A stretch of 53,549 nucleotides of DNA from Patescibacteria group bacterium. GTDB taxonomy: Bacteria > Patescibacteriota > Patescibacteriia > Patescibacteriales > WJLG01. The position numbers and the translations under genes were made by a program. The notes under the pieces are model-generated. The model had not been told where the DNA came from. It saw only the letters and a list, made by a program, of their open reading frames with translations, and made no database searches. The stretch spans positions 1 through 53,549 of the forward strand of contig JAQUPS010000009.1 of NCBI GenBank assembly GCA_028716485.1. Direction: 5' to 3'. Every line of letters begins with the position of its first letter. Position 1 is the first letter of the stretch. This document shows positions 1-53,549 of the stretch, piece after piece.

Positions 1-43
1 TTATCGCAATACAGGGGGCATGGAGTAATCATTTTTTGATAGT

Positions 44-1015
44 ATGCTGTATAGAAATATTTTAGAAAAACTGGGGAAGACACCAATGGTTAAAATAGAA
101 CCCAGGGATTTGGGGCAGATTAACTTGTATGCAAAGCTCGAGTTTTACAACCCAACTGGCAGCGTAAAAGATAGGGCGGCATTTCATATTTTAAAAAAGG
201 CTTTAAAATTAAATAAGATTAATAAAGACACATCCATAATAGAGTCTTCTTCCGGTAATTTTGGAGTTTCCTTGTCTGCTTATTGCAAGGAATTTGGGTT
301 AAAATTTTATTGTGTTGTTGATCCTCAGATTTGTACGGCTAATGAGTATCTCATAAAAACTTTAGGCGCGAAGATGGTTAAGGTGACAGAACCAGATGAA
401 AATGGCGGTTATTTGTTAAATAGAATAAAAAAAGTAAAAGAATTATTGAAAAAAATACCAAACTCTTATTGGGTTAACCAGTATCGAAATCCATATAATT
501 CCGAAGCATACAGGGAAACGCTGGGAAAAGAAATCTGCAACGAATTAGACGAAGTTGACTATGCTTTTCTGGGGGTAAGTTCCGGAGGCACCATTACGGG
601 CGTTTCGCAAAAAATTGCAGAGAAGTTTCCTATGGCAAAAATTATTGCCGTAGACATGGTCGGTTCGGTAATATTTGGAGGCCGGCCACAAAAAAGATAT
701 ATACCCGGTATCGGCTCGAGCATGGTTCCCGATATTCTAAAAGACGCTCATATAAACGAGGTTATTACAATAGATGAAGCTTCGACGATAGAAATGTGCC
801 ATGAACTGCTAAGAGAACATAATTTATTTATTGGTGGTTCGTCTGGTTCCGTTTTTTCTGCCGTTAAAAAATATTTTTCAGGTAAAAAATTTAAGAAAAA
901 ACCAAACGTTGTGGTTGTTTTTGCTGATAGGGGCGATAGGTATATAAATACAGTATATAATGAAGATTGGTGTGATAATTTTTGCCAAAATAATTTTAAA
1001 TTGAAAAAGCTATAA
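44..1015 (+). CDS. sbnA: SbnA-like PLP enzyme, N-(2-amino-2-carboxyethyl)-L-glutamate synthase
   Basis: Fold-type II PLP enzyme of the cysteine synthase superfamily, 323 residues, full length. The PLP lysine is K42 in NPTGSVKDR, the substrate loop is SSSGNFG (68-74), and the phosphate-binding loop is GVSSGGTITG near residue 178. SSSGN in place of the TSGNTG of CysK is typical of SbnA, which joins O-phospho-L-serine and L-glutamate. The SbnB-type gene starts 7 nt downstream, and this pairing is what distinguishes SbnA from ordinary cysteine synthase. The product would be the precursor of L-2,3-diaminopropionate. Cytoplasmic. No clear ribosome binding site. Substrate choice is inferred; a generic O-acetyl/phosphoserine sulfhydrylase is the main alternative. 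Confidence 0.8.
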   Translation: MLYRNILEKLGKTPMVKIEPRDLGQINLYAKLEFYNPTGSVKDRAAFHILKKALKLNKINKDTSIIESSSGNFGVSLSAYCKEFGLKFYCVVDPQICTANEYLIKTLGAKMVKVTEPDENGGYLLNRIKKVKELLKKIPNSYWVNQYRNPYNSEAYRETLGKEICNELDEVDYAFLGVSSGGTITGVSQKIAEKFPMAKIIAVDMVGSVIFGGRPQKRYIPGIGSSMVPDILKDAHINEVITIDEASTIEMCHELLREHNLFIGGSSGSVFSAVKKYFSGKKFKKKPNVVVVFADRGDRYINTVYNEDWCDNFCQNNFKLKKL

Positions 1016-1021
1016 TTTGCT

Positions 1022-1990
1022 ATGCTTTATTTAAATGAGGAAAATTTAAAATCCATCGGCACTAATTGGAGCGATACAATCAATGTTATTGAGGGCGCGG
1101 TGGTTTGCCTCCGCAATAATAATTATTCTCAGCCGATTAAGCCGTATTTGAGGTACGGCGATTTAAAAAACAGAATAATTGCTATGCCTGCTTACGTTGG
1201 TGGTAGTTTTAATGTGGCTGGCATAAAATGGATTGCAAGCTTTCCTGATAATATTAAGAAGGGAATTGCTAGGGCGAACAGCGTGGTTGTATTAAACAAT
1301 GCAGGCACGGGGGAGCCGATAGCTGTAATAAATACCGCTCTTTTAAGTATAATCAGAACAGCTTCTGTTAGTGGATTAATGATGAAATATTATAATAAAA
1401 AAAGAGATTTACAAAATTTTAATTTGGGAATAATTGGTTTTGGTCCGATAGGTCAGTATCATCTAAAAATGTTTATGAGCTTGTTTGGTAGTGAGATAAA
1501 GAAAGTTTTCTTGTATGACATAAATGGAATTGATAAAAAGGCCATAAATTGTGAGCATGAAGATAAGGTTACAGTAGTGGATAGCTGGGAGGATGCTTAT
1601 TCAGACTCCGATGTTTTAATAACCTGTACAGTTTCGAAAGATAGATATATCGATAAAAAACCAAAAAAGGGATCACTGCATTTAAATGTTTCTTTGCGGG
1701 ATTATAAAATTGACGTATTTGAGCATTTTAAAAATGCAATAATTGTTGATAATTGGGATGAAGTTTGCAGAGAAAATACTGATATAGAAATGATGAGTAA
1801 GGAAAATGGTTTAAAGAAGTCTGACGTAAAGGATATTGGAGATGTAGTTTGTAATAATTCTTTGGGGGTGATAGAATCTGGCCAAGCGGTAATGTTTAAT
1901 CCGATGGGAATGGGAATATTTGATATAGCGATTGGAAAATATTATTACGATCAAGCTATAGGCAAACAGGTCGGGAAGGACATGATGTAA
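1022..1990 (+). CDS. sbnB: SbnB-like dehydrogenase, forms L-2,3-diaminopropionate
   Basis: Ornithine cyclodeaminase/mu-crystallin family, 322 residues. The N-terminal half has the family signature GIKWIASFPDNIKKGIARA followed by VVLNNAGTGEPIAVI and IIRTASVSGL. The Rossmann nucleotide site is LGIIGFGPIGQYH near residue 137. SbnB oxidatively splits the SbnA product to L-2,3-diaminopropionate, 2-oxoglutarate and NADH. The tight coupling to the SbnA-like gene supports this role over ornithine cyclodeaminase or alanine dehydrogenase. There is no Shine-Dalgarno sequence; a TATAAT hexamer at 1011-1016 ends 5 nt before the ATG but has no good -35 partner. GC content is low like its neighbour. Confidence 0.8.
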   Translation: MLYLNEENLKSIGTNWSDTINVIEGAVVCLRNNNYSQPIKPYLRYGDLKNRIIAMPAYVGGSFNVAGIKWIASFPDNIKKGIARANSVVVLNNAGTGEPIAVINTALLSIIRTASVSGLMMKYYNKKRDLQNFNLGIIGFGPIGQYHLKMFMSLFGSEIKKVFLYDINGIDKKAINCEHEDKVTVVDSWEDAYSDSDVLITCTVSKDRYIDKKPKKGSLHLNVSLRDYKIDVFEHFKNAIIVDNWDEVCRENTDIEMMSKENGLKKSDVKDIGDVVCNNSLGVIESGQAVMFNPMGMGIFDIAIGKYYYDQAIGKQVGKDMM

Positions 1991-2054
1991 TTTAAAGTTC
2001 AACAAAAGTTAGTTAGTTCATTAACAATTATTTCAACCAAAAAGGAGAGTTAAG

Positions 2055-3059
2055 ATGAAAAAAGTATTAGTGTTGTACAATTTGGCGGAGAGGCTGGAGA
2101 AAGGCGTCCAAAGTGACCTGATTTGCGAGCAAGAAATCACGATCATTGTCCCCTTGGTTGTCGAGTTGCTTGTGAAGAAGGGTTATTATGTCGAGGCGCT
2201 TAAAACAGATCTGAACATATGGGAAGAGCTGAAGAAAAGAAGGGAAAGCTGTGACATTGTGTTTAATCTGGCCGAAGCTTTTGGTGGGGGGAATACAAAT
2301 GAAACGGTTATTCCGGCCATGCTTGAGGGGTTAAGAATGCCGTTTACAGGAGCTTCTTTGAGTAATATGAGTTTTACCTTAGATAAGGAAAAGACTAAAC
2401 TCGTTTTGGCTTCGTATGGAATTCCCGTGGCTCCCCACGTGTTATTCAGAACAGGACACGAAAAACTTAACAGCCTTGGTTTTCCCTTAATTGTAAAACC
2501 AGTTAGGGAGGAGGCTAGTATAGGTATTTATGGTGACTGTGTAGTTGATGATGAGGCAGGATTGCGCCGTAAAATTTTGCACTCACTGGATAAATACAAT
2601 CAACCAATTTTGGCTGAAAAATTTATTCAAGGAAGAGAAATTTCTGTCGGCGTAATAGGCAATGCTTCCAATCTTCATGTTTTCCATCCGCTCGAATTCC
2701 TCTTTGAAGGAGCAAAATCAGAAAGAGAAAAAATTCGATCTTATGAATACAAGTGGGGCGGAAAAAAGGAACAGATGGTTAAGGCCGATCTGCCATCAGA
2801 GATAGTCGGACGACTAGCAGAATATAGCAAGACTTGCTTTGAGGCTACCGATTGTCGTGATTATGCGAGAATGGATTATAGAATTGATCAGGAAAATAAG
2901 ATTTATCTTCTTGAGGTAAACTATAATCCAGGAATAGGTCCTAACTCTCACGGCTTGAACAATACCTTAACGAAAATGGCGAGTTTTGAAGGGTGTTCTT
3001 TTGAGGATTTGGTTGAGAAAATTATACTTATTGCAATGCAACGCTATGGCGTGGTATAA
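2055..3059 (+). CDS. D-alanine-D-alanine ligase-like ATP-grasp enzyme
   Basis: ATP-grasp ligase, 334 residues, close in length to Ddl. Visible motifs: FNLAEAFGGG with the helix leading to PFTGAS (Ddl-type N-terminal domain), the ATP lysine in FPLIVKPV, the ILAEKFIQGREISVG strand, and the metal-binding end YARMDYRID...LLEVNYNPGIGPNS. It starts after AAAAGGAGAG at 2041-2050, the only strong ribosome binding site in this gene group. Ddl makes D-Ala-D-Ala, but enzymes of this subfamily also condense other amino acids. Beside diaminopropionate and diaminobutyrate enzymes, a peptide ligase acting on those products is as likely as a cell-wall Ddl. Which of the two it is cannot be read from sequence alone. 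Confidence 0.75.
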   Translation: MKKVLVLYNLAERLEKGVQSDLICEQEITIIVPLVVELLVKKGYYVEALKTDLNIWEELKKRRESCDIVFNLAEAFGGGNTNETVIPAMLEGLRMPFTGASLSNMSFTLDKEKTKLVLASYGIPVAPHVLFRTGHEKLNSLGFPLIVKPVREEASIGIYGDCVVDDEAGLRRKILHSLDKYNQPILAEKFIQGREISVGVIGNASNLHVFHPLEFLFEGAKSEREKIRSYEYKWGGKKEQMVKADLPSEIVGRLAEYSKTCFEATDCRDYARMDYRIDQENKIYLLEVNYNPGIGPNSHGLNNTLTKMASFEGCSFEDLVEKIILIAMQRYGVV

Positions 3060-3083
3060 ATTAAGTATAATCTGGTTTATTTA

Positions 3084-3119
3084 TTGGGGGTGCGTTGATA
3101 ACAGTGCCCCCAATTTTTT
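3084..3119 (+). terminator. Hairpin plus U-tract between the two ATP-grasp genes
   Basis: TTGGGGGTGC pairs with GTGCCCCCAA (two wobbles) around a 10-nt loop and is followed by six T. The T-run ends only 6 nt before the next ATG at 3126, so it is either a terminator for the first part of the cluster or an attenuator that tunes the second part. No promoter is evident downstream of it. Confidence 0.75.
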
Positions 3120-3125
3120 AAAAAA

Positions 3126-4472
3126 ATGAAATACAAAATAATTATAATTGCAAATATTGCGGAAGCGTTTGAAGATGCTATAAGAAGGGTGAAATCTCAA
3201 AAAGAAAGAAATAAAAGGATTCGGATAGAACATAATCTTTGCGACCGGACTTTATTGTGGGAGGGTGATAATAAGGTTGTTGTAACGCCGTTCCCCATAT
3301 CTCCCGCGCTATTTGAAAAAAATCTTAAGGCACTTGGTTTTAAAAATTGTATAAATTTTTTTCCTGGAAAGGTTAATATTGGTTTATCGGATGCTATAAT
3401 TAAGGATAAGTCTTTGTTGAGCAATATTATTAAAGTTGTAAAGGATAATCCTGGCATTAGAATTTCCCCCTATGCGGTTACGCCACAATTTATAAAGCTC
3501 GTTGAGTTTTTAAGAGAAAAAAAACTTAAGTTTATTGTCGAGGAGATGCCCTGTGAAAATTCTAATTGGATCATACAATTTCTTGATTCAAAAATTGGAT
3601 CAAGGGCGGAGATAGATAAGATAAAGAGCAAGAATGTTTGTGCGCCTAAAAGTATTATTTGCAGGAATAAAATCGAGGCTATTGCTGTCGCTCAATGGTT
3701 TCATGAAAAAACTATTTCTTTTGTTGCTAAGGCTAATTTTGGTGAAGGCGGATGGGGGACGCTTATATTTAAGAAAGACGATCGCGGAACATGGAATAAA
3801 GCGATAATAAGGATGAAAAAGGAGTTAGTTGCGGATTCTATTTGGGATGACGGGCTGATAATTATAGAAGAATGTATAGTTGCAGACAGGGGGATTTCTA
3901 TCGGGTGTCCTTCCTCTGAACTGTATTTGTCAGAAAGAGGCCCGCAGATTACATATTTGTGTGATCAGGTTGTTACGGAAGAAGGAAATTTTTTAGGAGT
4001 TGCCTTGGGTAGGGATGCGTTGAATAAATCAGTAAAAGATAAAATAAACAAAGCTTCAATTATTGTGGGGCAGAAATTTTGGGAATTAGGTTATAGAGGA
4101 TTTTTTGATATTGATTTTGTGTTGTCTAATGAAAATAGAGTTCCCTATATTATCGAAACTAATATGCGCAGGACTGGTGGAACCCATATTTTTGATGTGG
4201 CAAATTCCGTTTTTGGTTCTGATTGGGAAGAAAAAGCATTTATTCTTTCAAGAGATTATTTTTGCTATGGAGAAAAAATATTGTCCGCAAAGGTTATTCT
4301 AGAAAAACTGAAAGAAATTTTATTTCCTATAAATAATAGCAAAAACGGATTGATAATATCCATAATTAACAAATGGCAACCATCCCTTGGTTTTATTATC
4401 ATTGGAAAATCTTCCAGCGAGGCGCTGGAAATGTATTCAAGAATGAATAAATTATTAAATATTAAAAATTAA
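3126..4472 (+). CDS. Second ATP-grasp ligase, divergent
   Basis: 448 residues. The N-terminal ~150 residues include LLWEGDNKVVVTPFPIS and resemble the pre-ATP-grasp region of peptide ligases. The ATP-grasp part is visible as SFVAKANFGEGGWGT (ATP lysine and glycine loop, ~205), LIIIEECIV (~247) and the metal-binding end FFDIDFVLSNEN..YIIETNMRRTGGTH (~330-355). It belongs to the carboxylate-amine ligase superfamily, with a substrate that cannot be named. It is not a paralogue duplicate of the upstream Ddl-like gene. The start has no Shine-Dalgarno sequence and follows a terminator-like hairpin. The low-GC composition matches sbnA and sbnB. Probable role: forming an amide or peptide bond on a diaminopropionate- or diaminobutyrate-containing product. 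Confidence 0.65.
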   Translation: MKYKIIIIANIAEAFEDAIRRVKSQKERNKRIRIEHNLCDRTLLWEGDNKVVVTPFPISPALFEKNLKALGFKNCINFFPGKVNIGLSDAIIKDKSLLSNIIKVVKDNPGIRISPYAVTPQFIKLVEFLREKKLKFIVEEMPCENSNWIIQFLDSKIGSRAEIDKIKSKNVCAPKSIICRNKIEAIAVAQWFHEKTISFVAKANFGEGGWGTLIFKKDDRGTWNKAIIRMKKELVADSIWDDGLIIIEECIVADRGISIGCPSSELYLSERGPQITYLCDQVVTEEGNFLGVALGRDALNKSVKDKINKASIIVGQKFWELGYRGFFDIDFVLSNENRVPYIIETNMRRTGGTHIFDVANSVFGSDWEEKAFILSRDYFCYGEKILSAKVILEKLKEILFPINNSKNGLIISIINKWQPSLGFIIIGKSSSEALEMYSRMNKLLNIKN

Positions 4473-4482
4473 CTATAAATAA

Positions 4483-4989
4483 ATGAATAAAACAATGCTT
4501 GAAGTTGAACCATTTCAAGAAACTTTAAATGCAGGAATGTGCGGTCCGGCCTCGCTTAAGATTTTGCTTTCTTATTACGGTGTAGAAAAGTCAGAGAAAG
4601 AACTTGCTAAATTGTGTAAAACTAAGAAGGATTTAGGCACAGATGATTTTGGGATTAAATCAGCGGCTGAAAAGCTTGGTTTTAAAGCGGTTATTAAAAA
4701 TAATAGTAGTTTTGCGGACATCGAATCGTGGTTGAAAAAAGATGTCCCAGTTATAGTTAACTGGTTTACTCGTGGCAGGTTGGATTATGGTGATTCAGAT
4801 GTCGCGGATGGTCACTATTCGGTTGTTTGCGGAATAGATAGTAAGTTTATTTATCTTCAAGATCCAGAAACGGGCAAGATGAGGAAGCTGGAAAAAGAAG
4901 ATTTTATGGCTGTTTGGTTTGATTTTACCGGTAAATATATTAAGTCAAATGAATTAATAATAAGGCAAATTATCGCTATATATAAATAG
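4483..4989 (+). CDS. Stand-alone C39-like cysteine peptidase
   Basis: 168 residues, no signal peptide or membrane segment. The papain-like C39 elements are complete: oxyanion glutamine Q12 in EPFQETLNAG, nucleophile C20 in GMCGPASLKILLSYYG, H111 in DGHYSVVCGID, and D127 in YLQDPETG. C39 domains usually sit at the N-terminus of bacteriocin ABC exporters and cut leader peptides after double glycine. This one is a free domain with no transporter or precursor peptide in view. Lying between a ligase and the aminotransferase (1 nt from the next gene), it could process, hydrolyse or transfer a peptide made by the ligases. The cytoplasmic location is inferred from the lack of a signal. Confidence 0.75.
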   Translation: MNKTMLEVEPFQETLNAGMCGPASLKILLSYYGVEKSEKELAKLCKTKKDLGTDDFGIKSAAEKLGFKAVIKNNSSFADIESWLKKDVPVIVNWFTRGRLDYGDSDVADGHYSVVCGIDSKFIYLQDPETGKMRKLEKEDFMAVWFDFTGKYIKSNELIIRQIIAIYK

Positions 4990-4990
4990 T

Positions 4991-6367
4991 ATGTTTGACG
5001 AGTATCATTTATTTGATGGTGTAAAAATAATAACTAAAAATATTCCTGGAAAAAAATCTAAGGAGCTTTTGAGTGCTCAGGATAAATTAGAAAGCCGAAA
5101 CAGATCTTATCCAAGGGGGATACCGATTGCCTATGAATCGGCTAAAGGCGCAATTATAAAAGATGTTGATGGTAACTTTTTTGTTGATTTTTTTTCTGGA
5201 TGCGGTGTTTTAAATTTTGGTTATAACAATCAGGATATTTTAAAAGAAATAAGCGAATCAACTAATTTTATCATGCACGCATTAGATTTTCCTACAAAGA
5301 TAAAAATTGATTTTATGAGGGGGCTTATTGAGTCAATGCCTGAGAATTTAAGGGGAAAATATAAAATAAGTTTTGGTGGTCCTACGGGCTCGGATGCGGT
5401 AGAAGCAGCAATAAAATTAGCAAGAATAAATACCGGCAGACACACTATTATTTCGTTTCAAGGTAGTTATCATGGCATGACCATGGGGGCGATGAGCGTT
5501 ACCAGCAAACTTTCCCATAGAGAAAAAGTTAATCCGCTTATTCCAGGGGTGCATTTTATGCCTTACAGTAGTTGCTATAGATGTGCCATGAGTAGAAATC
5601 CGAAAAGTTGCAATTTTGAGTGTGTTAGTTATTTAAAAAATGCTTTAGAAAATCCTCATTCCGGTATTGATAAGCCAGCAGCAATAATAATTGAGCCTAT
5701 TCAGGGGGAGGGTGGTACGTATATACCAAAAAAAGGTTGGTTGGAAAAAGTTGTCGAGATTGCTAGAGCGAACGGGATAATTGTAATATTTGACGAAGTT
5801 CAGGCTGGTTTTTATAGAACTGGTAAACTTTTTTCTTTTGAGCACACCAAGGCTATTCCTGATATCATAACCATGTCCAAGGGTGTTGGTGGTATAGGCA
5901 CACCCTTGTCTTTAATTTTGCTCAGGAAAGAATTGGATAAATGGGAGCCCGGAACTCACATCGGAACCTTTAGGGGAAATCAGCTCGGCATGGCCGCGGG
6001 ATTGTCGGCCTTAAAATTTATCAAGAAGATGAAAATTGAAGCATATGTTTCAAAAATGGAAAAATTATTTTTAAATAAATTAAGAGCTATTCAAAAATCA
6101 TCTAAATTTATCGGAGAAGTTCGTGGGAGGGGCATGATGTTTGGAGTTGAATACGTAAAAAATGCAACTACCAAAGAACCTTTTCCTGAAATGGCAAAAA
6201 AAATAAGAAAATTATGTTATGAAAATGGTTTGTTGGTTGAAATTGGAGGATATTATAACAATGTAGTGAGATTTTTGCCACCGTTAATAATAAGTGAAAA
6301 AATTGCTTTAAATGGGCTTGGCATATTTAAAACGGTAAACGATTTGGCGGGCAACAGGAAGCATTAA
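4991..6367 (+). CDS. Class III aminotransferase, diaminobutyrate-2-oxoglutarate type
   Basis: 458 residues. Fold-type I PLP enzyme: FGGPTGSDAVEAAIKLAR (cofactor phosphate), SYHGMTMGAMSVT, D268 in IFDEVQAGFYRTGK, the Schiff-base lysine K297 in TMSKGVGG, and GTHIGTFRGNQLGMAAG. The last motif and the cysteine stretch CYRCAMSRNPKSC..EC followed by PHSGIDKPAAIIIEPIQGEGG are typical of diaminobutyrate aminotransferases, which make L-2,4-diaminobutyrate from aspartate semialdehyde and glutamate. No diaminobutyrate decarboxylase or ectoine genes follow, so diaminobutyrate itself may be incorporated. The gene closes the operon-like run that starts at 44. Acetylornithine or 4-aminobutyrate aminotransferase is a weaker alternative. 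Confidence 0.75.
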   Translation: MFDEYHLFDGVKIITKNIPGKKSKELLSAQDKLESRNRSYPRGIPIAYESAKGAIIKDVDGNFFVDFFSGCGVLNFGYNNQDILKEISESTNFIMHALDFPTKIKIDFMRGLIESMPENLRGKYKISFGGPTGSDAVEAAIKLARINTGRHTIISFQGSYHGMTMGAMSVTSKLSHREKVNPLIPGVHFMPYSSCYRCAMSRNPKSCNFECVSYLKNALENPHSGIDKPAAIIIEPIQGEGGTYIPKKGWLEKVVEIARANGIIVIFDEVQAGFYRTGKLFSFEHTKAIPDIITMSKGVGGIGTPLSLILLRKELDKWEPGTHIGTFRGNQLGMAAGLSALKFIKKMKIEAYVSKMEKLFLNKLRAIQKSSKFIGEVRGRGMMFGVEYVKNATTKEPFPEMAKKIRKLCYENGLLVEIGGYYNNVVRFLPPLIISEKIALNGLGIFKTVNDLAGNRKH

Positions 6368-6418
6368 TTTTTTTTAGTTTCAGGATTGGATTTCGGCGTA
6401 AGAATAAATTTTAATTTT

Positions 6419-6439
6419 ACTGGAGGCAGGATTCGAACT
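6419..6439 (-). other. Possible tRNA 3'-end remnant (attachment-site scar)
   Basis: Read on the minus strand the sequence gives GTTCGAATCCTGCCTCCA, which looks like a tRNA T-loop, T-stem 3' strand and acceptor 3' strand. The bases 5' of it (AGAAA) do not complete the T-stem, and no anticodon or D-arm follows, so this is not a functional tRNA. A fragment starting in the T-loop is the usual scar of integration into a tRNA gene, and it lies just downstream of the AT-rich amino-acid ligase cluster. Chance similarity is possible. Confidence 0.3.
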
Positions 6440-6550
6440 TTCTCAGAGTAAAAATATTTTTAAAAAATTTAGCTAATATTAAATACGATATGTTAAAAAA
6501 GTTTTAAGAGACCGATTCCCGTTCGTATATGTTCGCGGGAGCACAGAAAA

Positions 6551-6577
6551 GACGAGAGTAAAATCTCGTTTTTTCTT
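6551..6577 (+). terminator. Rho-independent terminator after the ligase cluster
   Basis: ACGAGA pairs with TCTCGT over a GTAAAA loop, flanked by A-run and TTTTTTC, so it could act in both directions. A second weak hairpin (TCCCG/CGGGA) lies just upstream at about 6525-6542. The rest of 6368-6652 shows only the tRNA-like remnant. Confidence 0.75.
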
Positions 6578-6652
6578 TTATCTATCGATGGAGTTATTAT
6601 TAGCTATAATTAACATAGTGATTTCATTCTAAATTTAAACGGACAAAATTTT

Positions 6653-6681
6653 TTGACAGTAGAATCATGATTAGGTATAAT
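6653..6681 (+). promoter_or_regulatory. Perfect sigma70-type promoter
   Basis: TTGACA (6653-6658), 17-nt spacer, TATAAT (6676-6681), both hexamers fully consensus. It directs the exported protein at 6729 with a leader of about 40 nt and suggests high constitutive expression. Confidence 0.85.
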
Positions 6682-6728
6682 ATGATTAGAAGTTTAAAAA
6701 TTTTTTTTATAAACTAAATAACAAAAAA

Positions 6729-7505
6729 ATGAAAAGATTTTTAACTCTTGGAAGTGTTATCTTGACAATTCTTGCTGTTTTTTTTCTTGTCTCTTCTCCA
6801 CTTCCTGCGGTGGCAGCAAGTTCTTTAAATACGCCCGAACTTACAAACGTGAATCAGACAAGTGTTTCCGACAAGGTGTTAATTGTAAATGCTCCAACTT
6901 CAAAGTTAACTTCTGGCATGATGTCCGCTTCGGTGGTTCCTGCAGTCGCAATGATTACTATTTTTGCTGATCCTACCAATGGCGGAACCGGAAGTTCTGG
7001 CGGCAATGGCTCGACTTTTGGAACTCATGCTTTTATTACAGTGAAGAATATGTCCCAATCTAATATAAATATAGGAAGATTTTCAGGCATAGCACCGGGG
7101 AAAACCATGTCTATTGGGACGTGGGGAAATAAGTCTGAACACACCGGACTTTGGTACGACCTTGAATCGTATTTTGTTTATTACAATAGTGCTTATGCCG
7201 GTAGAGTTTCGGCTTCATATTTAATTACGGCGGCACAGCTCAACACCCTTAATTCTTATATTACAAATAATGACCGCTGGTCTTTAGCGACAAATTGTTC
7301 AAGTTTTGCCGCTGGAGCTTGGAATAGTGTTGTTGACCTTTCATATAGCCTGAGTGCCGGCATTCCGAATACTCCCAAAAATTTATCCAATAATATTAAA
7401 GCTAAATTTCCAGGTGCTCCAATAGGCGGATCGGTTCCTTACGATTATCTTGTTTATTATGCAAATGGCACGGGAGTCCCGGTAAGAAGTTCTATATATC
7501 GCTAA
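6729..7505 (+). CDS. Exported protein with a permuted papain-like (His-then-Cys) domain
   Basis: 258 residues with a clear signal peptide (basic start, hydrophobic core LTLGSVILTILAVFFLVSS, AVAAS cleavage region). The mature part has H100 in FGTHAFITVKN and C190 in ATNCSSFAAGAWNSV. His before Cys, each in its typical local setting, matches circularly permuted NlpC/P60-like folds (YiiX, LRAT and DUF4105 type) rather than classical NlpC/P60. Such proteins cleave or transfer acyl or amide groups on cell-wall or lipid substrates. The gene has its own consensus promoter and is followed after 21 nt by a small membrane-anchored protein. Enzyme activity is inferred. Confidence 0.6.
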   Translation: MKRFLTLGSVILTILAVFFLVSSPLPAVAASSLNTPELTNVNQTSVSDKVLIVNAPTSKLTSGMMSASVVPAVAMITIFADPTNGGTGSSGGNGSTFGTHAFITVKNMSQSNINIGRFSGIAPGKTMSIGTWGNKSEHTGLWYDLESYFVYYNSAYAGRVSASYLITAAQLNTLNSYITNNDRWSLATNCSSFAAGAWNSVVDLSYSLSAGIPNTPKNLSNNIKAKFPGAPIGGSVPYDYLVYYANGTGVPVRSSIYR

Positions 7506-7526
7506 ATGATTTTCAGGCAATAAGTT

Positions 7527-7922
7527 ATGAAAAAAATTATGTTGTATATTTTGATTATTATAATTTTTCTCGTTGTCGGCGTCGGGGGTTTTGTAATATT
7601 TAATATGACCCACTTTACTGTATCGCCAAGTATTGTTGCTATCCGTACGGTTGATGTGTCGCCGAAGACCATAAATATTTCCGGAGATTTTATGGCGAGT
7701 GCCGTATGGCAATCTGGATATAAAACGCAATATTCAGAAGATAATCTTTACATTAGAATAATTGGGAGCAATATAAATTATTATCATTTAAACGGTGGAG
7801 TCAGTCTTTCTATCCCTAATACATATCAGAATATAAAGGCGGTATATTTAGTAGGAGGTGAGGATGGCGGTATTATAATATGGCCGGATAATAAAACTTT
7901 GCGTCACCCACTCTCTAAATAA
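7527..7922 (+). CDS. Small membrane-anchored protein of unknown function
   Basis: 131 residues: an N-terminal hydrophobic segment (about residues 4-25) acting as signal or anchor, then a short extracytoplasmic domain ending in YLVGGEDGGIIIWPDNKT. No family recognised. It follows the exported papain-like protein closely and shares its low GC, so the two are probably co-transcribed. The region from 7923 to the hairpin at 8097 holds no convincing gene. Confidence 0.6.
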   Translation: MKKIMLYILIIIIFLVVGVGGFVIFNMTHFTVSPSIVAIRTVDVSPKTINISGDFMASAVWQSGYKTQYSEDNLYIRIIGSNINYYHLNGGVSLSIPNTYQNIKAVYLVGGEDGGIIIWPDNKTLRHPLSK

Positions 7923-8096
7923 TAATATTAATCGATTGGCTGCTAATGCTTTATTTCCAATAACTGATTTATCTGAGAAAGCATTAGTTTTGGGCAAGTT
8001 ACGTTCTCAAATACCCATTTCATACTTCGGAAATAGTGCCAGTTGGGGAGCATACACAGGTTTTGTGCTAAAGACCGTCAAGCTTAGCCAAAATAC

Positions 8097-8126
8097 AAAA
8101 GAACTCAGTGTAAACAGAGTTCTTTT
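8097..8126 (+). terminator. Rho-independent terminator
   Basis: AAAAGAACTC pairs with GAGTTCTTTT (10 bp) around a 10-nt loop. It closes the exported-protein operon before the methyltransferase gene. Confidence 0.75.
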
Positions 8127-8151
8127 GATTTAGTCAATAAGGAGAAAAACT

Positions 8152-8976
8152 ATGATTTTCCAAGGCGAAAAAATGTTTGACGCGTCATTTGATGTTTTTG
8201 CTAATAACTATAATGACGTTCGACCTGGGTATCCTATGCCGATGTATGAGGATGTCCAAAAAATCTGTAATATTTCCAATCAATCTTCCTTGTTGGAAAT
8301 CGGCGCTGGCAGCGGAATCGCCACAGTTGAGTTGGCCAAGATGGGTTGTAAAATTGTCGGGATTGAACCGGGAGCGAATCTGGTAGCAATCGCCAAACAG
8401 CAGACAGCGCAGTACAGTAATGTCGAAATCAGGGAGGCAATGTTTGAAAATTTTGAATCGGTTGAAAAATTCGATGTTGTCTTGGCCTTAACCTCTTTCC
8501 ATTGGATTAGCGAATACATGAAGTATAAGAAGGTTTTTGAGTCCATGAATGACGGCGGCAGCTTTGTTCTTGTTTGGAATAGTTTTTTCCAATCAAATTC
8601 TCCTGTTGCCCAAGAGGTGAATGCGGTTTACAAGGAAGTTCTTCCAGATGTCTATCCTTCGAGCGGCAAAGATGTAAATGCTTCGGTGCTGAGTAAATTG
8701 AATGGACGTGAAAAAGAAATTCACGACAGTGATTTATTCTACATTCATTTTTTGCGGAAGTATGTCACCCTCTGCAATTATGATGCCGAAACATACCCCA
8801 AGCTGCTTAATACTTTCCCAAAAATTATTAAGACGGATGAGAGGCGGCGGAAAGAATTTCTCTCAAGAATCGGCGAAGTTGTTAAGAAGTATGGAAAGAT
8901 ACCAATCCCGCTCCTGACAACTTTGATTATTTGCAAGAAAAAAGGCTTCTTTTTGAAATCAATCGGTGAACTATAG
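8152..8976 (+). CDS. Class I SAM-dependent methyltransferase
   Basis: 274 residues. Motif I is LLEIGAGSGIATVELA (about 44-59), followed by the acidic strand end IVGIEPG and the post-motif FDVVLALTSFHWI, all typical of the Methyltransf_11/25 group. The start is fixed by AAGGAG about 8 nt before the ATG. Substrate unknown; small-molecule methyltransferases of this length are common. It stands alone between two terminators, and its GC is between that of the AT-rich island and the rest of the window. Confidence 0.8.
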   Translation: MIFQGEKMFDASFDVFANNYNDVRPGYPMPMYEDVQKICNISNQSSLLEIGAGSGIATVELAKMGCKIVGIEPGANLVAIAKQQTAQYSNVEIREAMFENFESVEKFDVVLALTSFHWISEYMKYKKVFESMNDGGSFVLVWNSFFQSNSPVAQEVNAVYKEVLPDVYPSSGKDVNASVLSKLNGREKEIHDSDLFYIHFLRKYVTLCNYDAETYPKLLNTFPKIIKTDERRRKEFLSRIGEVVKKYGKIPIPLLTTLIICKKKGFFLKSIGEL

Positions 8977-9000
8977 CAAGCGATGGCGGTATGTATAACA

Positions 9001-9026
9001 AAACTGGACTTTTAGGCCGGTTTTTT
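9001..9026 (+). terminator. Rho-independent terminator after the methyltransferase
   Basis: AAACTGG pairs with CCGGTTT (one T-G wobble), followed by TTTTTT that merges into the -35 box of the guaB promoter. Confidence 0.65.
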
Positions 9027-9053
9027 GACTTTTTCAGGATATTATCATATATT
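9025..9053 (+). promoter_or_regulatory. guaB promoter
   Basis: TTGACT (9025-9030), 17-nt spacer, TATATT (9048-9053). The start point would be near 9060, giving a leader of about 50 nt to the ATG at 9112 and excluding upstream in-frame starts. Confidence 0.7.
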
Positions 9054-9111
9054 AAAGGGCTTGTGTTCTTTGACAATGAAATTAAACAATAACCTTTCAA
9101 AGGAGGATCAG

Positions 9112-10719
9112 ATGGTTGAGAAATTAGCGGGTAAGTTCAATCGAATGATTGAGATGCTTAGATCGATGATGGAATTTGTCGAACTTTCCGACGACGGGAT
9201 TAAGACCAAAATCAAGCGGAAGTGCGACAAATTTTTCCGCAAGATGACGTTCAAGGGCGAAGCGCTCGCTTATAACGATGTTCGGCTGCGGACTTGTCAT
9301 TCGGAGATTCTGCCCGGCGATGTCAGCTTAAAGATGAGGTTTTCGCGGAATGTAACGCTGAACATCCCGATCGTCAGTTCGCCGATGCGCGACGTAACCG
9401 AGTCGGCGATGGCGATTGCCATGGCTAAGCTCGGCGGGCTGGGAATCATCCATAAGAATCTATCGCCGGAAGATCAGGCCGCGGAAGTGAGGAAAGTTAA
9501 ACGCTGTTTAAGCGCTTTTCTTACCGAACCTGTTTGCATCCGTCCGGACGATACCGTGGAAAAAGTTTTAAAAATGAGAGAGAAAGAAAATCTCAAATTT
9601 TGGAGCTTTCCGGTAATTGATGAATCGGGAAAACTAATCGGCGTGGCTACCCGCAAGTATTTTGATTTTTGCCAGAACAATCAGCAAAGCATCGGAAAAA
9701 TAATTTCGCCGGAAGTGGTTTCCGCTCCGGAAGGAATTAAAATTGCCGAAGCTTATAAGATTATGATGGACAGAGGCATCAGGATACTTCCGGTTTTAAG
9801 CGGCACAGGAGAGCTTAAGGGAACTTACACCTTGGCCGACGTCAAGCGGATCATCCAGAATGATAAAGCTGATTACAATGTCGGCTCGGATGGCAGTTTA
9901 TTTGTCGGGGCCGCAATAAATGCCGGTATGAGCGATTTGGAAATCCGTCTGAGCCTTTTGCACCAAGCCAAAGTCGACGTCGTCGTTATTGACAGCGCGC
10001 ACGGCTGGTCGGAAGGCATCATCAAAGCTTTGAAATATTGCAAGAAGACTTACCCGAAGATCGATGCGGTCGCCGGAAATATTTCCGAAGCTGGCGCGGC
10101 AATCGATCTGGTCAGAGCCGGAGCGGATGGCATCAGGATCGGCCAGGGGCCGGGATCGATTTGCACGACGCGGATGATTGCCGGCATTGGCACGCCGCAA
10201 GTTACCGCTGTTTACAGTTGCGCCAAAGCATTGCGTGATGCGGATGTTCCTTCTTGCGCTGATGGCGGAATTGAATTGTCCGGCGATATCACTATCGCTT
10301 TGGCTGCCGGAGCCGCTAATGTGATGCTGGGCAAACTTTTGGCCGGCACTACGGAAAGTCCGGGCGAGATTATCCGATCGCCGGAGGGCGCGGCCTATAA
10401 GAATTATCGCGGCGAGGGATCGCTTGGCGCGATGATCGAGAACCGGGCCTGCCGCGAAAGGTATGGCCAGGCAGATAACGCCAAAGATAAATTAGTCCCC
10501 GAAGGAGTAGAAAGCACAGTTGATTATAAAGGCGATGTCGGAGTGATTATTTATCAATTGCTCGGCGGACTAAGGTCGGGAATGGGCTATCTGGGAGCGA
10601 AGGATATTCCGACGCTTCAGGAAAAAGCTGATTTTTATCAAATGTCATCGGCCGGCCTAAAGGAATCTCATCCGCACGGTCTGCAAACCATCAAGAAAGC
10701 GCCAAACTATAATATCTGA
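9112..10719 (+). CDS. guaB: Inosine-5'-monophosphate dehydrogenase
   Basis: Oxidises IMP to XMP with NAD, the first step to GMP. The start is set by AAAGGAGG at 9099-9106. The 535-residue product carries a charged ~60-residue N-terminal extension, the barrel start [11 protein letters not shown], then two CBS domains (from about 135 to 250), the NAD/IMP barrel with DSAHG and AVAGN, and the catalytic loop GPGSICTTR with C351. The active-site flap RGEGSLGAM and the downstream ARG-type YKGDVG segment are present. Family length is about 490, so the N-terminal extension is unusual. The purA-like gene starts 14 nt after its stop, forming a purine interconversion pair. Confidence 0.93.
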
Positions 10720-10733
10720 AGAAAGGGTTGCCT

Positions 10734-12269
10734 ATGAACAAGAACGGATTTTTGACCGAGAGGATTGCTAAGCTGACTAAAAATGTCAAAACTATGGCTG
10801 TCACTTGCCTGCAATGGGGAGATACGGGCAAAGGTAAAATTGTCGATTTATTTTCCGGCTGGGCGGACATTATTGTCCGCGGCACCGGCGGCGCCAATGC
10901 CGGACATACTATTGTCTTGGGATTGAAAAAGTTTATTTTTCATCTCATCCCATCGGGAATCCACTTTGACAAGGATGGCAAAGTTAATGCGATGGGCAGG
11001 GGAATGGCGATTGATCCGGAAATCTTCGTCAGCGAATTATCCTTGCTCGACAAGCAGAAGATCAGTTATGACAATCTGATTGTCGCCGGAAATGCCAATC
11101 TGACTTTGCCAGTCCATATTTTATTGGATTTGGCGAATGAAGGCGGCGGCAGTAAGGGAAAGATTGGCACGACGGGCAGGGGAATCGGCCCGACCTATGT
11201 TGATTTTTACGGACGGCGCGGGCTGACCATCAATGATTTGCTCAATAAGGATGTTTTTGCGATTAAGTTGAAACGCAATCTGGATTATAATCTGCGCGTC
11301 TTGCGCGGCTATGATCCGGTTATGCTGAAAGAGTTGCTGTTTAGCGAGCGGCTGAGCAAAGGAATTTATTATGATTCCCAAAATATCCTTAACATCGAGG
11401 CTATCGTCAGCAAGTATGTCGATGAGTATGGCAAAAGGCTGGGCGGATTGATTAGGGATGTGGATGCCTACATCATAAAAAATGCGGGCAAGAAAAAGAT
11501 CCTTTGCGAAGGCGCGCAAGGCCATAATTTGAGCATCCTGCACGGATCATATCCTTTTGTCACGCCTTCCGATTGCTCGCTGGACGGTTTGCTGGCCGGT
11601 TGCGGCTTGAACCGTTCATACCTTGACCTGGCTTTAGGAATCATAAAAGGTTTCTATATGACCAGAGTCGGCGATGGGCCGTTTCCGACCGAGTTAGGCG
11701 GAAAACTATCGGACGATTGGTGCGGCGGACGGAGCTCGGAAGGGAAAGTTGACCGCGCCAAGGAATTGGAAAAATATCCCGATGTTTCTGTCGATGATGA
11801 GGATGAATTTCGCCAGGGTATGGCTTTGCGCCGCGCGGGCGACGAATACGGCGCGACGACCGGGCGGCCGAGAAGAGTCGGCTGGCTGGATCTGCCGCTG
11901 TTGAAGTCCGCTCTGCGCTGGGCGACTAAGGATGCAGCGCTTACCAAGCTGGACGTGCTCAATGATGTAGAGGAAATCAAAATCTGTTATGCCTATGATT
12001 ATCAAGGCTCGGACTATCGCTATGGCGACAAGATCATCAGACGCGGCGACCATCTTTACGAGGCGATTCCCGCGGCTGAAGTCCTGCAATATTGCCAGCC
12101 GATCTACAATTCTTTTCCAGGCTGGCAGGGTAGCTTGGCGGGGGTTACTGATTATGACGGATTGCCCCGGCAACTAAGGGAGATTGTCGAATACGTCAGA
12201 AATCAAACCGACATCTTGCCGCGGATCATTTCCACTGGCGCTGATCGGGAAGAAACTATCTTTGTTTAA
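10734..12269 (+). CDS. purA: Adenylosuccinate synthetase, divergent
   Basis: Joins IMP and aspartate with GTP to adenylosuccinate. The ATG at 10734 follows GAAAGGG. The 511-residue product is longer than the usual ~430. Retained: the P-loop-like QWGDTGKGKIVD with the catalytic Asp, NAGHT, IGTTGRGIGP, EGAQG, EYGATTGRPRRVGW, TKLDVLND and the C-terminal ADREETI. Odd: the near-invariant Glu of GDEGKGK is Thr, TTAGG is replaced by CSLDG, and ~50 extra residues (SDDWCGGRSSEGK..) precede the GATTGR motif. Coupled to guaB. It is a true PurA relative, but substrate range could be altered. Confidence 0.88.
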   Translation: MNKNGFLTERIAKLTKNVKTMAVTCLQWGDTGKGKIVDLFSGWADIIVRGTGGANAGHTIVLGLKKFIFHLIPSGIHFDKDGKVNAMGRGMAIDPEIFVSELSLLDKQKISYDNLIVAGNANLTLPVHILLDLANEGGGSKGKIGTTGRGIGPTYVDFYGRRGLTINDLLNKDVFAIKLKRNLDYNLRVLRGYDPVMLKELLFSERLSKGIYYDSQNILNIEAIVSKYVDEYGKRLGGLIRDVDAYIIKNAGKKKILCEGAQGHNLSILHGSYPFVTPSDCSLDGLLAGCGLNRSYLDLALGIIKGFYMTRVGDGPFPTELGGKLSDDWCGGRSSEGKVDRAKELEKYPDVSVDDEDEFRQGMALRRAGDEYGATTGRPRRVGWLDLPLLKSALRWATKDAALTKLDVLNDVEEIKICYAYDYQGSDYRYGDKIIRRGDHLYEAIPAAEVLQYCQPIYNSFPGWQGSLAGVTDYDGLPRQLREIVEYVRNQTDILPRIISTGADREETIFV

Positions 12270-12290
12270 TTTCATTTATTTTCAAAATAA

Positions 12291-12316
12291 GCCGCTGAAA
12301 GAATCAGCGGCTTTTT
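12291..12316 (+). terminator. Rho-independent terminator after purA
   Basis: GCCGCTGA pairs with TCAGCGGC around AAGAA, followed by TTTTT. Confidence 0.9.
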
Positions 12317-12384
12317 AATTTACCGGCGAAGCGAACAATGGTATAATACGGATAGCGATTTATATTAAGCTAATTATTCATTAT

Positions 12385-13302
12385 ATGGCGAACAATTTGA
12401 AATATTCCGACGAAGAATTGATGAAAGTTTTGGAGATTGACGATAAAACATTAAATCGTTTTAAGGAAATCAGGGAGGCGACAATTGCCGAGGCTAAGAT
12501 GCGCGGCGAGAAGCGGACGGGCGAAATAAAAGTTTTGGGAATTTCCGGCTCGGCTCGCGATAAGAATGATATGGCGCAGGAGGATTCCAACACGGCTGAA
12601 CTGCTGAAACAAAGTTTGAAAGTCTGCGAGGACTTGGGCGCCAAGACCGAATTTATTTCTTTGCGCGAATATAATATCAAATATTGCAAGGCTTGTTATT
12701 CCACCGCCAACACCCAATGCCATTTTTACTGCTCCTGTTATCCGCGCGGCACGGAGCGGGAAGATGATATGAGCAAGATTATTTATGACAAGATTTTGGA
12801 CGCGGATGTGATCATTTTCGCCACGCCGGTGAATAATTTTAAAATTTCCACTTTGATGGCGGCGTTTCTTGACCGCTGTATTAGCCTGGACGGCAGTCTG
12901 CCGCCGGCCAATCCGGATTCGCCTAAAGATCGGGAACTAAATATCAAGCATACGAAATTCGTCCAAATGAACGTTGATTATGATGTGCCGGGCAGCGGAT
13001 TTTTGCGCCGTTTTTCCGGAAAAATCGGAGGGATAATTACCGCCGGGCACGAAGAGGGAACTTCGATGGCGATCAGCTGCCTGCTAATGACCTTGAGTCA
13101 TTTTGGCATGTTATTTCCGCCATTCTCCAATATGTACGCGATGTCTTCGGTTTGCAATCCCACTTATGCCGATAAAAAAATCGTCACGGGCAATTGTTTT
13201 AGCAAGGAAATCTATTCTCTCTCTTACAATGTCGTGCTGGCGGCAAAGTTAGCGCGGCAGGGGAGCGCGATGGATTGGAAAAGTGATATCAGCATTAATT
13301 AA
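12385..13302 (+). CDS. NADPH-dependent FMN reductase/flavodoxin-like protein
   Basis: 305 residues. The flavodoxin-like fold begins at KVLGISGSARDKN (about 52), the FMN phosphate loop, and continues with DADVIIFATPVNNFKIS and FSGKIGGIITAGHEEG. A cysteine-rich stretch KYCKACYSTANTQCHFYCSCYP (about 94-115) is inserted after the first beta-alpha unit, as in iron-sulfur flavoproteins. The N-terminal ~45 residues form a charged helix. A TATAAT at 12342-12347 gives a plausible promoter. The Cys-rich DUF2769 gene follows after 17 nt, suggesting a redox pair. Electron donor and acceptor unknown. Confidence 0.8.
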   Translation: MANNLKYSDEELMKVLEIDDKTLNRFKEIREATIAEAKMRGEKRTGEIKVLGISGSARDKNDMAQEDSNTAELLKQSLKVCEDLGAKTEFISLREYNIKYCKACYSTANTQCHFYCSCYPRGTEREDDMSKIIYDKILDADVIIFATPVNNFKISTLMAAFLDRCISLDGSLPPANPDSPKDRELNIKHTKFVQMNVDYDVPGSGFLRRFSGKIGGIITAGHEEGTSMAISCLLMTLSHFGMLFPPFSNMYAMSSVCNPTYADKKIVTGNCFSKEIYSLSYNVVLAAKLARQGSAMDWKSDISIN

Positions 13303-13319
13303 TTTAAAGCGAACTATTT

Positions 13320-13538
13320 ATGCCAAATGTCGCCAACACGCCGGAAAATTTCAAGAAATGCATCTGTGTCGGCTGCCCGACCTATCAGGCTGCTGAGTGC
13401 CTCAAAAGCAGCGGGGAAAAATTATTCTGCGCCAAAGGAAAAAGCGAATGCGAAATTGCGTCGCATGGCTGTATCTGCGCCGCTTGTCCGGTCTGGACGG
13501 GAAACGGTTTGAATGCTTATTATTATTGTAAAATGTAA
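13320..13538 (+). CDS. DUF2769-like cysteine-rich small protein
   Basis: 72 residues with cysteines arranged as CxCxxCP, a central CAKGKSEC, CxCxxCP and YYC. This matches the DUF2769 pattern of small proteins seen in anaerobes and archaea. It probably binds metal or an iron-sulfur centre. Placed 17 nt after the FMN-reductase-like gene and before a terminator, it is likely co-transcribed. Function unknown. Confidence 0.75.
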   Translation: MPNVANTPENFKKCICVGCPTYQAAECLKSSGEKLFCAKGKSECEIASHGCICAACPVWTGNGLNAYYYCKM

Positions 13539-13561
13539 AGAATAATTCCATATAAAAATAG

Positions 13562-13589
13562 CCACCGACTTAATCGCCGGCGGTTTTTT
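13562..13589 (+). terminator. Terminator of the FMN-reductase/DUF2769 unit
   Basis: CCACCG pairs with CGGCGG (one mismatch) followed by TTTTTTG. Confidence 0.65.
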
Positions 13590-13612
13590 GTTTTATGGCC
13601 GGTTGTCGCGGC

Positions 13613-13646
13613 AATAAAAAAAGCGCGGATTTTGATTCCGCGCTTT
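13613..13646 (-). terminator. Terminator of the sugar isomerase-like gene
   Basis: On the minus strand AAAGCGCGGA pairs with TCCGCGCTTT (10 bp) and is followed by a run of T. It lies about 25 nt beyond the stop of the minus-strand gene, convergent with the previous terminator. Confidence 0.85.
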
Positions 13647-13670
13647 GGCAAAATATCGTTTTTCTCGGTA

Positions 13671-15239
13671 TTAAGCGGATAAGATGCGAGCTGGCAATCC
13701 CAGCAACTCGGCCGCCGCCAGCATTTCCGGAACGATATACTCGTTCGTATGCTGGCCGTGATTGGGCGTCCAAGCCAGGGTGGCGGCTTCAGTCGCCGTC
13801 ATCTGGTCATCGCCCGCGCCGACGTTTTCGCCGTGGATTTTAACTATGCCCATTGGCCAGCGGTCAAGCAGGCCATAGTGCCGGTTTCTCTCTTCCCAGC
13901 TCAACGGCAGGATATCCATTCCCGCGACAGTAAGCTGATAGGTGCTGCCAGTGCCGTGAAAGCGCGCCAGGGTGGTATTGTTAACCGGCTGCATATTTCC
14001 CAAAATGGCTCCGCCGCCGTTGAGGAAATAAACCTCGCGGTTTTGCGAGACAACCGAGATATCACTGTAGTCTCCCGGCTTATCTGTCATAAAATCCAGA
14101 CTCAACGCGCCGGAATTAAGCAGAACCAAAGTATCATTTTCGGCGTTGTAGTGGCGGATGTCATGAAAACCGACCGGTTTCCACATCCCGATTTTTACAT
14201 AGAGAATCGCCTGCATTAGCATGGAAGTGAAAAGAGCTTCACAATCGGCTTCGGTGACGTCGATCACCGGCCGATTTTTTTCCGGACTGATAGTACTCAT
14301 CATCAGGCTGTCAGCCAAATCTGTGGCCACGATGCCGATGTGCTCCATCTGCCCTTGGGTTCCCATTCCGGCCGCGCCCGATTTGAACAAGTCCAGTTTG
14401 TAAAGATACATCCGAAGCGCCAGGTCGATTTCATGGCGGGAAAGGCCATTGAGTCGGTACTCGAATTTAAGCCCCCGCTCTTTCAGCTTGCGATAAGCGG
14501 CATTTACTCGTTTGGCGGCTATGCCATTTATGCCTCGGAAAAACTCGTTGGAACCGATATAAATCGGCGTCAGTCCGAGCTTGCTAAAAAGGTAATAATG
14601 AGGCCAGCCCTGCGCCATGGTCATCGAATTAACGCTAAGCAACGGAACCGGACTGCCGGATTCCCGGAGCAATTTGATGGCGTCGGAAGCTGTTCGCCGA
14701 TGCTCGTCCTTTACTTCAACTTCCCCTCTGGGTTCAAGTTGTTTGTACTGACCCAGGAAGGTTTGGCCAAGCTGGCGGCTAAGCTTATTCCAGCCTGAGT
14801 CGCTCGGGTCGATGACGGCCAGACAAGTATAAGGCATCTTCATGATTTCCAATTTAAGCACGGCGGCTCGGGCGCCGACATAGCCGGGCGCTTTTTCTTT
14901 CATATTGCAGATTAAAATGATCTGCAACTCGCCCTTTTGGACGCGCTCCTGAATCATCGCGAAAATAACGCCGCTGTGTTCCGGCCAGGCCCAGCCGGTG
15001 AGAACGCAGACCAGGCAATCGTTCGGTTTGCTTTGCGCCAGCAGTTCCAGGCCGACTTGTCTGGACATCGCCCAGGAGTCAATCGCGACTTTTTGGTCAT
15101 GAAGCCAGACAGGTTCTCGGCCTTCTTTTCGCAAGGCCGCTTCCACTCTCGGCATTATCTTCTGGTGGTCTTCCATCCAAAAGGCGTTAGCCGTGGGCCG
15201 GCCGTCGCCCGGGGTGATTAAAAAAGCCTTCCTTTCCAT
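13671..15239 (-). CDS. L-fucose/L-arabinose isomerase-like protein
   Basis: 522 residues, preceded by AAAGGAGACGATA. The N-terminal domain (LITPGDGRPTANAFWMEDHQKIMPRVEAAL) and general plan resemble the FucI/AraA sugar isomerases. The likely metal ligands are a Glu and an Asp in the DVTEADCEALFTSM segment (about 327-340) and a C-terminal His in PNHGQHTNEYI (about 493). These enzymes convert aldoses to ketoses with Mn2+. Similarity to characterised members is distant, so the substrate is open. The gene is transcribed away from typA and is alone in its unit. GC is high compared with the AT-rich island. Confidence 0.6.
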   Translation of the reverse strand: MERKAFLITPGDGRPTANAFWMEDHQKIMPRVEAALRKEGREPVWLHDQKVAIDSWAMSRQVGLELLAQSKPNDCLVCVLTGWAWPEHSGVIFAMIQERVQKGELQIILICNMKEKAPGYVGARAAVLKLEIMKMPYTCLAVIDPSDSGWNKLSRQLGQTFLGQYKQLEPRGEVEVKDEHRRTASDAIKLLRESGSPVPLLSVNSMTMAQGWPHYYLFSKLGLTPIYIGSNEFFRGINGIAAKRVNAAYRKLKERGLKFEYRLNGLSRHEIDLALRMYLYKLDLFKSGAAGMGTQGQMEHIGIVATDLADSLMMSTISPEKNRPVIDVTEADCEALFTSMLMQAILYVKIGMWKPVGFHDIRHYNAENDTLVLLNSGALSLDFMTDKPGDYSDISVVSQNREVYFLNGGGAILGNMQPVNNTTLARFHGTGSTYQLTVAGMDILPLSWEERNRHYGLLDRWPMGIVKIHGENVGAGDDQMTATEAATLAWTPNHGQHTNEYIVPEMLAAAELLGLPARILSA

Positions 15240-15537
15240 TATCGTCTCCTTTCAATTGAGCTTGGGTATATTTTTTTACGGTAACTTCAAGTCAGGCAAG
15301 ATGCTTGCCACCTAATTTTTCTCGTTCATAGGCGGTTTATCCTTTCCTTGTTTCAAAATGGAATTATCCGAACAAAACCGACAAATCATTGGGCAAAAAG
15401 TTGTCAAAGAACTGACAGAAAACATTATCAAGCTTGCTTGTTTTTGTCAAGAATTTTTTTATATAAAGGGGAAATAGAAATGTCCTACTTTGGGCGATTT
15501 AGTAATGGCCTTAATTCGGAAGATGGCAGTTTTTTTC

Positions 15538-15566
15538 TTGACATTTTTAGAAATTTTGCTTATTAT
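15538..15566 (+). promoter_or_regulatory. typA promoter
   Basis: TTGACA (15538-15543), 17-nt spacer, TATTAT (15561-15566). The transcript would start near 15573 with a leader of about 180 nt that includes the nested hairpin at 15662-15734. The remaining sequence between 15240 and 15537 holds no convincing gene; on the minus strand a TTGACA at about 15454 with a GATAAT 15 nt on may serve the isomerase-like gene. Confidence 0.75.
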
Positions 15567-15661
15567 AGGATAAGCAAACGATCCCGCTTATATTTAAGCG
15601 TTTTCTGCTTTATCAAGGCAGATTTTTATTTAAGGGTTATCTATTATATTTCGGCATAAGC

Positions 15662-15734
15662 TAATGCTAATTTAGCGAATGACGCGAATTAACGAATATT
15701 CGCGGCATTCGTATCCATTCGCGGATTAGCATTA
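15662..15734 (+). repeat. Nested inverted repeat in the typA leader
   Basis: Three concentric arm pairs: TAATGCTAAT (15662) with ATTAGCATTA (15725), GCGAATG (15675) with CATTCGC (15716), and GCGAAT (15684) with ATTCGC (15698). The same CGAAT words and concentric design occur in other intergenic elements of this window that sit just before start codons. Confidence 0.7.
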
Positions 15735-15750
15735 AAATATCCACTTATCT

Positions 15751-17544
15751 ATGGACATACGCAACATCGCTATAATCGCGCACGTCGATCATGGCAAAAC
15801 AACTTTAACCGACGCGCTGATGCGCCAAACCGGCATGGCCGAGGAAGGCGTCAGCATGGACTCAAACGCCCTGGAACAGGAGCGCGGCATTACTATTTAT
15901 TCCAAAAATACCTCGGTAATTTATAAAGGCACGAAGATTAATATTGTCGATACGCCCGGCCACGCAGATTTCGGTTCGGAAGTCGAGCGCGTTTTGCGTT
16001 CCATCGATTCGGTTCTGCTCGTCGTGGACGCGCAGGAAGGTCCGATGCCGCAGACCAAATTCGTTTTGAAAAAAGCTTTGGAATTGGGTTTGAAGCCGAT
16101 TGTCGTCATCAATAAAATCGACAAGCCGGCCGCCCGCGTGGAAACCGTGGAAGAAATGATCTTTGAATTATTTTTGGATTTGGGCGCTAATGACGAGCAG
16201 CTGGATTTTCCGGTTGTCTATGCCGCCGCCCGCGCCGGTGTCGCCAAATTGAAAATGGAAGACGAAGCCAAAGATTTGACGCCGATTCTGGATATGATTT
16301 TGGAAAAAGTTCCGGCCGCTTCATCGGTTGAAGCTTCGGCAAAACCTTTCCGCTTGCAGCCGTTCAATCTGGCTTATGATAATTTTATCGGCCGTCTGGC
16401 GATTTGCCGCATTTACGAAGGCACGATCAAATCAACCGATAATGTGATCATCAAAAAACCGACCGGCGAAATCCGCAACGGAAAAATCACCAAACTTTTT
16501 ACTTTCAAAGGCTTGAAGCGGGAAGAAGAAGCGCAAGCTGAAGCCGGGGATATTATTATGGTCGCCGGGTTGCCGGATATTTATATCGGCGAAACAATCT
16601 GCCAGAATGACACGCAAGAACCTTTGCCGGCTATTGACATCGACGAGCCGACTATTTCTTTGAATTTTCTAGTCAATAATTCGCCGTTTGCCGGGCGCGA
16701 AGGAAAATATGTAACCAATCGCCAGATTAAAGAGCGATTGGAAAAAGAATTGGAAGTCAACGTCGGTTTGAAAGTCGATTTTTCCGTCGCCGATTATTGC
16801 AAAGTTTACGGTCGCGGCGAAATGCACATTGCCATCCTTTTGGAAATTATGCGCCGCGAAGGTTTTGAATTGCAAGTTTCTCAACCGACCGTAATTTACA
16901 AACAGGTTGATGGCCAGACCCTTGAGCCTTTCGAAGAAGCGGTAATCGACGTGCCGGATAATATGACCGGCGTGGTAATCGAGAAAATGTCCAAGCGCAA
17001 GGGGCGGATGACGGAAATGAAACCGGAATTCGGCCAGACGAGAATTGTTTTTGAAATTCCCACCCGCGGGCTTTTGGGCTATCGCGGCGAGTTTATAATG
17101 GATACGCGAGGCGAGGGGATTCTTTGCGCGCGTTTCATCGGCTTCAAACCGTTCGCCGGCGTTATCGAAAAACATGATCTGGGCTCGATGCTTTCGGCCG
17201 AACAGGGGAAAGCCTTGGCTTTTTCGCTCTGGAATCTGCAAGAGCGCGGCGCTTTGTATATCGGCCCTAATACCGAAGTTTACGAAGGAATGGTGATTGG
17301 TAATGTGGCCAAAGGCAATGATTTGACGGTTAATCCGATCAAGGGCAAACGGCTTTCCAATATGAGAGCTTCTGGTTCTGATGAAGCGATTTTATTGACT
17401 CCGCCTTTGCCGGTAACGCTGGAACGCGGCTTGGAAATCATGAAAGAAGACGAATACTTGGAAATCACCCCGCACAATATCCGCCTGCGCAAAAAATATT
17501 TGACCGAAATGGACCGGATCAGAGCGGAGAGGAAGAAATTGTAA
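15751..17544 (+). CDS. typA: Ribosome-associated GTPase TypA/BipA
   Basis: 597 residues, normal for the family. G1 [11 protein letters not shown]2 region RGITI, G3 DTPGH and G4 NKID are present, followed by EF-G-like domains II, III and V and the TypA-specific C-terminal domain ([20 protein letters not shown]). It binds the 70S ribosome and aids assembly and translation under cold or stress. The start at the first ATG after the hairpin leader has no strong Shine-Dalgarno sequence. Confidence 0.95.
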
Positions 17545-17605
17545 ATTTGATATTTGATATTAGAGATTAGGGTTTGCGATTAACCATTTTTTAAAAGGAG
17601 GGTTT

Positions 17606-17782
17606 ATGGCCGGTTCAAAAAAAATCGTCAGAAGAAGATGGCGCTACCGGAACGGCAACAACCAGGAAGTTTTCGCAACTCAAGTTTGGGTCAAGAAAAA
17701 AGGCTGCCGGAGGAAGCAACTGGTAAGCATGGAGACCGGGAGATTGGGACTGGGACATTTAAAGACGGGGAAATTGGGATAA
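17606..17782 (+). CDS. 58-residue basic protein downstream of typA
   Basis: The ATG follows a strong ribosome binding site, AAAAGGAGGG. The product starts MAGSKKIVRRRWRYRNGNNQ, continues EVFATQVWVKKKGCRRK and ends GHLKTGKLG; it is about one third Lys/Arg. A terminator follows 27 nt after the stop. No family recognised; size and charge suggest RNA, DNA or ribosome binding. The strong ribosome site and terminator support a real gene, and overlapping longer frames lack such signals. Confidence 0.65.
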   Translation: MAGSKKIVRRRWRYRNGNNQEVFATQVWVKKKGCRRKQLVSMETGRLGLGHLKTGKLG

Positions 17783-17808
17783 AGCCGGTTAAACTGGCAA
17801 GACGTACG

Positions 17809-17839
17809 GCGGGGGTTGATTTTAACCCCTGCTTTTTTT
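17809..17839 (+). terminator. Rho-independent terminator
   Basis: GCGGGGGTT pairs with AACCCCTGC (one G-T wobble) around GATTTT and is followed by TTTTTTT. Confidence 0.9.
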
Positions 17840-17860
17840 ATGGTATAATATGGTTAATCA

Positions 17861-18466
17861 GTGAATTGTTTAATTTTTTGTCATCCTGACAAAATAAATT
17901 TTGTGTTCGAGCATCTATTAGCCGGCGAATTAGTTTTTTTATTTTTAGGCAAGCCGCTCGGTTTCGCCGTCACGCCGCTTTTTTTGATCGTCGGCGCGTT
18001 TTGGGGTTTTGCGCCGGATATTTTAAGTTATTTTTTAAATAGAAAATTAAATTACCGCTCGAAGTTTTTCCATTTACATCGCGACAATCTTTCCCATTCG
18101 ATTTTTCTGCCGCTGATTATTTTTCTGGTCATCCTGCTGATCGGCGGCTGGAAGGATTCGCTTTTAGCCAGCCTGGCCGCCCTGACTCATCCATTGCTTG
18201 ATTTGTTCGGCATCGGCTATGGCGTCAAGCTCTTTCTGCCGTTCAGCAATAAGACTTACAAATTATTTTACCGGGGAAAATTCATTTACGTCATGCGCGA
18301 TAACGCGGCGGTCGAGAGAGAAGTGTGCCGCATCGGAGAAGATGATTGGTTTGACCGCTCTTATATCACTTTCAATGACAAAGGCTTGTCCTGGTGGTGG
18401 GGAGTTTTTGAATGGACTTGCCTGATTATCGCAATCAATCTCCCGATATTTTATTTTTTGAAATAA
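17861..18466 (+). CDS. YdjM/DUF457-like membrane protein
   Basis: 201 residues from GTG at 17861; the in-frame GTG at 17903 (VFEHLLAGELVF) is an equally good start, because 17874-17890 looks like a fragment of a dispersed repeat. Several membrane segments; histidines HLHRDNLSHS and LTHPLLDLFG and the PFSNK element match the YdjM-type membrane-bound metal-dependent hydrolase family. A TATAAT at 17844-17849 lies so close that the mRNA would have almost no leader. Function within the family is poorly defined. Confidence 0.65.
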   Translation: MNCLIFCHPDKINFVFEHLLAGELVFLFLGKPLGFAVTPLFLIVGAFWGFAPDILSYFLNRKLNYRSKFFHLHRDNLSHSIFLPLIIFLVILLIGGWKDSLLASLAALTHPLLDLFGIGYGVKLFLPFSNKTYKLFYRGKFIYVMRDNAAVEREVCRIGEDDWFDRSYITFNDKGLSWWWGVFEWTCLIIAINLPIFYFLK

Positions 18467-18498
18467 ATTTTTTTGTCGAGATGAAAAAATTTAAAAAA

Positions 18499-18528
18499 CC
18501 CCACCAAGTTTATGGTGAGGATTTTTTA
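18499..18528 (+). terminator. Rho-independent terminator
   Basis: CCCCACCA pairs with TGGTGAGG (one mismatch) around AGTTTA, flanked by A-run and TTTTTT; it may work in both directions between convergent genes. Confidence 0.8.
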
Positions 18529-18579
18529 TAATAAAAAATATTCAAAGTGCCGCGGATATAAAAAATAAATTTCCTTATA

Positions 18580-18780
18580 GCGCGCATTGGAAAATTTTGG
18601 ATAAGACGCGCAGCGTAGAAACCGTGCAAAATTGCGTTGTCCGAAGTCCCGCTTCATTATTATAATTTTAATAAAGGAAAGCGGGGCAAGTATAGCAATT
18701 TTGATAGGTTTCATAGCGGAGCGTCCCAAAATTTGTCCAGCGCGCAGTTTTTTGTGCCACTTTTTTTAAAAAAAGTGGCA
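18580..18780 (-). repeat. ~200-nt foldback repeat, copy A
   Basis: Near-identical in reverse complement to 38461-38658. Both ends carry GCGCGC within imperfect terminal inverted repeats (GCGCGCATTGGAAAATTT against AAATTTGTCCAGCGCGC), and inner segments pair too (AAACCGTGCAAAATTGC against GCAATTTTGATAGGTTT), so a transcript would fold into one long hairpin. A 12-bp palindrome (GCCACTTTTTTT and its complement, 18756-18779) marks the side facing the minus-strand gene that ends at 18793. No open frame worth calling is inside. Confidence 0.85.
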
Positions 18781-18792
18781 AAGAAGGGGTTT

Positions 18793-19749
18793 TTATTTCC
18801 AGACTCCAGGAATTGCCGTTCCGTCGGCGCATTTGCCGTCTTTAAGATTATTTTGCAAAAGAAAATCGTCCTGGCGGCCAAGCGCCACGGTGCCGTCGGC
18901 GCAATAAGTATTTTCTCCCAGAGGATAGTCAAAGCCGCCGATGTAAACATATTTGAATCCGGCTCTAAGGGCTTGTTCGCGAGCCGCGATGATAATCGGC
19001 GTGGTAGTGGCATCGGCAACGCCATCAGCGGAGGAAAAATGAATAATCGCGTCTTGGCCGGCGCTTTCCGCGACCGCGGTAATGAATTTATTTATTTCCG
19101 TGGTCGTGCTGTTGGCGGAATTCAGATAATCCAAAATTTCCAAATGAACGCCCGTCGCTTTAATCGCTTGGATTTTTGCCTGCATGGCCGGTAAATATGT
19201 TTCGGCGGTTGTCGAACAATAATTATTTTCAGTATCGCCCAGATTTATTTTTACCGCGTCCAGATAGGGCAGGATATTTTTTAAAATCGCCAAATTCAGG
19301 CAGTTGTCATAGGTTAGCGTGGCGCGGAAACCGTTTTGCTTGGCCAGTTTTGCCAGATTAAGATTATAATCGTCGGCGGACGGCGAATTTGAATCATCCA
19401 AAGAAATTATCGCCGCCGCGGCGTTTTTCGCCTCGGTAATCACTTGTTCTTTCGGCCGCGCCGCAGTTCCGGCTGCGGCAGCCGGCAAGCCAAGGTCTTT
19501 ATCGATCGCTTCCAGATAATAAGCTTTCGTGCCGGGCAGGAAATGATAAAAGCCGACTTTTTCAAGCGGTTCAATCGCGGCCACCGGCGGCTGGCCGGTC
19601 TTTTTTTGCGTAATTTCTCTTTTGATTTTGACCGCCAGATTGACGCTCTTGACCGTGCTTTGGATTAAAATCGTCGGCAGCAACGCCAAAAAAGAGAGAA
19701 ACAATATTCCCAAAGATATGCTCAAGATTTTTTTTAACCGTTTATTCAT
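18793..19749 (-). CDS. Membrane-anchored AmrS-like protein lacking radical-SAM cysteines
   Basis: 318 residues. An N-terminal membrane segment (about 8-30) puts the rest outside the cytoplasm. The remainder aligns by eye with AmrS, the radical SAM protein of the AmmeMemoRadiSam set: PLEKVGFYHFLPGTK (61-75), AKLAKQNGF, PYLDAVKINLGD, a GVHLEIL strand, IIHFSSADG, FKYVYIGG, NTYCADG and the ending NNLKDGKCADGTAIPGVWK. Where AmrS has CxxxCxxC directly after HFLPGT, this protein has AIDKDLGL, without any cysteine, and the paired C-terminal CxxC knuckles keep only one Cys each. It therefore cannot bind the SAM cluster as usual. A hairpin at 19815-19842 (GACCCC/GGGGTC) lies in its leader. Role unknown; a carbohydrate-binding or hydrolytic TIM barrel is possible. 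Confidence 0.7.
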   Translation of the reverse strand: MNKRLKKILSISLGILFLSFLALLPTILIQSTVKSVNLAVKIKREITQKKTGQPPVAAIEPLEKVGFYHFLPGTKAYYLEAIDKDLGLPAAAAGTAARPKEQVITEAKNAAAAIISLDDSNSPSADDYNLNLAKLAKQNGFRATLTYDNCLNLAILKNILPYLDAVKINLGDTENNYCSTTAETYLPAMQAKIQAIKATGVHLEILDYLNSANSTTTEINKFITAVAESAGQDAIIHFSSADGVADATTTPIIIAAREQALRAGFKYVYIGGFDYPLGENTYCADGTVALGRQDDFLLQNNLKDGKCADGTAIPGVWK

Positions 19750-19966
19750 AATAATCAGAGGTATTTATTCGGCATCCTTACGATATCTTAACATAGAACT
19801 TCTATAAATAAAATGACCCCGGCCGAAGTATTGGCAGGGGTCGCGGAATTAACCAGTCCTTGGTTTTAAAGTGAATGATATTGATATAAGGTGCAAGTAA
19901 TTATTTTCGCATATGCTTTGCTTTTTGTCAAGTTTGAACGGCTGTTATCGGCCGATGTTATGCACA

Positions 19967-19995
19967 TTGTAAGCGGTTAATCGGCTTGGTATAAT
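19967..19995 (+). promoter_or_regulatory. Promoter giving a leaderless transcript
   Basis: TTGTAA (19967-19972), 17-nt spacer, TATAAT (19990-19995). The expected start point, 6-7 nt downstream, coincides with the ATG at 20002, so the mRNA should start at the initiation codon. Confidence 0.65.
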
Positions 19996-20001
19996 TGTCA
20001 G

Positions 20002-21192
20002 ATGAATAGCCAAGAAAAAAAGCGAATTAAACGGATCGGCATTGATGCCCGTTTTTACGGGCCGCTCGGCAAGGGGCTGGGACGCTATGTTCAGGAAACC
20101 GTGGACAATGTCATTAAAATCGATACTGAAAACGAGTATGTGATTTTTTTAAGCCCGCAAAATTTCGATGAATTTCTCCCGACCGAGCCGCGTGTTAAAA
20201 AAGTTATGGTTTCGGCGCGCTGGTATTCGCTGGCCGAACAGATTGTCGTGCCTTTCCAGGTTTGGCGCGAGCGGCTGGACTTGATGCATTTTCCGCATTT
20301 CAATGTGCCGGTTCTGCTGCCGGTAAAATTCGTCGTCACGGTTCATGATTTAATCCTGACAAAATTTCCTACCATCCGTGCCAGCACTTTGTCGCCCTGG
20401 CTTTATAAAATTAAAAATTTTTTTTATCAGCTTGTCATCGCTTTGGCCGTTAAGCGCGCCAAAAAAGTCATCGCTGTTTCAGAATTCACCAAAAATGACC
20501 TTGTCGGAAAATTTAAAATCCCCCCGGACAAGGTTATCGTCACTTATGAAGGCGTGGCCAACTTGGCTCGCGGCAATGATTCGCTTTTCGTGAAAAAAAT
20601 GGATGACAGGAAGACGCTTTTAAGTTATAATATAACTGACAACTTCATCCTGTACGTGGGCAATGCCTACCCGCATAAAAATTTGGAAGCCTTGCTCGAA
20701 GTTTTCGGCGAATTGCACAAAAAATATCCGGCTTTGCGTTTGGTTTTAGTAGGTAAGGAAGATTATTTTTATAAGCGGCTGAAAGAAACGGCTGGGCGTT
20801 TGAATCTTTGGCAGGAGATTGTCGCGGATAGTCCGGTGATTTTTACCGGCTATGTTCCGGACATTGAATTGGAAGTCCTTTATCGTCAGGCGCTGTTTTA
20901 TGTTTTCCCTTCGCTCTATGAAGGGTTTGGTCTGCCGGCGCTGGAAGCGATGGCCAAAGGCTGTCCGGTGGCGAGTTCAGATAAAGCCAGTTTGCCGGAA
21001 ATTTTGGGCGACGCGGCATTATATTTTGACCCGGCTGACAAGTCAGATATGTTTATGAAGCTTGATAAATTATGCTCGGATAAAGAATTGCGTGAAGTAT
21101 TGATTGCCAAAGGCCATCATCAGGCGAGAGGATATAATTGGTGGGAATGCGCGAGACGGACTTTAGAAGTGTACACGAACGTATTAAAATAA
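20002..21192 (+). CDS. GT4-family glycosyltransferase
   Basis: 396 residues. GT-B fold: N-terminal GIDARFYGPLGKGLGRYV, middle FILYVGNAYPHKNLEALL, and the donor-site signature SLYEGFGLPALEAMAKGCPVASSD (EX7E). It transfers a sugar from a nucleotide donor to an acceptor in surface polysaccharide or glycolipid. Cytoplasmic or membrane-associated. Donor and acceptor unknown. It opens a surface-related stretch that continues to 37.4 kb. Confidence 0.88.
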   Translation: MNSQEKKRIKRIGIDARFYGPLGKGLGRYVQETVDNVIKIDTENEYVIFLSPQNFDEFLPTEPRVKKVMVSARWYSLAEQIVVPFQVWRERLDLMHFPHFNVPVLLPVKFVVTVHDLILTKFPTIRASTLSPWLYKIKNFFYQLVIALAVKRAKKVIAVSEFTKNDLVGKFKIPPDKVIVTYEGVANLARGNDSLFVKKMDDRKTLLSYNITDNFILYVGNAYPHKNLEALLEVFGELHKKYPALRLVLVGKEDYFYKRLKETAGRLNLWQEIVADSPVIFTGYVPDIELEVLYRQALFYVFPSLYEGFGLPALEAMAKGCPVASSDKASLPEILGDAALYFDPADKSDMFMKLDKLCSDKELREVLIAKGHHQARGYNWWECARRTLEVYTNVLK

Positions 21193-21205
21193 CACGAATT
21201 ATAGG

Positions 21206-21379
21206 CGAATATTACGAACGTTGAAAATCCGAAATTATAAATTCGAAATCCTAAATCCTAAACAAATCCGAAATTCTAAATATGAAATACGAAACGTTTT
21301 GGATTTAGAATTTTGAGCATTCGAATTTGTTTAGGATTTAGGATTTCGTTTTTCGTATTTTTTTCGTTCGTAGTATTCG
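21206..21379 (+). repeat. Nested inverted repeat before the DUF4012 gene
   Basis: Outer arms CGAATATTACGAACG (21206) and CGTTCGTAGTATTCG (21365); inner arms, 24 nt and perfectly complementary, at 21244-21267 and 21325-21348, built of CGAAATCC, TAAATCCTAAACAAAT. The right arm ends shortly before the ATG at 21417. This fills the gap between the two genes. Confidence 0.85.
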
Positions 21380-21416
21380 TATATTTCATAGGTTCGGATT
21401 ATATATTTTGTTAATA

Positions 21417-24116
21417 ATGAGTGATATATTCAACAACAATAACTCCGGCCAAGTCGTGGATCTGAAGAAGATGCGCGAGCCGGAAAGTAAAGCGGAAATA
21501 GCGCCTGCTAAAAAAGCCAAGGGCGAATTTTTTGCGTTTAATTTATTCCGCAAGAGAGAAAAAACGCACCGGGTGGATTTCTACAGGCATTACAAAAATC
21601 TGGAAAAGAAAGAGGATTTTGTCGAGCGTGAAATTTTGAAAGAATATCTGAATGATGACGAGGAAGAAAAAAAGCAGAATATTTTAGTTTCATTTTTTAA
21701 TTTTATCACCCGGGTCTTGAAGCTCTGGTGGTTGCCGCTGTTCATCATCCGTTTTATCTGGATTTTATTCTGGCGGATCGGCAAACTGGTATTTTTTCGG
21801 GGAAGAAGAAGCGAAGAACAAAGAACAAAGAACAAAGAACGGCAAAGATTTATCAGATCTAAGATCGAGGGAAAACGGAAGATTGCAAAGGATAAAATCG
21901 TTTCTTTGGAAGGCGCGGCTCGCTCCGGCGGCTTCTTGATTTTTTGGCAGGCGCTCTGGTCTATCCCGCGCGAAATAATGAATTTTCTTTCCGGCCGAAC
22001 GACCGAAGATTATCTTTATCAGCGGGTGCTCGCCGAAGAAATGAGAAAGAAAAAATTCCATCCCTTCCGGCATATTTTTACCTTTGTTTTTTGGTCGCTG
22101 CTTTTTATTCTGCCGTTAGCGGCCTTCAATCTTTATAACGCCGTCGGCATTAATGATCTGCGCGGCAAAGTTTTGGGCGCCACCGATCGCGCCATCGGCG
22201 ATTTGCAATCGGCGGCCGCGGCCGCAACCGGGCTGGATTTAAAATCAGCCTCTGACAGTTTCAGCTCCGCCCGGGAAAGTTTCACCCAGGCCAATGAGGA
22301 CTTAAACGCCGTGAGCGGCATTATTTTCGAACTGGGGAAAATTATTCCCAACGACCAAATCCGCCTGGCGGCTCAGAGCCGGGAAATAATTTCCGCCGGA
22401 ACCGCGGCTGCCAGCTTGGGCAATAATTTAACTTTGGCGATTAACAGCCTTTTGGAAAAAAATGATAAAACTTTATCGGAAAAAATCGACGCTTTCATCC
22501 AGTACGAAATTTTAGCTCAGACAGATGCTGAAAATATCAATGCCGAGGTGGCCAAGATTGATATTGACGTTCTGCCGGCCGAGTACCGTGATCAATTTAT
22601 TTCCTTGAAACAAAAAAGTTCCGACTTGGAATTGATTTTGGCGAAGAATATCGATTTGATAAAAAAAATGAATATTTTTCTGGGTTCAGAACAAGACAAG
22701 CGCTACCTTCTAATTTTTGAAGATAACGCGGAAATGCGGGCCAGCGGCGGTTTTGTCGGCAGCTACGCGCTCCTTGATTTGAGCCGGGGAAAAATTACCA
22801 ATATTGAAGCGCCGCCAGGAGGAAGCTACGATACTAAAGGCGGCATGGACAGATTTATCACGCCGCCGCGGCCGCTTACTTTAATAAATCCGCGCTGGTA
22901 TTTTTGGGATTCAAACTGGTGGCCGGATTGGGAAAAAAGCGCGCAAAAACTCAGCTGGTTTTACGCCAAAAGCGGCGGCCCGACGACCGACGGCGTGATC
23001 GCTTTCACGCCCACGGTTTTGCAGCGGATTTTGGAGATTACCGGCCCGATCGACATGACCGATGTCAACGGGATGGTGATGACTTCGGATAATCTTTGGA
23101 CAAATATGCGGACGCTGATTGAAAACGAAAAAGCGGCCGACGCGAAATTACCTTATAATCTGGCGGAAAACAAGCCGAAAAAAGTAATCGGACAGCTGAC
23201 GCAAAAATTAATGGCGGAAATTCCGGATAGGCTTGATCGCGATAAATTCGTCAAACTGCTTTCCGGTTTGCAATTGGACTTGAATGAAAAACAAATCTTG
23301 CTTTACCTTAATGACAGCGATTTGCAAGCCGAAGCGGAAGCGCGGAATTGGGCCGGACGGATCAAAGATACCAATAAAGATTATTTATTGGTGGCAGATA
23401 CCAATATCGCCGGCGGCAAAAGCGATCGCTTGATGACTGAAAAAATCGACCAGCGCGCCGATGTACAGCCTGACGGGACGATAATCGATACTCTTACCAT
23501 TGCGCGGACCAACACTGCCAGCTCAAGCCAGATTTTTTCCGGTGAACGCAATGTCGACTGGTTGAGGATTTACGTTCCGGCGGGAAGCGTTTTACTTGAA
23601 ACAAGCGGCTGGCAAGCGCCCGACCCGATTTATTTTACCGTCACTGATCCTGCTTGGGAAAAAGACGCTGACGTGGTTGCCGAAGAAGGGGATAATGCCG
23701 TCATCAATGGGGCGAAAGCGAGCACTACAATATATAACGACAGCGGCAAAACGGTTTTTGCCAATTGGAGCATGGTTGACCCGGGCCAAACAGCAGTGAT
23801 TACCATAAAATATCAATTGCCGTTCAAGTTGGAAATAAAACCCGTTCCTTCGGCCGAAAGACCGGGCATGGAAGGTATGATCGACAAAATGGTCAGGGCT
23901 GAAAATAAAAATCAGCTGGTTTATTCTTTGCTGGCGCAAAAACAGCCGGGCGCGCTGAATACTTCCATCAGCTCCGCGCTCAATCTCCCGGCTAATTTTA
24001 AAATTGACTGGAATTATCCCGCGACTTTAACTGTTGGCGCCAATGGCTGGCAAGTAAGCGACAAATTAGACACGGATAAATATTGGGCAGTCGTTATTGA
24101 AAATAGCCAAAATTAA
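21417..24116 (+). CDS. DUF4012 membrane-anchored protein
   Basis: 899 residues from the ATG at 21417 (a TTG 9 nt upstream is less likely). A long charged N-terminus with a short hydrophobic stretch near 105-120, one strong membrane segment (FVFWSLLFILPLAAF, about 223-240), an Ala-rich coiled coil (~255-420) and the DUF4012 core starting LLIFEDNAEMRASGGFVGSYALLDL near 430. DUF4012 proteins are large surface proteins frequent in Patescibacteria and Gram-positives, often beside polysaccharide genes; their activity is unknown. The extracellular part ends with a beta-rich domain. Confidence 0.85.
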   Translation: MSDIFNNNNSGQVVDLKKMREPESKAEIAPAKKAKGEFFAFNLFRKREKTHRVDFYRHYKNLEKKEDFVEREILKEYLNDDEEEKKQNILVSFFNFITRVLKLWWLPLFIIRFIWILFWRIGKLVFFRGRRSEEQRTKNKERQRFIRSKIEGKRKIAKDKIVSLEGAARSGGFLIFWQALWSIPREIMNFLSGRTTEDYLYQRVLAEEMRKKKFHPFRHIFTFVFWSLLFILPLAAFNLYNAVGINDLRGKVLGATDRAIGDLQSAAAAATGLDLKSASDSFSSARESFTQANEDLNAVSGIIFELGKIIPNDQIRLAAQSREIISAGTAAASLGNNLTLAINSLLEKNDKTLSEKIDAFIQYEILAQTDAENINAEVAKIDIDVLPAEYRDQFISLKQKSSDLELILAKNIDLIKKMNIFLGSEQDKRYLLIFEDNAEMRASGGFVGSYALLDLSRGKITNIEAPPGGSYDTKGGMDRFITPPRPLTLINPRWYFWDSNWWPDWEKSAQKLSWFYAKSGGPTTDGVIAFTPTVLQRILEITGPIDMTDVNGMVMTSDNLWTNMRTLIENEKAADAKLPYNLAENKPKKVIGQLTQKLMAEIPDRLDRDKFVKLLSGLQLDLNEKQILLYLNDSDLQAEAEARNWAGRIKDTNKDYLLVADTNIAGGKSDRLMTEKIDQRADVQPDGTIIDTLTIARTNTASSSQIFSGERNVDWLRIYVPAGSVLLETSGWQAPDPIYFTVTDPAWEKDADVVAEEGDNAVINGAKASTTIYNDSGKTVFANWSMVDPGQTAVITIKYQLPFKLEIKPVPSAERPGMEGMIDKMVRAENKNQLVYSLLAQKQPGALNTSISSALNLPANFKIDWNYPATLTVGANGWQVSDKLDTDKYWAVVIENSQN

Positions 24117-24169
24117 AAAATTGAAGTTTATCGATTAAAAATAATTATAAGTTCTAAATTTTGTTTTTT

Positions 24170-24271
24170 AAATCCGAAATCCTAAACAAATTCAAAAGCC
24201 AAATGACAAAAATTCTAAAAGTTTAGAATTTCGAATTTCGAACATTTGAATTTGTTTCGAATTTGGGATTT
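24170..24271 (+). repeat. Nested inverted repeat before the DUF11-like gene
   Basis: Left arm 24170-24196 (AAATCCGAAATCC, TAAACAAATTCAAA) and right arm 24245-24271 (TTTGAATTTGTTTC, GAATTTGGGATTT) are complementary with few mismatches. It is the same word family as at 21206 and 40486, and ends about 20 nt before the ATG at 24293. Confidence 0.8.
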
Positions 24272-24292
24272 TGCGCTTAGAATTTAATTTAT

Positions 24293-26293
24293 ATGGGTAT
24301 CAAAGTCCGTCTCGAGGACAATGTCGACGTTAAATCGGATCTGGCCAAAAAATTGATGGCCAGAAGAAAAAAGCTGCACAAGGAGATGGAAGAAGAGCGG
24401 GATACGGAAATCGAAGACAGCTTATCCGAAATTTATCGCGACGATCAGGGCCAAAAAATCGACGTCAACCGGATGAAAATCCGCCGCAAGCAGGGGATTG
24501 TTTTTTGGTTTTTTAATATGCTGGTTTTTGCTTTGGTGGTGATTGTTCTTGGTTTGGGCGTTTATTATTATGTAGTTTATAATCACGGCACCGATTCCAC
24601 GGCCGTGGATATGAAAATTACCGCTCCGGATACTGTTTCAGCCGGGCAGGAGATGAGTTACACCTTGACTTACAATAATCAGGAATATGTCGGTTTGAAA
24701 AACGTGAACATCAAAGTCGACTATCCGGCTGATTTTATTTTCGCCAGCGCCGACCCCGCGCCTTCTGTCAACACTGACACCTGGAATATCGGCCAGATAA
24801 AAGCGAAGAGCAATGGGAAAATAATCATCAAGGGCAAGATCATCGATAAGGCCGGCGCGGCCAGCATTGCCCTGGCGCAGATGCTCTATACGCCGGAAAA
24901 TTTTTCCAGCGAATTCAAGAAAGAGAATTCCGCCAGCATCGTGGTCAAGGACATCGGCTTTGGCCTCAACTTTAATTTTTCCAATACCGCTCTGGTCGGC
25001 CAGGAAGAAAAAATCGACATTGACTTAAAACCGCTCGACGCCGATTATCTGCCTGAATTTTATTTGCGCCTCACGAAAGACGATAACATCCAATTGTCCG
25101 ATATCGTTGTCGATAACGGCGCGACCGGCGCCGAGAACGGCAATTCACTCGCGGCCAAGAAGGCCAGCTCGACTCCGCAAATCATCAGCTGGAAAGTTTC
25201 CGGCTTGCAAAATAAAGAAGAAACTTTGACGATTAAATATCGGGTAAAAACCAAGACCGCCGACAATCAGCGGATAGTTCTTATTTTCGCGCAAAATATT
25301 AACGGCAAAGATTATGTTTTTTTTGAACAGCAAATTCCTTTCCAGGTGATGAAAAGCGATCTCAATTTAACTTTAATCATGAACGGTTCGCGCTCCGATC
25401 AGCCGGTGAATTTCGGCCAGACCCTGAATTATTCTATCGCTTACGCCAATAAAGGAGAAACCGGCATGCAAGATGTGGTGATTATGGCGGTTTTAAACAG
25501 CGATTTTATCGATTGGACGACTTTGAATGACACTAATAAGGGAAGAGAGATGGGCAACACGATTACCTGGACTAAGGACGAGATTCCGGCGCTGGCCAAG
25601 GTTGACGCGGGCGAAAGCGGAACGATTGATTTTGCCGTCAACGTCTTGCCTTTCAAAGAAAATGATTTGGGAAAAAATTTCAAAATTTCCGGCTACGGGC
25701 AATACGCCGTGGGCGGTTTGGATAAATTGGGAGGCATCGGTTCGTCCACTTCATCTTCAACAGCTTCTGGAATCGACAACCAAAGCAACACGATTAACAG
25801 CATCATCAATAGCGATTTGGGTTTCAAAGAACAAGTCAGATATTTCGATGAAAATAATCTGCCAGTCGGAGAAGGTCCGTTGCCGCCGACCGTCGGTCAA
25901 ACCACCACCTTCAAGGTTTATTGGAATTTAACGAATAATTTGCATGATCTTAATGATGCCAGCGTGCAAACTATTTTGCCTAACGGCGTGGAATGGAGCG
26001 CCCGCAACCGCACTTCGGTCGGAACTTTAACTTATGATAATTCCAGCAAGAAGGTCACTTGGAATATCGGCCGCTTGCCGATCACGGTTTTCCAAGCGAG
26101 CGCCGAATTCGACATTGCCCTGACGCCCACCGAAGACCAGCGCAATAAAATCGTGGTCTTGGTTTCCGGCTCCAAAGTTTTGGCGACCGACGCCAATACC
26201 GGCGCGGCCTTGGAAAAAGATTCGGTGCCCAAAACCACCAAGCTGGAAGACGATAGCATCGCCGGAATGTCGAGCGATGGAAGGGTGAAGTAA
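24293..26293 (+). CDS. Single-pass surface protein with DUF11-like repeats
   Basis: 666 residues: a charged cytoplasmic N-terminus with a Lys/Glu-rich helix, one membrane segment (about 68-90, WFFNMLVFALVVIVLGLGVYYY), then extracellular beta-sandwich repeats of the type AGQEMSYTLTYNNQEYVGLKNV, GQTLNYSIAYANKGETGMQDV and TTFKVYWNLTNNLHDLNDA. These resemble DUF11 and related cell-surface adhesive or structural modules. A Ser/Thr linker lies near residue 485. No catalytic motif. The layout (repeat element, no Shine-Dalgarno sequence) is the same as for the neighbours on each side, which suggests a shared surface programme. Confidence 0.75.
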   Translation: MGIKVRLEDNVDVKSDLAKKLMARRKKLHKEMEEERDTEIEDSLSEIYRDDQGQKIDVNRMKIRRKQGIVFWFFNMLVFALVVIVLGLGVYYYVVYNHGTDSTAVDMKITAPDTVSAGQEMSYTLTYNNQEYVGLKNVNIKVDYPADFIFASADPAPSVNTDTWNIGQIKAKSNGKIIIKGKIIDKAGAASIALAQMLYTPENFSSEFKKENSASIVVKDIGFGLNFNFSNTALVGQEEKIDIDLKPLDADYLPEFYLRLTKDDNIQLSDIVVDNGATGAENGNSLAAKKASSTPQIISWKVSGLQNKEETLTIKYRVKTKTADNQRIVLIFAQNINGKDYVFFEQQIPFQVMKSDLNLTLIMNGSRSDQPVNFGQTLNYSIAYANKGETGMQDVVIMAVLNSDFIDWTTLNDTNKGREMGNTITWTKDEIPALAKVDAGESGTIDFAVNVLPFKENDLGKNFKISGYGQYAVGGLDKLGGIGSSTSSSTASGIDNQSNTINSIINSDLGFKEQVRYFDENNLPVGEGPLPPTVGQTTTFKVYWNLTNNLHDLNDASVQTILPNGVEWSARNRTSVGTLTYDNSSKKVTWNIGRLPITVFQASAEFDIALTPTEDQRNKIVVLVSGSKVLATDANTGAALEKDSVPKTTKLEDDSIAGMSSDGRVK

Positions 26294-26360
26294 AAAGCAA
26301 GAAGTAAGAAGATTGTTTAGATTTTGGATTTCGTGGTATAATATAGCCGATCTTACATTA

Positions 26361-26514
26361 TAAATCCGAAGCACGAAATCCCAAATCCGAAACAAATTAG
26401 AATGTTTAAAATTAAAAATTCAAAACACTTCCGATTTATTCCCGCATAGGGTTTCGAGCTTAGATTTTCGGATTTTGGATTTGTTTAGGATTTAGTGTTT
26501 AGAATTTCGGATTT
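26361..26514 (+). repeat. Nested inverted repeat before the vWA protein gene
   Basis: Left arm from 26361 with AAATCCGAAGCACGAAATCC; right arm ending GAATTTCGGATTTTA by 26514. Pairing is imperfect but runs over about 35 nt on each side. Stops 12 nt before the ATG at 26527. Confidence 0.7.
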
Positions 26515-26526
26515 TAATTTATTTAT

Positions 26527-29500
26527 ATGCTGGCCAAAACAAATATTTTTTTTAAGGCAATACTGGCATTAACAATAGCGGTTTTATTCATGACCGGTTT
26601 TTTTGTTTTTGAGAAAAAAGATGTCCAGGCGCAAAGCGACGCCATTGCCGTGCGCGTTATTGCCAACCCCCAGCATTACAGCCCGCTGGCCTGGTATAAA
26701 AGCAAAGGATTTACCGGCAACCCGACGCCGCTCGTCGTTGACGGCTATCAAGCCATCCAAGACGGCCGGACGGTTTATGTCAATGTCGCCAATGTCGCGT
26801 ATGCCTGCATAGCGACCAAGCAATCTTGCGCTTCCACTATTGATTGCAAAGCCAAATGCCCTTCTTCGTTTGGCGGTCTTCCTTTTATCGGCAATTCTTA
26901 TAGCAGTACGGTTTATACTAATATTTATCTTATTTCCTACAACCAAAACGCCGGAGCTGATACCGTGACGATTTTCAATAAAATTTTAAGCAACTGGAAA
27001 TTCAACACCAATTTAACCGATCCGGGAGTTTGTTTCGTGCCCCAGACAAGTCCAAAGTCCTGCACGGATGACACTCAATGTCCCAAGTCTTTATCTTGCG
27101 TGTCAGGAGTATGCCAGCAAAGCTGTCTGGCCGATTCTGATTGCGGCGCTGGCTCGTTTTGTAACAGTTTGAAAGCGGAAGTAACTCGCGATATTCGGCG
27201 GTTGGGCGATATTAATGATTTAAAATCAACCATCGATGCTTACAATACCCGCGTCGGCCATTATCCGCTGTTGAGCTCGGGAACATATCTGCCGGGAAAA
27301 TCTATTTCCACCTGGCCTTCCTGGAACGGGGAATTTGCCGCGGAAATCGGTTCAGCTCCGCCAGTTGACCCGATTAACAAGTTAGGCGATTGCGGCGGCA
27401 GCCAGTATGACACGAAAACCTGCTGGGATGACAAGAATAAAAATTTCGCGGCCGGTTACAGCATCCCTGACAATTTGCCTGCCAATAGCCGAACCTATAT
27501 TTATTCGACCACCGATGAGAAAGGCAGGAATTTTACCGCTTGCGCCGAAATGGAATCGGGATTATCGATCGATGCCCAAGGAGCCTGCCGCGGCAGCTTT
27601 TCGACCGTTCCCTTGCCAGTGATCACCTGCGGCAGTTTGGTCGGCGTACAAAATCAGCCGTTTACCGGGTACGTTACAGTGGCTGACGCGCAAAACAATC
27701 CGACCGATTTTCATCTTGAAAATTTACCCTCCGGGTTTACATCCAAAGTAACTTCCGATCCGCATAAAATTGAAATTGACGCCGCCAGCGCCGCGAGCGG
27801 CGGAACATTTGACGTTGTTTATAACAGCGCCAGCGGACAAGCGACTCAACAATGCCAAATCAATATCAGTTCCAACGCCTTTATCGTTTATCCGGTGGCC
27901 GATCAGAAAGTTTTAGTCGGCCAGCCCTTGAATTTTACGGTTTACGCCGGCAGCTCCAAAAAAGATTATGCCGGTTTGAATTTTACTTTTTCCGGCGTTG
28001 ATGGCATAAGCTGTAAAAATATTTCCGTCACTGCCGACGGCCGGGCAAAATGCGACGCCACTTTATTGAGAGATTCGCCTTTTCCTAATGCTCCAATAAC
28101 TGTTAGCGCCACTAATAACGCCCATGATACTTTTAGTTCCCAAGTTTTTGATTTGAATGTTTACAATAATCCGCCGGTGATGCAGCCGATTAACTGTGAC
28201 AAGACAGTCAGGATAAACAATAATTACAAATCATGTAAAATAACCGCGATTAGTCCGGACAAGCAATTGATAGCTTCCTATAATATCAAGGATGGTTCTT
28301 TGCCTCCCGGCATATCTTTAATTCAAGCCGACGGGTCTCTTGCCGGCACGCCGACCGCGACCGGAACTTTCAGCGTTGATTTCACCGCTTCCGATAGTCA
28401 TGGCGGCGTCAGTAATCCGTTGAATTTTAAAATTCAAGTCAATACTTATTGCGGCGACGGAAAAAAGCAAAGTCCGAATATGGAAGGGAAAGGCGGACCG
28501 GCTAGTGACGGATTTGAATCCTGCGATGGCTTAAGCGGAACCCCGACTCCTTTCCAGAGCAGCGCTTCCTGGCAATACGGCTGTACGGCTAACTGCTCTG
28601 CTTTGAAAGACGGCTATTGCGGCGACGGCATAGTGGAAGATGGCAAATATGATTCGTATGCAAGTACCGGCGGTGTGGATAGTAAGGGAATTAAGCATGG
28701 CAAAGTTGATTATAAAGAGCAATGCGACGATGGGAATAATATCGACGGCGATGGTTGCAATACTTTTAGCGCTCACTGCCAGCATATCTGCGGCGACGGC
28801 AGTATTGATACTCCGGATAGCAATAGCAAAGTCATACCAGGGAGCCAAGACATAATGGAACAGTGCGATTTCGGAGTCGCGAAAGATTGTTGTCCGATAG
28901 GTTCGGGCGCTGGCGCATGCCTATGGACCGCAGTTCCTTTCAAGACTTGGTATCCCGCTTCGGATATGACCTGGCTGCCGACGCCTCCTTCGTCTTTGAC
29001 TGGAATATTGACTTCTTTTTCAGACGGCGTTCTGCCGATTAATAATATTCCCGCCAATCGCGGCGTGGGAAATCTCAGCTTTAAGGCCACGCCGGCCATT
29101 GATCAATCTGACCTCAGCGGTTATCCTATTGCCATAGTCGTGGCCACGGATATTTCCAATCCGCCTGATGCCAATCCTATTACGGGAACTATCGCTAATA
29201 TGAAAAAGGGTATTTTAAATATGGTCGACGAATTTTCAGCCTGGAGCCTGTTGAAAAATGAAGACGTTTATCTGGGGGCTTTAGGTTTTGGCAACGGCGT
29301 TGTTGATCCCGCCACAGGCATCAATGATTGCGCTAACCATGTTTGCTTTCCGGTACAGCCGGCCGATTTGCTCATCAGGCCTAATCAGGTGAATAATGTG
29401 CAATTAAGCGCGCTAAAAAATAATATCAGCAAATATACTCAGGAAAATGACGGCCTTGACCATTACCAATCTTTCTTGGATTTAGCAATTCCCGCCGCCC

Positions 29501-30057
29501 AAACAATGCTAAATCCTTATCCAAGCGCTGCAAGATACTTGATAATTTTAACCGACGGCTGTACCTGCGGATGGGACAGCCAGGTGACCGCGGCTGCGAG
29601 TGCGGCTAAGGCGGCAGGCATTAAAGTTTATACCGTCAGCTTTGATTCGGAAAGTCCCGGCAGATGGAGCGGCCCCACTCAGCTTTGCGGCTGGTCCAGT
29701 GATAAAGGAGTTTCTTGTAATAGCGGCAATTACTCTTATTCCGATGCCGGTGTCGGCGGAAAAAATATGACCAGCATCCTGACCAGCATTGAACAGGATA
29801 TTATCAGCCAAATCCCGCAAAATTTTTCAATGCAGGCCACTGTGGCCGGAGGATCGCCGGTTACATCGGCAACATTCGGCATCCTTCCCGGTAATTTTAA
29901 GGATGTTTCGCTCAATCTTAATTCGATATTCGGCTGTAGTTTGAGTGGAAACGGCTGTACCGGTAAAACCATTAACCTTAATTCCATTTTTTCCGGCAAC
30001 GGGAATGTGACAGTAAGCAATATTTCTCTCGAATTAATGCCAACGTGCCAACCATAA
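26527..30057 (+). CDS. Large exported protein with pilin-like, Ig-like, Cys-rich and vWA parts
   Basis: 1176 residues with an N-terminal signal segment (about 8-30). In order: a Cys-rich region (95-215); a pseudopilin-like stretch with DIRRLGDINDLKSTIDAYNTRVGHYP (about 222-245) and an NxxRTYIYS end; Ig-like domains, one of the He_PIG type with PPGISLIQADGSLAGTPT; a DUF4215-type repeat around EQCDDGNNIDGDGCN (~731-745); and a C-terminal von Willebrand A domain (865-1035) with D875 and S877 in the first MIDAS segment and LTDG later. The usual DxSxS is DISNP here, so metal binding may be weak. Probably an adhesin or S-layer-like surface protein. The next gene begins 3 nt after its stop. Confidence 0.75.
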   Translation: MLAKTNIFFKAILALTIAVLFMTGFFVFEKKDVQAQSDAIAVRVIANPQHYSPLAWYKSKGFTGNPTPLVVDGYQAIQDGRTVYVNVANVAYACIATKQSCASTIDCKAKCPSSFGGLPFIGNSYSSTVYTNIYLISYNQNAGADTVTIFNKILSNWKFNTNLTDPGVCFVPQTSPKSCTDDTQCPKSLSCVSGVCQQSCLADSDCGAGSFCNSLKAEVTRDIRRLGDINDLKSTIDAYNTRVGHYPLLSSGTYLPGKSISTWPSWNGEFAAEIGSAPPVDPINKLGDCGGSQYDTKTCWDDKNKNFAAGYSIPDNLPANSRTYIYSTTDEKGRNFTACAEMESGLSIDAQGACRGSFSTVPLPVITCGSLVGVQNQPFTGYVTVADAQNNPTDFHLENLPSGFTSKVTSDPHKIEIDAASAASGGTFDVVYNSASGQATQQCQINISSNAFIVYPVADQKVLVGQPLNFTVYAGSSKKDYAGLNFTFSGVDGISCKNISVTADGRAKCDATLLRDSPFPNAPITVSATNNAHDTFSSQVFDLNVYNNPPVMQPINCDKTVRINNNYKSCKITAISPDKQLIASYNIKDGSLPPGISLIQADGSLAGTPTATGTFSVDFTASDSHGGVSNPLNFKIQVNTYCGDGKKQSPNMEGKGGPASDGFESCDGLSGTPTPFQSSASWQYGCTANCSALKDGYCGDGIVEDGKYDSYASTGGVDSKGIKHGKVDYKEQCDDGNNIDGDGCNTFSAHCQHICGDGSIDTPDSNSKVIPGSQDIMEQCDFGVAKDCCPIGSGAGACLWTAVPFKTWYPASDMTWLPTPPSSLTGILTSFSDGVLPINNIPANRGVGNLSFKATPAIDQSDLSGYPIAIVVATDISNPPDANPITGTIANMKKGILNMVDEFSAWSLLKNEDVYLGALGFGNGVVDPATGINDCANHVCFPVQPADLLIRPNQVNNVQLSALKNNISKYTQENDGLDHYQSFLDLAIPAAQTMLNPYPSAARYLIILTDGCTCGWDSQVTAAASAAKAAGIKVYTVSFDSESPGRWSGPTQLCGWSSDKGVSCNSGNYSYSDAGVGGKNMTSILTSIEQDIISQIPQNFSMQATVAGGSPVTSATFGILPGNFKDVSLNLNSIFGCSLSGNGCTGKTINLNSIFSGNGNVTVSNISLELMPTCQP

Positions 30058-30060
30058 TAT

Positions 30061-30786
30061 ATGAACAAAGAACAGATAATTAAGACTGTGATCATTGCCG
30101 CCTCCGGATTTTTTGTTTTGTTGGTGGCAATTTTGTTTTTAAATTATTTTATTAACGGCAAAAATAGCGGCAAAATTCCGGCGGCGCCGGTGATTACTCC
30201 GGGTAAATCAACTTCCGCTGTTTCTGCCGGAGGCGGAAATAAAACGGCAACTTCATCGTCAGCTCAGGGTTCGCAGAATCAACCGGTTGATGCTAAGGTA
30301 TTGGCAAGTTTTAAAGCGTCGGTCGCCAAGGATATCGCGGCAAACATCAATAAAGTGCCGCAAAATATCGCTCAGACGATGAAGAGCGTTGGTGATTGCG
30401 CCGCGGAGAAAACCGAGGCGGACAAAGATTTGTGCGTAACTGTTTGGGCTGAGTATGAAAAAGATCCCAGTTTATGCAATCAAATTTCAAGTTCGTCCCG
30501 CCAAGATTGCCAGGACAAAGCCTTGATAGACCAGGCAATCGCGGAAAAGAAGATTGACCTCTGTACAAACGTTAAAAGCTTGAAATGGTCTTGTATTTCA
30601 CTGGTTGCGGACGCGGCTCAGACTACCGAAGCCGATTGCGTGGCGCTTCCGAGCGCCGAGGCTAAATTATGTTTAACCAGAGTTTTGACGGCCAAAGCCA
30701 AGTCGGCCGCTGATTGCAGCAGCATTATTGACGCAGGCATCAAACAGCTTTGCCTCAATAATTTTTACGCCAATCTTCCTAAGTAA
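30061..30786 (+). CDS. Membrane-anchored Cys-repeat protein
   Basis: 241 residues: one membrane segment near the N-terminus (about 10-28), a Ser/Ala/Gly-rich linker, then an extracytoplasmic helical region with regularly spaced cysteines (KDLC..PSLC..SRQDC..IDLC..KWSC..ADC..KLC..ADC..QLC). The spacing suggests repeated disulfide-linked helical hairpins. It starts 3 nt after the large vWA protein and is probably co-translated with it, perhaps as partner or anchor. No family recognised. Confidence 0.6.
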   Translation: MNKEQIIKTVIIAASGFFVLLVAILFLNYFINGKNSGKIPAAPVITPGKSTSAVSAGGGNKTATSSSAQGSQNQPVDAKVLASFKASVAKDIAANINKVPQNIAQTMKSVGDCAAEKTEADKDLCVTVWAEYEKDPSLCNQISSSSRQDCQDKALIDQAIAEKKIDLCTNVKSLKWSCISLVADAAQTTEADCVALPSAEAKLCLTRVLTAKAKSAADCSSIIDAGIKQLCLNNFYANLPK

Positions 30787-30806
30787 TAAGTTGTTTTAAA
30801 AAATAG

Positions 30807-30835
30807 ACTGGCGAATTTTATTAACGCCAGTTTTG
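30807..30835 (+). terminator. Terminator directly before tgt
   Basis: ACTGGCG pairs with CGCCAGT around an 11-nt AT-rich loop and is followed by TTTG. It ends about 6 nt before the tgt ATG, so it may also affect tgt initiation. Confidence 0.75.
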
Positions 30836-30840
30836 TTTAC

Positions 30841-31965
30841 ATGAAAAATAAAATTATCAAAACCAATCACGGCATCGTCACCGCGCCATTCTTTATGCCC
30901 GATGCCACCAGGGGGCTGGTAAAGTTTTTATCGACCGAAGAAGTTGCGGAGGCGGGGATTAAGGCTTTGGTGGTAAATACTTTGCATTTATATTTGGAAC
31001 CGGGTTTGGCAATTATCAAAAAAGCTAAAGGCATCCATAAATTTATGAATTGGGACGGGCCGATTTTATCCGATTCCGGCGGCTATCAGGTTTTTTCGTT
31101 GATCCATAAAAATCCGAAGATGGGGAAAATTACCGACAGGGGAGCGATCTTCCGTTCGCCGTCCGACGGTTCGGAGCATGAGATAACTCCGGAGAAAGCG
31201 ATTCAAATCCAGTTTGATCTGGGCGTGGATATGATGGTTTGTTTTGATGACTGCCCGCCCAACGAATATAGCCGGGAAGATATCGCCAAGGCTGTCGAGC
31301 GGACAATCCGGTGGGCAAAACGCTGCAAGATTGAATATTTAAGACAACTGAAAAAAAGAAAAATACCTGACGCTAAGCGGCCGCTCTTATTCGGCGTGAT
31401 TCAGGGCGGCGCCGAGCTGGATTTGCGCGAGCGCTGTACCAAAGAATTGGTGAAAATCGGCTTTGACGGTTATGGTTTTGGCGCGCGGCACGTTGATAAG
31501 GAAGGAAAGTTCTTGGATAAAGTCTTGAAATTCACCGCCGATTTGATTCCTGACGATAAAATTAAATTCGCTTTAGGCGTCGGATTGCCGGAAGACATTG
31601 TCCGCTGTTATCAGATGGGCTGGGATATTTTCGACTGCGTTATCCCCACCCGCGAAGGCCGCCACGGAAAATTGTTTTTCCATAAAAAAAATTCCCCTCT
31701 ATTAAGAGGGGTGGCATGCCGCCGCGGCATGACGGGGTGTGTTAAAGATTTTTATGAAACCATCAACATCGGCAACAGCCGTTTCGCGTCCGATTTCTCG
31801 CCGATTAATTCCAAGAGCAAAATACCAGAACTACGCGATCACACCAAGGCTTATCTCCACCACCTTTTTAAAATAAACGATCCGCTCGGCGCTCGCATAG
31901 CTTCGCTCAACAATCTGGAATTTTATTCAGAATTGATGGATAAAATAAAAAACGGCCTGAAATAA
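30841..31965 (+). CDS. tgt: tRNA-guanine transglycosylase, zinc site lost, with palindromic insertion
   Basis: 374 residues. TIM-barrel Tgt with D78 in LSDSGGYQVF, GVIQGG, FALGVGLPEDI and the nucleophile D265 in FDCVIPTREGRHG, so base exchange at G34 of the GUN-anticodon tRNAs is plausible. The C-terminal zinc motif, normally CxCxxC plus His, reads S326, I328 and L331 in an otherwise colinear segment ending AYLHHL; only the His remains. Residues about 281-306 are an insertion between GKLFF and TINIGNSRF, encoded by a palindromic repeat. No queuosine synthesis genes are in the window. Activity without zinc is uncertain. Confidence 0.85.
   Translation: MKNKIIKTNHGIVTAPFFMPDATRGLVKFLSTEEVAEAGIKALVVNTLHLYLEPGLAIIKKAKGIHKFMNWDGPILSDSGGYQVFSLIHKNPKMGKITDRGAIFRSPSDGSEHEITPEKAIQIQFDLGVDMMVCFDDCPPNEYSREDIAKAVERTIRWAKRCKIEYLRQLKKRKIPDAKRPLLFGVIQGGAELDLRERCTKELVKIGFDGYGFGARHVDKEGKFLDKVLKFTADLIPDDKIKFALGVGLPEDIVRCYQMGWDIFDCVIPTREGRHGKLFFHKKNSPLLRGVACRRGMTGCVKDFYETINIGNSRFASDFSPINSKSKIPELRDHTKAYLHHLFKINDPLGARIASLNNLEFYSELMDKIKNGLK
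31690..31740 (+). repeat. Palindromic repeat inserted in frame in tgt
   Basis: Two hairpins in a row: CCCCTCT (31694) with AGAGGGG (31705), and CATGCCGC (31715) with GCGGCATG (31724), ended by GACGGGGTG. It adds extra residues at a position where Tgt proteins have only a few. Elements of this look are normally intergenic. Confidence 0.7.
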
Positions 31966-31998
31966 CTTCAGGCCGTTGCGCTTTTTGCGCTTATTTTT
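31951..31998 (+). terminator. tgt terminator, two stacked hairpins
   Basis: AACGGCCTGAA, overlapping the stop codon, pairs with TTCAGGCCGTT. Immediately after, GCGC-TTTTT-GCGC is followed by TTATTTTTT. Confidence 0.85.
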
Positions 31999-32014
31999 TC
32001 TGAAAGAAAATCAT

Positions 32015-32293
32015 TCAGCGTTTTTTCTGAATTTTAAAATTGGAACATCTCTTACTAAAGCTTAATGAGCTTCTTCCCGGCGGTAGATAATTCGGCGGGA
32101 ATCTTTTTGGGCTTGCAGGTTTACTGATGGGCGGAGGCGGAGTAATACTATTTGGCAACTCGATTTCGGGATTTTGGGCTTCCGATGAAGCATTGATTTC
32201 CATGACTGAAACCATTCCAGTAATCGGACAGTTAGTCTTATCATTGCACCCCTGACAATTATTAGAAACATGCGGTCCGAGGCATTGATTCAT
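32015..32293 (-). CDS. Small Cys- and Pro-rich protein
   Basis: 92 residues, preceded by AAAGGAGCGGATT and by a good promoter (32344-32372). The N-terminus has CLGPHVSNNCQGCNDKTNCP, four closely spaced cysteines suggesting a metal site; the middle is Pro-rich (NSITPPPPISKPASP). No signal peptide and no family recognised. It is divergent from the RNase P RNA. The promoter and ribosome site make a real gene likely. Confidence 0.55.
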   Translation of the reverse strand: MNQCLGPHVSNNCQGCNDKTNCPITGMVSVMEINASSEAQNPEIELPNSITPPPPISKPASPKRFPPNYLPPGRSSLSFSKRCSNFKIQKKR

Positions 32294-32343
32294 AATCCGC
32301 TCCTTTGATTTGGTTTAGGCATCCAAAAATATTTGGAAAATTT

Positions 32344-32372
32344 ATAATAGCATATTAATTATCGCTTGTCAA
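32344..32372 (-). promoter_or_regulatory. Promoter of the Cys/Pro-rich protein gene
   Basis: Minus strand: TTGACA (32372-32367), 17-nt spacer, TATTAT (32349-32344). The leader would be about 45 nt. Confidence 0.75.
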
Positions 32373-32380
32373 CATTGCCA

Positions 32381-32410
32381 TTGACTTTTTGCGCTCGATT
32401 ATGCTATAAT
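32381..32410 (+). promoter_or_regulatory. Promoter of the RNase P RNA gene
   Basis: TTGACT (32381-32386), 18-nt spacer, TATAAT (32405-32410). Start near 32417, about 35 nt before the P1 helix. It lies back to back with the minus-strand promoter, only 8 nt apart. Confidence 0.8.
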
Positions 32411-32450
32411 CAGCTTATTAAAAGTCCTTTATAAATAGCTAAATTTCAGT

Positions 32451-33012
32451 AATTTCAGGGCAAGCGGACAGCCGCTTTTTTCGGTTTTTATCGAAAAGGG
32501 AGGAAAGTCCGGACTTCTCCCGCACCTTTTAAGCAGAAGCGCTTCGCGCTGTCGATTAAGACGCTGAATTAAAACAGTGAATGCGTTTGATGCGAATTTT
32601 ATTTCTTTTTCAAAAAAGAACTGCTTAAAAGGTGCGGGATAAATGATGGTGGATAACGTCCACAAACCGCAAGGTTATGGAAAGCGCCACAGAGACAATA
32701 CTAATCAACGCTTCGCGTTGAAATTTTAAAATATCAATTTTAAAGTTTTGGCGCGGAGTGTTGGTGAAAGGTGAAAAGTTTCAAGACGTAAATATTAGTC
32801 GTTGGGATATCCTGATTAAAATTTACCACTTGATTCGCTCCCGAGCGATCGGGATGCGTGGCAAGCCCCATTTGAAGCAAGAGCAAACCTGATTCGCAAG
32901 AATCAGAGGAACGTGGCTCGCTTGAGCTTGGCAGTAATGCCAACGCCAGATTAATGGCTGTCCTTTGCCGCAAGGTAAAGACAGAATCCGGCTTATAGCT
33001 TGCCTTGAAATT
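32451..33012 (+). ncRNA. rnpB: RNase P RNA with a large extra stem-loop
   Basis: Catalytic RNA that trims tRNA 5' ends. P1 is formed by AATTTCAGGGCAAGC (32451) and GCTTGCCTTGAAATT (32998). Conserved cores are seen: GAGGAAAGTCCGGAC near 32500, GAAAGCGCCACAGAGACAATAC near 32679 (quoted in parts: GAAAGCGCC, ACAGAGACAA), the GGCAAGCCCCATTTGAAGCA segment near 32860, and the 3' ACAGAATCCGGCTTATAG. At about 562 nt it is far longer than the usual 350-400. Much of the excess is a stem closed by CCCGCACCTTTTAAGCAG (32519) and its complement (~32622-32639), enclosing about 85 nt. Protein frames across it are spurious. Ends are estimated from P1. Confidence 0.93.
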
Positions 33013-33025
33013 ATTGAAATTTACA

Positions 33026-33092
33026 GCGAATGCTACGAATTTAGATAATCCGAATATTTGTAAATTAGGATTTATTCGGATATTAGGATTTT
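33026..33092 (+). repeat. Short inverted repeat before the sugar-phosphate transferase
   Basis: TAATCCGAATA (33046) pairs with TATTCGGATATTA (33073); the words CGAATGCTACGAAT and GGATATTAGGATTTTA link it to the other pre-start elements. It ends 8 nt before the ATG. Confidence 0.65.
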
Positions 33093-33099
33093 ATTTTTT

Positions 33100-34515
33100 A
33101 TGAAGCGTTCCGAATTATTTTTTTCATTTTTGTTGGTTCCGCTTGATTACTTGATGATCGTCCTGGCCGGTGTCACTGCTTTTTATTTGCGCTATTCGGA
33201 TTTTTTCAAAGCTTTGCGCCCGGTTACTTTTAATCTTAAATTCAATGCCTATTTGAATATTGTTTTGCTGTTGGCGATTTTTTGGCTGATAATTTTCGCC
33301 ATGGCCGGTTTGTACGCCATTCAAAGCGCGAGAAAATTAGTTAAGGAAGTTTACCGCGTCATCCTGGCTTGCTCCACTGGCCTGATGTTGATTGTGATCT
33401 TGATTTTTGTGCGGCGCGAATTATTCGATTCGCGCTTTATTGTTTTAGCCGCTTGGATTTTAGCGATTGTTTACGTCAGTTTGGCCAGGATCATAATCCG
33501 CAGCGCGCAAAGGATATTATTGGCTCACGGCATCGGCACGAAAAAAGTCGTTATTGTCGGCGCCAGCAAGACCAGCGATATCTTAGTCGGCAGCTTTTCG
33601 GCCGACAAAAGCCTGGGGTTTGAAGTGGTGAAACGGGTCCACGATTTTGAACTGGCCACCGCGCAGGAATTGGAAGAATTTTTAAGATTAAATGAAGCAG
33701 ATGAGATAATCCAGGCTGACCAGAATCTTAGCAAGGCGGAAATTTTGCGGCTTTACGATTTTGCCGACGAACATCATCTGACTTTCAAATATGTCGCCGA
33801 TTTGCTGGGCACGAAAGTATTAAAAACAGAATTGACCGAATTCGCCGGCCTGCCGATAATGGAGGTGAAAAAAACTCCGCTGGACGGCTGGGGCCGGATC
33901 ATCAAGCGTATTTTCGACCTCGTCGTGTCTTTGATTTTGATAATCATTCTCAGTCCGATTTTGGTTTTAACCGCCATCGCCATCAAACTTGATTCGCGCG
34001 GTCCGATTTTCTTTTCCCGCCGCGATGATGACGCGCCGCTTTACCGCGTCGGCCAAAGCGGAAAATTATTCCGTTATTTCAAATTCCGTTCGATGCGCGA
34101 TCGTTCCGACAGCATGCGCTACAAGGAATTGGCCGATTTGAATATCCGCGCCGGCGGCCCGCTGGTAAAAATAAAAGATGATCCGCGTGTCACTCGCATC
34201 GGCAGATTCATCCGCCGTTTTTCCATCGATGAATTGCCCGAATTGTTCTTGGTTTTTGTCGGCCGGATGAGCCTGGTCGGCCCGCGGCCGCATTTGCCCG
34301 AAGAAGTCGCTAAATACGAGCGCCATCACAAAAAAGTTTTGACTTTAAAGCCCGGTATTACCGGCTTGGCGCAGATTTCCGGCCGTTCAGATCTAAGCTT
34401 TGAAGAAGAAGTGAAATTAGACACTTATTATATTGAAAACTGGTCTTTTTTGTTTGATTTGACCATACTGTTAAGAACGCCATTAGCTGTGCTTAAAGGA
34501 AGAAAAGCGGAATGA
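33100..34515 (+). CDS. Polyprenyl-phosphate sugar-1-phosphate transferase (WbaP/WcaJ-like)
   Basis: 471 residues. Four to five N-terminal membrane segments, a central Rossmann-like CoA-binding-type region (KVVIVGASKTSDILVG), a further membrane segment (about 272-295) and the C-terminal bacterial sugar transferase domain with FSRRDDDAPLYRVGQSGKLFRYFKFRSMR, RRFSIDELPELF and GRMSLVGPRPHLPEE. It loads the first sugar phosphate onto undecaprenyl phosphate to start a surface polysaccharide or O-antigen-like chain. The GT4 genes that follow fit as later steps. Sugar not predictable. Confidence 0.9.
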   Translation: MKRSELFFSFLLVPLDYLMIVLAGVTAFYLRYSDFFKALRPVTFNLKFNAYLNIVLLLAIFWLIIFAMAGLYAIQSARKLVKEVYRVILACSTGLMLIVILIFVRRELFDSRFIVLAAWILAIVYVSLARIIIRSAQRILLAHGIGTKKVVIVGASKTSDILVGSFSADKSLGFEVVKRVHDFELATAQELEEFLRLNEADEIIQADQNLSKAEILRLYDFADEHHLTFKYVADLLGTKVLKTELTEFAGLPIMEVKKTPLDGWGRIIKRIFDLVVSLILIIILSPILVLTAIAIKLDSRGPIFFSRRDDDAPLYRVGQSGKLFRYFKFRSMRDRSDSMRYKELADLNIRAGGPLVKIKDDPRVTRIGRFIRRFSIDELPELFLVFVGRMSLVGPRPHLPEEVAKYERHHKKVLTLKPGITGLAQISGRSDLSFEEEVKLDTYYIENWSFLFDLTILLRTPLAVLKGRKAE

Positions 34516-34537
34516 AAATAATCCTAATAATCCGAAT

Positions 34538-34595
34538 AAATCCTAATCTACTAATATCTATTCGTAAATTAGGATTTATTAGTAGATTAGGATTT
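34538..34595 (+). repeat. Perfect inverted repeat before a GT4 gene
   Basis: AAATCCTAATCTACTAAT (34538-34555) and its exact complement ATTAGTAGATTAGGATTT (34578-34595). The right arm ends 5 nt before the ATG at 34601, where a ribosome binding site would be expected. Confidence 0.85.
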
Positions 34596-34600
34596 TATCT

Positions 34601-35740
34601 ATGAAAGTTGCTTTAGTTCACGACCACCTCGCCCAAGACGGGGGAGCGGAAAAAGTTTTAAAAGTGTTCGCGGAAATGTTTCCCGAGGCGCATATTTTTA
34701 CTTTGCTTTCCGAAAAAAATAATGTTGATAAATATTATAAAAACCGGAAAATCGATACTTCCATAATCCAAAAATTTCCCGGCGGTGTCAGGCATTATCA
34801 ATGGTATATGCCGTTTATGCCGATGGCCGTGGAATTTTTTGATTTGTCGGAATTCGACTTAGTTTTGTCCGATTCGGCTTCTTTCGCCAAGGGCGTCATT
34901 ACCAAGCCGGAAACATTGCATATCAATTATTGCCACACGCCGACCCGTTATCTTTGGAGCGACACCCATCAATATATCAATGAGCTGAAATATAATAAAT
35001 TTTTCAAGAAAATAATTTCGCTGGTTTTGAATTATATCCGCATCTGGGACAGGCTGGCGGCCGACCGGGTTGATTTGTTCATCGCCAATTCGGAAACGGT
35101 CAGGAAGCGCATCAAGAAATATTATCAGCGCGATTCCGAGGTAATTTATCCGCCGGTTAATACCGATTTTTATAATTTGTCGCCGGGTTTGATCGATGAA
35201 AAATTAAAAGCAGAAAATTATTTCCTTTGCGGCTGCCGCTTGGCGCCCTACAAGCGGATCGATATCGTCATTGAGGCGTTCAAGAAAATGCCGGAGAAAA
35301 AATTGAAAATTTTCGGCTCGGGTATTGATTTGACCAGACTGATAAAAATCGCCGCTGGCGCGCCGAACATTGAATTTTTAGGCCGGGTTGACGATTTAAT
35401 CTTAGCCAAGCTTTATCGTAACGCGCTGGCCGTCATTCATCCGCAGGAAGAAGATTTTGGCATTTCCGCGGTCGAAGCGATGGCCTGCGGCACGCCGGTC
35501 ATCGCTTATCGCCGCGGCGGCGCTAAAGAAACTATTATTGAAAATCAAACCGGCATATTTTTTGACCGCCAGACTGCCGAAGATATAGCCCTGACAGTAG
35601 CAAGATTCTCCCCTAAGATTTTTGATCATAGTTTAATCAGAAAACAGGCGGAAAAATTCAGCACGCTTAATTTCAAGGAGAAAATAAGTTCCTACATTGA
35701 CAAAGAGATTAAAAAGCGCAATAATTTCGGCAATATATAA
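34601..35740 (+). CDS. GT4-family glycosyltransferase, WbaZ-like
   Basis: 379 residues. It begins KVALVHDHLAQDGGAEKVL, a start typical of mannosyltransferase-like GT4 proteins, with YCHTPTRYLW and the donor-site segment EEDFGISAVEAMACGTPVIAYRRGG. It should extend the lipid-linked glycan started by the upstream sugar-phosphate transferase. Sugar specificity is inferred only from family resemblance. No Shine-Dalgarno sequence; a perfect hairpin precedes the start. Confidence 0.88.
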   Translation: MKVALVHDHLAQDGGAEKVLKVFAEMFPEAHIFTLLSEKNNVDKYYKNRKIDTSIIQKFPGGVRHYQWYMPFMPMAVEFFDLSEFDLVLSDSASFAKGVITKPETLHINYCHTPTRYLWSDTHQYINELKYNKFFKKIISLVLNYIRIWDRLAADRVDLFIANSETVRKRIKKYYQRDSEVIYPPVNTDFYNLSPGLIDEKLKAENYFLCGCRLAPYKRIDIVIEAFKKMPEKKLKIFGSGIDLTRLIKIAAGAPNIEFLGRVDDLILAKLYRNALAVIHPQEEDFGISAVEAMACGTPVIAYRRGGAKETIIENQTGIFFDRQTAEDIALTVARFSPKIFDHSLIRKQAEKFSTLNFKEKISSYIDKEIKKRNNFGNI

Positions 35741-35772
35741 ACATCCGGCACCTTTAAAAACGGGAGGGTTTT

Positions 35773-36126
35773 GTGGAAAAATTAGAGGCCTATTTGATTT
35801 TTTTCGGCAAAGAGGGGCAATTGCATCGTTTTTATTCCGGCGAGATTACCGTGGACGATGATTGGGGTAATTTCAGCGGCTCGGTTAATTTGCCGGATAG
35901 CGACCGCTTGCACGTGATAAAAATCACTAAGGGCAGATTTCAAGAAGATATTGTTTTCTTTGATTTCAATTGCGGCGGGCTGGAATATCATGCCGATTTA
36001 TCCGCGCAGTCCGTAATGTATCGCTGGGGCCTCACCAGTCTTGGTCTGGATGGAAAGTATTGGCCTGTCGGCAAAAAAGACGAGTCTTATCCTATTATGG
36101 CGGCTTTTCGGAAGATTCCCGACTAA
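35773..36126 (+). CDS. 117-residue protein of unknown function
   Basis: The start is GTG at 35773, supported by GGGAGGG 4 nt upstream. Soluble, acidic, rich in aromatic residues, with no signal peptide: MEKLEAYLIFFGKEGQLHRF at the start and SDRLHVIKITKGRFQED in the middle. No family recognised. It lies between two glycosyltransferase genes and is followed by its own terminator. Confidence 0.65.
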   Translation: MEKLEAYLIFFGKEGQLHRFYSGEITVDDDWGNFSGSVNLPDSDRLHVIKITKGRFQEDIVFFDFNCGGLEYHADLSAQSVMYRWGLTSLGLDGKYWPVGKKDESYPIMAAFRKIPD

Positions 36127-36133
36127 TATTCAC

Positions 36134-36158
36134 GGAGCTTTAAAAAAGCTCCTTTTTT
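36134..36158 (+). terminator. Rho-independent terminator
   Basis: GGAGCTT pairs with AAGCTCC around TAAAA, followed by TTTTTT. Confidence 0.85.
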
Positions 36159-36201
36159 GTAAAATATGCTATTATATTAAGTAAGTGAGCGCAATAATCC
36201 A

Positions 36202-37362
36202 ATGAAAATAGGGATTGACATAAGGCCATTAATGGACAAAAAATACAGCGGTGTTTCCTGGTGCACGCTTTTTTTGCTGGAAGAAATTTTGCGGCAAGAC
36301 AAAGAAAATGAATATTTGCTTTTTTATAATTCCGGACGCGATCTTTCATCCCGGATTTCAGAAGTCGGAATTCAGAATTCAGATAAGGTTAAAATTGTCG
36401 CTACTCATTATCCCAATAAGATTTTTAATTATATTTTGCAAAAAATATTGCGCTGGCCGAAGATTGATAAATTGCTTGGCGGTGTCGACGTATTCTGGTC
36501 GCCGCATTTTAATTTTGCCGCTTTAAGCAAGCAGACCAGACATATTTTAACGGTTCATGATTTGTCCTTTTTGATTACTCCTGATTTTTTTTCCGCCCGC
36601 AAGAATTTTTGGCATAAAGTTCTTAATGTCCGGAAGATGATGGCTGACGCCGATGTTATCGCGGCAATCTCGGAGAATACCAAACAGGATATAATCAGAT
36701 TAACCGGAATCAATGCCGATAAAATCAAGGTAATTTATGACGGCGTTAGCGCTGATTTTCATCCAATAGATAAAACCGATGAAAAATTAATCGCTATTAA
36801 AAATAAATATAATCTGCCGGATAAATTTATTTTGTATTTGGGAACGATCGAGCCGAGGAAAAATATTATCGGTTTGATAAAAGCTTTCGAGCAAGTTGCC
36901 GAAAATCCGGCGCTGCAAGGATATCAATTGGTCATCGCCGGTTCGGGCGGCTGGAAAAACTCCTCGGTTTTTCAAGCCGTTAATAATTCGGAGTTTAAAG
37001 ACCGAATCAATTTAGTCGGCTATCTTGAAAATTCGGAAAAAGCATATTATTATAATCTTTGCTCGATTTTCTGTTATCCGTCTTTTTACGAAGGTTTTGG
37101 CCTGCCGGTTTTAGAGGCTATGGCCTGCGGCGCGCCTGTCATAACTTCCGACATATCTTCGCTTCCCGAGGTGGCGGGGGACGCGGCGCTGCTAATCAAC
37201 CCTGCCGACATAAATTCAATCAGCCGGGCGATAATCGCCTTAGCCGGCGATGAAAAATTACGCGAAATTTATTCCGTCCGCGGCGTTGAACGCGCGAAAT
37301 TATTCAGTTGGCGCGGATCCGCCCAGAGATATGCCGAATTATTTAAGGATAAAAAATCTTAA
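36202..37362 (+). CDS. GT4-family glycosyltransferase
   Basis: 386 residues, related in plan to the gene at 20002: [17 protein letters not shown] at the N-terminus, [35 protein letters not shown] and the donor-site [24 protein letters not shown] (EX7E). Probable sugar transfer in surface glycan assembly. mnmA begins 3 nt after its stop, so the two are probably on one transcript although unrelated in function. Confidence 0.88.
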
Positions 37363-37365
37363 AAT

Positions 37366-38442
37366 ATGCAAAAAAAACTCCAATTTCCAATTTCCAATTT
37401 CAAATTTCATCAGCCGCGCGTGGCCATCGCTATGTCCGGCGGCGTCGATTCGTCAATCTCGGCGCAGATTTTGCGCCAGCAGGGCTATGATTGCCTGGGC
37501 GTTTTTATGCGCCTGGGAATTGACAGCGGCTGCTGCGAGGAAGAAGCCGCCAGGGCTGTCAGCCAAAAAATCGGCATAAAATTTTATCCCGTCGATATGC
37601 AGCGCGCTTTCAATAAAGAGGTGAAGCAATATTTTTTAAAAGCCTATCAGGGCAGGCTTACGCCGAATCCTTGCGTCAAATGCAATCAATTCATCAAGTT
37701 CGGCGCGCTATTGAAAAAAGTCCGGGATTTGGGCGCGGATTATCTGGCCACCGGCCATTATGCCAAGCTGAAAAAAATCCACGGCGCGTATCACTTATTT
37801 CGCGCCAAAGATACTGCCAAAGATCAGACATATTTTTTATATAATTTGAATCAAGGCCAGTTAAAGCATATTCTTTTCCCGATGGGTGATTTGATCAAGG
37901 AAAAAATCAAGGTGATAGCGCATAAAGAAAAATTGCCGAATACCAAAACCGAAAGCCAGGATGTTTGCTTTCTTTCCGGCGACCATCGGGAGTTTTTGCG
38001 CAAAAATTTAAAGAATGTGAAAGGCGATATTAAAACTTCAAGCGGAGAGCTTATCGGCAGACACGAAGGCCTGCCGTTTTACACCATCGGCCAGCGCAAG
38101 GGCGTGGAAATCGGCGGCAAAGGGCCGTTCTATGTGATTGGCCGGGACTTTAAAGCAAACACTTTATATGTGACGAATAAAGCTGATGATCCGGCCTTGT
38201 CGGGCGATTACTTGCTGGCGGAAAAAGTCAATTGGATATCCGGCCGGCCGCCCAAATTTCCCTTCAAATGTTCGGCCGTGATCCGCTATCATCATCCCCA
38301 GGCGCCTTGCGTGATCACTCAAAGCGATGGCGGATTATTGACGGTTAAATTCAAACAGCCCCAGCGGGCGATCACTCCGGGCCAAAGCGTGGTGTTTTAT
38401 AAAAAAGATGAATTGCTGGGGGGAGGAATCATATTCAATTAA
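37366..38442 (+). CDS. mnmA: tRNA-specific 2-thiouridylase
   Basis: 358 residues. It adds sulfur to U34 of Lys, Glu and Gln tRNAs. The PP-loop is AMSGGVDSS (about 23-31); the catalytic cysteines are C103 in NPCVKCNQF and C201 in QDVCFL; FYTIGQRKGVEIGG and the C-terminal beta-barrel are present. The first ~18 residues (QKKLQFPISNFKFHQ) come from a tandem AATTTCCAATTTCC-like sequence, and translation may begin closer to VAIAMSGG. A large foldback repeat follows 19 nt after the stop. Confidence 0.93.
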   Translation: MQKKLQFPISNFKFHQPRVAIAMSGGVDSSISAQILRQQGYDCLGVFMRLGIDSGCCEEEAARAVSQKIGIKFYPVDMQRAFNKEVKQYFLKAYQGRLTPNPCVKCNQFIKFGALLKKVRDLGADYLATGHYAKLKKIHGAYHLFRAKDTAKDQTYFLYNLNQGQLKHILFPMGDLIKEKIKVIAHKEKLPNTKTESQDVCFLSGDHREFLRKNLKNVKGDIKTSSGELIGRHEGLPFYTIGQRKGVEIGGKGPFYVIGRDFKANTLYVTNKADDPALSGDYLLAEKVNWISGRPPKFPFKCSAVIRYHHPQAPCVITQSDGGLLTVKFKQPQRAITPGQSVVFYKKDELLGGGIIFN

Positions 38443-38460
38443 AAATTATCAAATATCTTT

Positions 38461-38658
38461 GCCACTTTTTTTAGAAAAAAGTGGCACAAAAAATCGCGCG
38501 CTGGACAAATTTCCTATCACTCCGCTATGAAACCTAGCAAAATTGCTATACTTGTCCGCCTTTATTTATAAATTTTTATAATAATGAAGCGGACTTCGGA
38601 CAACGCAATTTTGCACGGTTTCTACGCTGCGTGATCACGGAAATTTTCCAATGCGCGC
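38461..38658 (+). repeat. ~200-nt foldback repeat, copy B
   Basis: Reverse-complement match to 18580-18780 with scattered differences. It opens with the hairpin GCCACTTTTTTT-A-GAAAAAAGTGGC, then GCGCGCTGGACAAATTT, and ends AATGCGCGC. Like copy A, the GCCACTTTTTTT side faces the stop codon of the adjacent upstream gene (mnmA here), and both copies share the TCTTTGCCAC lead-in. Confidence 0.85.
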
Positions 38659-38685
38659 CACAAGATGAAATTATTTAAAAAGAAA

Positions 38686-38717
38686 AGAGGCGTTAGTTCA
38701 TGCTAAACGTCTTTTTT
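38686..38717 (+). terminator. Terminator before the rpsB promoter
   Basis: AGGCGTTAG pairs with CTAAACGTCT with one bulge around TTCATG, followed by TTTTTT. Confidence 0.6.
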
Positions 38718-38729
38718 AGTAGAGGCTGT

Positions 38730-38758
38730 TTGACATTCGAACAAATCCGTAGTAATAT
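38730..38758 (+). promoter_or_regulatory. rpsB-tsf promoter
   Basis: TTGACA (38730-38735), 17-nt spacer, TAATAT (38753-38758). A second possible promoter, TTGTCT (38844) with TATAAT (38868), lies closer to the gene. The leader of about 140 nt could hold an S2-type autoregulatory structure, but none was recognised. Confidence 0.65.
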
Positions 38759-38901
38759 GCTAAATACATAGGAAAAGCCAGTATTAATGGCCTTTCCGAT
38801 TTTATTTAATAAATCTCTCACGCTTGAAAGTTTAAGGGAAACCTTGTCTATTCTTAGCCGGAATAGATATAATTGTCAGGCGGAGGACAAAAGGAAAAAC
38901 T

Positions 38902-39606
38902 ATGGCTACTAAATTGCCAACAATCGAAGCGATGCTCGAAGCGGGCATGCATTTCGGCCACAGTACCGGCAAGTGGCACCCGAAGATGAAACCGTATATT
39001 TTTACGGAACGCAAAGGAGTTTATATCGTTGATTTGGCGAAAAGCCAAAAAATGCTGGGAACCGCGGTCGAGTTTATGCAGAATTTGACCCGCGAAAGCA
39101 AGACGATCTTGTTCGTCGGCACCAAAAATCAAGTTAAAAAAGATTTGCGCGCGACCGCCGAGGCCGTGGAGATGCCGTATGTTTCGGAAAAATGGATGGG
39201 CGGCGTTTTGACCAACTTCCCGATCATTAGAAAAATGATCAACCGCTATAAGAGCTTGCGCGAAGAAAAAGCTTTGGGAAAACTGGATCGCTACACCAAG
39301 AAAGAACGCTCTGATTTTGACAAGGAAATCAAACGCCTGGAACTTAAAGTCGGCGGTCTGACCAATCTGACAAAACTTCCCGACGCGCTGTTTATCTGGG
39401 ATATTAAAAAAGAAAAAACCGCCGTGGCCGAGGCCAGGGTTAAAAATATTCCGATTGTCGCGATTTGCGACACGAACTCCAACCCCGATTTGGTGAATTA
39501 CGTCATTCCGGGAAACGACGATGCTTCCAAAACCGTCAAACTGATTATGGATTGCATCAAAGAAAATCTTCTCGAAGCGAAAAAAGAAATTAAAACAAAT
39601 AAATAG
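38902..39606 (+). CDS. rpsB: Small ribosomal subunit protein uS2
   Basis: 234 residues, normal length. Family signatures: MLEAGMHFGHSTGKWHPKMKPYI at the N-terminus (shown in part), ILFVGTKNQ, VSEKWMGGVLTNF and the C-terminal AICDTNSNPDLVNYVIPGND. Preceded by AAAGG. Followed by tsf, the usual bacterial order. Confidence 0.97.
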   Translation: MATKLPTIEAMLEAGMHFGHSTGKWHPKMKPYIFTERKGVYIVDLAKSQKMLGTAVEFMQNLTRESKTILFVGTKNQVKKDLRATAEAVEMPYVSEKWMGGVLTNFPIIRKMINRYKSLREEKALGKLDRYTKKERSDFDKEIKRLELKVGGLTNLTKLPDALFIWDIKKEKTAVAEARVKNIPIVAICDTNSNPDLVNYVIPGNDDASKTVKLIMDCIKENLLEAKKEIKTNK

Positions 39607-39687
39607 CATGTATCAGGTATCAGGTAGCATGAGATGTAACCGATAAAGCGTTGCATGCCGCATGCTGCATGTTTCCTGGCCAATTTT

Positions 39688-40482
39688 ATGGAACTCATCA
39701 AACAATTACGCGAAAGAAGCGGCGCCGGAATGATGGATTGCAAAAAGGCGCTTGACGAAGCCGGTGAAGATTTGGAAAAAGCCCTCGAATTTTTAAGAAA
39801 AAAGGGGATTGCCAAAGCGGCCAAGCGCGAAGGGCGCGAAGCCAAGGAAGGCTGCATCCAATTGGCGGTTAATAAAGAAGGAACCGAAGGCTACATCGTC
39901 GAAGTGAACGCGGAGACCGATTTTGTCGCCCGCAACGAGAAATTCCAGGCTTTTGCCAAGGCGGTTTTGGATTTGATTATCTGCTCCAAACCGGCTGATT
40001 TGGATGCTTTACTCGCCTTAAAATTAAAAACCGGAACGGTTAAAGAAGATTTGGATGAGCTTTCCGGCACTATCGGCGAAAAATTGGCCATTAAGAATTT
40101 CAACATAGTCAAGGGCGCATCCGTGGCCGGTTATTCCCATATGGGCGGAAAGATCGGCGTGCTGGTCGCAATAGACGCCGCCGGTCAACAAGATTTAGCC
40201 GAGGATATGGCAATGCAAATCGCCGCCGCCAATCCTAAATATATCGAACCGAGCGAAGTTCCGGCCGCCGATATCGAGAAAGAAAAAGAAATCGAGCGCG
40301 AAGTGCTGGCCAAGGAAGGCAAGCCCGAAGCGATGATGGAAAAGATTTTGATCGGCAAAGTAAATAAATTTTACGAAGCGGTCTGCTTAGTCAAGCAGGA
40401 ATACATCAAGGACGACAAGCGCAAAGTCGAACAGGTTTTAGGCGGCGTGAAAGTAACTAAATTTGTCAGATACAGCCTGTAA
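39688..40482 (+). CDS. tsf: Elongation factor Ts
   Basis: 264 residues from the ATG at 39688, chosen because MELIKQLRERSGAGMMDCKK is the standard N-terminus; an upstream in-frame start is not homologous. TDFVARNEKF, the EF-Tu contact motif, is present. It is the nucleotide exchange factor for EF-Tu. The 80-nt gap to rpsB contains short repeats of ATCAGGT and GCATG. pyrH and frr do not follow. Confidence 0.96.
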   Translation: MELIKQLRERSGAGMMDCKKALDEAGEDLEKALEFLRKKGIAKAAKREGREAKEGCIQLAVNKEGTEGYIVEVNAETDFVARNEKFQAFAKAVLDLIICSKPADLDALLALKLKTGTVKEDLDELSGTIGEKLAIKNFNIVKGASVAGYSHMGGKIGVLVAIDAAGQQDLAEDMAMQIAAANPKYIEPSEVPAADIEKEKEIEREVLAKEGKPEAMMEKILIGKVNKFYEAVCLVKQEYIKDDKRKVEQVLGGVKVTKFVRYSL

Positions 40483-40485
40483 TTG

Positions 40486-40615
40486 AAAATCCTAAACTCG
40501 AAATCCGAAATCCGAAACAAATCTAAAATTAAAAATCCAAAATTCAAAACATTTTGAATTTTGTGCTTCAGATTTTGAATTTGTTTAGGATTTAGTGCTT
40601 AGGATTTCGGATTTT
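40486..40615 (+). repeat. Nested inverted repeat before the PSP1 gene
   Basis: Left arm 40486-40522 with AAAATCCTAAACTCGAAATCC; right arm 40579-40615 with ATTTGTTTAGGATTTAGTGC and ending GGATTTCGGATTTTA. A further inner pair CAAAATTCAAAA/TTTTGAATTTTG sits at the loop. Same family as 21206, 24170 and 26361. Confidence 0.85.
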
Positions 40616-40666
40616 AAGAAGTATTTAAGGATATTCTTTAAGATTTTAAACGTTTTAAATTTATTT

Positions 40667-41530
40667 ATGAAGGTCGCTCAAATCCAATTTGCCCGCTGGG
40701 ATAAGATTTATCATTTTTCCCCGAACAATCTTGCCCTGGAAAAAGGGGACAGGGTTGTCGTGGAAACGGAACTTGGCCAGGAAATGGGCGAGGTGATTGG
40801 CTTTGAGGAAATCGAGGATAAGGCCGGTTCGGTGGAAATCGTGATTTCCAGCGAAATCAATGCCGCGGGAGAAGAAGAGAAGAAAATCGAAAAACGGGAA
40901 ATCAAGCCGATTTTGCGCAAGGCGAACCAGGGCGATTATGAAAAACTGCCGACTCATAAAGAAAAGGAAGAAGCGTTTGAATTTTGCCGCCAGGCGATCG
41001 CCAAGCGCGATTTGCCGATGAAATTGGTGGACGTGGTTTTTTCTTTTACCGGCAACCGCATTAATTTCGCCTTCATCGCCGACGGCCGCGTTGATTTCCG
41101 CGATTTAGTCAAAGATTTGACCGGCCATTTCGGCAAGCAGATCCGCCTGACCCAGATCGGCATCCGCGATGAGGCCAGAATTTCCGGCGATTACGGCCAT
41201 TGCGGGCGGCCGCTGTGCTGCAAGAAATTCATCAAAGATTTTTCTTCCATCAGTTCGGAAATGGCCGAAGCCCAGCAGGTTGTCCATCGCGGCTCGGACC
41301 GCATTTCCGGCTGCTGCGGCCGCCTGATGTGCTGTCTGCAATATGAATATCAGGGCTATAAAGATTTGGCGGAAAAAATGCCGGACATCGGCCAAAAAGT
41401 GAACGTCGATGGAAAAAAGGGTATCGTGATTGCGCTCCATGTCTTAAAGCAAACCGTTAATGTCGAATTTCAGGACGAAAAGGAGGGAAGATTGGTGGTC
41501 GAAGTCGATTTGAACCGGCATAAAAAATAA
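40667..41530 (+). CDS. PSP1-domain protein (YaaT/RicT-like)
   Basis: 287 residues from the ATG at 40667 (MKVAQIQF is the family start; further upstream is repeat-derived). The PSP1 core includes GDRVVVETELGQEMGEV, LVDVVFSFTGNRINFAFIADGRVDFRDLVKDL (in part) and the cysteine motifs CGRPLCCKKF and GCCGRLMCC. In Bacillus, YaaT belongs to an Fe-S-containing complex that affects RNase Y and phosphorelay. The role here is inferred from family only. Confidence 0.85.
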   Translation: MKVAQIQFARWDKIYHFSPNNLALEKGDRVVVETELGQEMGEVIGFEEIEDKAGSVEIVISSEINAAGEEEKKIEKREIKPILRKANQGDYEKLPTHKEKEEAFEFCRQAIAKRDLPMKLVDVVFSFTGNRINFAFIADGRVDFRDLVKDLTGHFGKQIRLTQIGIRDEARISGDYGHCGRPLCCKKFIKDFSSISSEMAEAQQVVHRGSDRISGCCGRLMCCLQYEYQGYKDLAEKMPDIGQKVNVDGKKGIVIALHVLKQTVNVEFQDEKEGRLVVEVDLNRHKK

Positions 41531-41587
41531 TTTGGCATAAAATTTTATTTGTTGTATACTATTTAAGTAATATTATTTAACAAAAAT

Positions 41588-41974
41588 ATGCCTGACAAGA
41601 AAAAGAAAGCGAAAATTTTAATCGTCGAAGATGACGCTTTTTTATTAAATATCTATCAAACCGTTTTTGAAAAGGAAGGCTACGAAGTGATGACGGCGGG
41701 TAATGGCGAGGATGGTTTCGGTCTGGCCTTGGAACAATCTCCCGACGTGATGCTTTTGGATATAATGCTGCCGGGCGGAATGAACGGTTTGGCGGTTTTA
41801 AAAAAGCTGAAACAGACCAAGGGCGCGGAAAAAATCCCGGTAATGATCATCAGCAATTTGTCCGATGATAAAACTATCGGCGAAGGCATGTCCCTGGGCG
41901 CCGCCGGCTATTTTCCCAAATCGCAGTTCAGCCCCGATGAAGTGCTAAAAAATGTCCGTGAGCTGATTAGGTAG
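41588..41974 (+). CDS. Single-domain response regulator
   Basis: 128 residues, receiver domain only. Acidic pair in LIVEDDAF (about 15-17), phosphorylation site D58 in VMLLDIMLPGG, switch Ser/Thr in VMIISNLSDD and Lys in GYFPKSQF. There is no output domain, so it acts as a CheY-like or phosphorelay shuttle. The hybrid-free histidine kinase at 43355 is the obvious partner. A TTGGCA/TATACT pair lies about 30 nt upstream of the ATG. Confidence 0.9.
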   Translation: MPDKKKKAKILIVEDDAFLLNIYQTVFEKEGYEVMTAGNGEDGFGLALEQSPDVMLLDIMLPGGMNGLAVLKKLKQTKGAEKIPVMIISNLSDDKTIGEGMSLGAAGYFPKSQFSPDEVLKNVRELIR

Positions 41975-42043
41975 ATTTATAATAATTGTTCTTTTCATCA
42001 AGCAATAACGCTAATTTTAATCAGTTGTAAAAGGAGGGCAATA

Positions 42044-43234
42044 ATGGAAAATTCAGCTTTGGTTGACCGCGGAATGATTATACAGGAAAAGCCGGAACAA
42101 AAAAAAGTTTTTTTTAAAGTCCTGATGGATTTTATTTTTTTCGTTCAGGCAAAAATCATTCAGTTACTGACGGTAATTTTCGGTTCAAAGGAAATCGATG
42201 TCGCGTTCATTTCGGAAATCAGGTATTTCAAGCCGGGCGATGAAAAAAATGACAGCCGATTATTCGGCTTTAATTTTAAGAAATTCCGGGTACTTGACTG
42301 GATTCAGTATCGATTAACGACCGCCAGCGCGGATATTCGCGGCCAGTTGTTTATGATCGGTATGAAATCCGACGAAATATCCAGAAATCCGAAAAAAGCG
42401 CGGGAATTATTTTTGGAAGCAGCCGATCGGGCTAAGAAAAAAGGGGCAAAAATAATTTTACTGGCGGCGAATACCAAATCTATTTTTGGCCGACCCGACA
42501 CGGCGATAAAACGCTTAGGCGATTTGCGTCCCGATATTACTTTTACTTTGGGAGATAATCTTACCGCCGGTTTTATCAATGAAGCTATCGAGACTTTGTT
42601 CAGAAAAAGCGGATTAAAGCCGGACTCGGCGAACATATTGATTGTCGCGCCGCGAGGTTTATTGGGTACCAGTTCAGCATCATTTATTAAGGATGATTTA
42701 AGATGCAAAAATGTTTGGGGAATGTTTAATCCGGGTGATGGGATGGAAAATGCCGTAAAAGTCGGCGGCAATATGAATATTTCTCCGGTTATTTCTTTTG
42801 ACGATTTGCCCCGGCCGATTGATTTGGTGGTCACTTGCGGAGCGCAATCGTATTACGAATTGACCGCGGAAGTTATTGAAAAAATCCGCAGAAAAAACGG
42901 CAAATTGATTATTGTTGATCCTTGCGAGCCGGCCAATGTTCGCGAAGCAACCTTGGAAAAATGCGCCGAGAACGCCATCTATTGGAAAGCGGGTAATGGG
43001 TATAATCCTAATCTGAAATATGTTCTGGGCTCATACGCGGCGCGAATCTTAGGAATGAAAGCTGACCTTTTTTGGGGATGCTTTTCCGAAACATTCGCTT
43101 TAGCTTTCGCTTTTACCAGACATTCTTCGCTGAAAACCAATGATTGGTTTTCCGTTGACCGAAAAAAAATCGAGTTTACCAGGGTTTGGTCAAGAGTGCT
43201 GGGATTTTCTTTGCCGCCTTCAAGCAACCTTTAA
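42044..43234 (+). CDS. Acyl-ACP-reductase-like Rossmann protein
   Basis: 396 residues, strong ribosome site AAAAGGAGGG. Regions that resemble cyanobacterial acyl-[ACP] reductase: a segment RAKKKGAKIILLAANTKSIF, TFTLGDNLTAGFINEAIETL before the nucleotide site ILIVAPRGLLGTSS (about 196-210), LPRPIDLVVTCGAQ, and near the end WGCFSETFALAF with C346 placed like the catalytic Cys of the family. The similarity is distant, so aldehyde formation is only a suggestion; a shikimate-dehydrogenase-like fold of other function is possible. It lies between a response regulator and a histidine kinase. Confidence 0.45.
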   Translation: MENSALVDRGMIIQEKPEQKKVFFKVLMDFIFFVQAKIIQLLTVIFGSKEIDVAFISEIRYFKPGDEKNDSRLFGFNFKKFRVLDWIQYRLTTASADIRGQLFMIGMKSDEISRNPKKARELFLEAADRAKKKGAKIILLAANTKSIFGRPDTAIKRLGDLRPDITFTLGDNLTAGFINEAIETLFRKSGLKPDSANILIVAPRGLLGTSSASFIKDDLRCKNVWGMFNPGDGMENAVKVGGNMNISPVISFDDLPRPIDLVVTCGAQSYYELTAEVIEKIRRKNGKLIIVDPCEPANVREATLEKCAENAIYWKAGNGYNPNLKYVLGSYAARILGMKADLFWGCFSETFALAFAFTRHSSLKTNDWFSVDRKKIEFTRVWSRVLGFSLPPSSNL

Positions 43235-43260
43235 TAATTAGACTATTACGTCGAGTTAAC

Positions 43261-43292
43261 CGGGCTGATAATTTTATCAGCCCGTTTTTTTT
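43261..43292 (+). terminator. Rho-independent terminator
   Basis: CGGGCTGAT pairs with ATCAGCCCG around AATTTT, followed by eight T. Confidence 0.92.
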
Positions 43293-43354
43293 ATCAAATT
43301 ATTTAACAGCTTTTACGATTTATGCTATTATAAAAAGGTAATCATATTTACGTT

Positions 43355-45565
43355 ATGCTATCATTAACGGCTTTTCAGACGTTCCCATTATTGAGCATGA
43401 TCTTCATGTTAAGTTTGGGAATTTTTGTTTTGAAAAACAAGAAAGATCTGTTGGGAAGATTATTTTTCATGATTTCCGTGGTTTTTGCGATTTGGACATT
43501 CGGGACTTTCATGATGTTTATCTCCACGACCGATCAGCAAATAATTTTTTGGGACAGATTCATTTATCTGGGTGTTGTTTTCATGCCTGCTTTTCAGTAT
43601 CATTTCAGCCTGCTGATCACTAAATATACTAAGCGAAGAAAAAATTTATTGATCGTCGCTTATGTCCTTTCTGGAATTTTTTTAATTCTCAGCCGCAGCA
43701 ATTATTTCGTTGATGGAGTTTTCCGTTACCGCTGGGGCGCCCATACGGAGGCCGGTATTTTCCACCATTTTTTCATGGCCTTTTTCTTCTTTTACATTTT
43801 TGCTCTGATTTTTAATATCATCGTTCAGTTCAGGGGATCACTGATCAAAGTGGAAAGATTCAAGCTGGCGCTGATCGCTATCGGCTTCGTGATCTTGAAT
43901 TTGGTCGGCGGTCTCGGTTTCCTGCCGGCTTATAAAATTTCTATCTATTCGCCGGTTTCTTTACTAGCGCCGCTGGCTTTTTCAATAATCATCGCTTATA
44001 CGATACTGCGTTATCGTTTCATGGATATCCGCACTGCGGCCAGAAGAACATTCATTTATTCTTTCCTGACACTTTATACTTTTATTTTTTTAATCGTTTT
44101 TAGCTGGGGTTTGGAAAGTTCTTTTGTTCAGGCAAGCCTGAGAAATATCATTTTGATTGTTATCATTTCTTCCTTGCTGTTCACGGCCGGGTTTTATTTA
44201 TTAGAATCTTTATTGTTGCATATCGCCAATAAATACCTATTCGCCGGATTATATAATTATCAGGAAACAATTCGGCACTTATCAAGAAAGTTGACTTATT
44301 ATAATGATCTTGATGAAATTATAAATTTGATCGTCGGGACGATAAAATCAACGATCAGACTTAATCGCGCCGGAGTTTTGCTGGTTAAAAAATTCCAGAA
44401 ACCGGTTCGATTCGAGATTGCCAAGGTTGTCGGATTTAATGAACATAACGGCATCAGTTTGGTAAAAGACAGTTTTCTGACCAAGTATTTGGAGAAAACC
44501 CGCGAGCCGATCGTGGCTGACGAATTGGCGCTTTTAGCGCGAGACGCCAAGAGCGCCGCGGAAAGGAAGAACTTTCAGAAGCTTTATGAAAATATGTTTC
44601 ATATTGAAGCTTCAATTTGCTTGCCGCTGATCAATGAAAAAAAACTAATCGGTATTATAGTTTTAGGCGCCAAGATTTCCGGCGGCGCCTATACCAACGA
44701 AGACTTGGAATTGCTCTCCGTGCTGGCGAACCAGGCCGGCATTGCCATCAATAACGCCCGGCTTTATCAGCAAGTAAAAGATTTTAATCAGATTTTGCGC
44801 ACAAAAGTCGATGAGCAGACCAAGCAATTGAAAAACGAAGCGAAAGAATTGGCGGAAAAAAACGCCAGCCTTAATAAGACGCTGGAAGTCAAGAATGAAT
44901 TTTTGCGCATCGTCAATCATCAGCTCAATACGCCCGTTTCCATCATCAAGAATTCTATTTTTATGATGAATAATAAGTCGTTTGACACGGAGAAGGGCCT
45001 GTCTTTCATTAATGAAGGGGTAAAACGGATTGAGGGCGTTTTGAAGGATTTTTGGAAGGCATTTGCCGTCGAAGGCGAGGGGATTAAATTAAATTTAAAA
45101 AGAACTGATTTGTTATTGATGATTGAAAAATTAGTGGCGGATGCCGGACGCTTGCAAGCTGTCAATGACAAAGGATTGATGATCCGGATTTTGCGCAAAC
45201 AAAAGATTCCCAAGGTGAGCACCGATCCGGTGCAGATATCCCAGGTTATCAGCAACTTATTGGACAATGCCATCGCCTATACTCCCAACGGCGTGATAAT
45301 TTTTTCATTTGACGTTTCCGAGAAAGGTTTTGTGAAAGTTATGATTACTGACAGCGGCTATGGGATAGACAAGAAAGACCGGATCGGCCTCTTTGAAAAA
45401 TTTCACCGCGGCGATAAAGCCAAGCAATACCGGCCGGGCGGTTCGGGTCTGGGTTTGTATGTCGCCAGAAAAATAGTCCAAGCCAATGGCGGCGATCTTA
45501 AACTGGACAGATCTGAATTAAACAAGGGCTCGACTTTCAGTTTTACGGTGCCGGTTTGGAGGTAA
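43355..45565 (+). CDS. Sensor histidine kinase with 7TM, GAF and kinase domains
   Basis: 736 residues. The N-terminal ~270 residues contain several membrane segments of the type found in 7TM-like sensor kinases, then a GAF domain (about 315-475), a coiled coil, the dimerisation helix with H522 in RIVNHQLNTPVSII, and the ATPase domain with NLLDNAIAYTPNG, DSGYGIDKKD and GGSGLGLYVARKI. It should sense an intramembrane or cytoplasmic signal and phosphorylate the receiver protein at 41588. Input unknown. The stop codon lies in its terminator hairpin. Confidence 0.93.
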   Translation: MLSLTAFQTFPLLSMIFMLSLGIFVLKNKKDLLGRLFFMISVVFAIWTFGTFMMFISTTDQQIIFWDRFIYLGVVFMPAFQYHFSLLITKYTKRRKNLLIVAYVLSGIFLILSRSNYFVDGVFRYRWGAHTEAGIFHHFFMAFFFFYIFALIFNIIVQFRGSLIKVERFKLALIAIGFVILNLVGGLGFLPAYKISIYSPVSLLAPLAFSIIIAYTILRYRFMDIRTAARRTFIYSFLTLYTFIFLIVFSWGLESSFVQASLRNIILIVIISSLLFTAGFYLLESLLLHIANKYLFAGLYNYQETIRHLSRKLTYYNDLDEIINLIVGTIKSTIRLNRAGVLLVKKFQKPVRFEIAKVVGFNEHNGISLVKDSFLTKYLEKTREPIVADELALLARDAKSAAERKNFQKLYENMFHIEASICLPLINEKKLIGIIVLGAKISGGAYTNEDLELLSVLANQAGIAINNARLYQQVKDFNQILRTKVDEQTKQLKNEAKELAEKNASLNKTLEVKNEFLRIVNHQLNTPVSIIKNSIFMMNNKSFDTEKGLSFINEGVKRIEGVLKDFWKAFAVEGEGIKLNLKRTDLLLMIEKLVADAGRLQAVNDKGLMIRILRKQKIPKVSTDPVQISQVISNLLDNAIAYTPNGVIIFSFDVSEKGFVKVMITDSGYGIDKKDRIGLFEKFHRGDKAKQYRPGGSGLGLYVARKIVQANGGDLKLDRSELNKGSTFSFTVPVWR

Positions 45566-45591
45566 TGATGCCGGCATCATTACCTTTTTTT
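45561..45591 (+). terminator. Histidine kinase terminator
   Basis: GGTAATGATGCC followed directly by its complement GGCATCATTACC and TTTTTTT. The stem contains the stop codon. Confidence 0.92.
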
Positions 45592-45733
45592 GTCATCCTG
45601 AGCTGGTGCCGTCAGGCACCGGCGAAGGATCTATTTTAAATGAACCCCATATTTCCAAAACCAAAATTTTTGTCGTCTAAGCGACCATCATCTTCATAAT
45701 AGATCCTTCGCGCGGCGCTCAGGATGACAAAAA
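45587..45733 (+). repeat. Dispersed inverted repeat of the GTCATCCTGAGC type
   Basis: Outer arms TTTTTGTCATCCTGAGC (45587) and GCTCAGGATGACAAAAA (45717); inner arms CGAAGGATCTATT (45623) and AATAGATCCTTCG (45698); a small hairpin GGTGCC-GTCA-GGCACC lies in the left arm. This sequence type is a widespread intergenic repeat in many bacteria. A fragment (TTGTCATCCTGAC) also lies at about 17878-17890. Confidence 0.8.
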
Positions 45734-45775
45734 GAGGACGGCTATCGATGATAAAATAATATATAGATTGCATAA

Positions 45776-45808
45776 ACAAAAATCCACAGATGAAACTGTG
45801 GATTTTTG
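45776..45808. terminator. Bidirectional terminator at the end of clpB
   Basis: AATCCACAG and CTGTGGATT around ATGAAA, with A-run before and T-run after, so usable from both strands. It lies 30 nt beyond the clpB stop. Confidence 0.85.
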
Positions 45809-45837
45809 TTATATTTTTTTGTATTATGTGTTACGTT

Positions 45838-48495
45838 CTACGCGACTTTCAATAATACTTTATTCTCCACCCCCAAATCAATTGAAACCTTATCGCCATC
45901 TTTAATTTTACCTTCAATTATTTCCAAAGATAATTCGTCGAGAATGCGGTTTTGGATCAGCCGTTTTAACGGCCGGGCGCCATAAGTGATGTCAAAGCCT
46001 TCGTCAGACAGCATTTTTTTCACCTTGGCGCTGATTTTCAGAGTAATGTCTTTGTTGCGCAAACGAGTCTGCACTTTGGCCAATTCCAAATCAACGATGC
46101 GTTCCAGCGCGGCTTTGTCCAGCGAATGGAAGACGACGATTTCGTCGATGCGGTTCAGAAATTCCAATTTGAAATGGTCGCGCAATTTTTTGTCGATCTG
46201 CTCTTTCATTTCCTTGTAGCCGATTTCGCGCTCGCTTTTCGCTTCTTCATTATCATGGAAGCCGATGGAAAATTTCTTGATGATTTCATTGCCCAGATTG
46301 GAAGTCATGATAACGATAGTGTTTTTGAAATTGACTATCCGGCCCTTGGAATCGGTGATGCGGCCGTCATCCAAAATTTGCAGCATAATATTGAAAACGT
46401 CCGGGTCGGCTTTTTCCATTTCATCAAAAAGTATCACACTATACGGGCGGCGGCGGATTTTTTCCGTTAATTGTCCGCCTTCTTCGTGGCCGATATAGCC
46501 GGGCGGCGAGCCGATGATTTTGGCCACCGAATGCTTTTCCATATATTCGCTCATATCGATTCTGATCAAAGCGTTTTCGTCATCGAACATAAAACCGGCC
46601 AGCGCTTTGGCTAACTGGGTTTTACCCACGCCGGTCGGGCCGACAAAGAGAAAGGATCCGATCGGCCGGCTTTCCTCGTTGATGCCGGCGCGAGAACGGC
46701 GGATGGCATTGGCAATGGCGGTAATGGCCTCATCCTGGCCGACGACTTTTTTCTTCAATTCTTCTTCGAGATGCGTCAGCTTTTGCGTTTCCGATTCCAA
46801 CATTTTGGAAAGGGGAATGCCGGTCCAGCGAGCGACGACTTTGGCGATATCTTCGCTATCAACCTCTTCTTTTAAGATCGATTGGCCGCTTTTTTGGATT
46901 TCGGCCAGCTCTTTCTCGTTTTTTTTCACTTCCTTTTCCAGGGCCGGAATCTGGCCATAGCGGATTTCCGCGACTATCATTAAATCATCGCCGCGGCGTT
47001 CGGCTATTTCCGATTGGATTTTCAGTTCGTCGATTTTTCTTTTTGATTCGCGGATTTTGGAAATGGCGGTTTTTTCATTCTTCCAATGCAATTCCAATTG
47101 GTTAGCTTTTTCTTTAAGTTCCTCTAAATTTTTATTCAGCTCGGTAACTTCGGGCGAGTTTTTTACTTCTTTTCCCTTAGTCAAACCCATCTTGGTAATT
47201 TCCAAACGGCGGATTTCTTTTTGCATTTTTTCCAGATCTTCCGGCGTGGAATCAACCTGCATCCGCAAGGCCGAAGTGGCTTCGTCAATTAAGTCAATCG
47301 CTTTATCCGGCAAAAATCGGTCGGTGATATAGCGGGTGGAAAGTTTGGCCGCGGCAATCAAAGCTTCATCGGTAATTCTGATGCCGTGATGGACTTCGTA
47401 TTTTTCTTTGATGCCTCTTAAGATATCAATCGTATCCTCAACTGTCGGCTCGGTAACATAAATTGGCTGGAAGCGGCGTTCCAGCGCTTGGTCTTTTTCA
47501 ATATATTTTTGATATTCTTTGGTGGTTGTCGCGCCGATGGTGTGGATTTTGCCGCGCGCCAAGGCCGGCTTTAACATATTGGAAGCATCCATCGCGCCCT
47601 CGGAGGCTCCGGCGCCGACCAAAGTATGCAACTCATCGATAAACAAGATTACGCCACCGTCCTGCGATTCGATTTCCTTGATTACGGCTTTTAGGCGCTC
47701 TTCAAATTCGCCGCGGAATTTGGCGCCGGCGATCAGCGCGCCCAAATCCAGCGAAACGATTTTTTTATTGCGCAGATTTTCCGGCACGTCATTGGCGATT
47801 ATTTTTTGCGCCAAGCCCTCGACGATGGCGGTTTTTCCCGTGCCCGCGTCGCCGATCAGGACCGGATTGTTCTTGGTGCGGCGCAATAAGACCTGCATAA
47901 TGCGGCGGATTTCCGTGTCGCGGCCGATTACCGGGTCAAGCTTTTTCTCTCTGGCCAATTCGGTCAAGTCAACCGTGTATTTTTCCAGCACGCGGTATCT
48001 GACTTCCGGATCGGGTTCGGTGATATTTTTCCCGCCGCGCAATTCGCTTAAGATTTTCAAGACATTTTCATACTCGACGCCGAATTTAAGCAGGATTTGC
48101 TGAGCCGGAGTTTTGATGCCGATCAAAGCAAGCAAGATATGTTCGGTGGAAATAAATTCATCTTTCATCTTGTCAGCTTCCTTTTTGGCGCGCTCCAAAA
48201 TAAAGGCCGCTTCGGCCGAGCCGGAAACCGTGCCTACGGCGCCGTCGCCGAATGCCTGCGAACCGCGGCCGGAAAATGATTTGGGCATTTTTTCCAGCTT
48301 ATCAAAAACTTCATCCCTGACTTTTTCCGGGTCGATCTGCGCTTTTTCCAAAATCGGCTTGACCAGGCTTTCGTCCTGGTCGAGCAGGGAAGCGAGCAAG
48401 TGCAAAGCCTCGATATTCTGCTGGCCGTATTCTTGGGCGATAATCTGAGCGTTGATGATAGCTTCCTGGGATTTTGTGGTAAATTTATTGAACAT
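45838..48495 (-). CDS. clpB: ATP-dependent disaggregase ClpB
   Basis: 885 residues. Clp N-domain repeats (1-145), AAA1 with Walker [10 protein letters not shown] and Walker [12 protein letters not shown], the long coiled-coil middle domain (about 405-525, with [13 protein letters not shown] and [14 protein letters not shown]) that separates ClpB from ClpA/ClpC, then AAA2 with [12 protein letters not shown] and [10 protein letters not shown], and the C-terminal domain. It resolves aggregated proteins with DnaK. A perfect CIRCE operator and a consensus promoter lie upstream, so HrcA control is expected. The start has no clear Shine-Dalgarno sequence. Confidence 0.96.
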
Positions 48496-48546
48496 ATTTT
48501 AATCAATTAAAAATTAAGAATTAAGAATTAAGAATGAACTTAAATC

Positions 48547-48573
48547 TTAGCACTCGGAATAGGGGAGTGCTAA
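48547..48573. promoter_or_regulatory. CIRCE operator (HrcA site)
   Basis: TTAGCACTC, 9-nt spacer, GAGTGCTAA: a perfect match to the CIRCE consensus. It overlaps the expected start point of the clpB promoter, the usual position for HrcA repression released on heat shock. Confidence 0.97.
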
Positions 48574-48578
48574 TGATA

Positions 48579-48607
48579 AATATAGCCTAAGGCGGTTTTA
48601 CTGTCAA
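48579..48607 (-). promoter_or_regulatory. clpB promoter
   Basis: Minus strand: TTGACA (48607-48602), 17-nt spacer, TATATT (48584-48579). The start point falls in the CIRCE element. Confidence 0.9.
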
Positions 48608-48613
48608 TAGGAT

Positions 48614-48642
48614 TTGACATAAACAGTGGGATAGTTTATAAT
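48614..48642 (+). promoter_or_regulatory. Promoter of the 94-residue protein gene
   Basis: TTGACA (48614-48619), 17-nt spacer, TATAAT (48637-48642), fully consensus. It starts 7 nt from the -35 box of the divergent clpB promoter, so the two polymerases would compete. Confidence 0.9.
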
Positions 48643-48692
48643 ACTTGCAGTTCATTATCTTTTACAAACCCAATAACGCGGAGGTTTAAATT

Positions 48693-48977
48693 ATGGAAGA
48701 GCGCGTCTTGGCTGAAAATGCAGCTCTATTATTCGAAAAAAGACTTGCTAAACATGAAAACTTCGGCGCCAAGGACGCCAAAAAAATCGAACATTATTTG
48801 GCGGATATTAAAAAATTTGAGTGTTTAAGAGAACCGTTGGGACGCATTTGTCTTTCTCTTTCCCGCCGCCGGCATCTGGAAGGAGCTGAGATTAAAATTC
48901 TGTCGCTGCTTAATCAGAATCGAAAGATTCTGGATATTCCCGAAATAGACGAACGCCGTCGCGATTACGATAATTAA
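48693..48977 (+). CDS. 94-residue soluble protein of unknown function
   Basis: Preceded by GCGGAGG and a fully consensus promoter. Highly charged and predicted mostly helical: MEERVLAENAALLFEKRLAK, KIEHYLADIKKFECLREPLG, then an Arg-rich part and DIPEIDERRRDYDN at the end. No signal peptide or known family. It is divergent from clpB and has its own terminator. Strong expression is expected from the promoter. Confidence 0.7.
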   Translation: MEERVLAENAALLFEKRLAKHENFGAKDAKKIEHYLADIKKFECLREPLGRICLSLSRRRHLEGAEIKILSLLNQNRKILDIPEIDERRRDYDN

Positions 48978-48986
48978 TATCGGCCA

Positions 48987-49016
48987 ATTCCATCTGCAAA
49001 AGCGGGTGGATTTTTT
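48987..49016 (+). terminator. Weak rho-independent terminator
   Basis: TCCATC pairs with GGTGGA (one wobble), followed by TTTTTT. Confidence 0.5.
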
Positions 49017-49029
49017 ATTAGTTAGCGTC

Positions 49030-49035
49030 TATAAT
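49030..49035 (+). promoter_or_regulatory. -10 box of a leaderless promoter
   Basis: TATAAT ends 6 nt before the ATG at 49042, the same spacing as at 19990/20002. The -35 region is poor (no clear TTGACA 17 nt upstream). Confidence 0.45.
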
Positions 49036-49041
49036 GAATTT

Positions 49042-50265
49042 ATGGAAACAATATCAATTTTAGGCGTCAAAATTTCCAATATTAGCAAAGATGAAGCTTT
49101 GGCGAGAGCCAAGGAGTTCTTAGTTGACGGCCAACAGCATTTTATCGTCACCCCCAATCCGGAAATTATCTTGGCCGCCGACCGCGACGAAGAATTATTT
49201 TATATCCTCAATAGCGCTGATTTAAGCTTGGGCGACGGTATCGGTTTAAAAATGGCTTCCTGGCTGATAGGCAAAAACTTAAAAAGGATCACCGGCGCTG
49301 ACTTCACGTCCGACTTGTTGGATTTGGCCTTGGCCGAAAAAAAGCGCGTCGGAATTTTGCTTTGGAAAAATGGTTTGTCCAAAAAAACCGAAGTCGAAGA
49401 CGCTCTGCGCTTAAAATATCCGACGCTTGATTTTTTTGTGGAAAGCATCGGCCGCGAGCCTGACGCGGAATTAAGCGAGAAATTTTTGAATTTCGCGCCG
49501 CAGGTCGTTTTCGTCGGTTTCGGCAACCCCAGCCAGGAAAAATTTATTTTTCATAACTTAAATAATATTCCCTCGGCCAGAATATTGATCGGCGTAGGCG
49601 GGACTTTTGATTTCCTCACCGGCCACCGCCGGCGCGCGCTGAAAATCATCCGCCAGGCCGGCTTGGAATGGCTGTGGAGATTTTTTTTCAGCCGCCAGAA
49701 AATCGGCCAGCCAAGAGCGCGAAGGATCCGCGACGCGGTAATTATTTTCCCCTGGGAATTCATCAAAAGGCAATTTATCCACCCGCTATTTTATCGCCCC
49801 AATGTCGTCTGCCTATTGTATAAAAAAGACGGCGACAGATTTAAAATTTTAATCGCCGAACGCCAGAACGAACCCGGCCATTGGCAATTGCCGCAAGGCG
49901 GAACCGAAGGCGAAAGCTTGCTGATTGCCGGCGCGCGGGAATTGCGCGAAGAAATCAATACTGACAAATTTATTCCCAAACGGGTTTTTAAAAATCTGTA
50001 TCGCTATAAATTCGGCAACCGCCCGGGCGAAACCAGCATGCAGGCCAAATCCCGCCAGCGCCACACCGGCTACAAAGGCCAGTCGCAGGGATTATTCATC
50101 GCCGAATTCACCGGCCGCGATGAAGATATTAAAGTAAATTTTTGGGATCATTCGGCTTGGAAATGGGTTGACTCGGAAAAATTAGTCGACTCCGTCCACC
50201 TGATCCGCAAGCGCTCGGCGCAGAGATTCTTGAAAAAATTCAAGGAATTCGTGAAGCAGAAATAG
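49042..50265 (+). CDS. WecG/TagA glycosyltransferase fused to a Nudix hydrolase
   Basis: 407 residues from the ATG at 49042; a GTG 36 nt upstream overlaps the terminator and promoter. Residues 1-240 are a GT26 WecG/TagA/CpsF domain: FIVTPNPEIILAA, SLGDGIGLKMAS, VVFVGFGNPSQEKFI, GVGGTFDFLTGHRRRA and QAGLEWLWRF. Residues about 250-400 are an RppH-like Nudix domain: GHWQLPQGGTEGESLLIAG and ARELREEI, with the Nudix box one residue shorter than GX5EX7REUXEE. The first half would add N-acetylmannosamine or a related sugar to a lipid-linked acceptor; the second could hydrolyse nucleotide sugars, dinucleotides or RNA 5' ends. An assembly-made fusion is unlikely because the frame is continuous. Confidence 0.85.
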   Translation: METISILGVKISNISKDEALARAKEFLVDGQQHFIVTPNPEIILAADRDEELFYILNSADLSLGDGIGLKMASWLIGKNLKRITGADFTSDLLDLALAEKKRVGILLWKNGLSKKTEVEDALRLKYPTLDFFVESIGREPDAELSEKFLNFAPQVVFVGFGNPSQEKFIFHNLNNIPSARILIGVGGTFDFLTGHRRRALKIIRQAGLEWLWRFFFSRQKIGQPRARRIRDAVIIFPWEFIKRQFIHPLFYRPNVVCLLYKKDGDRFKILIAERQNEPGHWQLPQGGTEGESLLIAGARELREEINTDKFIPKRVFKNLYRYKFGNRPGETSMQAKSRQRHTGYKGQSQGLFIAEFTGRDEDIKVNFWDHSAWKWVDSEKLVDSVHLIRKRSAQRFLKKFKEFVKQK

Positions 50266-50328
50266 AAAACTGATTTTATCTGACTTTTTTAAAAAGATGT
50301 TATCATTAAGCTTCATAAAAAAATAGTT

Positions 50329-51504
50329 ATGGCGAAAAAAATGTTAAAATGTTTAAGTGGAAATCATCCTGTAACTGAAACGCTTAAGGATTTTTTTATT
50401 CCTCACAAAGGGAATAATTATCATCCCCATTCTTTGCATCCGAAAAGAATTGTTTTTCATTTAGCCGGCGCGGTAGCGGTGAAAATAATTGCGGTCTCAT
50501 TTGTTTTATTTTTTCCTCTGGGCGCTTGGCTTGCTCCCGATATGGCCGCGCAAGAATCAGAAAAAATTATCGTCCTCACTAATGATTTGAGAAAAGCCGT
50601 TAACCTTGCCCCGCTGGCGGAGAATACCAAACTGGATCAAGCGGCATATAGCAAAGTGCAGGATATGTTTTTAGATCAATACTTCGCCCATACCAGTCCG
50701 ACAGGCAAGGATTTGGCCACCTGGCTTAATCAAGTCGGTTATAGTTATTCAATGGCAGGAGAAAATTTGGCGCTGGGTTATTCTCAAGCTGACGCGGTTG
50801 TGTCTGCGTGGAAAGCGAGCCCGGCTCATTATGCCAATATTTCCGATGCCAATTTTGAAGAAATCGGCGTAGCGATGAATGATGGCCGGCTGAATGGCGG
50901 CGATACCGCGCTTATCGCTCAATATTTCGGTCGGCCGGCGCAATCCATCTCTGCCACGGCCAAGCCGACAATAAATAAAATTAAAATTGATCAAGCTCAA
51001 GCCAAGCTTTTTCTTAAAGGTCCGGCGCAAAGCGCGGAGAAAGTTTTGAACGTGGAAACGAAACTTCCGGAGCAAACGGTTTCCGCCGCCGCCATCATCA
51101 ATGGAGTTAAAATAGATTTGAGCAAGAACGATCAGAATGGTAATTGGCAGGGGAATACGCTTATCGCCAAGTCTGAAGAAAAAAATTTAACTAACCCGAC
51201 CGTTCCGGCAACTCTTGAAATAAAAGATGCTTCCGGCCAAAATTCTTACGCCGATCTTGATTGGAGCGAAATTCAGCCGATTAAAACTTCGGCCATCGAT
51301 CAATATTTGCTTTTTAAATCCAACCCTTCAAAAAACATGCTGCCGGTTTTGGGTTTAAGTAATTTATATTTATTGATTTTATTGATTTTGGCCATCGTCG
51401 CCTCCATCTTAAATATTTTTATAGAAATAAAAAAACAACATCCGAAAGTCATTTTAAACAGTTTAAGTTTGGTTGCCCTACTGGTTACATTGGTGATTCT
51501 TTGA
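50329..51504 (+). CDS. CAP-domain (SCP/PR-1, YkwD-like) membrane protein
   Basis: 391 residues. An N-terminal hydrophobic segment (about 43-65) is followed by the CAP domain: VLTNDLRKAVNLAPL, QYFAHTSPTGKDL, AGENLALGY, SPAHYANISDANFEEIGVA and ALIAQYFG. Two C-terminal membrane segments (about 343-365 and 374-391) are unusual for YkwD. CAP proteins act outside the cell; the bacterial role is poorly known. The CAP histidines and acidic residues are present. Confidence 0.85.
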   Translation: MAKKMLKCLSGNHPVTETLKDFFIPHKGNNYHPHSLHPKRIVFHLAGAVAVKIIAVSFVLFFPLGAWLAPDMAAQESEKIIVLTNDLRKAVNLAPLAENTKLDQAAYSKVQDMFLDQYFAHTSPTGKDLATWLNQVGYSYSMAGENLALGYSQADAVVSAWKASPAHYANISDANFEEIGVAMNDGRLNGGDTALIAQYFGRPAQSISATAKPTINKIKIDQAQAKLFLKGPAQSAEKVLNVETKLPEQTVSAAAIINGVKIDLSKNDQNGNWQGNTLIAKSEEKNLTNPTVPATLEIKDASGQNSYADLDWSEIQPIKTSAIDQYLLFKSNPSKNMLPVLGLSNLYLLILLILAIVASILNIFIEIKKQHPKVILNSLSLVALLVTLVIL

Positions 51505-51656
51505 ATTCAACGATTATTTGGAATATTCTGTATTGATCGCATTTAGACATTTAATAATATTACTTTGGCTGCTTTTGATTTGACTTTTTCTTAAATACCT
51601 GATAAAGTGTGAATTACAATTTACTATAACCTAAACTTTATAAGAAATTATAAAGC

Positions 51657-51770
51657 ATGGCTAAAATCCACATACATAAAGACGGTCTCCTTGATCGGTT
51701 CTATGTATGTGGTCAATATTCGAAAGGATATTGGGTTCGCAAGGACCGCCGATCGGGAGACCTTTTTTGT
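51657..51770 (+). ncRNA. Candidate structured RNA: pseudoknot with two GNRA hairpins and U-tract
   Basis: Four helices fit in about 100 nt. Stem 1: CCACATACAT (51668) with ATGTATGTGG (51703). Stem 2: GGTCTCC-TT-GATCGG (51684-51698) with CCGATC-G-GGAGACC (51749-51762), its 5' strand lying in the loop of stem 1. Between the strands are CAATATTC-GAAA-GGATATTG (51714-51733) and GGTTC-GCAA-GGACC (51734-51747), both closed by GNRA tetraloops. TTTTTT follows at 51763. Stem 2 with the T-run is terminator-like, so stems 1 and 2 form a pseudoknot or exclude each other. No known RNA family recognised. A 45-codon frame (51657-51794, MAKIHIHKDGLLDRFYVCGQ at its start) runs through it without a ribosome site. 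Together with flanks, this accounts for the 328-nt gap after 51504; nothing else is seen there. Confidence 0.55.
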
Positions 51771-51832
51771 TTTAACTGCTTAAAAATAGGCTAATTAAAC
51801 GATTTTATTTATATAAAATATAAAATATTTTT

Positions 51833-53549
51833 ATGAAAAAAATTTTATTATTGTCTTTCATTTTTTCTGCTTCGTTGCTTTTTTGCAATTCAGCTAAAGC
51901 GGACGAATCCTATTCTCACGTTTTAACATTGAGCCCGGGTTGGAATGTAATTTCCGTGCCCAGGGTTGTCGAAAATCATAGCTTTTCCGTTTCGGAAACT
52001 TTGGCCAATTTGATATTTATCTTTTGGATAACACCAAACCTTCCGGCTGGGCGACGATGGCGGATTTAGGGCAAACGGAATTTACCCCGCTTTACGGATA
52101 TTTTATCAATAATAAAACCGGTAGTGAGCAAACACTAACGGTTAATTATAAACAAAACGTCAGTCCGAGCGATAGATTGTTCAGTAGAAATATCACGGCA
52201 GGCTGGAACGTTATCGGCGTTGCCGATCCCGCCGACGCGCTCCGTCAGAAAGAAAATAATTCCACTGACACCAACAACATTCAATCTATTCTATCTTCCT
52301 TTGGTAATAATATCGATTCTGTTTTAGATTTTACCGCCGATCAGACTGATAAATCCTCGGTAAAAATAGGGGATAGTTGGGCATATAAGACAAATAACAA
52401 CCTCAATGATTTAAACGACCTCCGAGAAACAAAAGCTTATGCTGTTTATGTAAAAACGGCTGGCGTTTATCACGGTTATCAAAATAATGATGAAGTGAAA
52501 ATATACGAACCGGTTACTTTTTATAATTTGAAATCTGGGACAAAGGTGATTAATGAAAAAACGAAAGACGCGGTTTTGATGGAATTTTCCGTTTATTCCG
52601 GATACCCGGTCAATTTTTCTTTAAAAGGAGTAAGCGTTGAGCTTTGGTCGTATTATAATATGAAAAATTCGGATGTTGGCAATCTGCGGTTGGTCTGCAA
52701 TAATGAACAAAAAATAATCTTGCCATCGCCGGTAATAGGAATCAATTCTGTTTCAGCTTCATCGTCTTTGCCGGTCGGCGCTTCCGAGTGTAAACTGCTC
52801 GTCGATATTGGAGATATCGTTGATACTAATTATATTCAGGCGACAATACGAGGATTGGATAATCCGGATAATTGGAAAATTTTCGGAAATACAATTAGAA
52901 ACATAAGCATTCCGAGCGAAATAAGAGGGTATTGGGTTGAAGTGGACAAAAATATTCCTGTAACTGTTGCATTACATAAAACCGAAGCTGCCCATGACAA
53001 AGTTAATAAGAATCAAAATGATGTTGAGTTGGGCTCTATCAAAATTACTCCGAGCCCCAATGGAAATATTGAGCTTAGAGCTCTAAGGTTTAGTATTGCT
53101 TTCTCTGGTGCCACAACCACTCTTAATAATATCAAATTGATCGATGGGTCTACAGGTAATATTTATGATTTGACGTATTCTGGCGTAGACAAAAAATATC
53201 AAAATACTTCCTTGAATTTAGCGATACTTTCTAATACTACAAAGTCATTGGTTATTAGCGCGGATATTGGAAATACCGCTGTTGACGGAGACACTTTTAC
53301 ATTATCAATGGCTGATGCTACAACTGATTTGGATATTTATGATACCACCATTGATAAAAAAGTTATTGAAATTACCCCAAACGCCTTGTTTTTCAATCCA
53401 ATCACTATTCAAACTCCGGCTTTAACCTTCTCGATCAACCCGATTTCGACCGCGTTAAGCTCGGTTGTCGGCACTTCCGACATCCAGGCGATTAACTTCA
53501 ATATGAAGGCTAATCAGACCAGCGATTTGACGGTTAGCGAGTTGGATTT
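51833..53549 (+). pseudogene. Exported surface protein, frameshifted and cut by the window end
   Basis: A signal peptide (KKILLLSFIFSASLLFCNSAKA) is followed by a GWNVISVPRV module. The first frame stops at 52069, but from about 52012 the frame one base over is open to the last base of the window (about 512 codons): it starts DIYLLDNTKPSGWATMADLG, includes a second GWNVIGVADP module, and continues with beta-rich repeats (ALRFSIAFSGATTTLNNIKL, LVISADIGNTAVDGDTFTLS). One missing T in AATTTGAT near 52008-52011 restores a continuous protein. It may be a natural frameshift, phase variation or a sequence error. Likely an S-layer or adhesin-like surface protein. Confidence 0.75.

Follow-up and report, generated by a model that had tools for sequence, protein, structure and literature searches.

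A recurrent pair of ATP-grasp ligases with a C39-type enzyme in Patescibacteria, accompanied by exchangeable diamino-acid genes

Two ATP-grasp ligase genes, here called DdlL and AG2, and a gene for a stand-alone C39 papain-fold enzyme recur as one block in distant Patescibacteria, with genes for making diamino acids added in various combinations. We read this block, with somewhat more confidence than doubt, as a mobile, horizontally moved peptide-ligase cassette that operates without an NRPS and makes a small diamino-acid peptide, the chemistry being predicted. The bacterium carrying it is tiny and probably host-dependent. In the accessible portion of one source, Patescibacteria are described as devoid of known pathways for amino-acid biosynthesis, and streamlined genomes of this sort as seldom containing biosynthetic gene clusters (PMC12455944). 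If our reading is correct, the cassette, recurring in many of their lineages, is a concrete and testable source of a product that acts between Patescibacteria and their hosts, with the amino-acid makers swapped like cartridges.

The window, i.e., the whole stretch of DNA that was analysed, is the entire contig C9 (53,549 bp), so that sequence 5' of the SbnA gene is missing. Six consecutive open reading frames near its start lie on one strand with spacings of 6, 64, 66, 10 and 1 bp, confirming the arrangement described in an earlier note on this DNA; the assignment to a patescibacterial genome is supported indirectly. The features are as follows.

44-1015, + strand: SbnA-type PLP enzyme (TIGR03945)
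1022-1990, + strand: SbnB-type dehydrogenase (TIGR03944)
2055-3059, + strand: DdlL, Ddl-like ATP-grasp ligase, core gene 1 (PF07478)
3083-3114, + strand: terminator-like hairpin with a 3' T run, in the gap separating the ligase genes (folding)
3126-4472, + strand: AG2, PGM1-like ATP-grasp peptide ligase, core gene 2 (structure comparison of a model)
4483-4989, + strand: stand-alone C39 papain-fold enzyme, core gene 3 (PF03412)
4991-6367, + strand: class III aminotransferase, diaminobutyrate--2-oxoglutarate family (TIGR00709)
6545-6576, + strand: terminator-like site 3' of the aminotransferase, possible cassette end (consensus scan)

The hairpin lies within the 66 bp that separate DdlL from AG2, and the folded 71-base stretch around it (3055-3125) has an MFE of -19.4 kcal/mol (z -2.84). 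Since this terminator-like element separates the ligase genes, the six genes may not share one transcript; the hairpin is absent from the output of the terminator consensus scan, which allowed loops of 3-8. The same scan found nine terminator-like sites in positions 1-9100 against 6.4 expected by shuffling, which makes the site at 6545-6576 weak on its own. A tRNA-like 17-mer at 6421-6437 was considered as an integration site and rejected, as its single genome match compares with roughly one expected per genome by a rough estimate.

SbnA condenses O-phospho-L-serine and L-glutamate into the precursor of diaminopropionate (Dap), and SbnB releases L-2,3-diaminopropionate. In the comparison that the earlier note had set as a refuting test, both window proteins passed the curated NCBIfam models, which outscored the alternatives, and the note's reading stood. 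SbnA scores 397.6 bits with TIGR03945 (cut-off 349.95) and 215.6 with the best cysteine synthase model, below that model's cut-off of 344.15; SbnB passes TIGR03944 narrowly (331.2 vs. 326.9) and scores 120.2 with the best ornithine cyclodeaminase-type model. The two are thus a predicted diaminopropionate-making pair, and among 98 genomes (its own and 97 relatives) the SbnB match occurs in its own genome only. The aminotransferase is of the diaminobutyrate (Dab) type that had been suggested, with 441.5 bits for TIGR00709 (cut-off 401.6) and 383.4 for the EctB model TIGR02407, under its cut-off of 552.2 (NCBIfam). The search for precursors weakens the further claim that the cluster produces Dap as well as Dab. 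Aspartate-semialdehyde dehydrogenase (PF02774) was found in none of seven genomes and homoserine dehydrogenase (PF00742) in none of four, the window's own genome, G000, being included in both sets and the controls detected in 14 of 14 for each. Neither of the two class V aminotransferases of G000 (its PF00266 matches) is SerC-like; one is NifS-like and the other PseC-like, both under the cut-offs of those models. Precursors of both diamino acids would therefore need to come from the host or from an unknown route.

DdlL matches PF07478 with 107.6 bits (cut-off 24, Pfam), in line with its description as a Ddl-like ATP-grasp protein, and stays under the thresholds of all Ddl models among the best 25 of 41 NCBIfam matches (PRK01372, 149.8 vs. 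243; TIGR01205, 141 vs. 245.65). Its C-terminal region, NYNPGIGPNxHGLNNT, is unlike that of Ddl. DdlL copies are 60-79% identical in 12 loci (mean column identity 72% over 13 rows), and the sequence is nearly unchanging across loci, including the predicted acceptor region. AG2 is the most variable core protein, with a mean column identity of 51% compared with 72% for DdlL and 74% for the C39 enzyme. Its matches in Pfam are all under cut-off, among them the pre-ATP-grasp domain PF18604 (19.3 vs. 27.5), as are its four matches in NCBIfam. The AlphaFold2 model of AG2 (pLDDT 90.5) superimposes on PGM1 (3wvq) with a Z-score of 36.1 and an rmsd of 2.9 over 408 aligned residues, followed by 8ynd (34.4) and BesA (31.8) and, after a clear gap, by the next group at 25.7. 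The modelled fold is thus PGM1-like over near full length, giving a structural identity to what had been noted as a second, divergent ATP-grasp gene.

The C39 enzyme, a 168-residue stand-alone protein as previously proposed, scores 59.6 bits with PF03412 (cut-off 22, Pfam). The catalytic residues Q12, C20, H111 and D127 are invariant in all 12 rows of the alignment. Its model (pLDDT 79.1) adopts the ComA/PCAT peptidase fold, and the best structure matches are leader-peptidase domains, with Z-scores from 18.6 down to 16.4. No signal peptide was seen by eye.

Scanning 84,980 species for the gene pattern yielded 12 loci, and in 11 of them DdlL, AG2 and C39 are contiguous; the contig of the twelfth stops inside AG2. 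The triple is a conserved unit, and the diamino-acid makers are optional and exchangeable. Lysine 2,3-aminomutase-like (KamA-like) genes occur in four of the 12 loci, the aminotransferase in two and SbnA/SbnB in two, a 25%-identical aminotransferase adjoining locus L069 being excluded from the count of Dab modules. Seven loci have no diamino-acid gene, two of these lying on short contigs. The expectation that the genes are conserved together therefore stands for the two ligases and C39, adjacent in every uncut locus, and fails for the SbnA/SbnB pair and the aminotransferase. Because SbnA/SbnB is found in only two of 12 loci, Dap is an option rather than the defining feature, and supply of Dap or Dab as the core function was dropped, these genes being present in a minority of loci. 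The idea that locus L062 places the cassette in Lentisphaerota was dropped, since this contig of 3.7 kb, from a Victivallales MAG, is likely misbinned.

None of the five KamA-like proteins reaches the equivalog model TIGR03820 (204.7 to 421.8 vs. 525.4), and two, from L063 and L003, pass the broader KamA model TIGR00238. All five keep the aspartates at 2a5h positions 293 and 330, which we take to have a role in lysine binding. Judged by the SbnB tree and the aminotransferase identities, the modules are of different descent. The window SbnB groups with L062 and Paenibacillus (98/96), and L072 lies in another group of five rows (100/99); the aminotransferase of a Thioflavicoccus plasmid shares 31-33% identity with the remaining three, whereas these share 62-66% among themselves. 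In the SbnA tree, L072 joins the plasmid and Paenibacillus sequences (97/97) and no well-supported group contains the window protein, so that the picture of the SbnB tree is not reproduced.

The view of the core as mobile and modular goes beyond the account in the earlier note. The distribution is patchy. The same two of 378 other genomes of the phylum have both DdlL (at least 60% identity) and AG2 (at least 41%), the AG2 count leaving out 16 genomes with weak matches (E 2.5e-10 or worse). The Thioflavicoccus plasmid carries relatives of both ligases together with KamA-like, aminotransferase and SbnA/SbnB genes, and no C39 is annotated or matched in its cassette. The next plasmid relatives of DdlL are rhizobial ATP-grasp genes (32-37% identity over four fifths of the protein), and the cassette neighbours are absent at the two rhizobial loci examined. 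For C39, plasmids gave 180 records, all below 60% identity, of which the 20 listed are 28-35% identical and mostly ABC exporters. The DdlL alignment had no match in viral contigs, and a single AG2 query had none in viral contigs, genome contigs or phages. A tRNA gene lies at most 250 bp away in five of nine loci, which random placement equalled in one of 20,000 trials with a limit picked after seeing the data; the contigs of L062, L072, L073 and the window end near the cassette and were left out of this test. The window cassette is low in GC (0.360 vs. 0.453), the low-GC tract extending beyond it into two further genes, and in six of nine other loci with more than 1 kb of flank the cassette is within 0.04 of its flanks. 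No transporter is among the genes recurring with the core, and scanning ten loci (L064 and L071 were outside the scan) for riboswitches and other RNAs near the cassettes returned only tRNAs.

These observations are consistent with a division of labour between the ligases. DdlL would carry out one constant step, most likely making a dipeptide or joining an invariant partner, while AG2, more variable than the other core proteins and of the PGM1/BesA type, would add or receive the variable residue, a diamino acid. That residue would be Dap, Dab or beta-lysine, or lysine/ornithine where the module is absent; in the window, the module would consist of SbnA/SbnB (Dap) and the aminotransferase. Both ligases would form acyl-phosphate intermediates, as the pair of the phosphonoalamide pathway does, and C39 may then act on the product, a presumably small basic peptide, by hydrolysis, transfer or self-protection. 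The proposal of an NRPS-free ligase cluster with a diaminopropionate-type pair is supported in this form. The exchange of modules offers a natural test of which ligase recognizes the diamino acid, and the core, at about 3 kb, is small enough to be made and assayed in vitro.

Several other readings of the locus were weighed. The most tenable of them concerns the C39 enzyme, which might stand outside the biosynthesis and serve as a resistance hydrolase, degrading the product within the cell that makes it, while solo copies would protect non-producers. We regard this as rather unlikely, even though C39 adjoins the ligases in every uncut locus and solo genes without ligases, 55-72% identical, occur in six of the eight other genomes with C39 among 378 other phylum genomes sampled. 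The existence of these solo copies led us to drop the idea that C39 is specific to the ligases. In the C39 tree they are interspersed with cassette copies, requiring five label changes, of which at least three are forced by supported branches; shuffled labels, however, need 7.0 on average and 64 of 500 shuffles are as low. The solo copies could equally have a general peptidase role, and the plasmid cassette does without C39. A ribosomal-peptide route, in which AG2, like PGM1, joins a diamino acid to a ribosomal peptide and C39 is the leader peptidase, appears doubtful to us. The structural proximity of C39 to leader-peptidase domains is in its favour, as are graspetide loci reported from the Candidate Phyla Radiation in a source available in part. 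Yet none of the six window genes encodes an ABC exporter, and BesA, structurally almost as close to AG2, is by name an amino-acid ligase. In addition, no conserved frame of at least 20 codons was found within 2.5 kb of the core in 14 loci, a length limit that shorter precursors could escape. The small-frame groups in these loci were known genes, their antisense shadows, a tRNA region and isolated pairs near E 0.01, and the sole frame pair shared on both strands beyond known genes is a tRNA region.

A role in the cell wall, with DdlL replacing a missing D-Ala-D-Ala ligase or with DdlL and AG2 making a diamino-acid peptidoglycan stem or bridge that C39 trims, is in our judgement similarly improbable. 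By PF07478 search, neither G000 nor G314 (a single contig, 99% complete) has a Ddl-type ligase other than DdlL, a second and weaker match in G000 scoring best with cyanophycin synthetase and GshB-type models, under their cut-offs. These genomes also contain Mur-ligase matches (six in G000, three in G314), two loci have peptidoglycan genes close by (in G279, PBP1-type and SLT; in G314, an M23 match under cut-off), and the nearest sequence relative of C39 with a solved structure is the pseudomurein endoisopeptidase PeiR. Against this stand the Ddl scores and the C-terminal region of DdlL. Moreover, a single-sequence DdlL query found no match in 168 of 379 phylum genomes, so many of them may manage without such a gene. 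A wall function also accounts poorly for the rarity of the cassette, the exchange of Dap, Dab and beta-lysine modules and the relatives on a gammaproteobacterial plasmid. We likewise give little credence to a variant of the mobile NRPS-free system in which the two ligases would build short isopeptide-linked oligomers of the module-supplied diamino acid (Dap, Dab, beta-lysine or lysine/ornithine), with C39 trimming them or protecting the maker, for use by Patescibacteria on host or competitors. A known Dap pathway, of the staphyloferrin-B siderophore or dapdiamide kind, is highly improbable. Both SbnA and SbnB pass their models, but there is no IucA/IucC synthetase, adenylation domain or dioxygenase among the six genes, and IucA/IucC genes come after SbnA/SbnB in three other loci examined.

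Among the literature matches listed, covering titles and abstract openings outside subscription journals, none describes the DdlL-AG2-C39 cassette. In the phosphonoalamide pathway, which shares the use of two ATP-grasp ligases, one of PnaB/PnaC forms a dipeptide, which the other links to a nonproteinogenic amino acid that the gene cluster provides (PMC11867202). The likeness is one of role; the amino acid differs, and the accessible part of that paper mentions no C39 or diamino-acid modules. Predicted peptide operons built around a paralogous methionyl-tRNA synthetase have been noted to join ATP-grasp ligases, in varied combinations, to genes for diaminobutyrate transaminase, for cysteine synthase and for ornithine cyclodeaminase (PMC2922099). 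Their tRNA-synthetase-like centre and their cupin and lysine monooxygenase genes have no counterpart in the cassette, and Patescibacteria, C39 and aminomutase go unmentioned in the available text. Azetidine-carboxylate clusters of the Candidate Phyla Radiation are, like the cassette, rare, horizontally spread and found in reduced genomes, with ATP-grasp neighbours in a figure legend (PMC11794875). Their amino acid comes from AZE synthase, and the portion available names no Dap, Dab or beta-lysine genes. The cationic homo-polyamino acid synthetases of the epsilon-poly-lysine type share building blocks with the cassette, using, according to the accessible sections, Dap, Dab, lysine and also beta-lysine, in which case a lysine 2,3-aminomutase gene lies next to the synthetase (PMC10522769). 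They rely on an NRPS-like enzyme with a membrane domain, whereas the cassette has ATP-grasp ligases only, and no such adenylation-carrier-membrane enzyme is among the six window genes. The monomer set of the oligomers considered above is the same as that of known poly-lysine-type antibiotics.

PGM1 (pheganomycin) and BesA-type ligases share the fold of AG2 in near full-length superposition, but are only 16-18% identical to it and have other neighbours, and no ribosomal peptide gene was found near AG2. The comparison with dapdiamide synthesis drawn in the earlier note holds in part. The ddaG cluster of Pantoea vagans (L149) does combine an SbnA/SbnB-type pair with an ATP-grasp gene; that ligase has no meaningful similarity to DdlL (E 0.019) and no match to AG2, and the cluster also contains NRPS-like, dioxygenase (TauD), ddaG and asparagine-synthase genes. 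CtaG of Ruminiclostridium cellulolyticum, which takes part in closthioamide biosynthesis, has the C39/papain-like fold in common with the cassette enzyme, with a Foldseek E-value of 1.4e-4, weaker than for the peptidase domains.

The cassette of a Ddl-like ATP-grasp protein (DdlL), a second ATP-grasp protein (AG2) and a C39 peptidase is real, conserved and modular, and it is probably mobile. It is a new form of ATP-grasp peptide-ligase cluster, whose function is predicted. The titles and abstract openings listed by searches of open-licence literature give no description of it. In the window, the cassette sits within a cluster at 44-6367 on the plus strand, where all six reading frames proposed by the earlier note are indeed present, separated by gaps of 6, 64, 66, 10 and 1 bp. 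A terminator-like hairpin between the DdlL and AG2 genes tells against a simple reading of the cluster. The cluster lies at a contig end and genes upstream are out of view, because the window is one entire contig of its genome, G000 (1.15 Mb, 28 contigs, 99.2% complete).

Family models separate the well-assigned proteins of the cluster from the divergent ones. The first protein scores 397.6 bits against the NCBIfam SbnA model TIGR03945 (cut-off 349.95), and the second passes the SbnB model TIGR03944 narrowly (331.2 bits, cut-off 326.9). Both models outscore those of cysteine synthase and ornithine cyclodeaminase, so the proposed SbnA/SbnB identity stands. The aminotransferase passes the cut-off of TIGR00709 (NCBIfam) and the C39 protein that of PF03412 (Pfam). 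DdlL contains PF07478 but falls under the cut-off of every Ddl model among the NCBIfam matches listed, and AG2 has sub-cut-off matches only in both collections.

When 84,980 species were scanned for peptide patterns with an alignment of four DdlL proteins, 12 loci were recovered whose DdlL is 60-79% identical to that of the window; this is a lower bound, as the comparison was confined to stretches containing two of the patterns. By their titles, the loci come from Moraniibacteriota, Yanofskybacteria, Daviesbacteria (two), Staskawiczbacteria, Paceibacterota, Collierbacteria, a Patescibacteria group bacterium, three entries named plainly "bacterium" and a MAG of Victivallales, to which the 3.7-kb contig concerned was probably assigned by a binning error. 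DdlL, AG2 and C39 adjoin on one strand in 11 of the 12, in the order DdlL-AG2-C39 in nine and AG2-C39-DdlL in two; in the twelfth, L062, the contig stops within AG2. Mean column identity reaches 72% for DdlL (13 rows) and 74% for C39 (12 rows), and is 51% for AG2 (13 rows). Two of the loci, L064 and L071, are those of genomes G279 and G314, also found in the phylum search. The G314 locus is identical to Candidatus Daviesbacteria CP066688.1 over the 4 kb compared, and the membership of G314 in the same phylum as G000 bears out the description of the latter as Patescibacterium-like.

The genes attached to this core vary. The window carries SbnA/SbnB and the aminotransferase. Among the 12 loci, four (L063, L065, L069, L072) encode a radical SAM enzyme resembling lysine 2,3-aminomutase (KamA), and two of these four (L065, L072) also encode a diaminobutyrate-type aminotransferase. 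SbnA/SbnB is present in two (L062, L072). Seven loci show no gene of these kinds, though two of the seven, L070 and L073, offer little flanking sequence to one side or to both. A more distant cassette on a conjugative plasmid of Thioflavicoccus mobilis combines relatives of AG2 (27.5%) and DdlL (38.5%) with KamA, SbnA, SbnB and an aminotransferase, and lacks a C39 match. The diamino-acid genes are thus interchangeable between cassettes.

Sequence comparison indicates that these modules are of differing descent. In the SbnB tree, the window, L062 and a Paenibacillus group together (98/96), and L072 falls with Bandiella, Deefgea, Janthinobacterium and the long-branched plasmid row in a five-row group (100/99). 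The SbnA tree has another shape, with L072 beside the plasmid and Paenibacillus (97/97) and no well-supported group that includes the window. At 31-33% identity, the plasmid aminotransferase stands apart from the copies in the window, L065 and L072 (62-66% among themselves); its best models are PRK09264 and EctB, and theirs is PRK06938. For the KamA-like proteins, the top model is TIGR03820 (lysine 2,3-aminomutase) in four of five and AblA_like_2 in L072, all under the cut-offs; the broader TIGR00238 is passed by two of five (L063, L003). The aspartates at positions 293 and 330 of 2a5h, which hold the lysine side-chain amine, are retained in each of the five. All three module kinds are thus predicted to yield diamino acids. 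Elsewhere, L037 (genome G116) has a KamA-like gene just upstream of two tandem distant AG2 relatives and a SET-domain gene. At 7995-12535 of L105 (Paenibacillus cellulosilyticus), SbnA and SbnB precede a protein resembling asparagine synthase by eye. No SbnB in the plasmid collection is closer to that of the window than the L105 one (44%), and L105 is perhaps another cluster for a diaminopropionate (Dap) amide.

The supply of precursors in G000 also tells against a simple reading. Searches of seven genomes for aspartate-semialdehyde dehydrogenase and of four for homoserine dehydrogenase, each with 14 of 14 controls positive, find neither enzyme in any of them, G000 included. The two class V aminotransferase family proteins of G000 are NifS-like and PseC-like rather than SerC. 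Either the host or an unrecognised pathway must supply the precursors of Dap and diaminobutyrate (Dab), or the aminotransferase has another role.

Structure comparison offers further detail on the core enzymes. The AG2 model (pLDDT 90.5) superposes nearly full-length on the peptide ligase PGM1 (Z 36.1, 408 residues, rmsd 2.9), followed by the Streptomyces peptide ligase 8ynd (Z 34.4) and BesA (Z 31.8), with the next group well behind (25.7). DdlL carries a C-terminal NYNPGIGPNxHGLNNT, invariant except at x in 13 of 13 rows, with one further difference in the plasmid row; this stretch is unlike the shorter Ddl sequence aligned to it. Neither G000 nor G314 shows a Ddl-type ligase besides DdlL, which leaves a cell-wall role as a live alternative. 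The C39 protein keeps Q12, C20, H111 and D127 in 12 of 12 rows and folds like the ComA/PCAT leader peptidases (Z up to 18.6). The pseudomurein endoisopeptidase PeiR follows at 16.4 and is also its top sequence-profile match (E 8.5e-11), and phytochelatin synthase is at 13.2. These papain-fold matches fit hydrolysis as well as transfer.

A precedent for peptide ligation is the phosphonoalamide pathway, in which, according to PMC11867202, dipeptides formed by a first ATP-grasp enzyme are coupled by another to a special amino acid. The cassette is built along similar lines, with DdlL as the ligase that hardly varies, AG2 as the one that does, and an amino-acid maker that can be exchanged. By analogy, one ligase would form a dipeptide and the other would add the special amino acid; which of them takes the diamino acid we infer from conservation and co-occurrence. 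A bolder and less likely reading, that the products would be short isopeptide-linked oligomers of diamino acids, comes from the predicted monomers of the cassettes (Dap, Dab, beta-lysine, lysine), which match those of cationic homo-polyamino acids; elsewhere these are the work of NRPS-like enzymes that carry a membrane domain (PMC10522769). In another setting, PMC2922099 describes ATP-grasp ligases that occur, in differing combinations, alongside genes for diaminobutyrate transaminase, cysteine synthase and ornithine cyclodeaminase.

Several features hint at mobility of the cassette. An SbnB match occurs in one of 98 genomes, G000 itself. Of 379 phylum genomes drawn evenly, two besides G000 carry a DdlL at no less than 60% identity, and the same two carry an AG2 at no less than 41%; weaker AG2 relatives (27-33%) occur in eight more. 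The window cassette genes have a mean GC of 0.360 and GC3 of 0.326, versus 0.453 and 0.514 across 21 other genes of the window; low GC3 extends to the two genes that follow downstream (0.313, 0.318). The cassette-flank GC difference is below 0.04 in six of nine other loci with more than 1 kb of flank, and larger in L068, L070 and L071. Five of nine loci with enough flank have a tRNA gene (Trp, Pro, Asn, Arg, Ser) no more than 250 bp away from the edge of the cassette, a number reached in 1 of 20,000 random placements in the same flanks, with the 250-bp limit set post hoc. Just past the window aminotransferase, a 17-base stretch resembling a tRNA 3' end (6421-6437, minus strand) is the sole genome match at up to one mismatch; it may be what is left of a tRNA-directed insertion, but it is near chance expectation.

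A further result against a simple reading is that, of the eight other genomes among the 379 with a C39 relative at 55-72% identity, just two have ligases adjoining it; L126-L132, in six genomes of the phylum, are solo copies. In the C39 tree, cassette and solo copies are intermixed, with 5 label changes, not decisively fewer than the shuffled mean of 7.0 (64 of 500 shuffles as low). Genome G235 has two C39 copies, one of them with a tandem pair of Ddl-like genes some 2 kb away. In L041 (genome G104), an AG2 relative (29%) adjoins an S58-family peptidase, a Ddl-like ligase (28%) and an AstE/carboxypeptidase-like gene, again placing ligases beside peptidases, of families other than C39. L004 (Agrobacterium plasmid pAtA74a_b) places a 24%-identical AG2 relative close to quorum-sensing genes and to those of a LysA-like decarboxylase, a 2OG oxygenase, a creatininase-family protein and a MATE exporter.

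Other features of the window
6653-7505: 258-aa protein, secreted-looking by eye, without Pfam or NCBIfam match; perfect sigma-70 promoter match (12/12) upstream
9025-12269: IMP-dehydrogenase-like gene (model 475.6 bits, cut-off 481.5), then adenylosuccinate synthase-like gene, by eye
13671-15239, minus strand: 522-aa frame without Pfam match at E 1e-5; GC 0.536, highest among genes sampled
32456-33011: RNase P
51628-51747: LOOT RNA match (81.2 bits, gathering score 46.4)

The IMP-dehydrogenase-like gene is missing from the same-genus genome and present in two of the eight other genomes searched.

Follow-up and report, generated by a model that had tools for sequence, protein, structure and literature searches.

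An AmrS-derived, membrane-anchored protein lacking the radical-SAM cysteines in a Patescibacteria group bacterium

The window, that is, the whole 53,549-nt stretch of DNA analysed here, encodes on its minus strand a protein that, on sequence evidence, derives from the radical SAM enzyme AmrS and has lost its cluster motif. The gene is under purifying selection and is not decaying. The explanation that we favor, and consider probable, is that the product is a membrane-anchored, probably extracytoplasmic pseudoenzyme with a non-catalytic binding or scaffold role, which arose from a transmembrane (TM)-anchored branch of AmrS. The host genome (G000) comprises 28 contigs totalling 1.15 Mb and is 99% complete. 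The gene and its parts are as follows.

18793..19749, minus strand: coding sequence of the AmrS-derived pseudoenzyme (318 aa, ATG start), supported by the open reading frame, TIGR04337 (E 6.2e-15), hhalign (E 1.2e-40), and an orthologue (L008) at dN/dS 0.16.
19663..19728, minus strand: N-terminal membrane anchor, residues 8-29, with a net positive N-terminal flank; from hydrophobicity, with residues 1-41 88% identical to the orthologue.
19528..19545, minus strand: HFLPGT, residues 69-74, an AmrS landmark still present; H, F, and P are invariant in 49-50 of 50 CxxxCxxC-bearing AmrS.
19480..19503, minus strand: lost radical-SAM motif, residues 83-90, DKDLGLPA in place of G-CxxxCxxC and aligned with DQDLNCPSC of the orthologue.
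18958..19452, minus strand: core of the TIM barrel, residues 100-264, from which the AmrS motifs TYxEP, SxGY, DLK, and HxSRF are missing; from model and alignment.
18796..18957, minus strand: final strand followed by the conserved C-terminal tail, residues 265-318, which contains cysteines C283 and C307; 89% identical to the orthologue, and, as in anchored AmrS, with two tail cysteines instead of four.
18755..18780, no strand assigned: inverted repeat TGCCACTTTTTTT/AAAAAAAGTGGCA, terminator-like, directly 3' of the stop codon; found by eye and unscored.

The NCBIfam model of the AmmeMemoRadiSam radical SAM enzyme, TIGR04337, matched the window protein with E 6.2e-15, although neither this protein (54.9 bits) nor its orthologue (65.4 bits) reached the curated cut-off of 220 bits. 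A profile of the two pseudoenzymes was aligned with 14 AmrS sequences by hhalign (probability 100%, E 1.2e-40, 276 columns), and the match began ahead of HFLPG and ran to the C-terminal residue. The AmrS landmarks that an earlier note on this DNA had described, from HFLPGT to the C-terminal ending DGKCADGTAIPGVWK, were indeed present. The relatives in named genomes were Lentisphaerae AmrS with an intact CxxxCxxC (E 4e-37 to 4e-33, about 30% identity). On these three kinds of match, descent from AmrS is settled at the level of sequence comparison. No other TIM-barrel family scored above AmrS. A Pfam search of the protein matched no family, glycoside hydrolase families included, and a sequence search against solved structures gave no significant match; a different TIM-barrel family was rejected on these grounds. 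An AlphaFold2 (AF2) model was weak (pLDDT 61, from a shallow four-row alignment of the window protein and proteins of related loci), and its matches in the PDB were generic TIM barrels mixed with radical SAM barrels.

Residues 11-29 had a mean Kyte-Doolittle hydrophobicity of 2.5 over 19 residues and were preceded by a net charge of +4, whereas the TM-less AmrS tested did not exceed 1.0 in their first 90 residues. The window protein has an N-terminal membrane anchor. Hydrophobicity and charge suggest that the barrel lies outside the membrane, but positive charges are also found on the C-terminal side of the TM segment, which counts against this topology. The anchor postulated in the earlier note is present, and the export that it was said to cause is probable from these two properties. 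Radical SAM enzymes depend on SAM and on an oxygen-sensitive cluster in its reduced state, which are both supplied by the cytoplasm, so an anchored and apparently exported branch of AmrS is in itself unexpected.

In an alignment with 50 CxxxCxxC-bearing AmrS (cytosolic, Lentisphaerae, and anchored), 50 columns reached an invariance of at least 95%. Of these, 16 were retained in the window protein, none of them a cluster or SAM position, and 19 in the orthologue, among which are cluster cysteines 2 and 3. All three cysteines of CxxxCxxC were absent from the window protein, in which AIDKDLGL (residues 81-88) occupies the position of the cluster motif, as had been noticed before. The four cysteines of the N-terminal domain (CxxCxxxC...C), invariant in 50 of 50 CxxxCxxC-bearing rows, were also missing. 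At the SAM site, TYxEP, SxGY, and DLK were replaced by DDSNS, YDNC, and NLG, and the invariant residues lost were T, Y, and P of TYxEP, G of SxGY, D and K of DLK, and F of HxSRF.

The cluster segment itself reads GCNLHCLNC in canonical AmrS, DQDLNCPSC in the orthologue, and DKDLGLPA in the window protein. Because the orthologue, the close homologue in which a full motif was looked for, retains only cysteines 2 and 3 (QxxxCxxC), the alignment provides direct evidence that the motif was once present and was then lost in steps. These two cysteines form a CPSC, for which a disulfide outside the cell is also conceivable. In the window protein, C178 stands at a nearly invariant tyrosine of AmrS, and C150 and C178 lie in neighboring loops where AmrS has other residues.

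AmrS with an N-terminal TM segment and an intact CxxxCxxC was found elsewhere in the phylum, in four genomes (G754, G647, G309, and G317; loci L113, L114, L119, and L120), scoring 366-401 bits against TIGR04337. A fifth genome (G706, L115) carries a member of the branch whose N-terminus is cut by the contig end. The neighborhoods of the first four all encode a DsbD_2 transmembrane protein and a membrane protein that carries a spermine synthase domain. Next to AmrS in G647 and G317, and about 4 kb off in G309, there is also a Memo-AMMECR1 fusion whose N-terminus includes a hydrophobic segment; in G754, where the contig ends near AmrS, there was no such fusion among the neighbors. The loci lie at L113:6530-7687, L114:6026-8668, L119:4316-5455 and about 9808-11415, and L120:4943-7608. 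Taken together, the anchored AmrS, DsbD_2, spermine-synthase-type protein, and anchored Memo-AMMECR1 (three of four) possibly constitute an extracytoplasmic AmmeMemoRadiSam system that is rare in the phylum.

Three lines of evidence connect the window protein with this branch. Exactly two tail cysteines are present in the AmrS of all five genomes and in both pseudoenzymes, whereas all 47 TM-less AmrS possessing the tail have four to six; since the sequences are related, this should be read as one shared lineage mark and not as 47 independent observations. An HMM built from the anchored four gave the window protein a higher score (133.6 bits) than those built from Lentisphaerae AmrS (114.5 bits) or from 43 cytosolic sequences (96.0 bits). 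In the tree, the pseudoenzymes, anchored AmrS, and Lentisphaerae AmrS were grouped with 100/99 support and set off from the phylum's cytosolic AmrS, among them the second, catalytic-type AmrS of the orthologue's genome (L034 in G001); the pseudoenzyme branch is long, and the tree supports the group as a whole rather than an order inside it. The window protein has both features of the branch, the N-terminal TM segment and the two-cysteine tail. These results suggest that its likely source is the TM-anchored AmrS that keeps CxxxCxxC. A recent duplication of the order's own cytosolic AmrS was rejected on the evidence of the tree and the two-cysteine tail.

The orthologue (G001:C3:99168-100136) comes from the same genus and is 74% identical, with conserved gene order: BipA, a YdjM-type membrane protein, the pseudoenzyme, a GT4 glycosyltransferase, and then DUF4012 and DUF11 proteins. 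Between the two sequences, dN was 0.176 and dS 1.115, giving a dN/dS of 0.16, which is approximate at a dS near or above 1. The same method gave 0.05 to 0.18 for five neighboring genes, a range that includes the pseudoenzyme. Descent from AmrS, loss of the catalytic residues, and continued selection together indicate that the scaffold appears to be reused for a non-enzymatic job. That the gene is a decaying relic without function is very improbable: the catalytic residues were lost in steps and the orthologue has two of three cluster cysteines, but dN/dS resembles that of the neighbors, the frame is intact, the gene order is conserved, and the TM segment and tail are strongly conserved. Searches that covered 111 genomes at the level of the order, 381 at that of the class, and 380 at that of the phylum yielded these two proteins, both from one genus, as the only members, a count for which lower-scoring matches in the order and class searches were only partly read. 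Viral contigs searched for relatives yielded none.

Conservation was unevenly distributed along the protein. Identity to the orthologue was 74% over the full length but 88% for residues 1-41 and 89% for residues 265-318. On the strand-end face of the barrel, the place expected for the SAM site or for a new pocket, conservation was 65% (64% within the core) versus a core mean of 72%, and 152 of 182 circular shifts were as high; the test has low power, as it compares two sequences on a weak model. As the barrel face is less conserved than the TM segment and the tail, the latter two would be the working surfaces, and a binding or scaffold role is preferred. According to this explanation, the role would be exerted via the conserved TM/juxtamembrane segment and the C-terminal tail, as the two-sequence pattern suggests; a C283-C307 disulfide may have taken the place of metal sites, with perhaps another between C150 and C178. 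The history would consist of two steps: a cytosolic AmrS became an anchored AmrS with the cluster motif, beside a DsbD_2 protein, and the cysteines were then lost stepwise in the genus of the window protein. The earlier note had pictured a scaffold moved outside the cell and stripped of its cluster; the loss of the cluster is borne out and the outside location is probable, but anchoring and loss were not a single move, because anchored relatives with an intact CxxxCxxC exist.

It is conceivable, though we think it fairly doubtful, that these anchored relatives function outside the cytoplasm as active radical SAM enzymes, with electrons passed to them across the membrane by the neighboring DsbD_2 and DUF4405-like proteins, and that the window protein descends from them, having given up the chemistry but kept a binding role outside.

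Two further readings are both unlikely. In one, which the earlier note had put forward as a glycan-binding or hydrolytic role, the protein would be a repurposed enzyme or lectin whose emptied SAM site became a polar and aromatic pocket that binds or cleaves surface glycan. The pocket residues D119, D148, D207, D242, D274, Y147, Y208, and Y275 are common to both orthologues, a GT4 gene adjoins the pseudoenzyme gene, and Foldseek returned weak matches to O-GlcNAcase. However, the TM-scores of these matches were about 0.3, Pfam assigned no glycoside hydrolase family, and the conservation of the strand-end face, albeit from a low-power test, disfavors a pocket for catalysis or glycan cleavage. Nor is the neighborhood as a whole one of surface-glycan genes, as had been proposed: beyond the single GT4, the neighbors tested were BipA, the YdjM-type membrane protein, DUF4012, and DUF11, and the pseudoenzyme gene stands alone on its strand, opposite to the surrounding genes. 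Elsewhere in the window, a 522-aa open reading frame (13671-15239, minus strand) had no Pfam match at E 0.001, and two frames of 251 aa (38854-39609, minus strand) and 234 aa (38902-39606, plus strand) overlap on opposite strands, one of them probably spurious.

In the other, the protein would act outside the membrane together with an exported Memo, with AmrS-Memo docking kept and the chemistry gone. The host genome has one divergent, TM-anchored, stand-alone Memo, and G001 has a TM-anchored Memo-PGA_cap fusion alongside a canonical AmrS-Memo-AMMECR1 cluster. At the thresholds used, no catalytic AmrS, AMMECR1, or spermine-synthase gene was detected in the host genome, which does have a longer DsbD_2 protein; the AmmeMemoRadiSam system calls for Memo and AMMECR1, usually adjacent, and this pair is lacking there. 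On the other side, the Memo gene is on another contig (C20:6200-6709), unlinked to the pseudoenzyme gene, and Memo proteins of divergent sequence, many of them encoded in frames of about 590-660 aa, are common in genomes of the order that lack the pseudoenzyme, which makes the co-occurrence unspecific. A specific pairing with an exported Memo was rejected on this basis. The fusion in G001 (L117:7964-9919) joins the TM-anchored Memo to a PGA_cap (capsule synthesis) domain, and in length it resembles the Memo-matching frames of many other genomes of the order.

The reuse of an enzyme scaffold after loss of its chemistry can be read here as a series: TM-less AmrS, anchored AmrS with the cluster motif, the anchored orthologue, in which two of the three cysteines remain, and the window protein with none. 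To our knowledge, the function of the Memo-AMMECR1-AmrS system is still unknown, and the pseudoenzyme series offers a new angle on it. A literature search on radical SAM pseudoenzymes, exported AmrS, or an anchored AmrS branch found nothing on point. A 2020 paper mentions peptide-processing systems whose radical-SAM domains are related to those of Memo-Ammecr1 systems (PMC7159879).

Among known systems, the pyruvate formate-lyase-activating enzymes, which are also radical SAM proteins, share only a partial barrel with the weak AF2 model (fragment 3can, target TM-score 0.71), and no solved structure matched significantly by sequence. AmrS (TIGR04337) is about 30% identical over the 276 aligned columns, which run from the residues preceding HFLPG to the C-terminus; in contrast to it, the window protein lacks CxxxCxxC, the N-terminal Cys domain, and the SAM-site residues, and has an anchor and only two tail cysteines. 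Lentisphaerae AmrS (L001-L003), the closest relatives in named genomes (30-33% identity), have the QNNLKDGKC tail in common with the window protein, but differ in having no TM segment, a full CxxxCxxC, and four tail cysteines. In L001 and L003, the gene after AmrS encodes a Memo-AMMECR1-like fusion that begins with what resembles a signal peptide (domains assigned by eye), and a large membrane protein comes next (L001:5959-9623, L003:4613-7459). The anchored AmrS resemble the window protein in the N-terminal TM segment, the two-cysteine tail, a GVW/GIW-type ending, and the best-scoring HMM, whereas they keep their own CxxxCxxC and N-terminal Cys domain and have DsbD_2, Spermine_synth, and, in three of four cases, Memo-AMMECR1 as their neighbors.

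Follow-up and report, generated by a model that had tools for sequence, protein, structure and literature searches.

LOOT RNA as a candidate transcription attenuator before accessory genes of Patescibacteria and their mobile elements

The window, i.e., the whole 53,549-nucleotide stretch of a Patescibacteria contig (JAQUPS010000009.1) that was analysed here, carries near its end a member of the orphan RNA family LOOT (Rfam RF03000), directly followed by a gene for a surface-type protein. Comparison with relatives across the phylum indicates that LOOT is probably a cis-acting transcription attenuator, that is, a leader of accessory genes, which in the window would control the surface gene at 51833. 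What is new concerns the family as a whole, which is best read as a putative cis-acting attenuator that often precedes cargo genes belonging to mobile elements and phages of Patescibacteria. The orphan RNA thereby becomes a testable regulator: its terminator strand and its alternative hairpin are defined, and a gene follows immediately.

In Rfam, LOOT has the type "Gene; sRNA", and the model ends upstream of two features described below, the 3′ strand (T3) of the terminator helix and the U-tract. A leader role for LOOT was not found in the literature searched for LOOT RNA, LOOT motif, and RF03000, a scope outside of which lies the source of the family, reportedly a 2017 paper. In the available parts of three papers (PMC7657543, PMC7779021, and PMC11701678), LOOT figures as a structure entry to which no function is given, and the terminator helix, the leader position, and the mobile context are new with respect to these parts.

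The LOOT element of the window and its fold

The Rfam search with Infernal that had been proposed along with the original prediction, which was made from the sequence alone, assigned positions 51628-51747 of the forward strand to RF03000 with 81.2 bits (E-value 8e-14), well above the gathering cut-off of 46.4 bits; the earlier statement that the RNA fits no family was thus wrong. The match covers model positions 1-121 at full length, and the locus displays the same four stems (P1-P4) as the Rfam family together with its conserved CCUAA, AUGG, and GAAA motifs, which correspond to invariant columns of an alignment of 60 sequences described below. When a 151-nt region of the window was folded, its minimum free energy (MFE) of -45.6 kcal/mol compared with -29.5 kcal/mol for shuffled sequences (z -4.2) and was lower than in 200 out of 200 dinucleotide shuffles. 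The structure is genuine and adds a member to an orphan family that was already known; the genome of the window contains one copy.

All parts of the locus lie on the forward strand. A putative promoter read from the sequence consists of TTGACT (51580-51585) and TAAAGT (51603-51608) separated by a 17-nt spacer, with a predicted transcription start around 51615. The RNA had been predicted to span from 51657; the helices of that prediction stood but its start did not, as the element begins 29 nt further upstream with stem P1 (51628-51662, Rfam alignment). P1 contains a receptor-like internal loop, CCUAAAC (51630-51636) opposite GCAUGG (51655-51660), and an apical stem formed by 51636-51642 with 51649-51655. 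It is followed by P2 (51668-51712), whose lower stem of 11 bp (10 in the original prediction) pairs 51668-51678 with 51702-51712 according to folding and the Rfam alignment. P2 encloses a switch region of 23 nt (51679-51701), which holds an inner hairpin (51683-51697; 51683-51687 with 51693-51697) identified from its MFE relative to shuffled sequence and considered a candidate anti-terminator. The same loop also holds T5 (51684-51698), the 5′ strand of the terminator helix, as recognised from tail-loop pairing and covariation. P3 (51714-51733) is a hairpin of 8 bp (51714-51721 with 51726-51733, Rfam alignment) closed by a GAAA loop at 51722-51725, and P4 (51734-51747) one of 5 bp (51734-51738 with 51743-51747) closed by a GCAA loop at 51739-51742, where the Rfam model ends. 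Outside the model follow T3 (51749-51762) and the T-tract TTTTTT (51763-51768), together occupying 51749-51768. T5 and T3 can form a terminator helix of about 13-14 bp with one bulge. The four predicted helices, the two tetraloops, the terminator strand trapped in the loop of the first predicted helix (here P2), and the six T after the terminator helix were thus all recovered.

Predicted terminator helix and alternative pairing across the family

For comparison, 153 LOOT places scoring at least 46 bits were collected from genomes of the window's phylum; a further 11 of the 164 places found scored below 46 bits and are excluded from all counts out of 153. In most relatives, a GC-rich stretch and a T-tract follow the last model position, and some members have odd or missing tails (e.g., G280_C42, G404, and G250_C22). 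When the tails of 148 loci were paired with the P2 loops, the duplex of a locus with its own tail had a mean energy of -27.8 kcal/mol, compared with -19.1 kcal/mol when tails were swapped between loci and -16.5 kcal/mol when they were shuffled, and at 58% of the loci the own tail outdid at least 95% of 60 swapped tails. The T5:T3 helix was also recovered unprompted by a scan of column pairs in an alignment of 60 sequences (taken out of 99 candidates), with, for example, 100% of sequences paired where 50% was expected. Over ten T5:T3 pairs of this alignment, 91.0% of the cells are paired, and nine of the ten pairs have changed on both sides, in a total of 101 such cells. Their covariation score of 0.630 compares with 0.286 for shuffles and at most 0.227 for slid versions; as the ten pairs were picked in this very alignment, the comparison with slid versions is biased towards them, which does not apply to the swap test.

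The inner hairpin of P2 is conserved as well: in the 145 of the 153 places that were analysed, the inner segment has a mean MFE of -5.8 kcal/mol, compared with -2.0 kcal/mol after shuffling. On average, T5 takes up 74% of the paired bases of this hairpin (144 loci with a hairpin), and because of this overlap the two pairings are mutually exclusive. By layout, the T5:T3 helix and the inner hairpin would be a terminator and its anti-terminator. Judged by sequence and covariation, LOOT hence presents the features of an attenuator, namely a terminator helix and U-tract before a gene, exclusive with an alternative hairpin. The notion of a regulatory RNA with two exclusive states therefore holds as far as the exclusive pairings and the leader position are concerned, both of which are conserved family-wide.

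The folded domain may be further compacted by a tertiary contact. The 11-nt GAAA tetraloop receptor has the sequence CCUAAG/UAUGG (PMC11381326), of which LOOT shares CCUAA and AUGG in the P1 internal loop. The loop reads CCTAAAC/GCATGG in 81 of the 153 places and CCTAACC/(G or A)TATGG in another 43, so that, unlike in the 11-nt receptor, the usual G-U position is altered in these two groups. The exact receptor occurs in a single one of the 153 places (G081_C100, as CCUAAGU/AUAUGG). The LOOT variants CACGG and CCUAAAC resemble the UACGG mutant and the A insertion CCUAAAG of the receptor that are covered in the available part of PMC11381326. On the side of the tetraloop, the GAAA columns of P3 are invariant in the 60-sequence alignment, and GAAA is present within the last 50 nt of 152 of the 153 LOOTs, some of which may represent the P4 loop; the P4 loops vary across relatives. 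Judging from motif and conservation, P3 probably contacts the internal loop of P1 through its GAAA tetraloop. Unusual cross-covariations in LOOT are mentioned in the available part of the CaCoFold paper (PMC7657543).

Position before genes and rival explanations

The Rfam type would suit a trans-acting sRNA that is made from its own promoter, ends in a pseudoknotted terminator, and lies near genes only incidentally, and LOOT does come with its own promoter-like sequence and terminator: within the 40 nt that precede it, ACAATT occurs in 72 places (7 in shuffled sequence) and TATAAT in 40 (14 in shuffled sequence). The position of such an RNA should be independent of the downstream gene, yet 149 of the 153 places are followed by a same-strand ORF (40 aa or longer) whose start codon lies at a distance of 10-260 nt, and in 133 of them this distance does not exceed 100 nt. 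Longer ORFs (100 aa and above) follow LOOT in 119 of the 153 places, versus 54 in the mirrored upstream control. Simple ORF calling puts the closest ORF after LOOT on its own strand in 134 places and on the opposite strand in 14 (some of which are probably false ORFs), and finds none in 5. Upstream neighbours, on the other hand, point either way (77 minus, 69 plus, and 7 none). The spacing is tight, with a median of 37 nt between the U-tract and the start codon (quartiles 29-44; 125 of the 133 near starts, the remaining 8 being without a recognised tract), which is too short for a separate downstream promoter. The order of a unit would thus be promoter, LOOT, terminator, and gene. Since a same-strand ORF follows closely while the upstream genes face in both directions, LOOT behaves as a cis leader, and the sRNA explanation is improbable. 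The expectation that the RNA of the window lies upstream of a gene for an exported protein was likewise borne out: the gene at 51833-53549 (forward strand) has a signal-peptide-like start, encodes a large surface-type protein without a Pfam match, and runs off the contig, and the position before a gene is conserved across the family.

A constitutive role is also conceivable, in which T5:T3 belongs to one permanent pseudoknotted fold and LOOT acts as a leader terminator that is always active or as an RNA-stabilising 5′ end. The lower stem of P2 and the terminator helix use different bases and could coexist; nevertheless, the conservation of the inner hairpin beyond chance and its overlap with T5 are what would be expected of a two-state element, and we regard a permanent fold as unlikely. 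Processive antitermination RNAs such as the put RNAs of phage HK022 offer another comparison, according to which LOOT would modify the polymerase for the whole cargo operon. In line with this, LOOT stands 5′ of cargo comprising several genes in phage-type elements, such as the type I restriction operon of L308 (see below), but it carries its own terminator right after the folded domain, which makes this possibility decidedly improbable. The chance that the stretch is instead a small protein gene is close to nil. An open frame of 45 codons (51657-51794) does exist in the window, and it had been named as the alternative in the original prediction; among the relatives, however, the frame is not conserved, with 15 of the 153 places having no ATG and the other 138 giving a median of 16.5 codons, 98 of them stopping before the end of the tail.

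Attenuation in cis, the preferred reading, would proceed as follows. A promoter just upstream would start the transcript about 10-20 nt before LOOT, upon which the four stems, including the inner hairpin of P2, would fold first and probably adopt a compact shape through the docking of the P3 GAAA loop. The emerging T3 would then draw T5 out of the P2 loop and break the inner hairpin, and the long GC-rich T5:T3 helix before the U-tract would stop transcription. If the folded domain were held by a ligand, a protein, or another factor, T3 could not pair in time, and the polymerase would carry on into the gene located about 35 nt downstream. The comparison of the relatives suggests that LOOT may be an on/off transcription switch before the accessory genes of very small bacteria and their integrated viruses. 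Like riboswitches and other attenuators, LOOT combines a folded domain, exclusive anti-terminator and terminator pairings, a U-tract, and a gene directly downstream. Unlike with most riboswitches, the downstream genes are accessory and share no common pathway. The word "riboswitch" does not occur in the main text of either PMC12911398 or PMC12455944.

Downstream genes, mobile context, and distribution

The proteins encoded downstream were compared with Pfam for 146 of the 149 places, three with TTG starts being excluded. The most frequent domains were Zn_ribbon_3 (8), SNase (6), N6_N4_Mtase (5), Glucodextran_B (5), and DUF4352 (4), followed by trypsin-like proteases (3), D12 methylases (2), subtilases (2), and one C5 methylase; type III methylases account for 5 of the 146 genes. 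According to a crude rule, signal-peptide-like starts are present in 81 of 134 same-strand genes, compared with 500 of 1957 in the background. The genes that LOOT would control thus appear to be accessory and include exported or membrane proteins, secreted nucleases and proteases, DNA methylases, and restriction systems. An enrichment of defence genes is not claimed, as the control set of 147 neighbour genes (149 drawn, minus two that also lie downstream of a LOOT) contains defence genes as well.

To describe the surroundings, 2300 ORFs around the 153 places were clustered, with cluster membership assigned by BLAST. Large serine recombinases form the largest cluster, being present at 78 of the 153 places in 61 genomes; one representative was confirmed by Pfam and PHROGs, the rest being assigned by BLAST. 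In 60 of these 78 places, the nearest recombinase is located upstream and divergent. Within the phylum sample, a recombinase lies near 70 of 122 places, whereas at most about 4.8 would be expected from the per-genome counts, and it is carried by 76 of 83 genomes with LOOT versus 163 of 296 others (p 8e-11). The large terminase subunit was found at 16 places, the small subunit at 21, and a tyrosine integrase at 13, and any integrase, recombinase, or terminase is near 94 of the 153 places; in the window's own order, a mobile-element gene is nearby in only 11 of 31 places. Two IMG/VR contigs also carry LOOT. On L308 (90.9 bits), one strand encodes a serine recombinase, the large and small terminase subunits, and a ParB-methylase, and the other strand carries LOOT followed by a trypsin-like membrane protein, hsdM, hsdS, and hsdR. 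On L221 (93.8 bits), LOOT precedes a zinc-ribbon membrane protein, and the terminase genes are on the opposite strand. Both contigs are fragmentary and possibly represent parts of prophages. A tRNA (L308:41-127) adjoins the serine recombinase of L308 and represents a possible attachment site.

Accessory genes of temperate phages that are transcribed apart from the phage genes are known as 'moron' loci (PMC7067206, PMC6469090, available parts). LOOT units are similar to morons in that they have their own promoter-like sequence and terminator and are often divergent from the recombinase. They differ from morons in that every cargo unit begins with the same structured leader RNA. To our knowledge, no shared structured leader of phage cargo units has been described, and a shared leader RNA of this kind was not found in the literature searched. 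Many of the genes behind LOOT seem to reside in integrated mobile elements or prophages, so that LOOT resembles a standard leader for the cargo of phages. We tentatively propose, as a possibility rather than an expectation, that LOOT represents a first class of leader RNAs devoted to the cargo of Patescibacteria phages and integrative elements, namely a compact attenuator folded through a tetraloop and its receptor that moves between elements with changing cargo and lets unrelated accessory genes answer one common signal. If true, restriction systems, secreted nucleases and proteases, and surface proteins would respond to, for example, the lysogenic state or the condition of the host. The signal sensed by LOOT could show how phages and hosts control accessory genes, and LOOT could serve as a tag for cargo genes of phages infecting Patescibacteria, a huge and mostly uncultured bacterial branch.

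LOOT was detected in 21 of 98 relatives of the window's genome, and in 21 of 111 genomes across the whole order. In a phylum-wide sample of 379 genomes, 83 carry LOOT, each in one to seven copies; 14 well-known control genomes gave no LOOT. This patchy and multi-copy occurrence suggests mobile DNA. A pattern scan of named genomes returned 63 stretches from Patescibacteria groups, MAGs named "bacterium", and two Omnitrophota, and all 15 that were scanned with Rfam proved to be LOOT, both Omnitrophota included. These two LOOTs (L267 and L271, 70 and 90 bits) come from MAGs named Omnitrophota and may reflect misbinning or transfer. Pattern scans of IMG/VR yielded 34 stretches (10, 23, and 1), with 2 LOOTs among the 23 scanned with Rfam. 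A blastn search of INPHARED with one LOOT as the query returned no match, and the L221 terminase has distant matches among deposited phages, all under 60% identity. In one genome (G206), three contigs (L165, L166, and L192) end in a common LOOT stretch of 141 nt with different genes on the far side, and identical LOOT copies about 3.5 kb apart precede different cargo. Elsewhere (L084, G012:C40:53173-53651), two divergent LOOTs are separated by about 210 nt close to the end of a contig. The idea of a mobile cassette with LOOT as the recombination site was dropped, the excess of LOOT near contig ends being slight (KS p 0.04, 133 contigs of at least 10 kb).

In the window, the 51 kb that precede LOOT were searched with relatives of the LOOT-neighbour clusters, and no gene for a recombinase, an integrase, or a terminase came up; the contig ends 1.8 kb after LOOT, and the one PF07508 recombinase of the genome is on another contig. 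The neighbours of the element are a CAP-domain protein and a WecG/Nudix protein. In the one other genome of the same genus that was searched (G001), LOOT is absent and the CAP relative has different neighbours. The GC content drops from about 0.44 to 0.36 at the window LOOT. The window copy may thus either sit in a piece of mobile DNA that is not seen whole or now be a chromosomal leader. Around 52010-52069, the surface gene changes frame: its first ORF (51833-52069) overlaps a second frame that begins at 52024 and continues as far as the contig does. The gene may be broken or frameshifted, or the assembly may be in error here. Positions 53423-53549 of the window, its final 127 nt, recur unchanged at the end of a further surface-type gene of this genome, located on contig C7 (L325); the contig breaks at a repeat that the two surface genes share. 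The only other Rfam match of the window at cut-off is a bacterial RNase P class A RNA (32456-33011, 156.5 bits), which spans 556 nt compared with the 367 positions of the model and thus contains long insertions.
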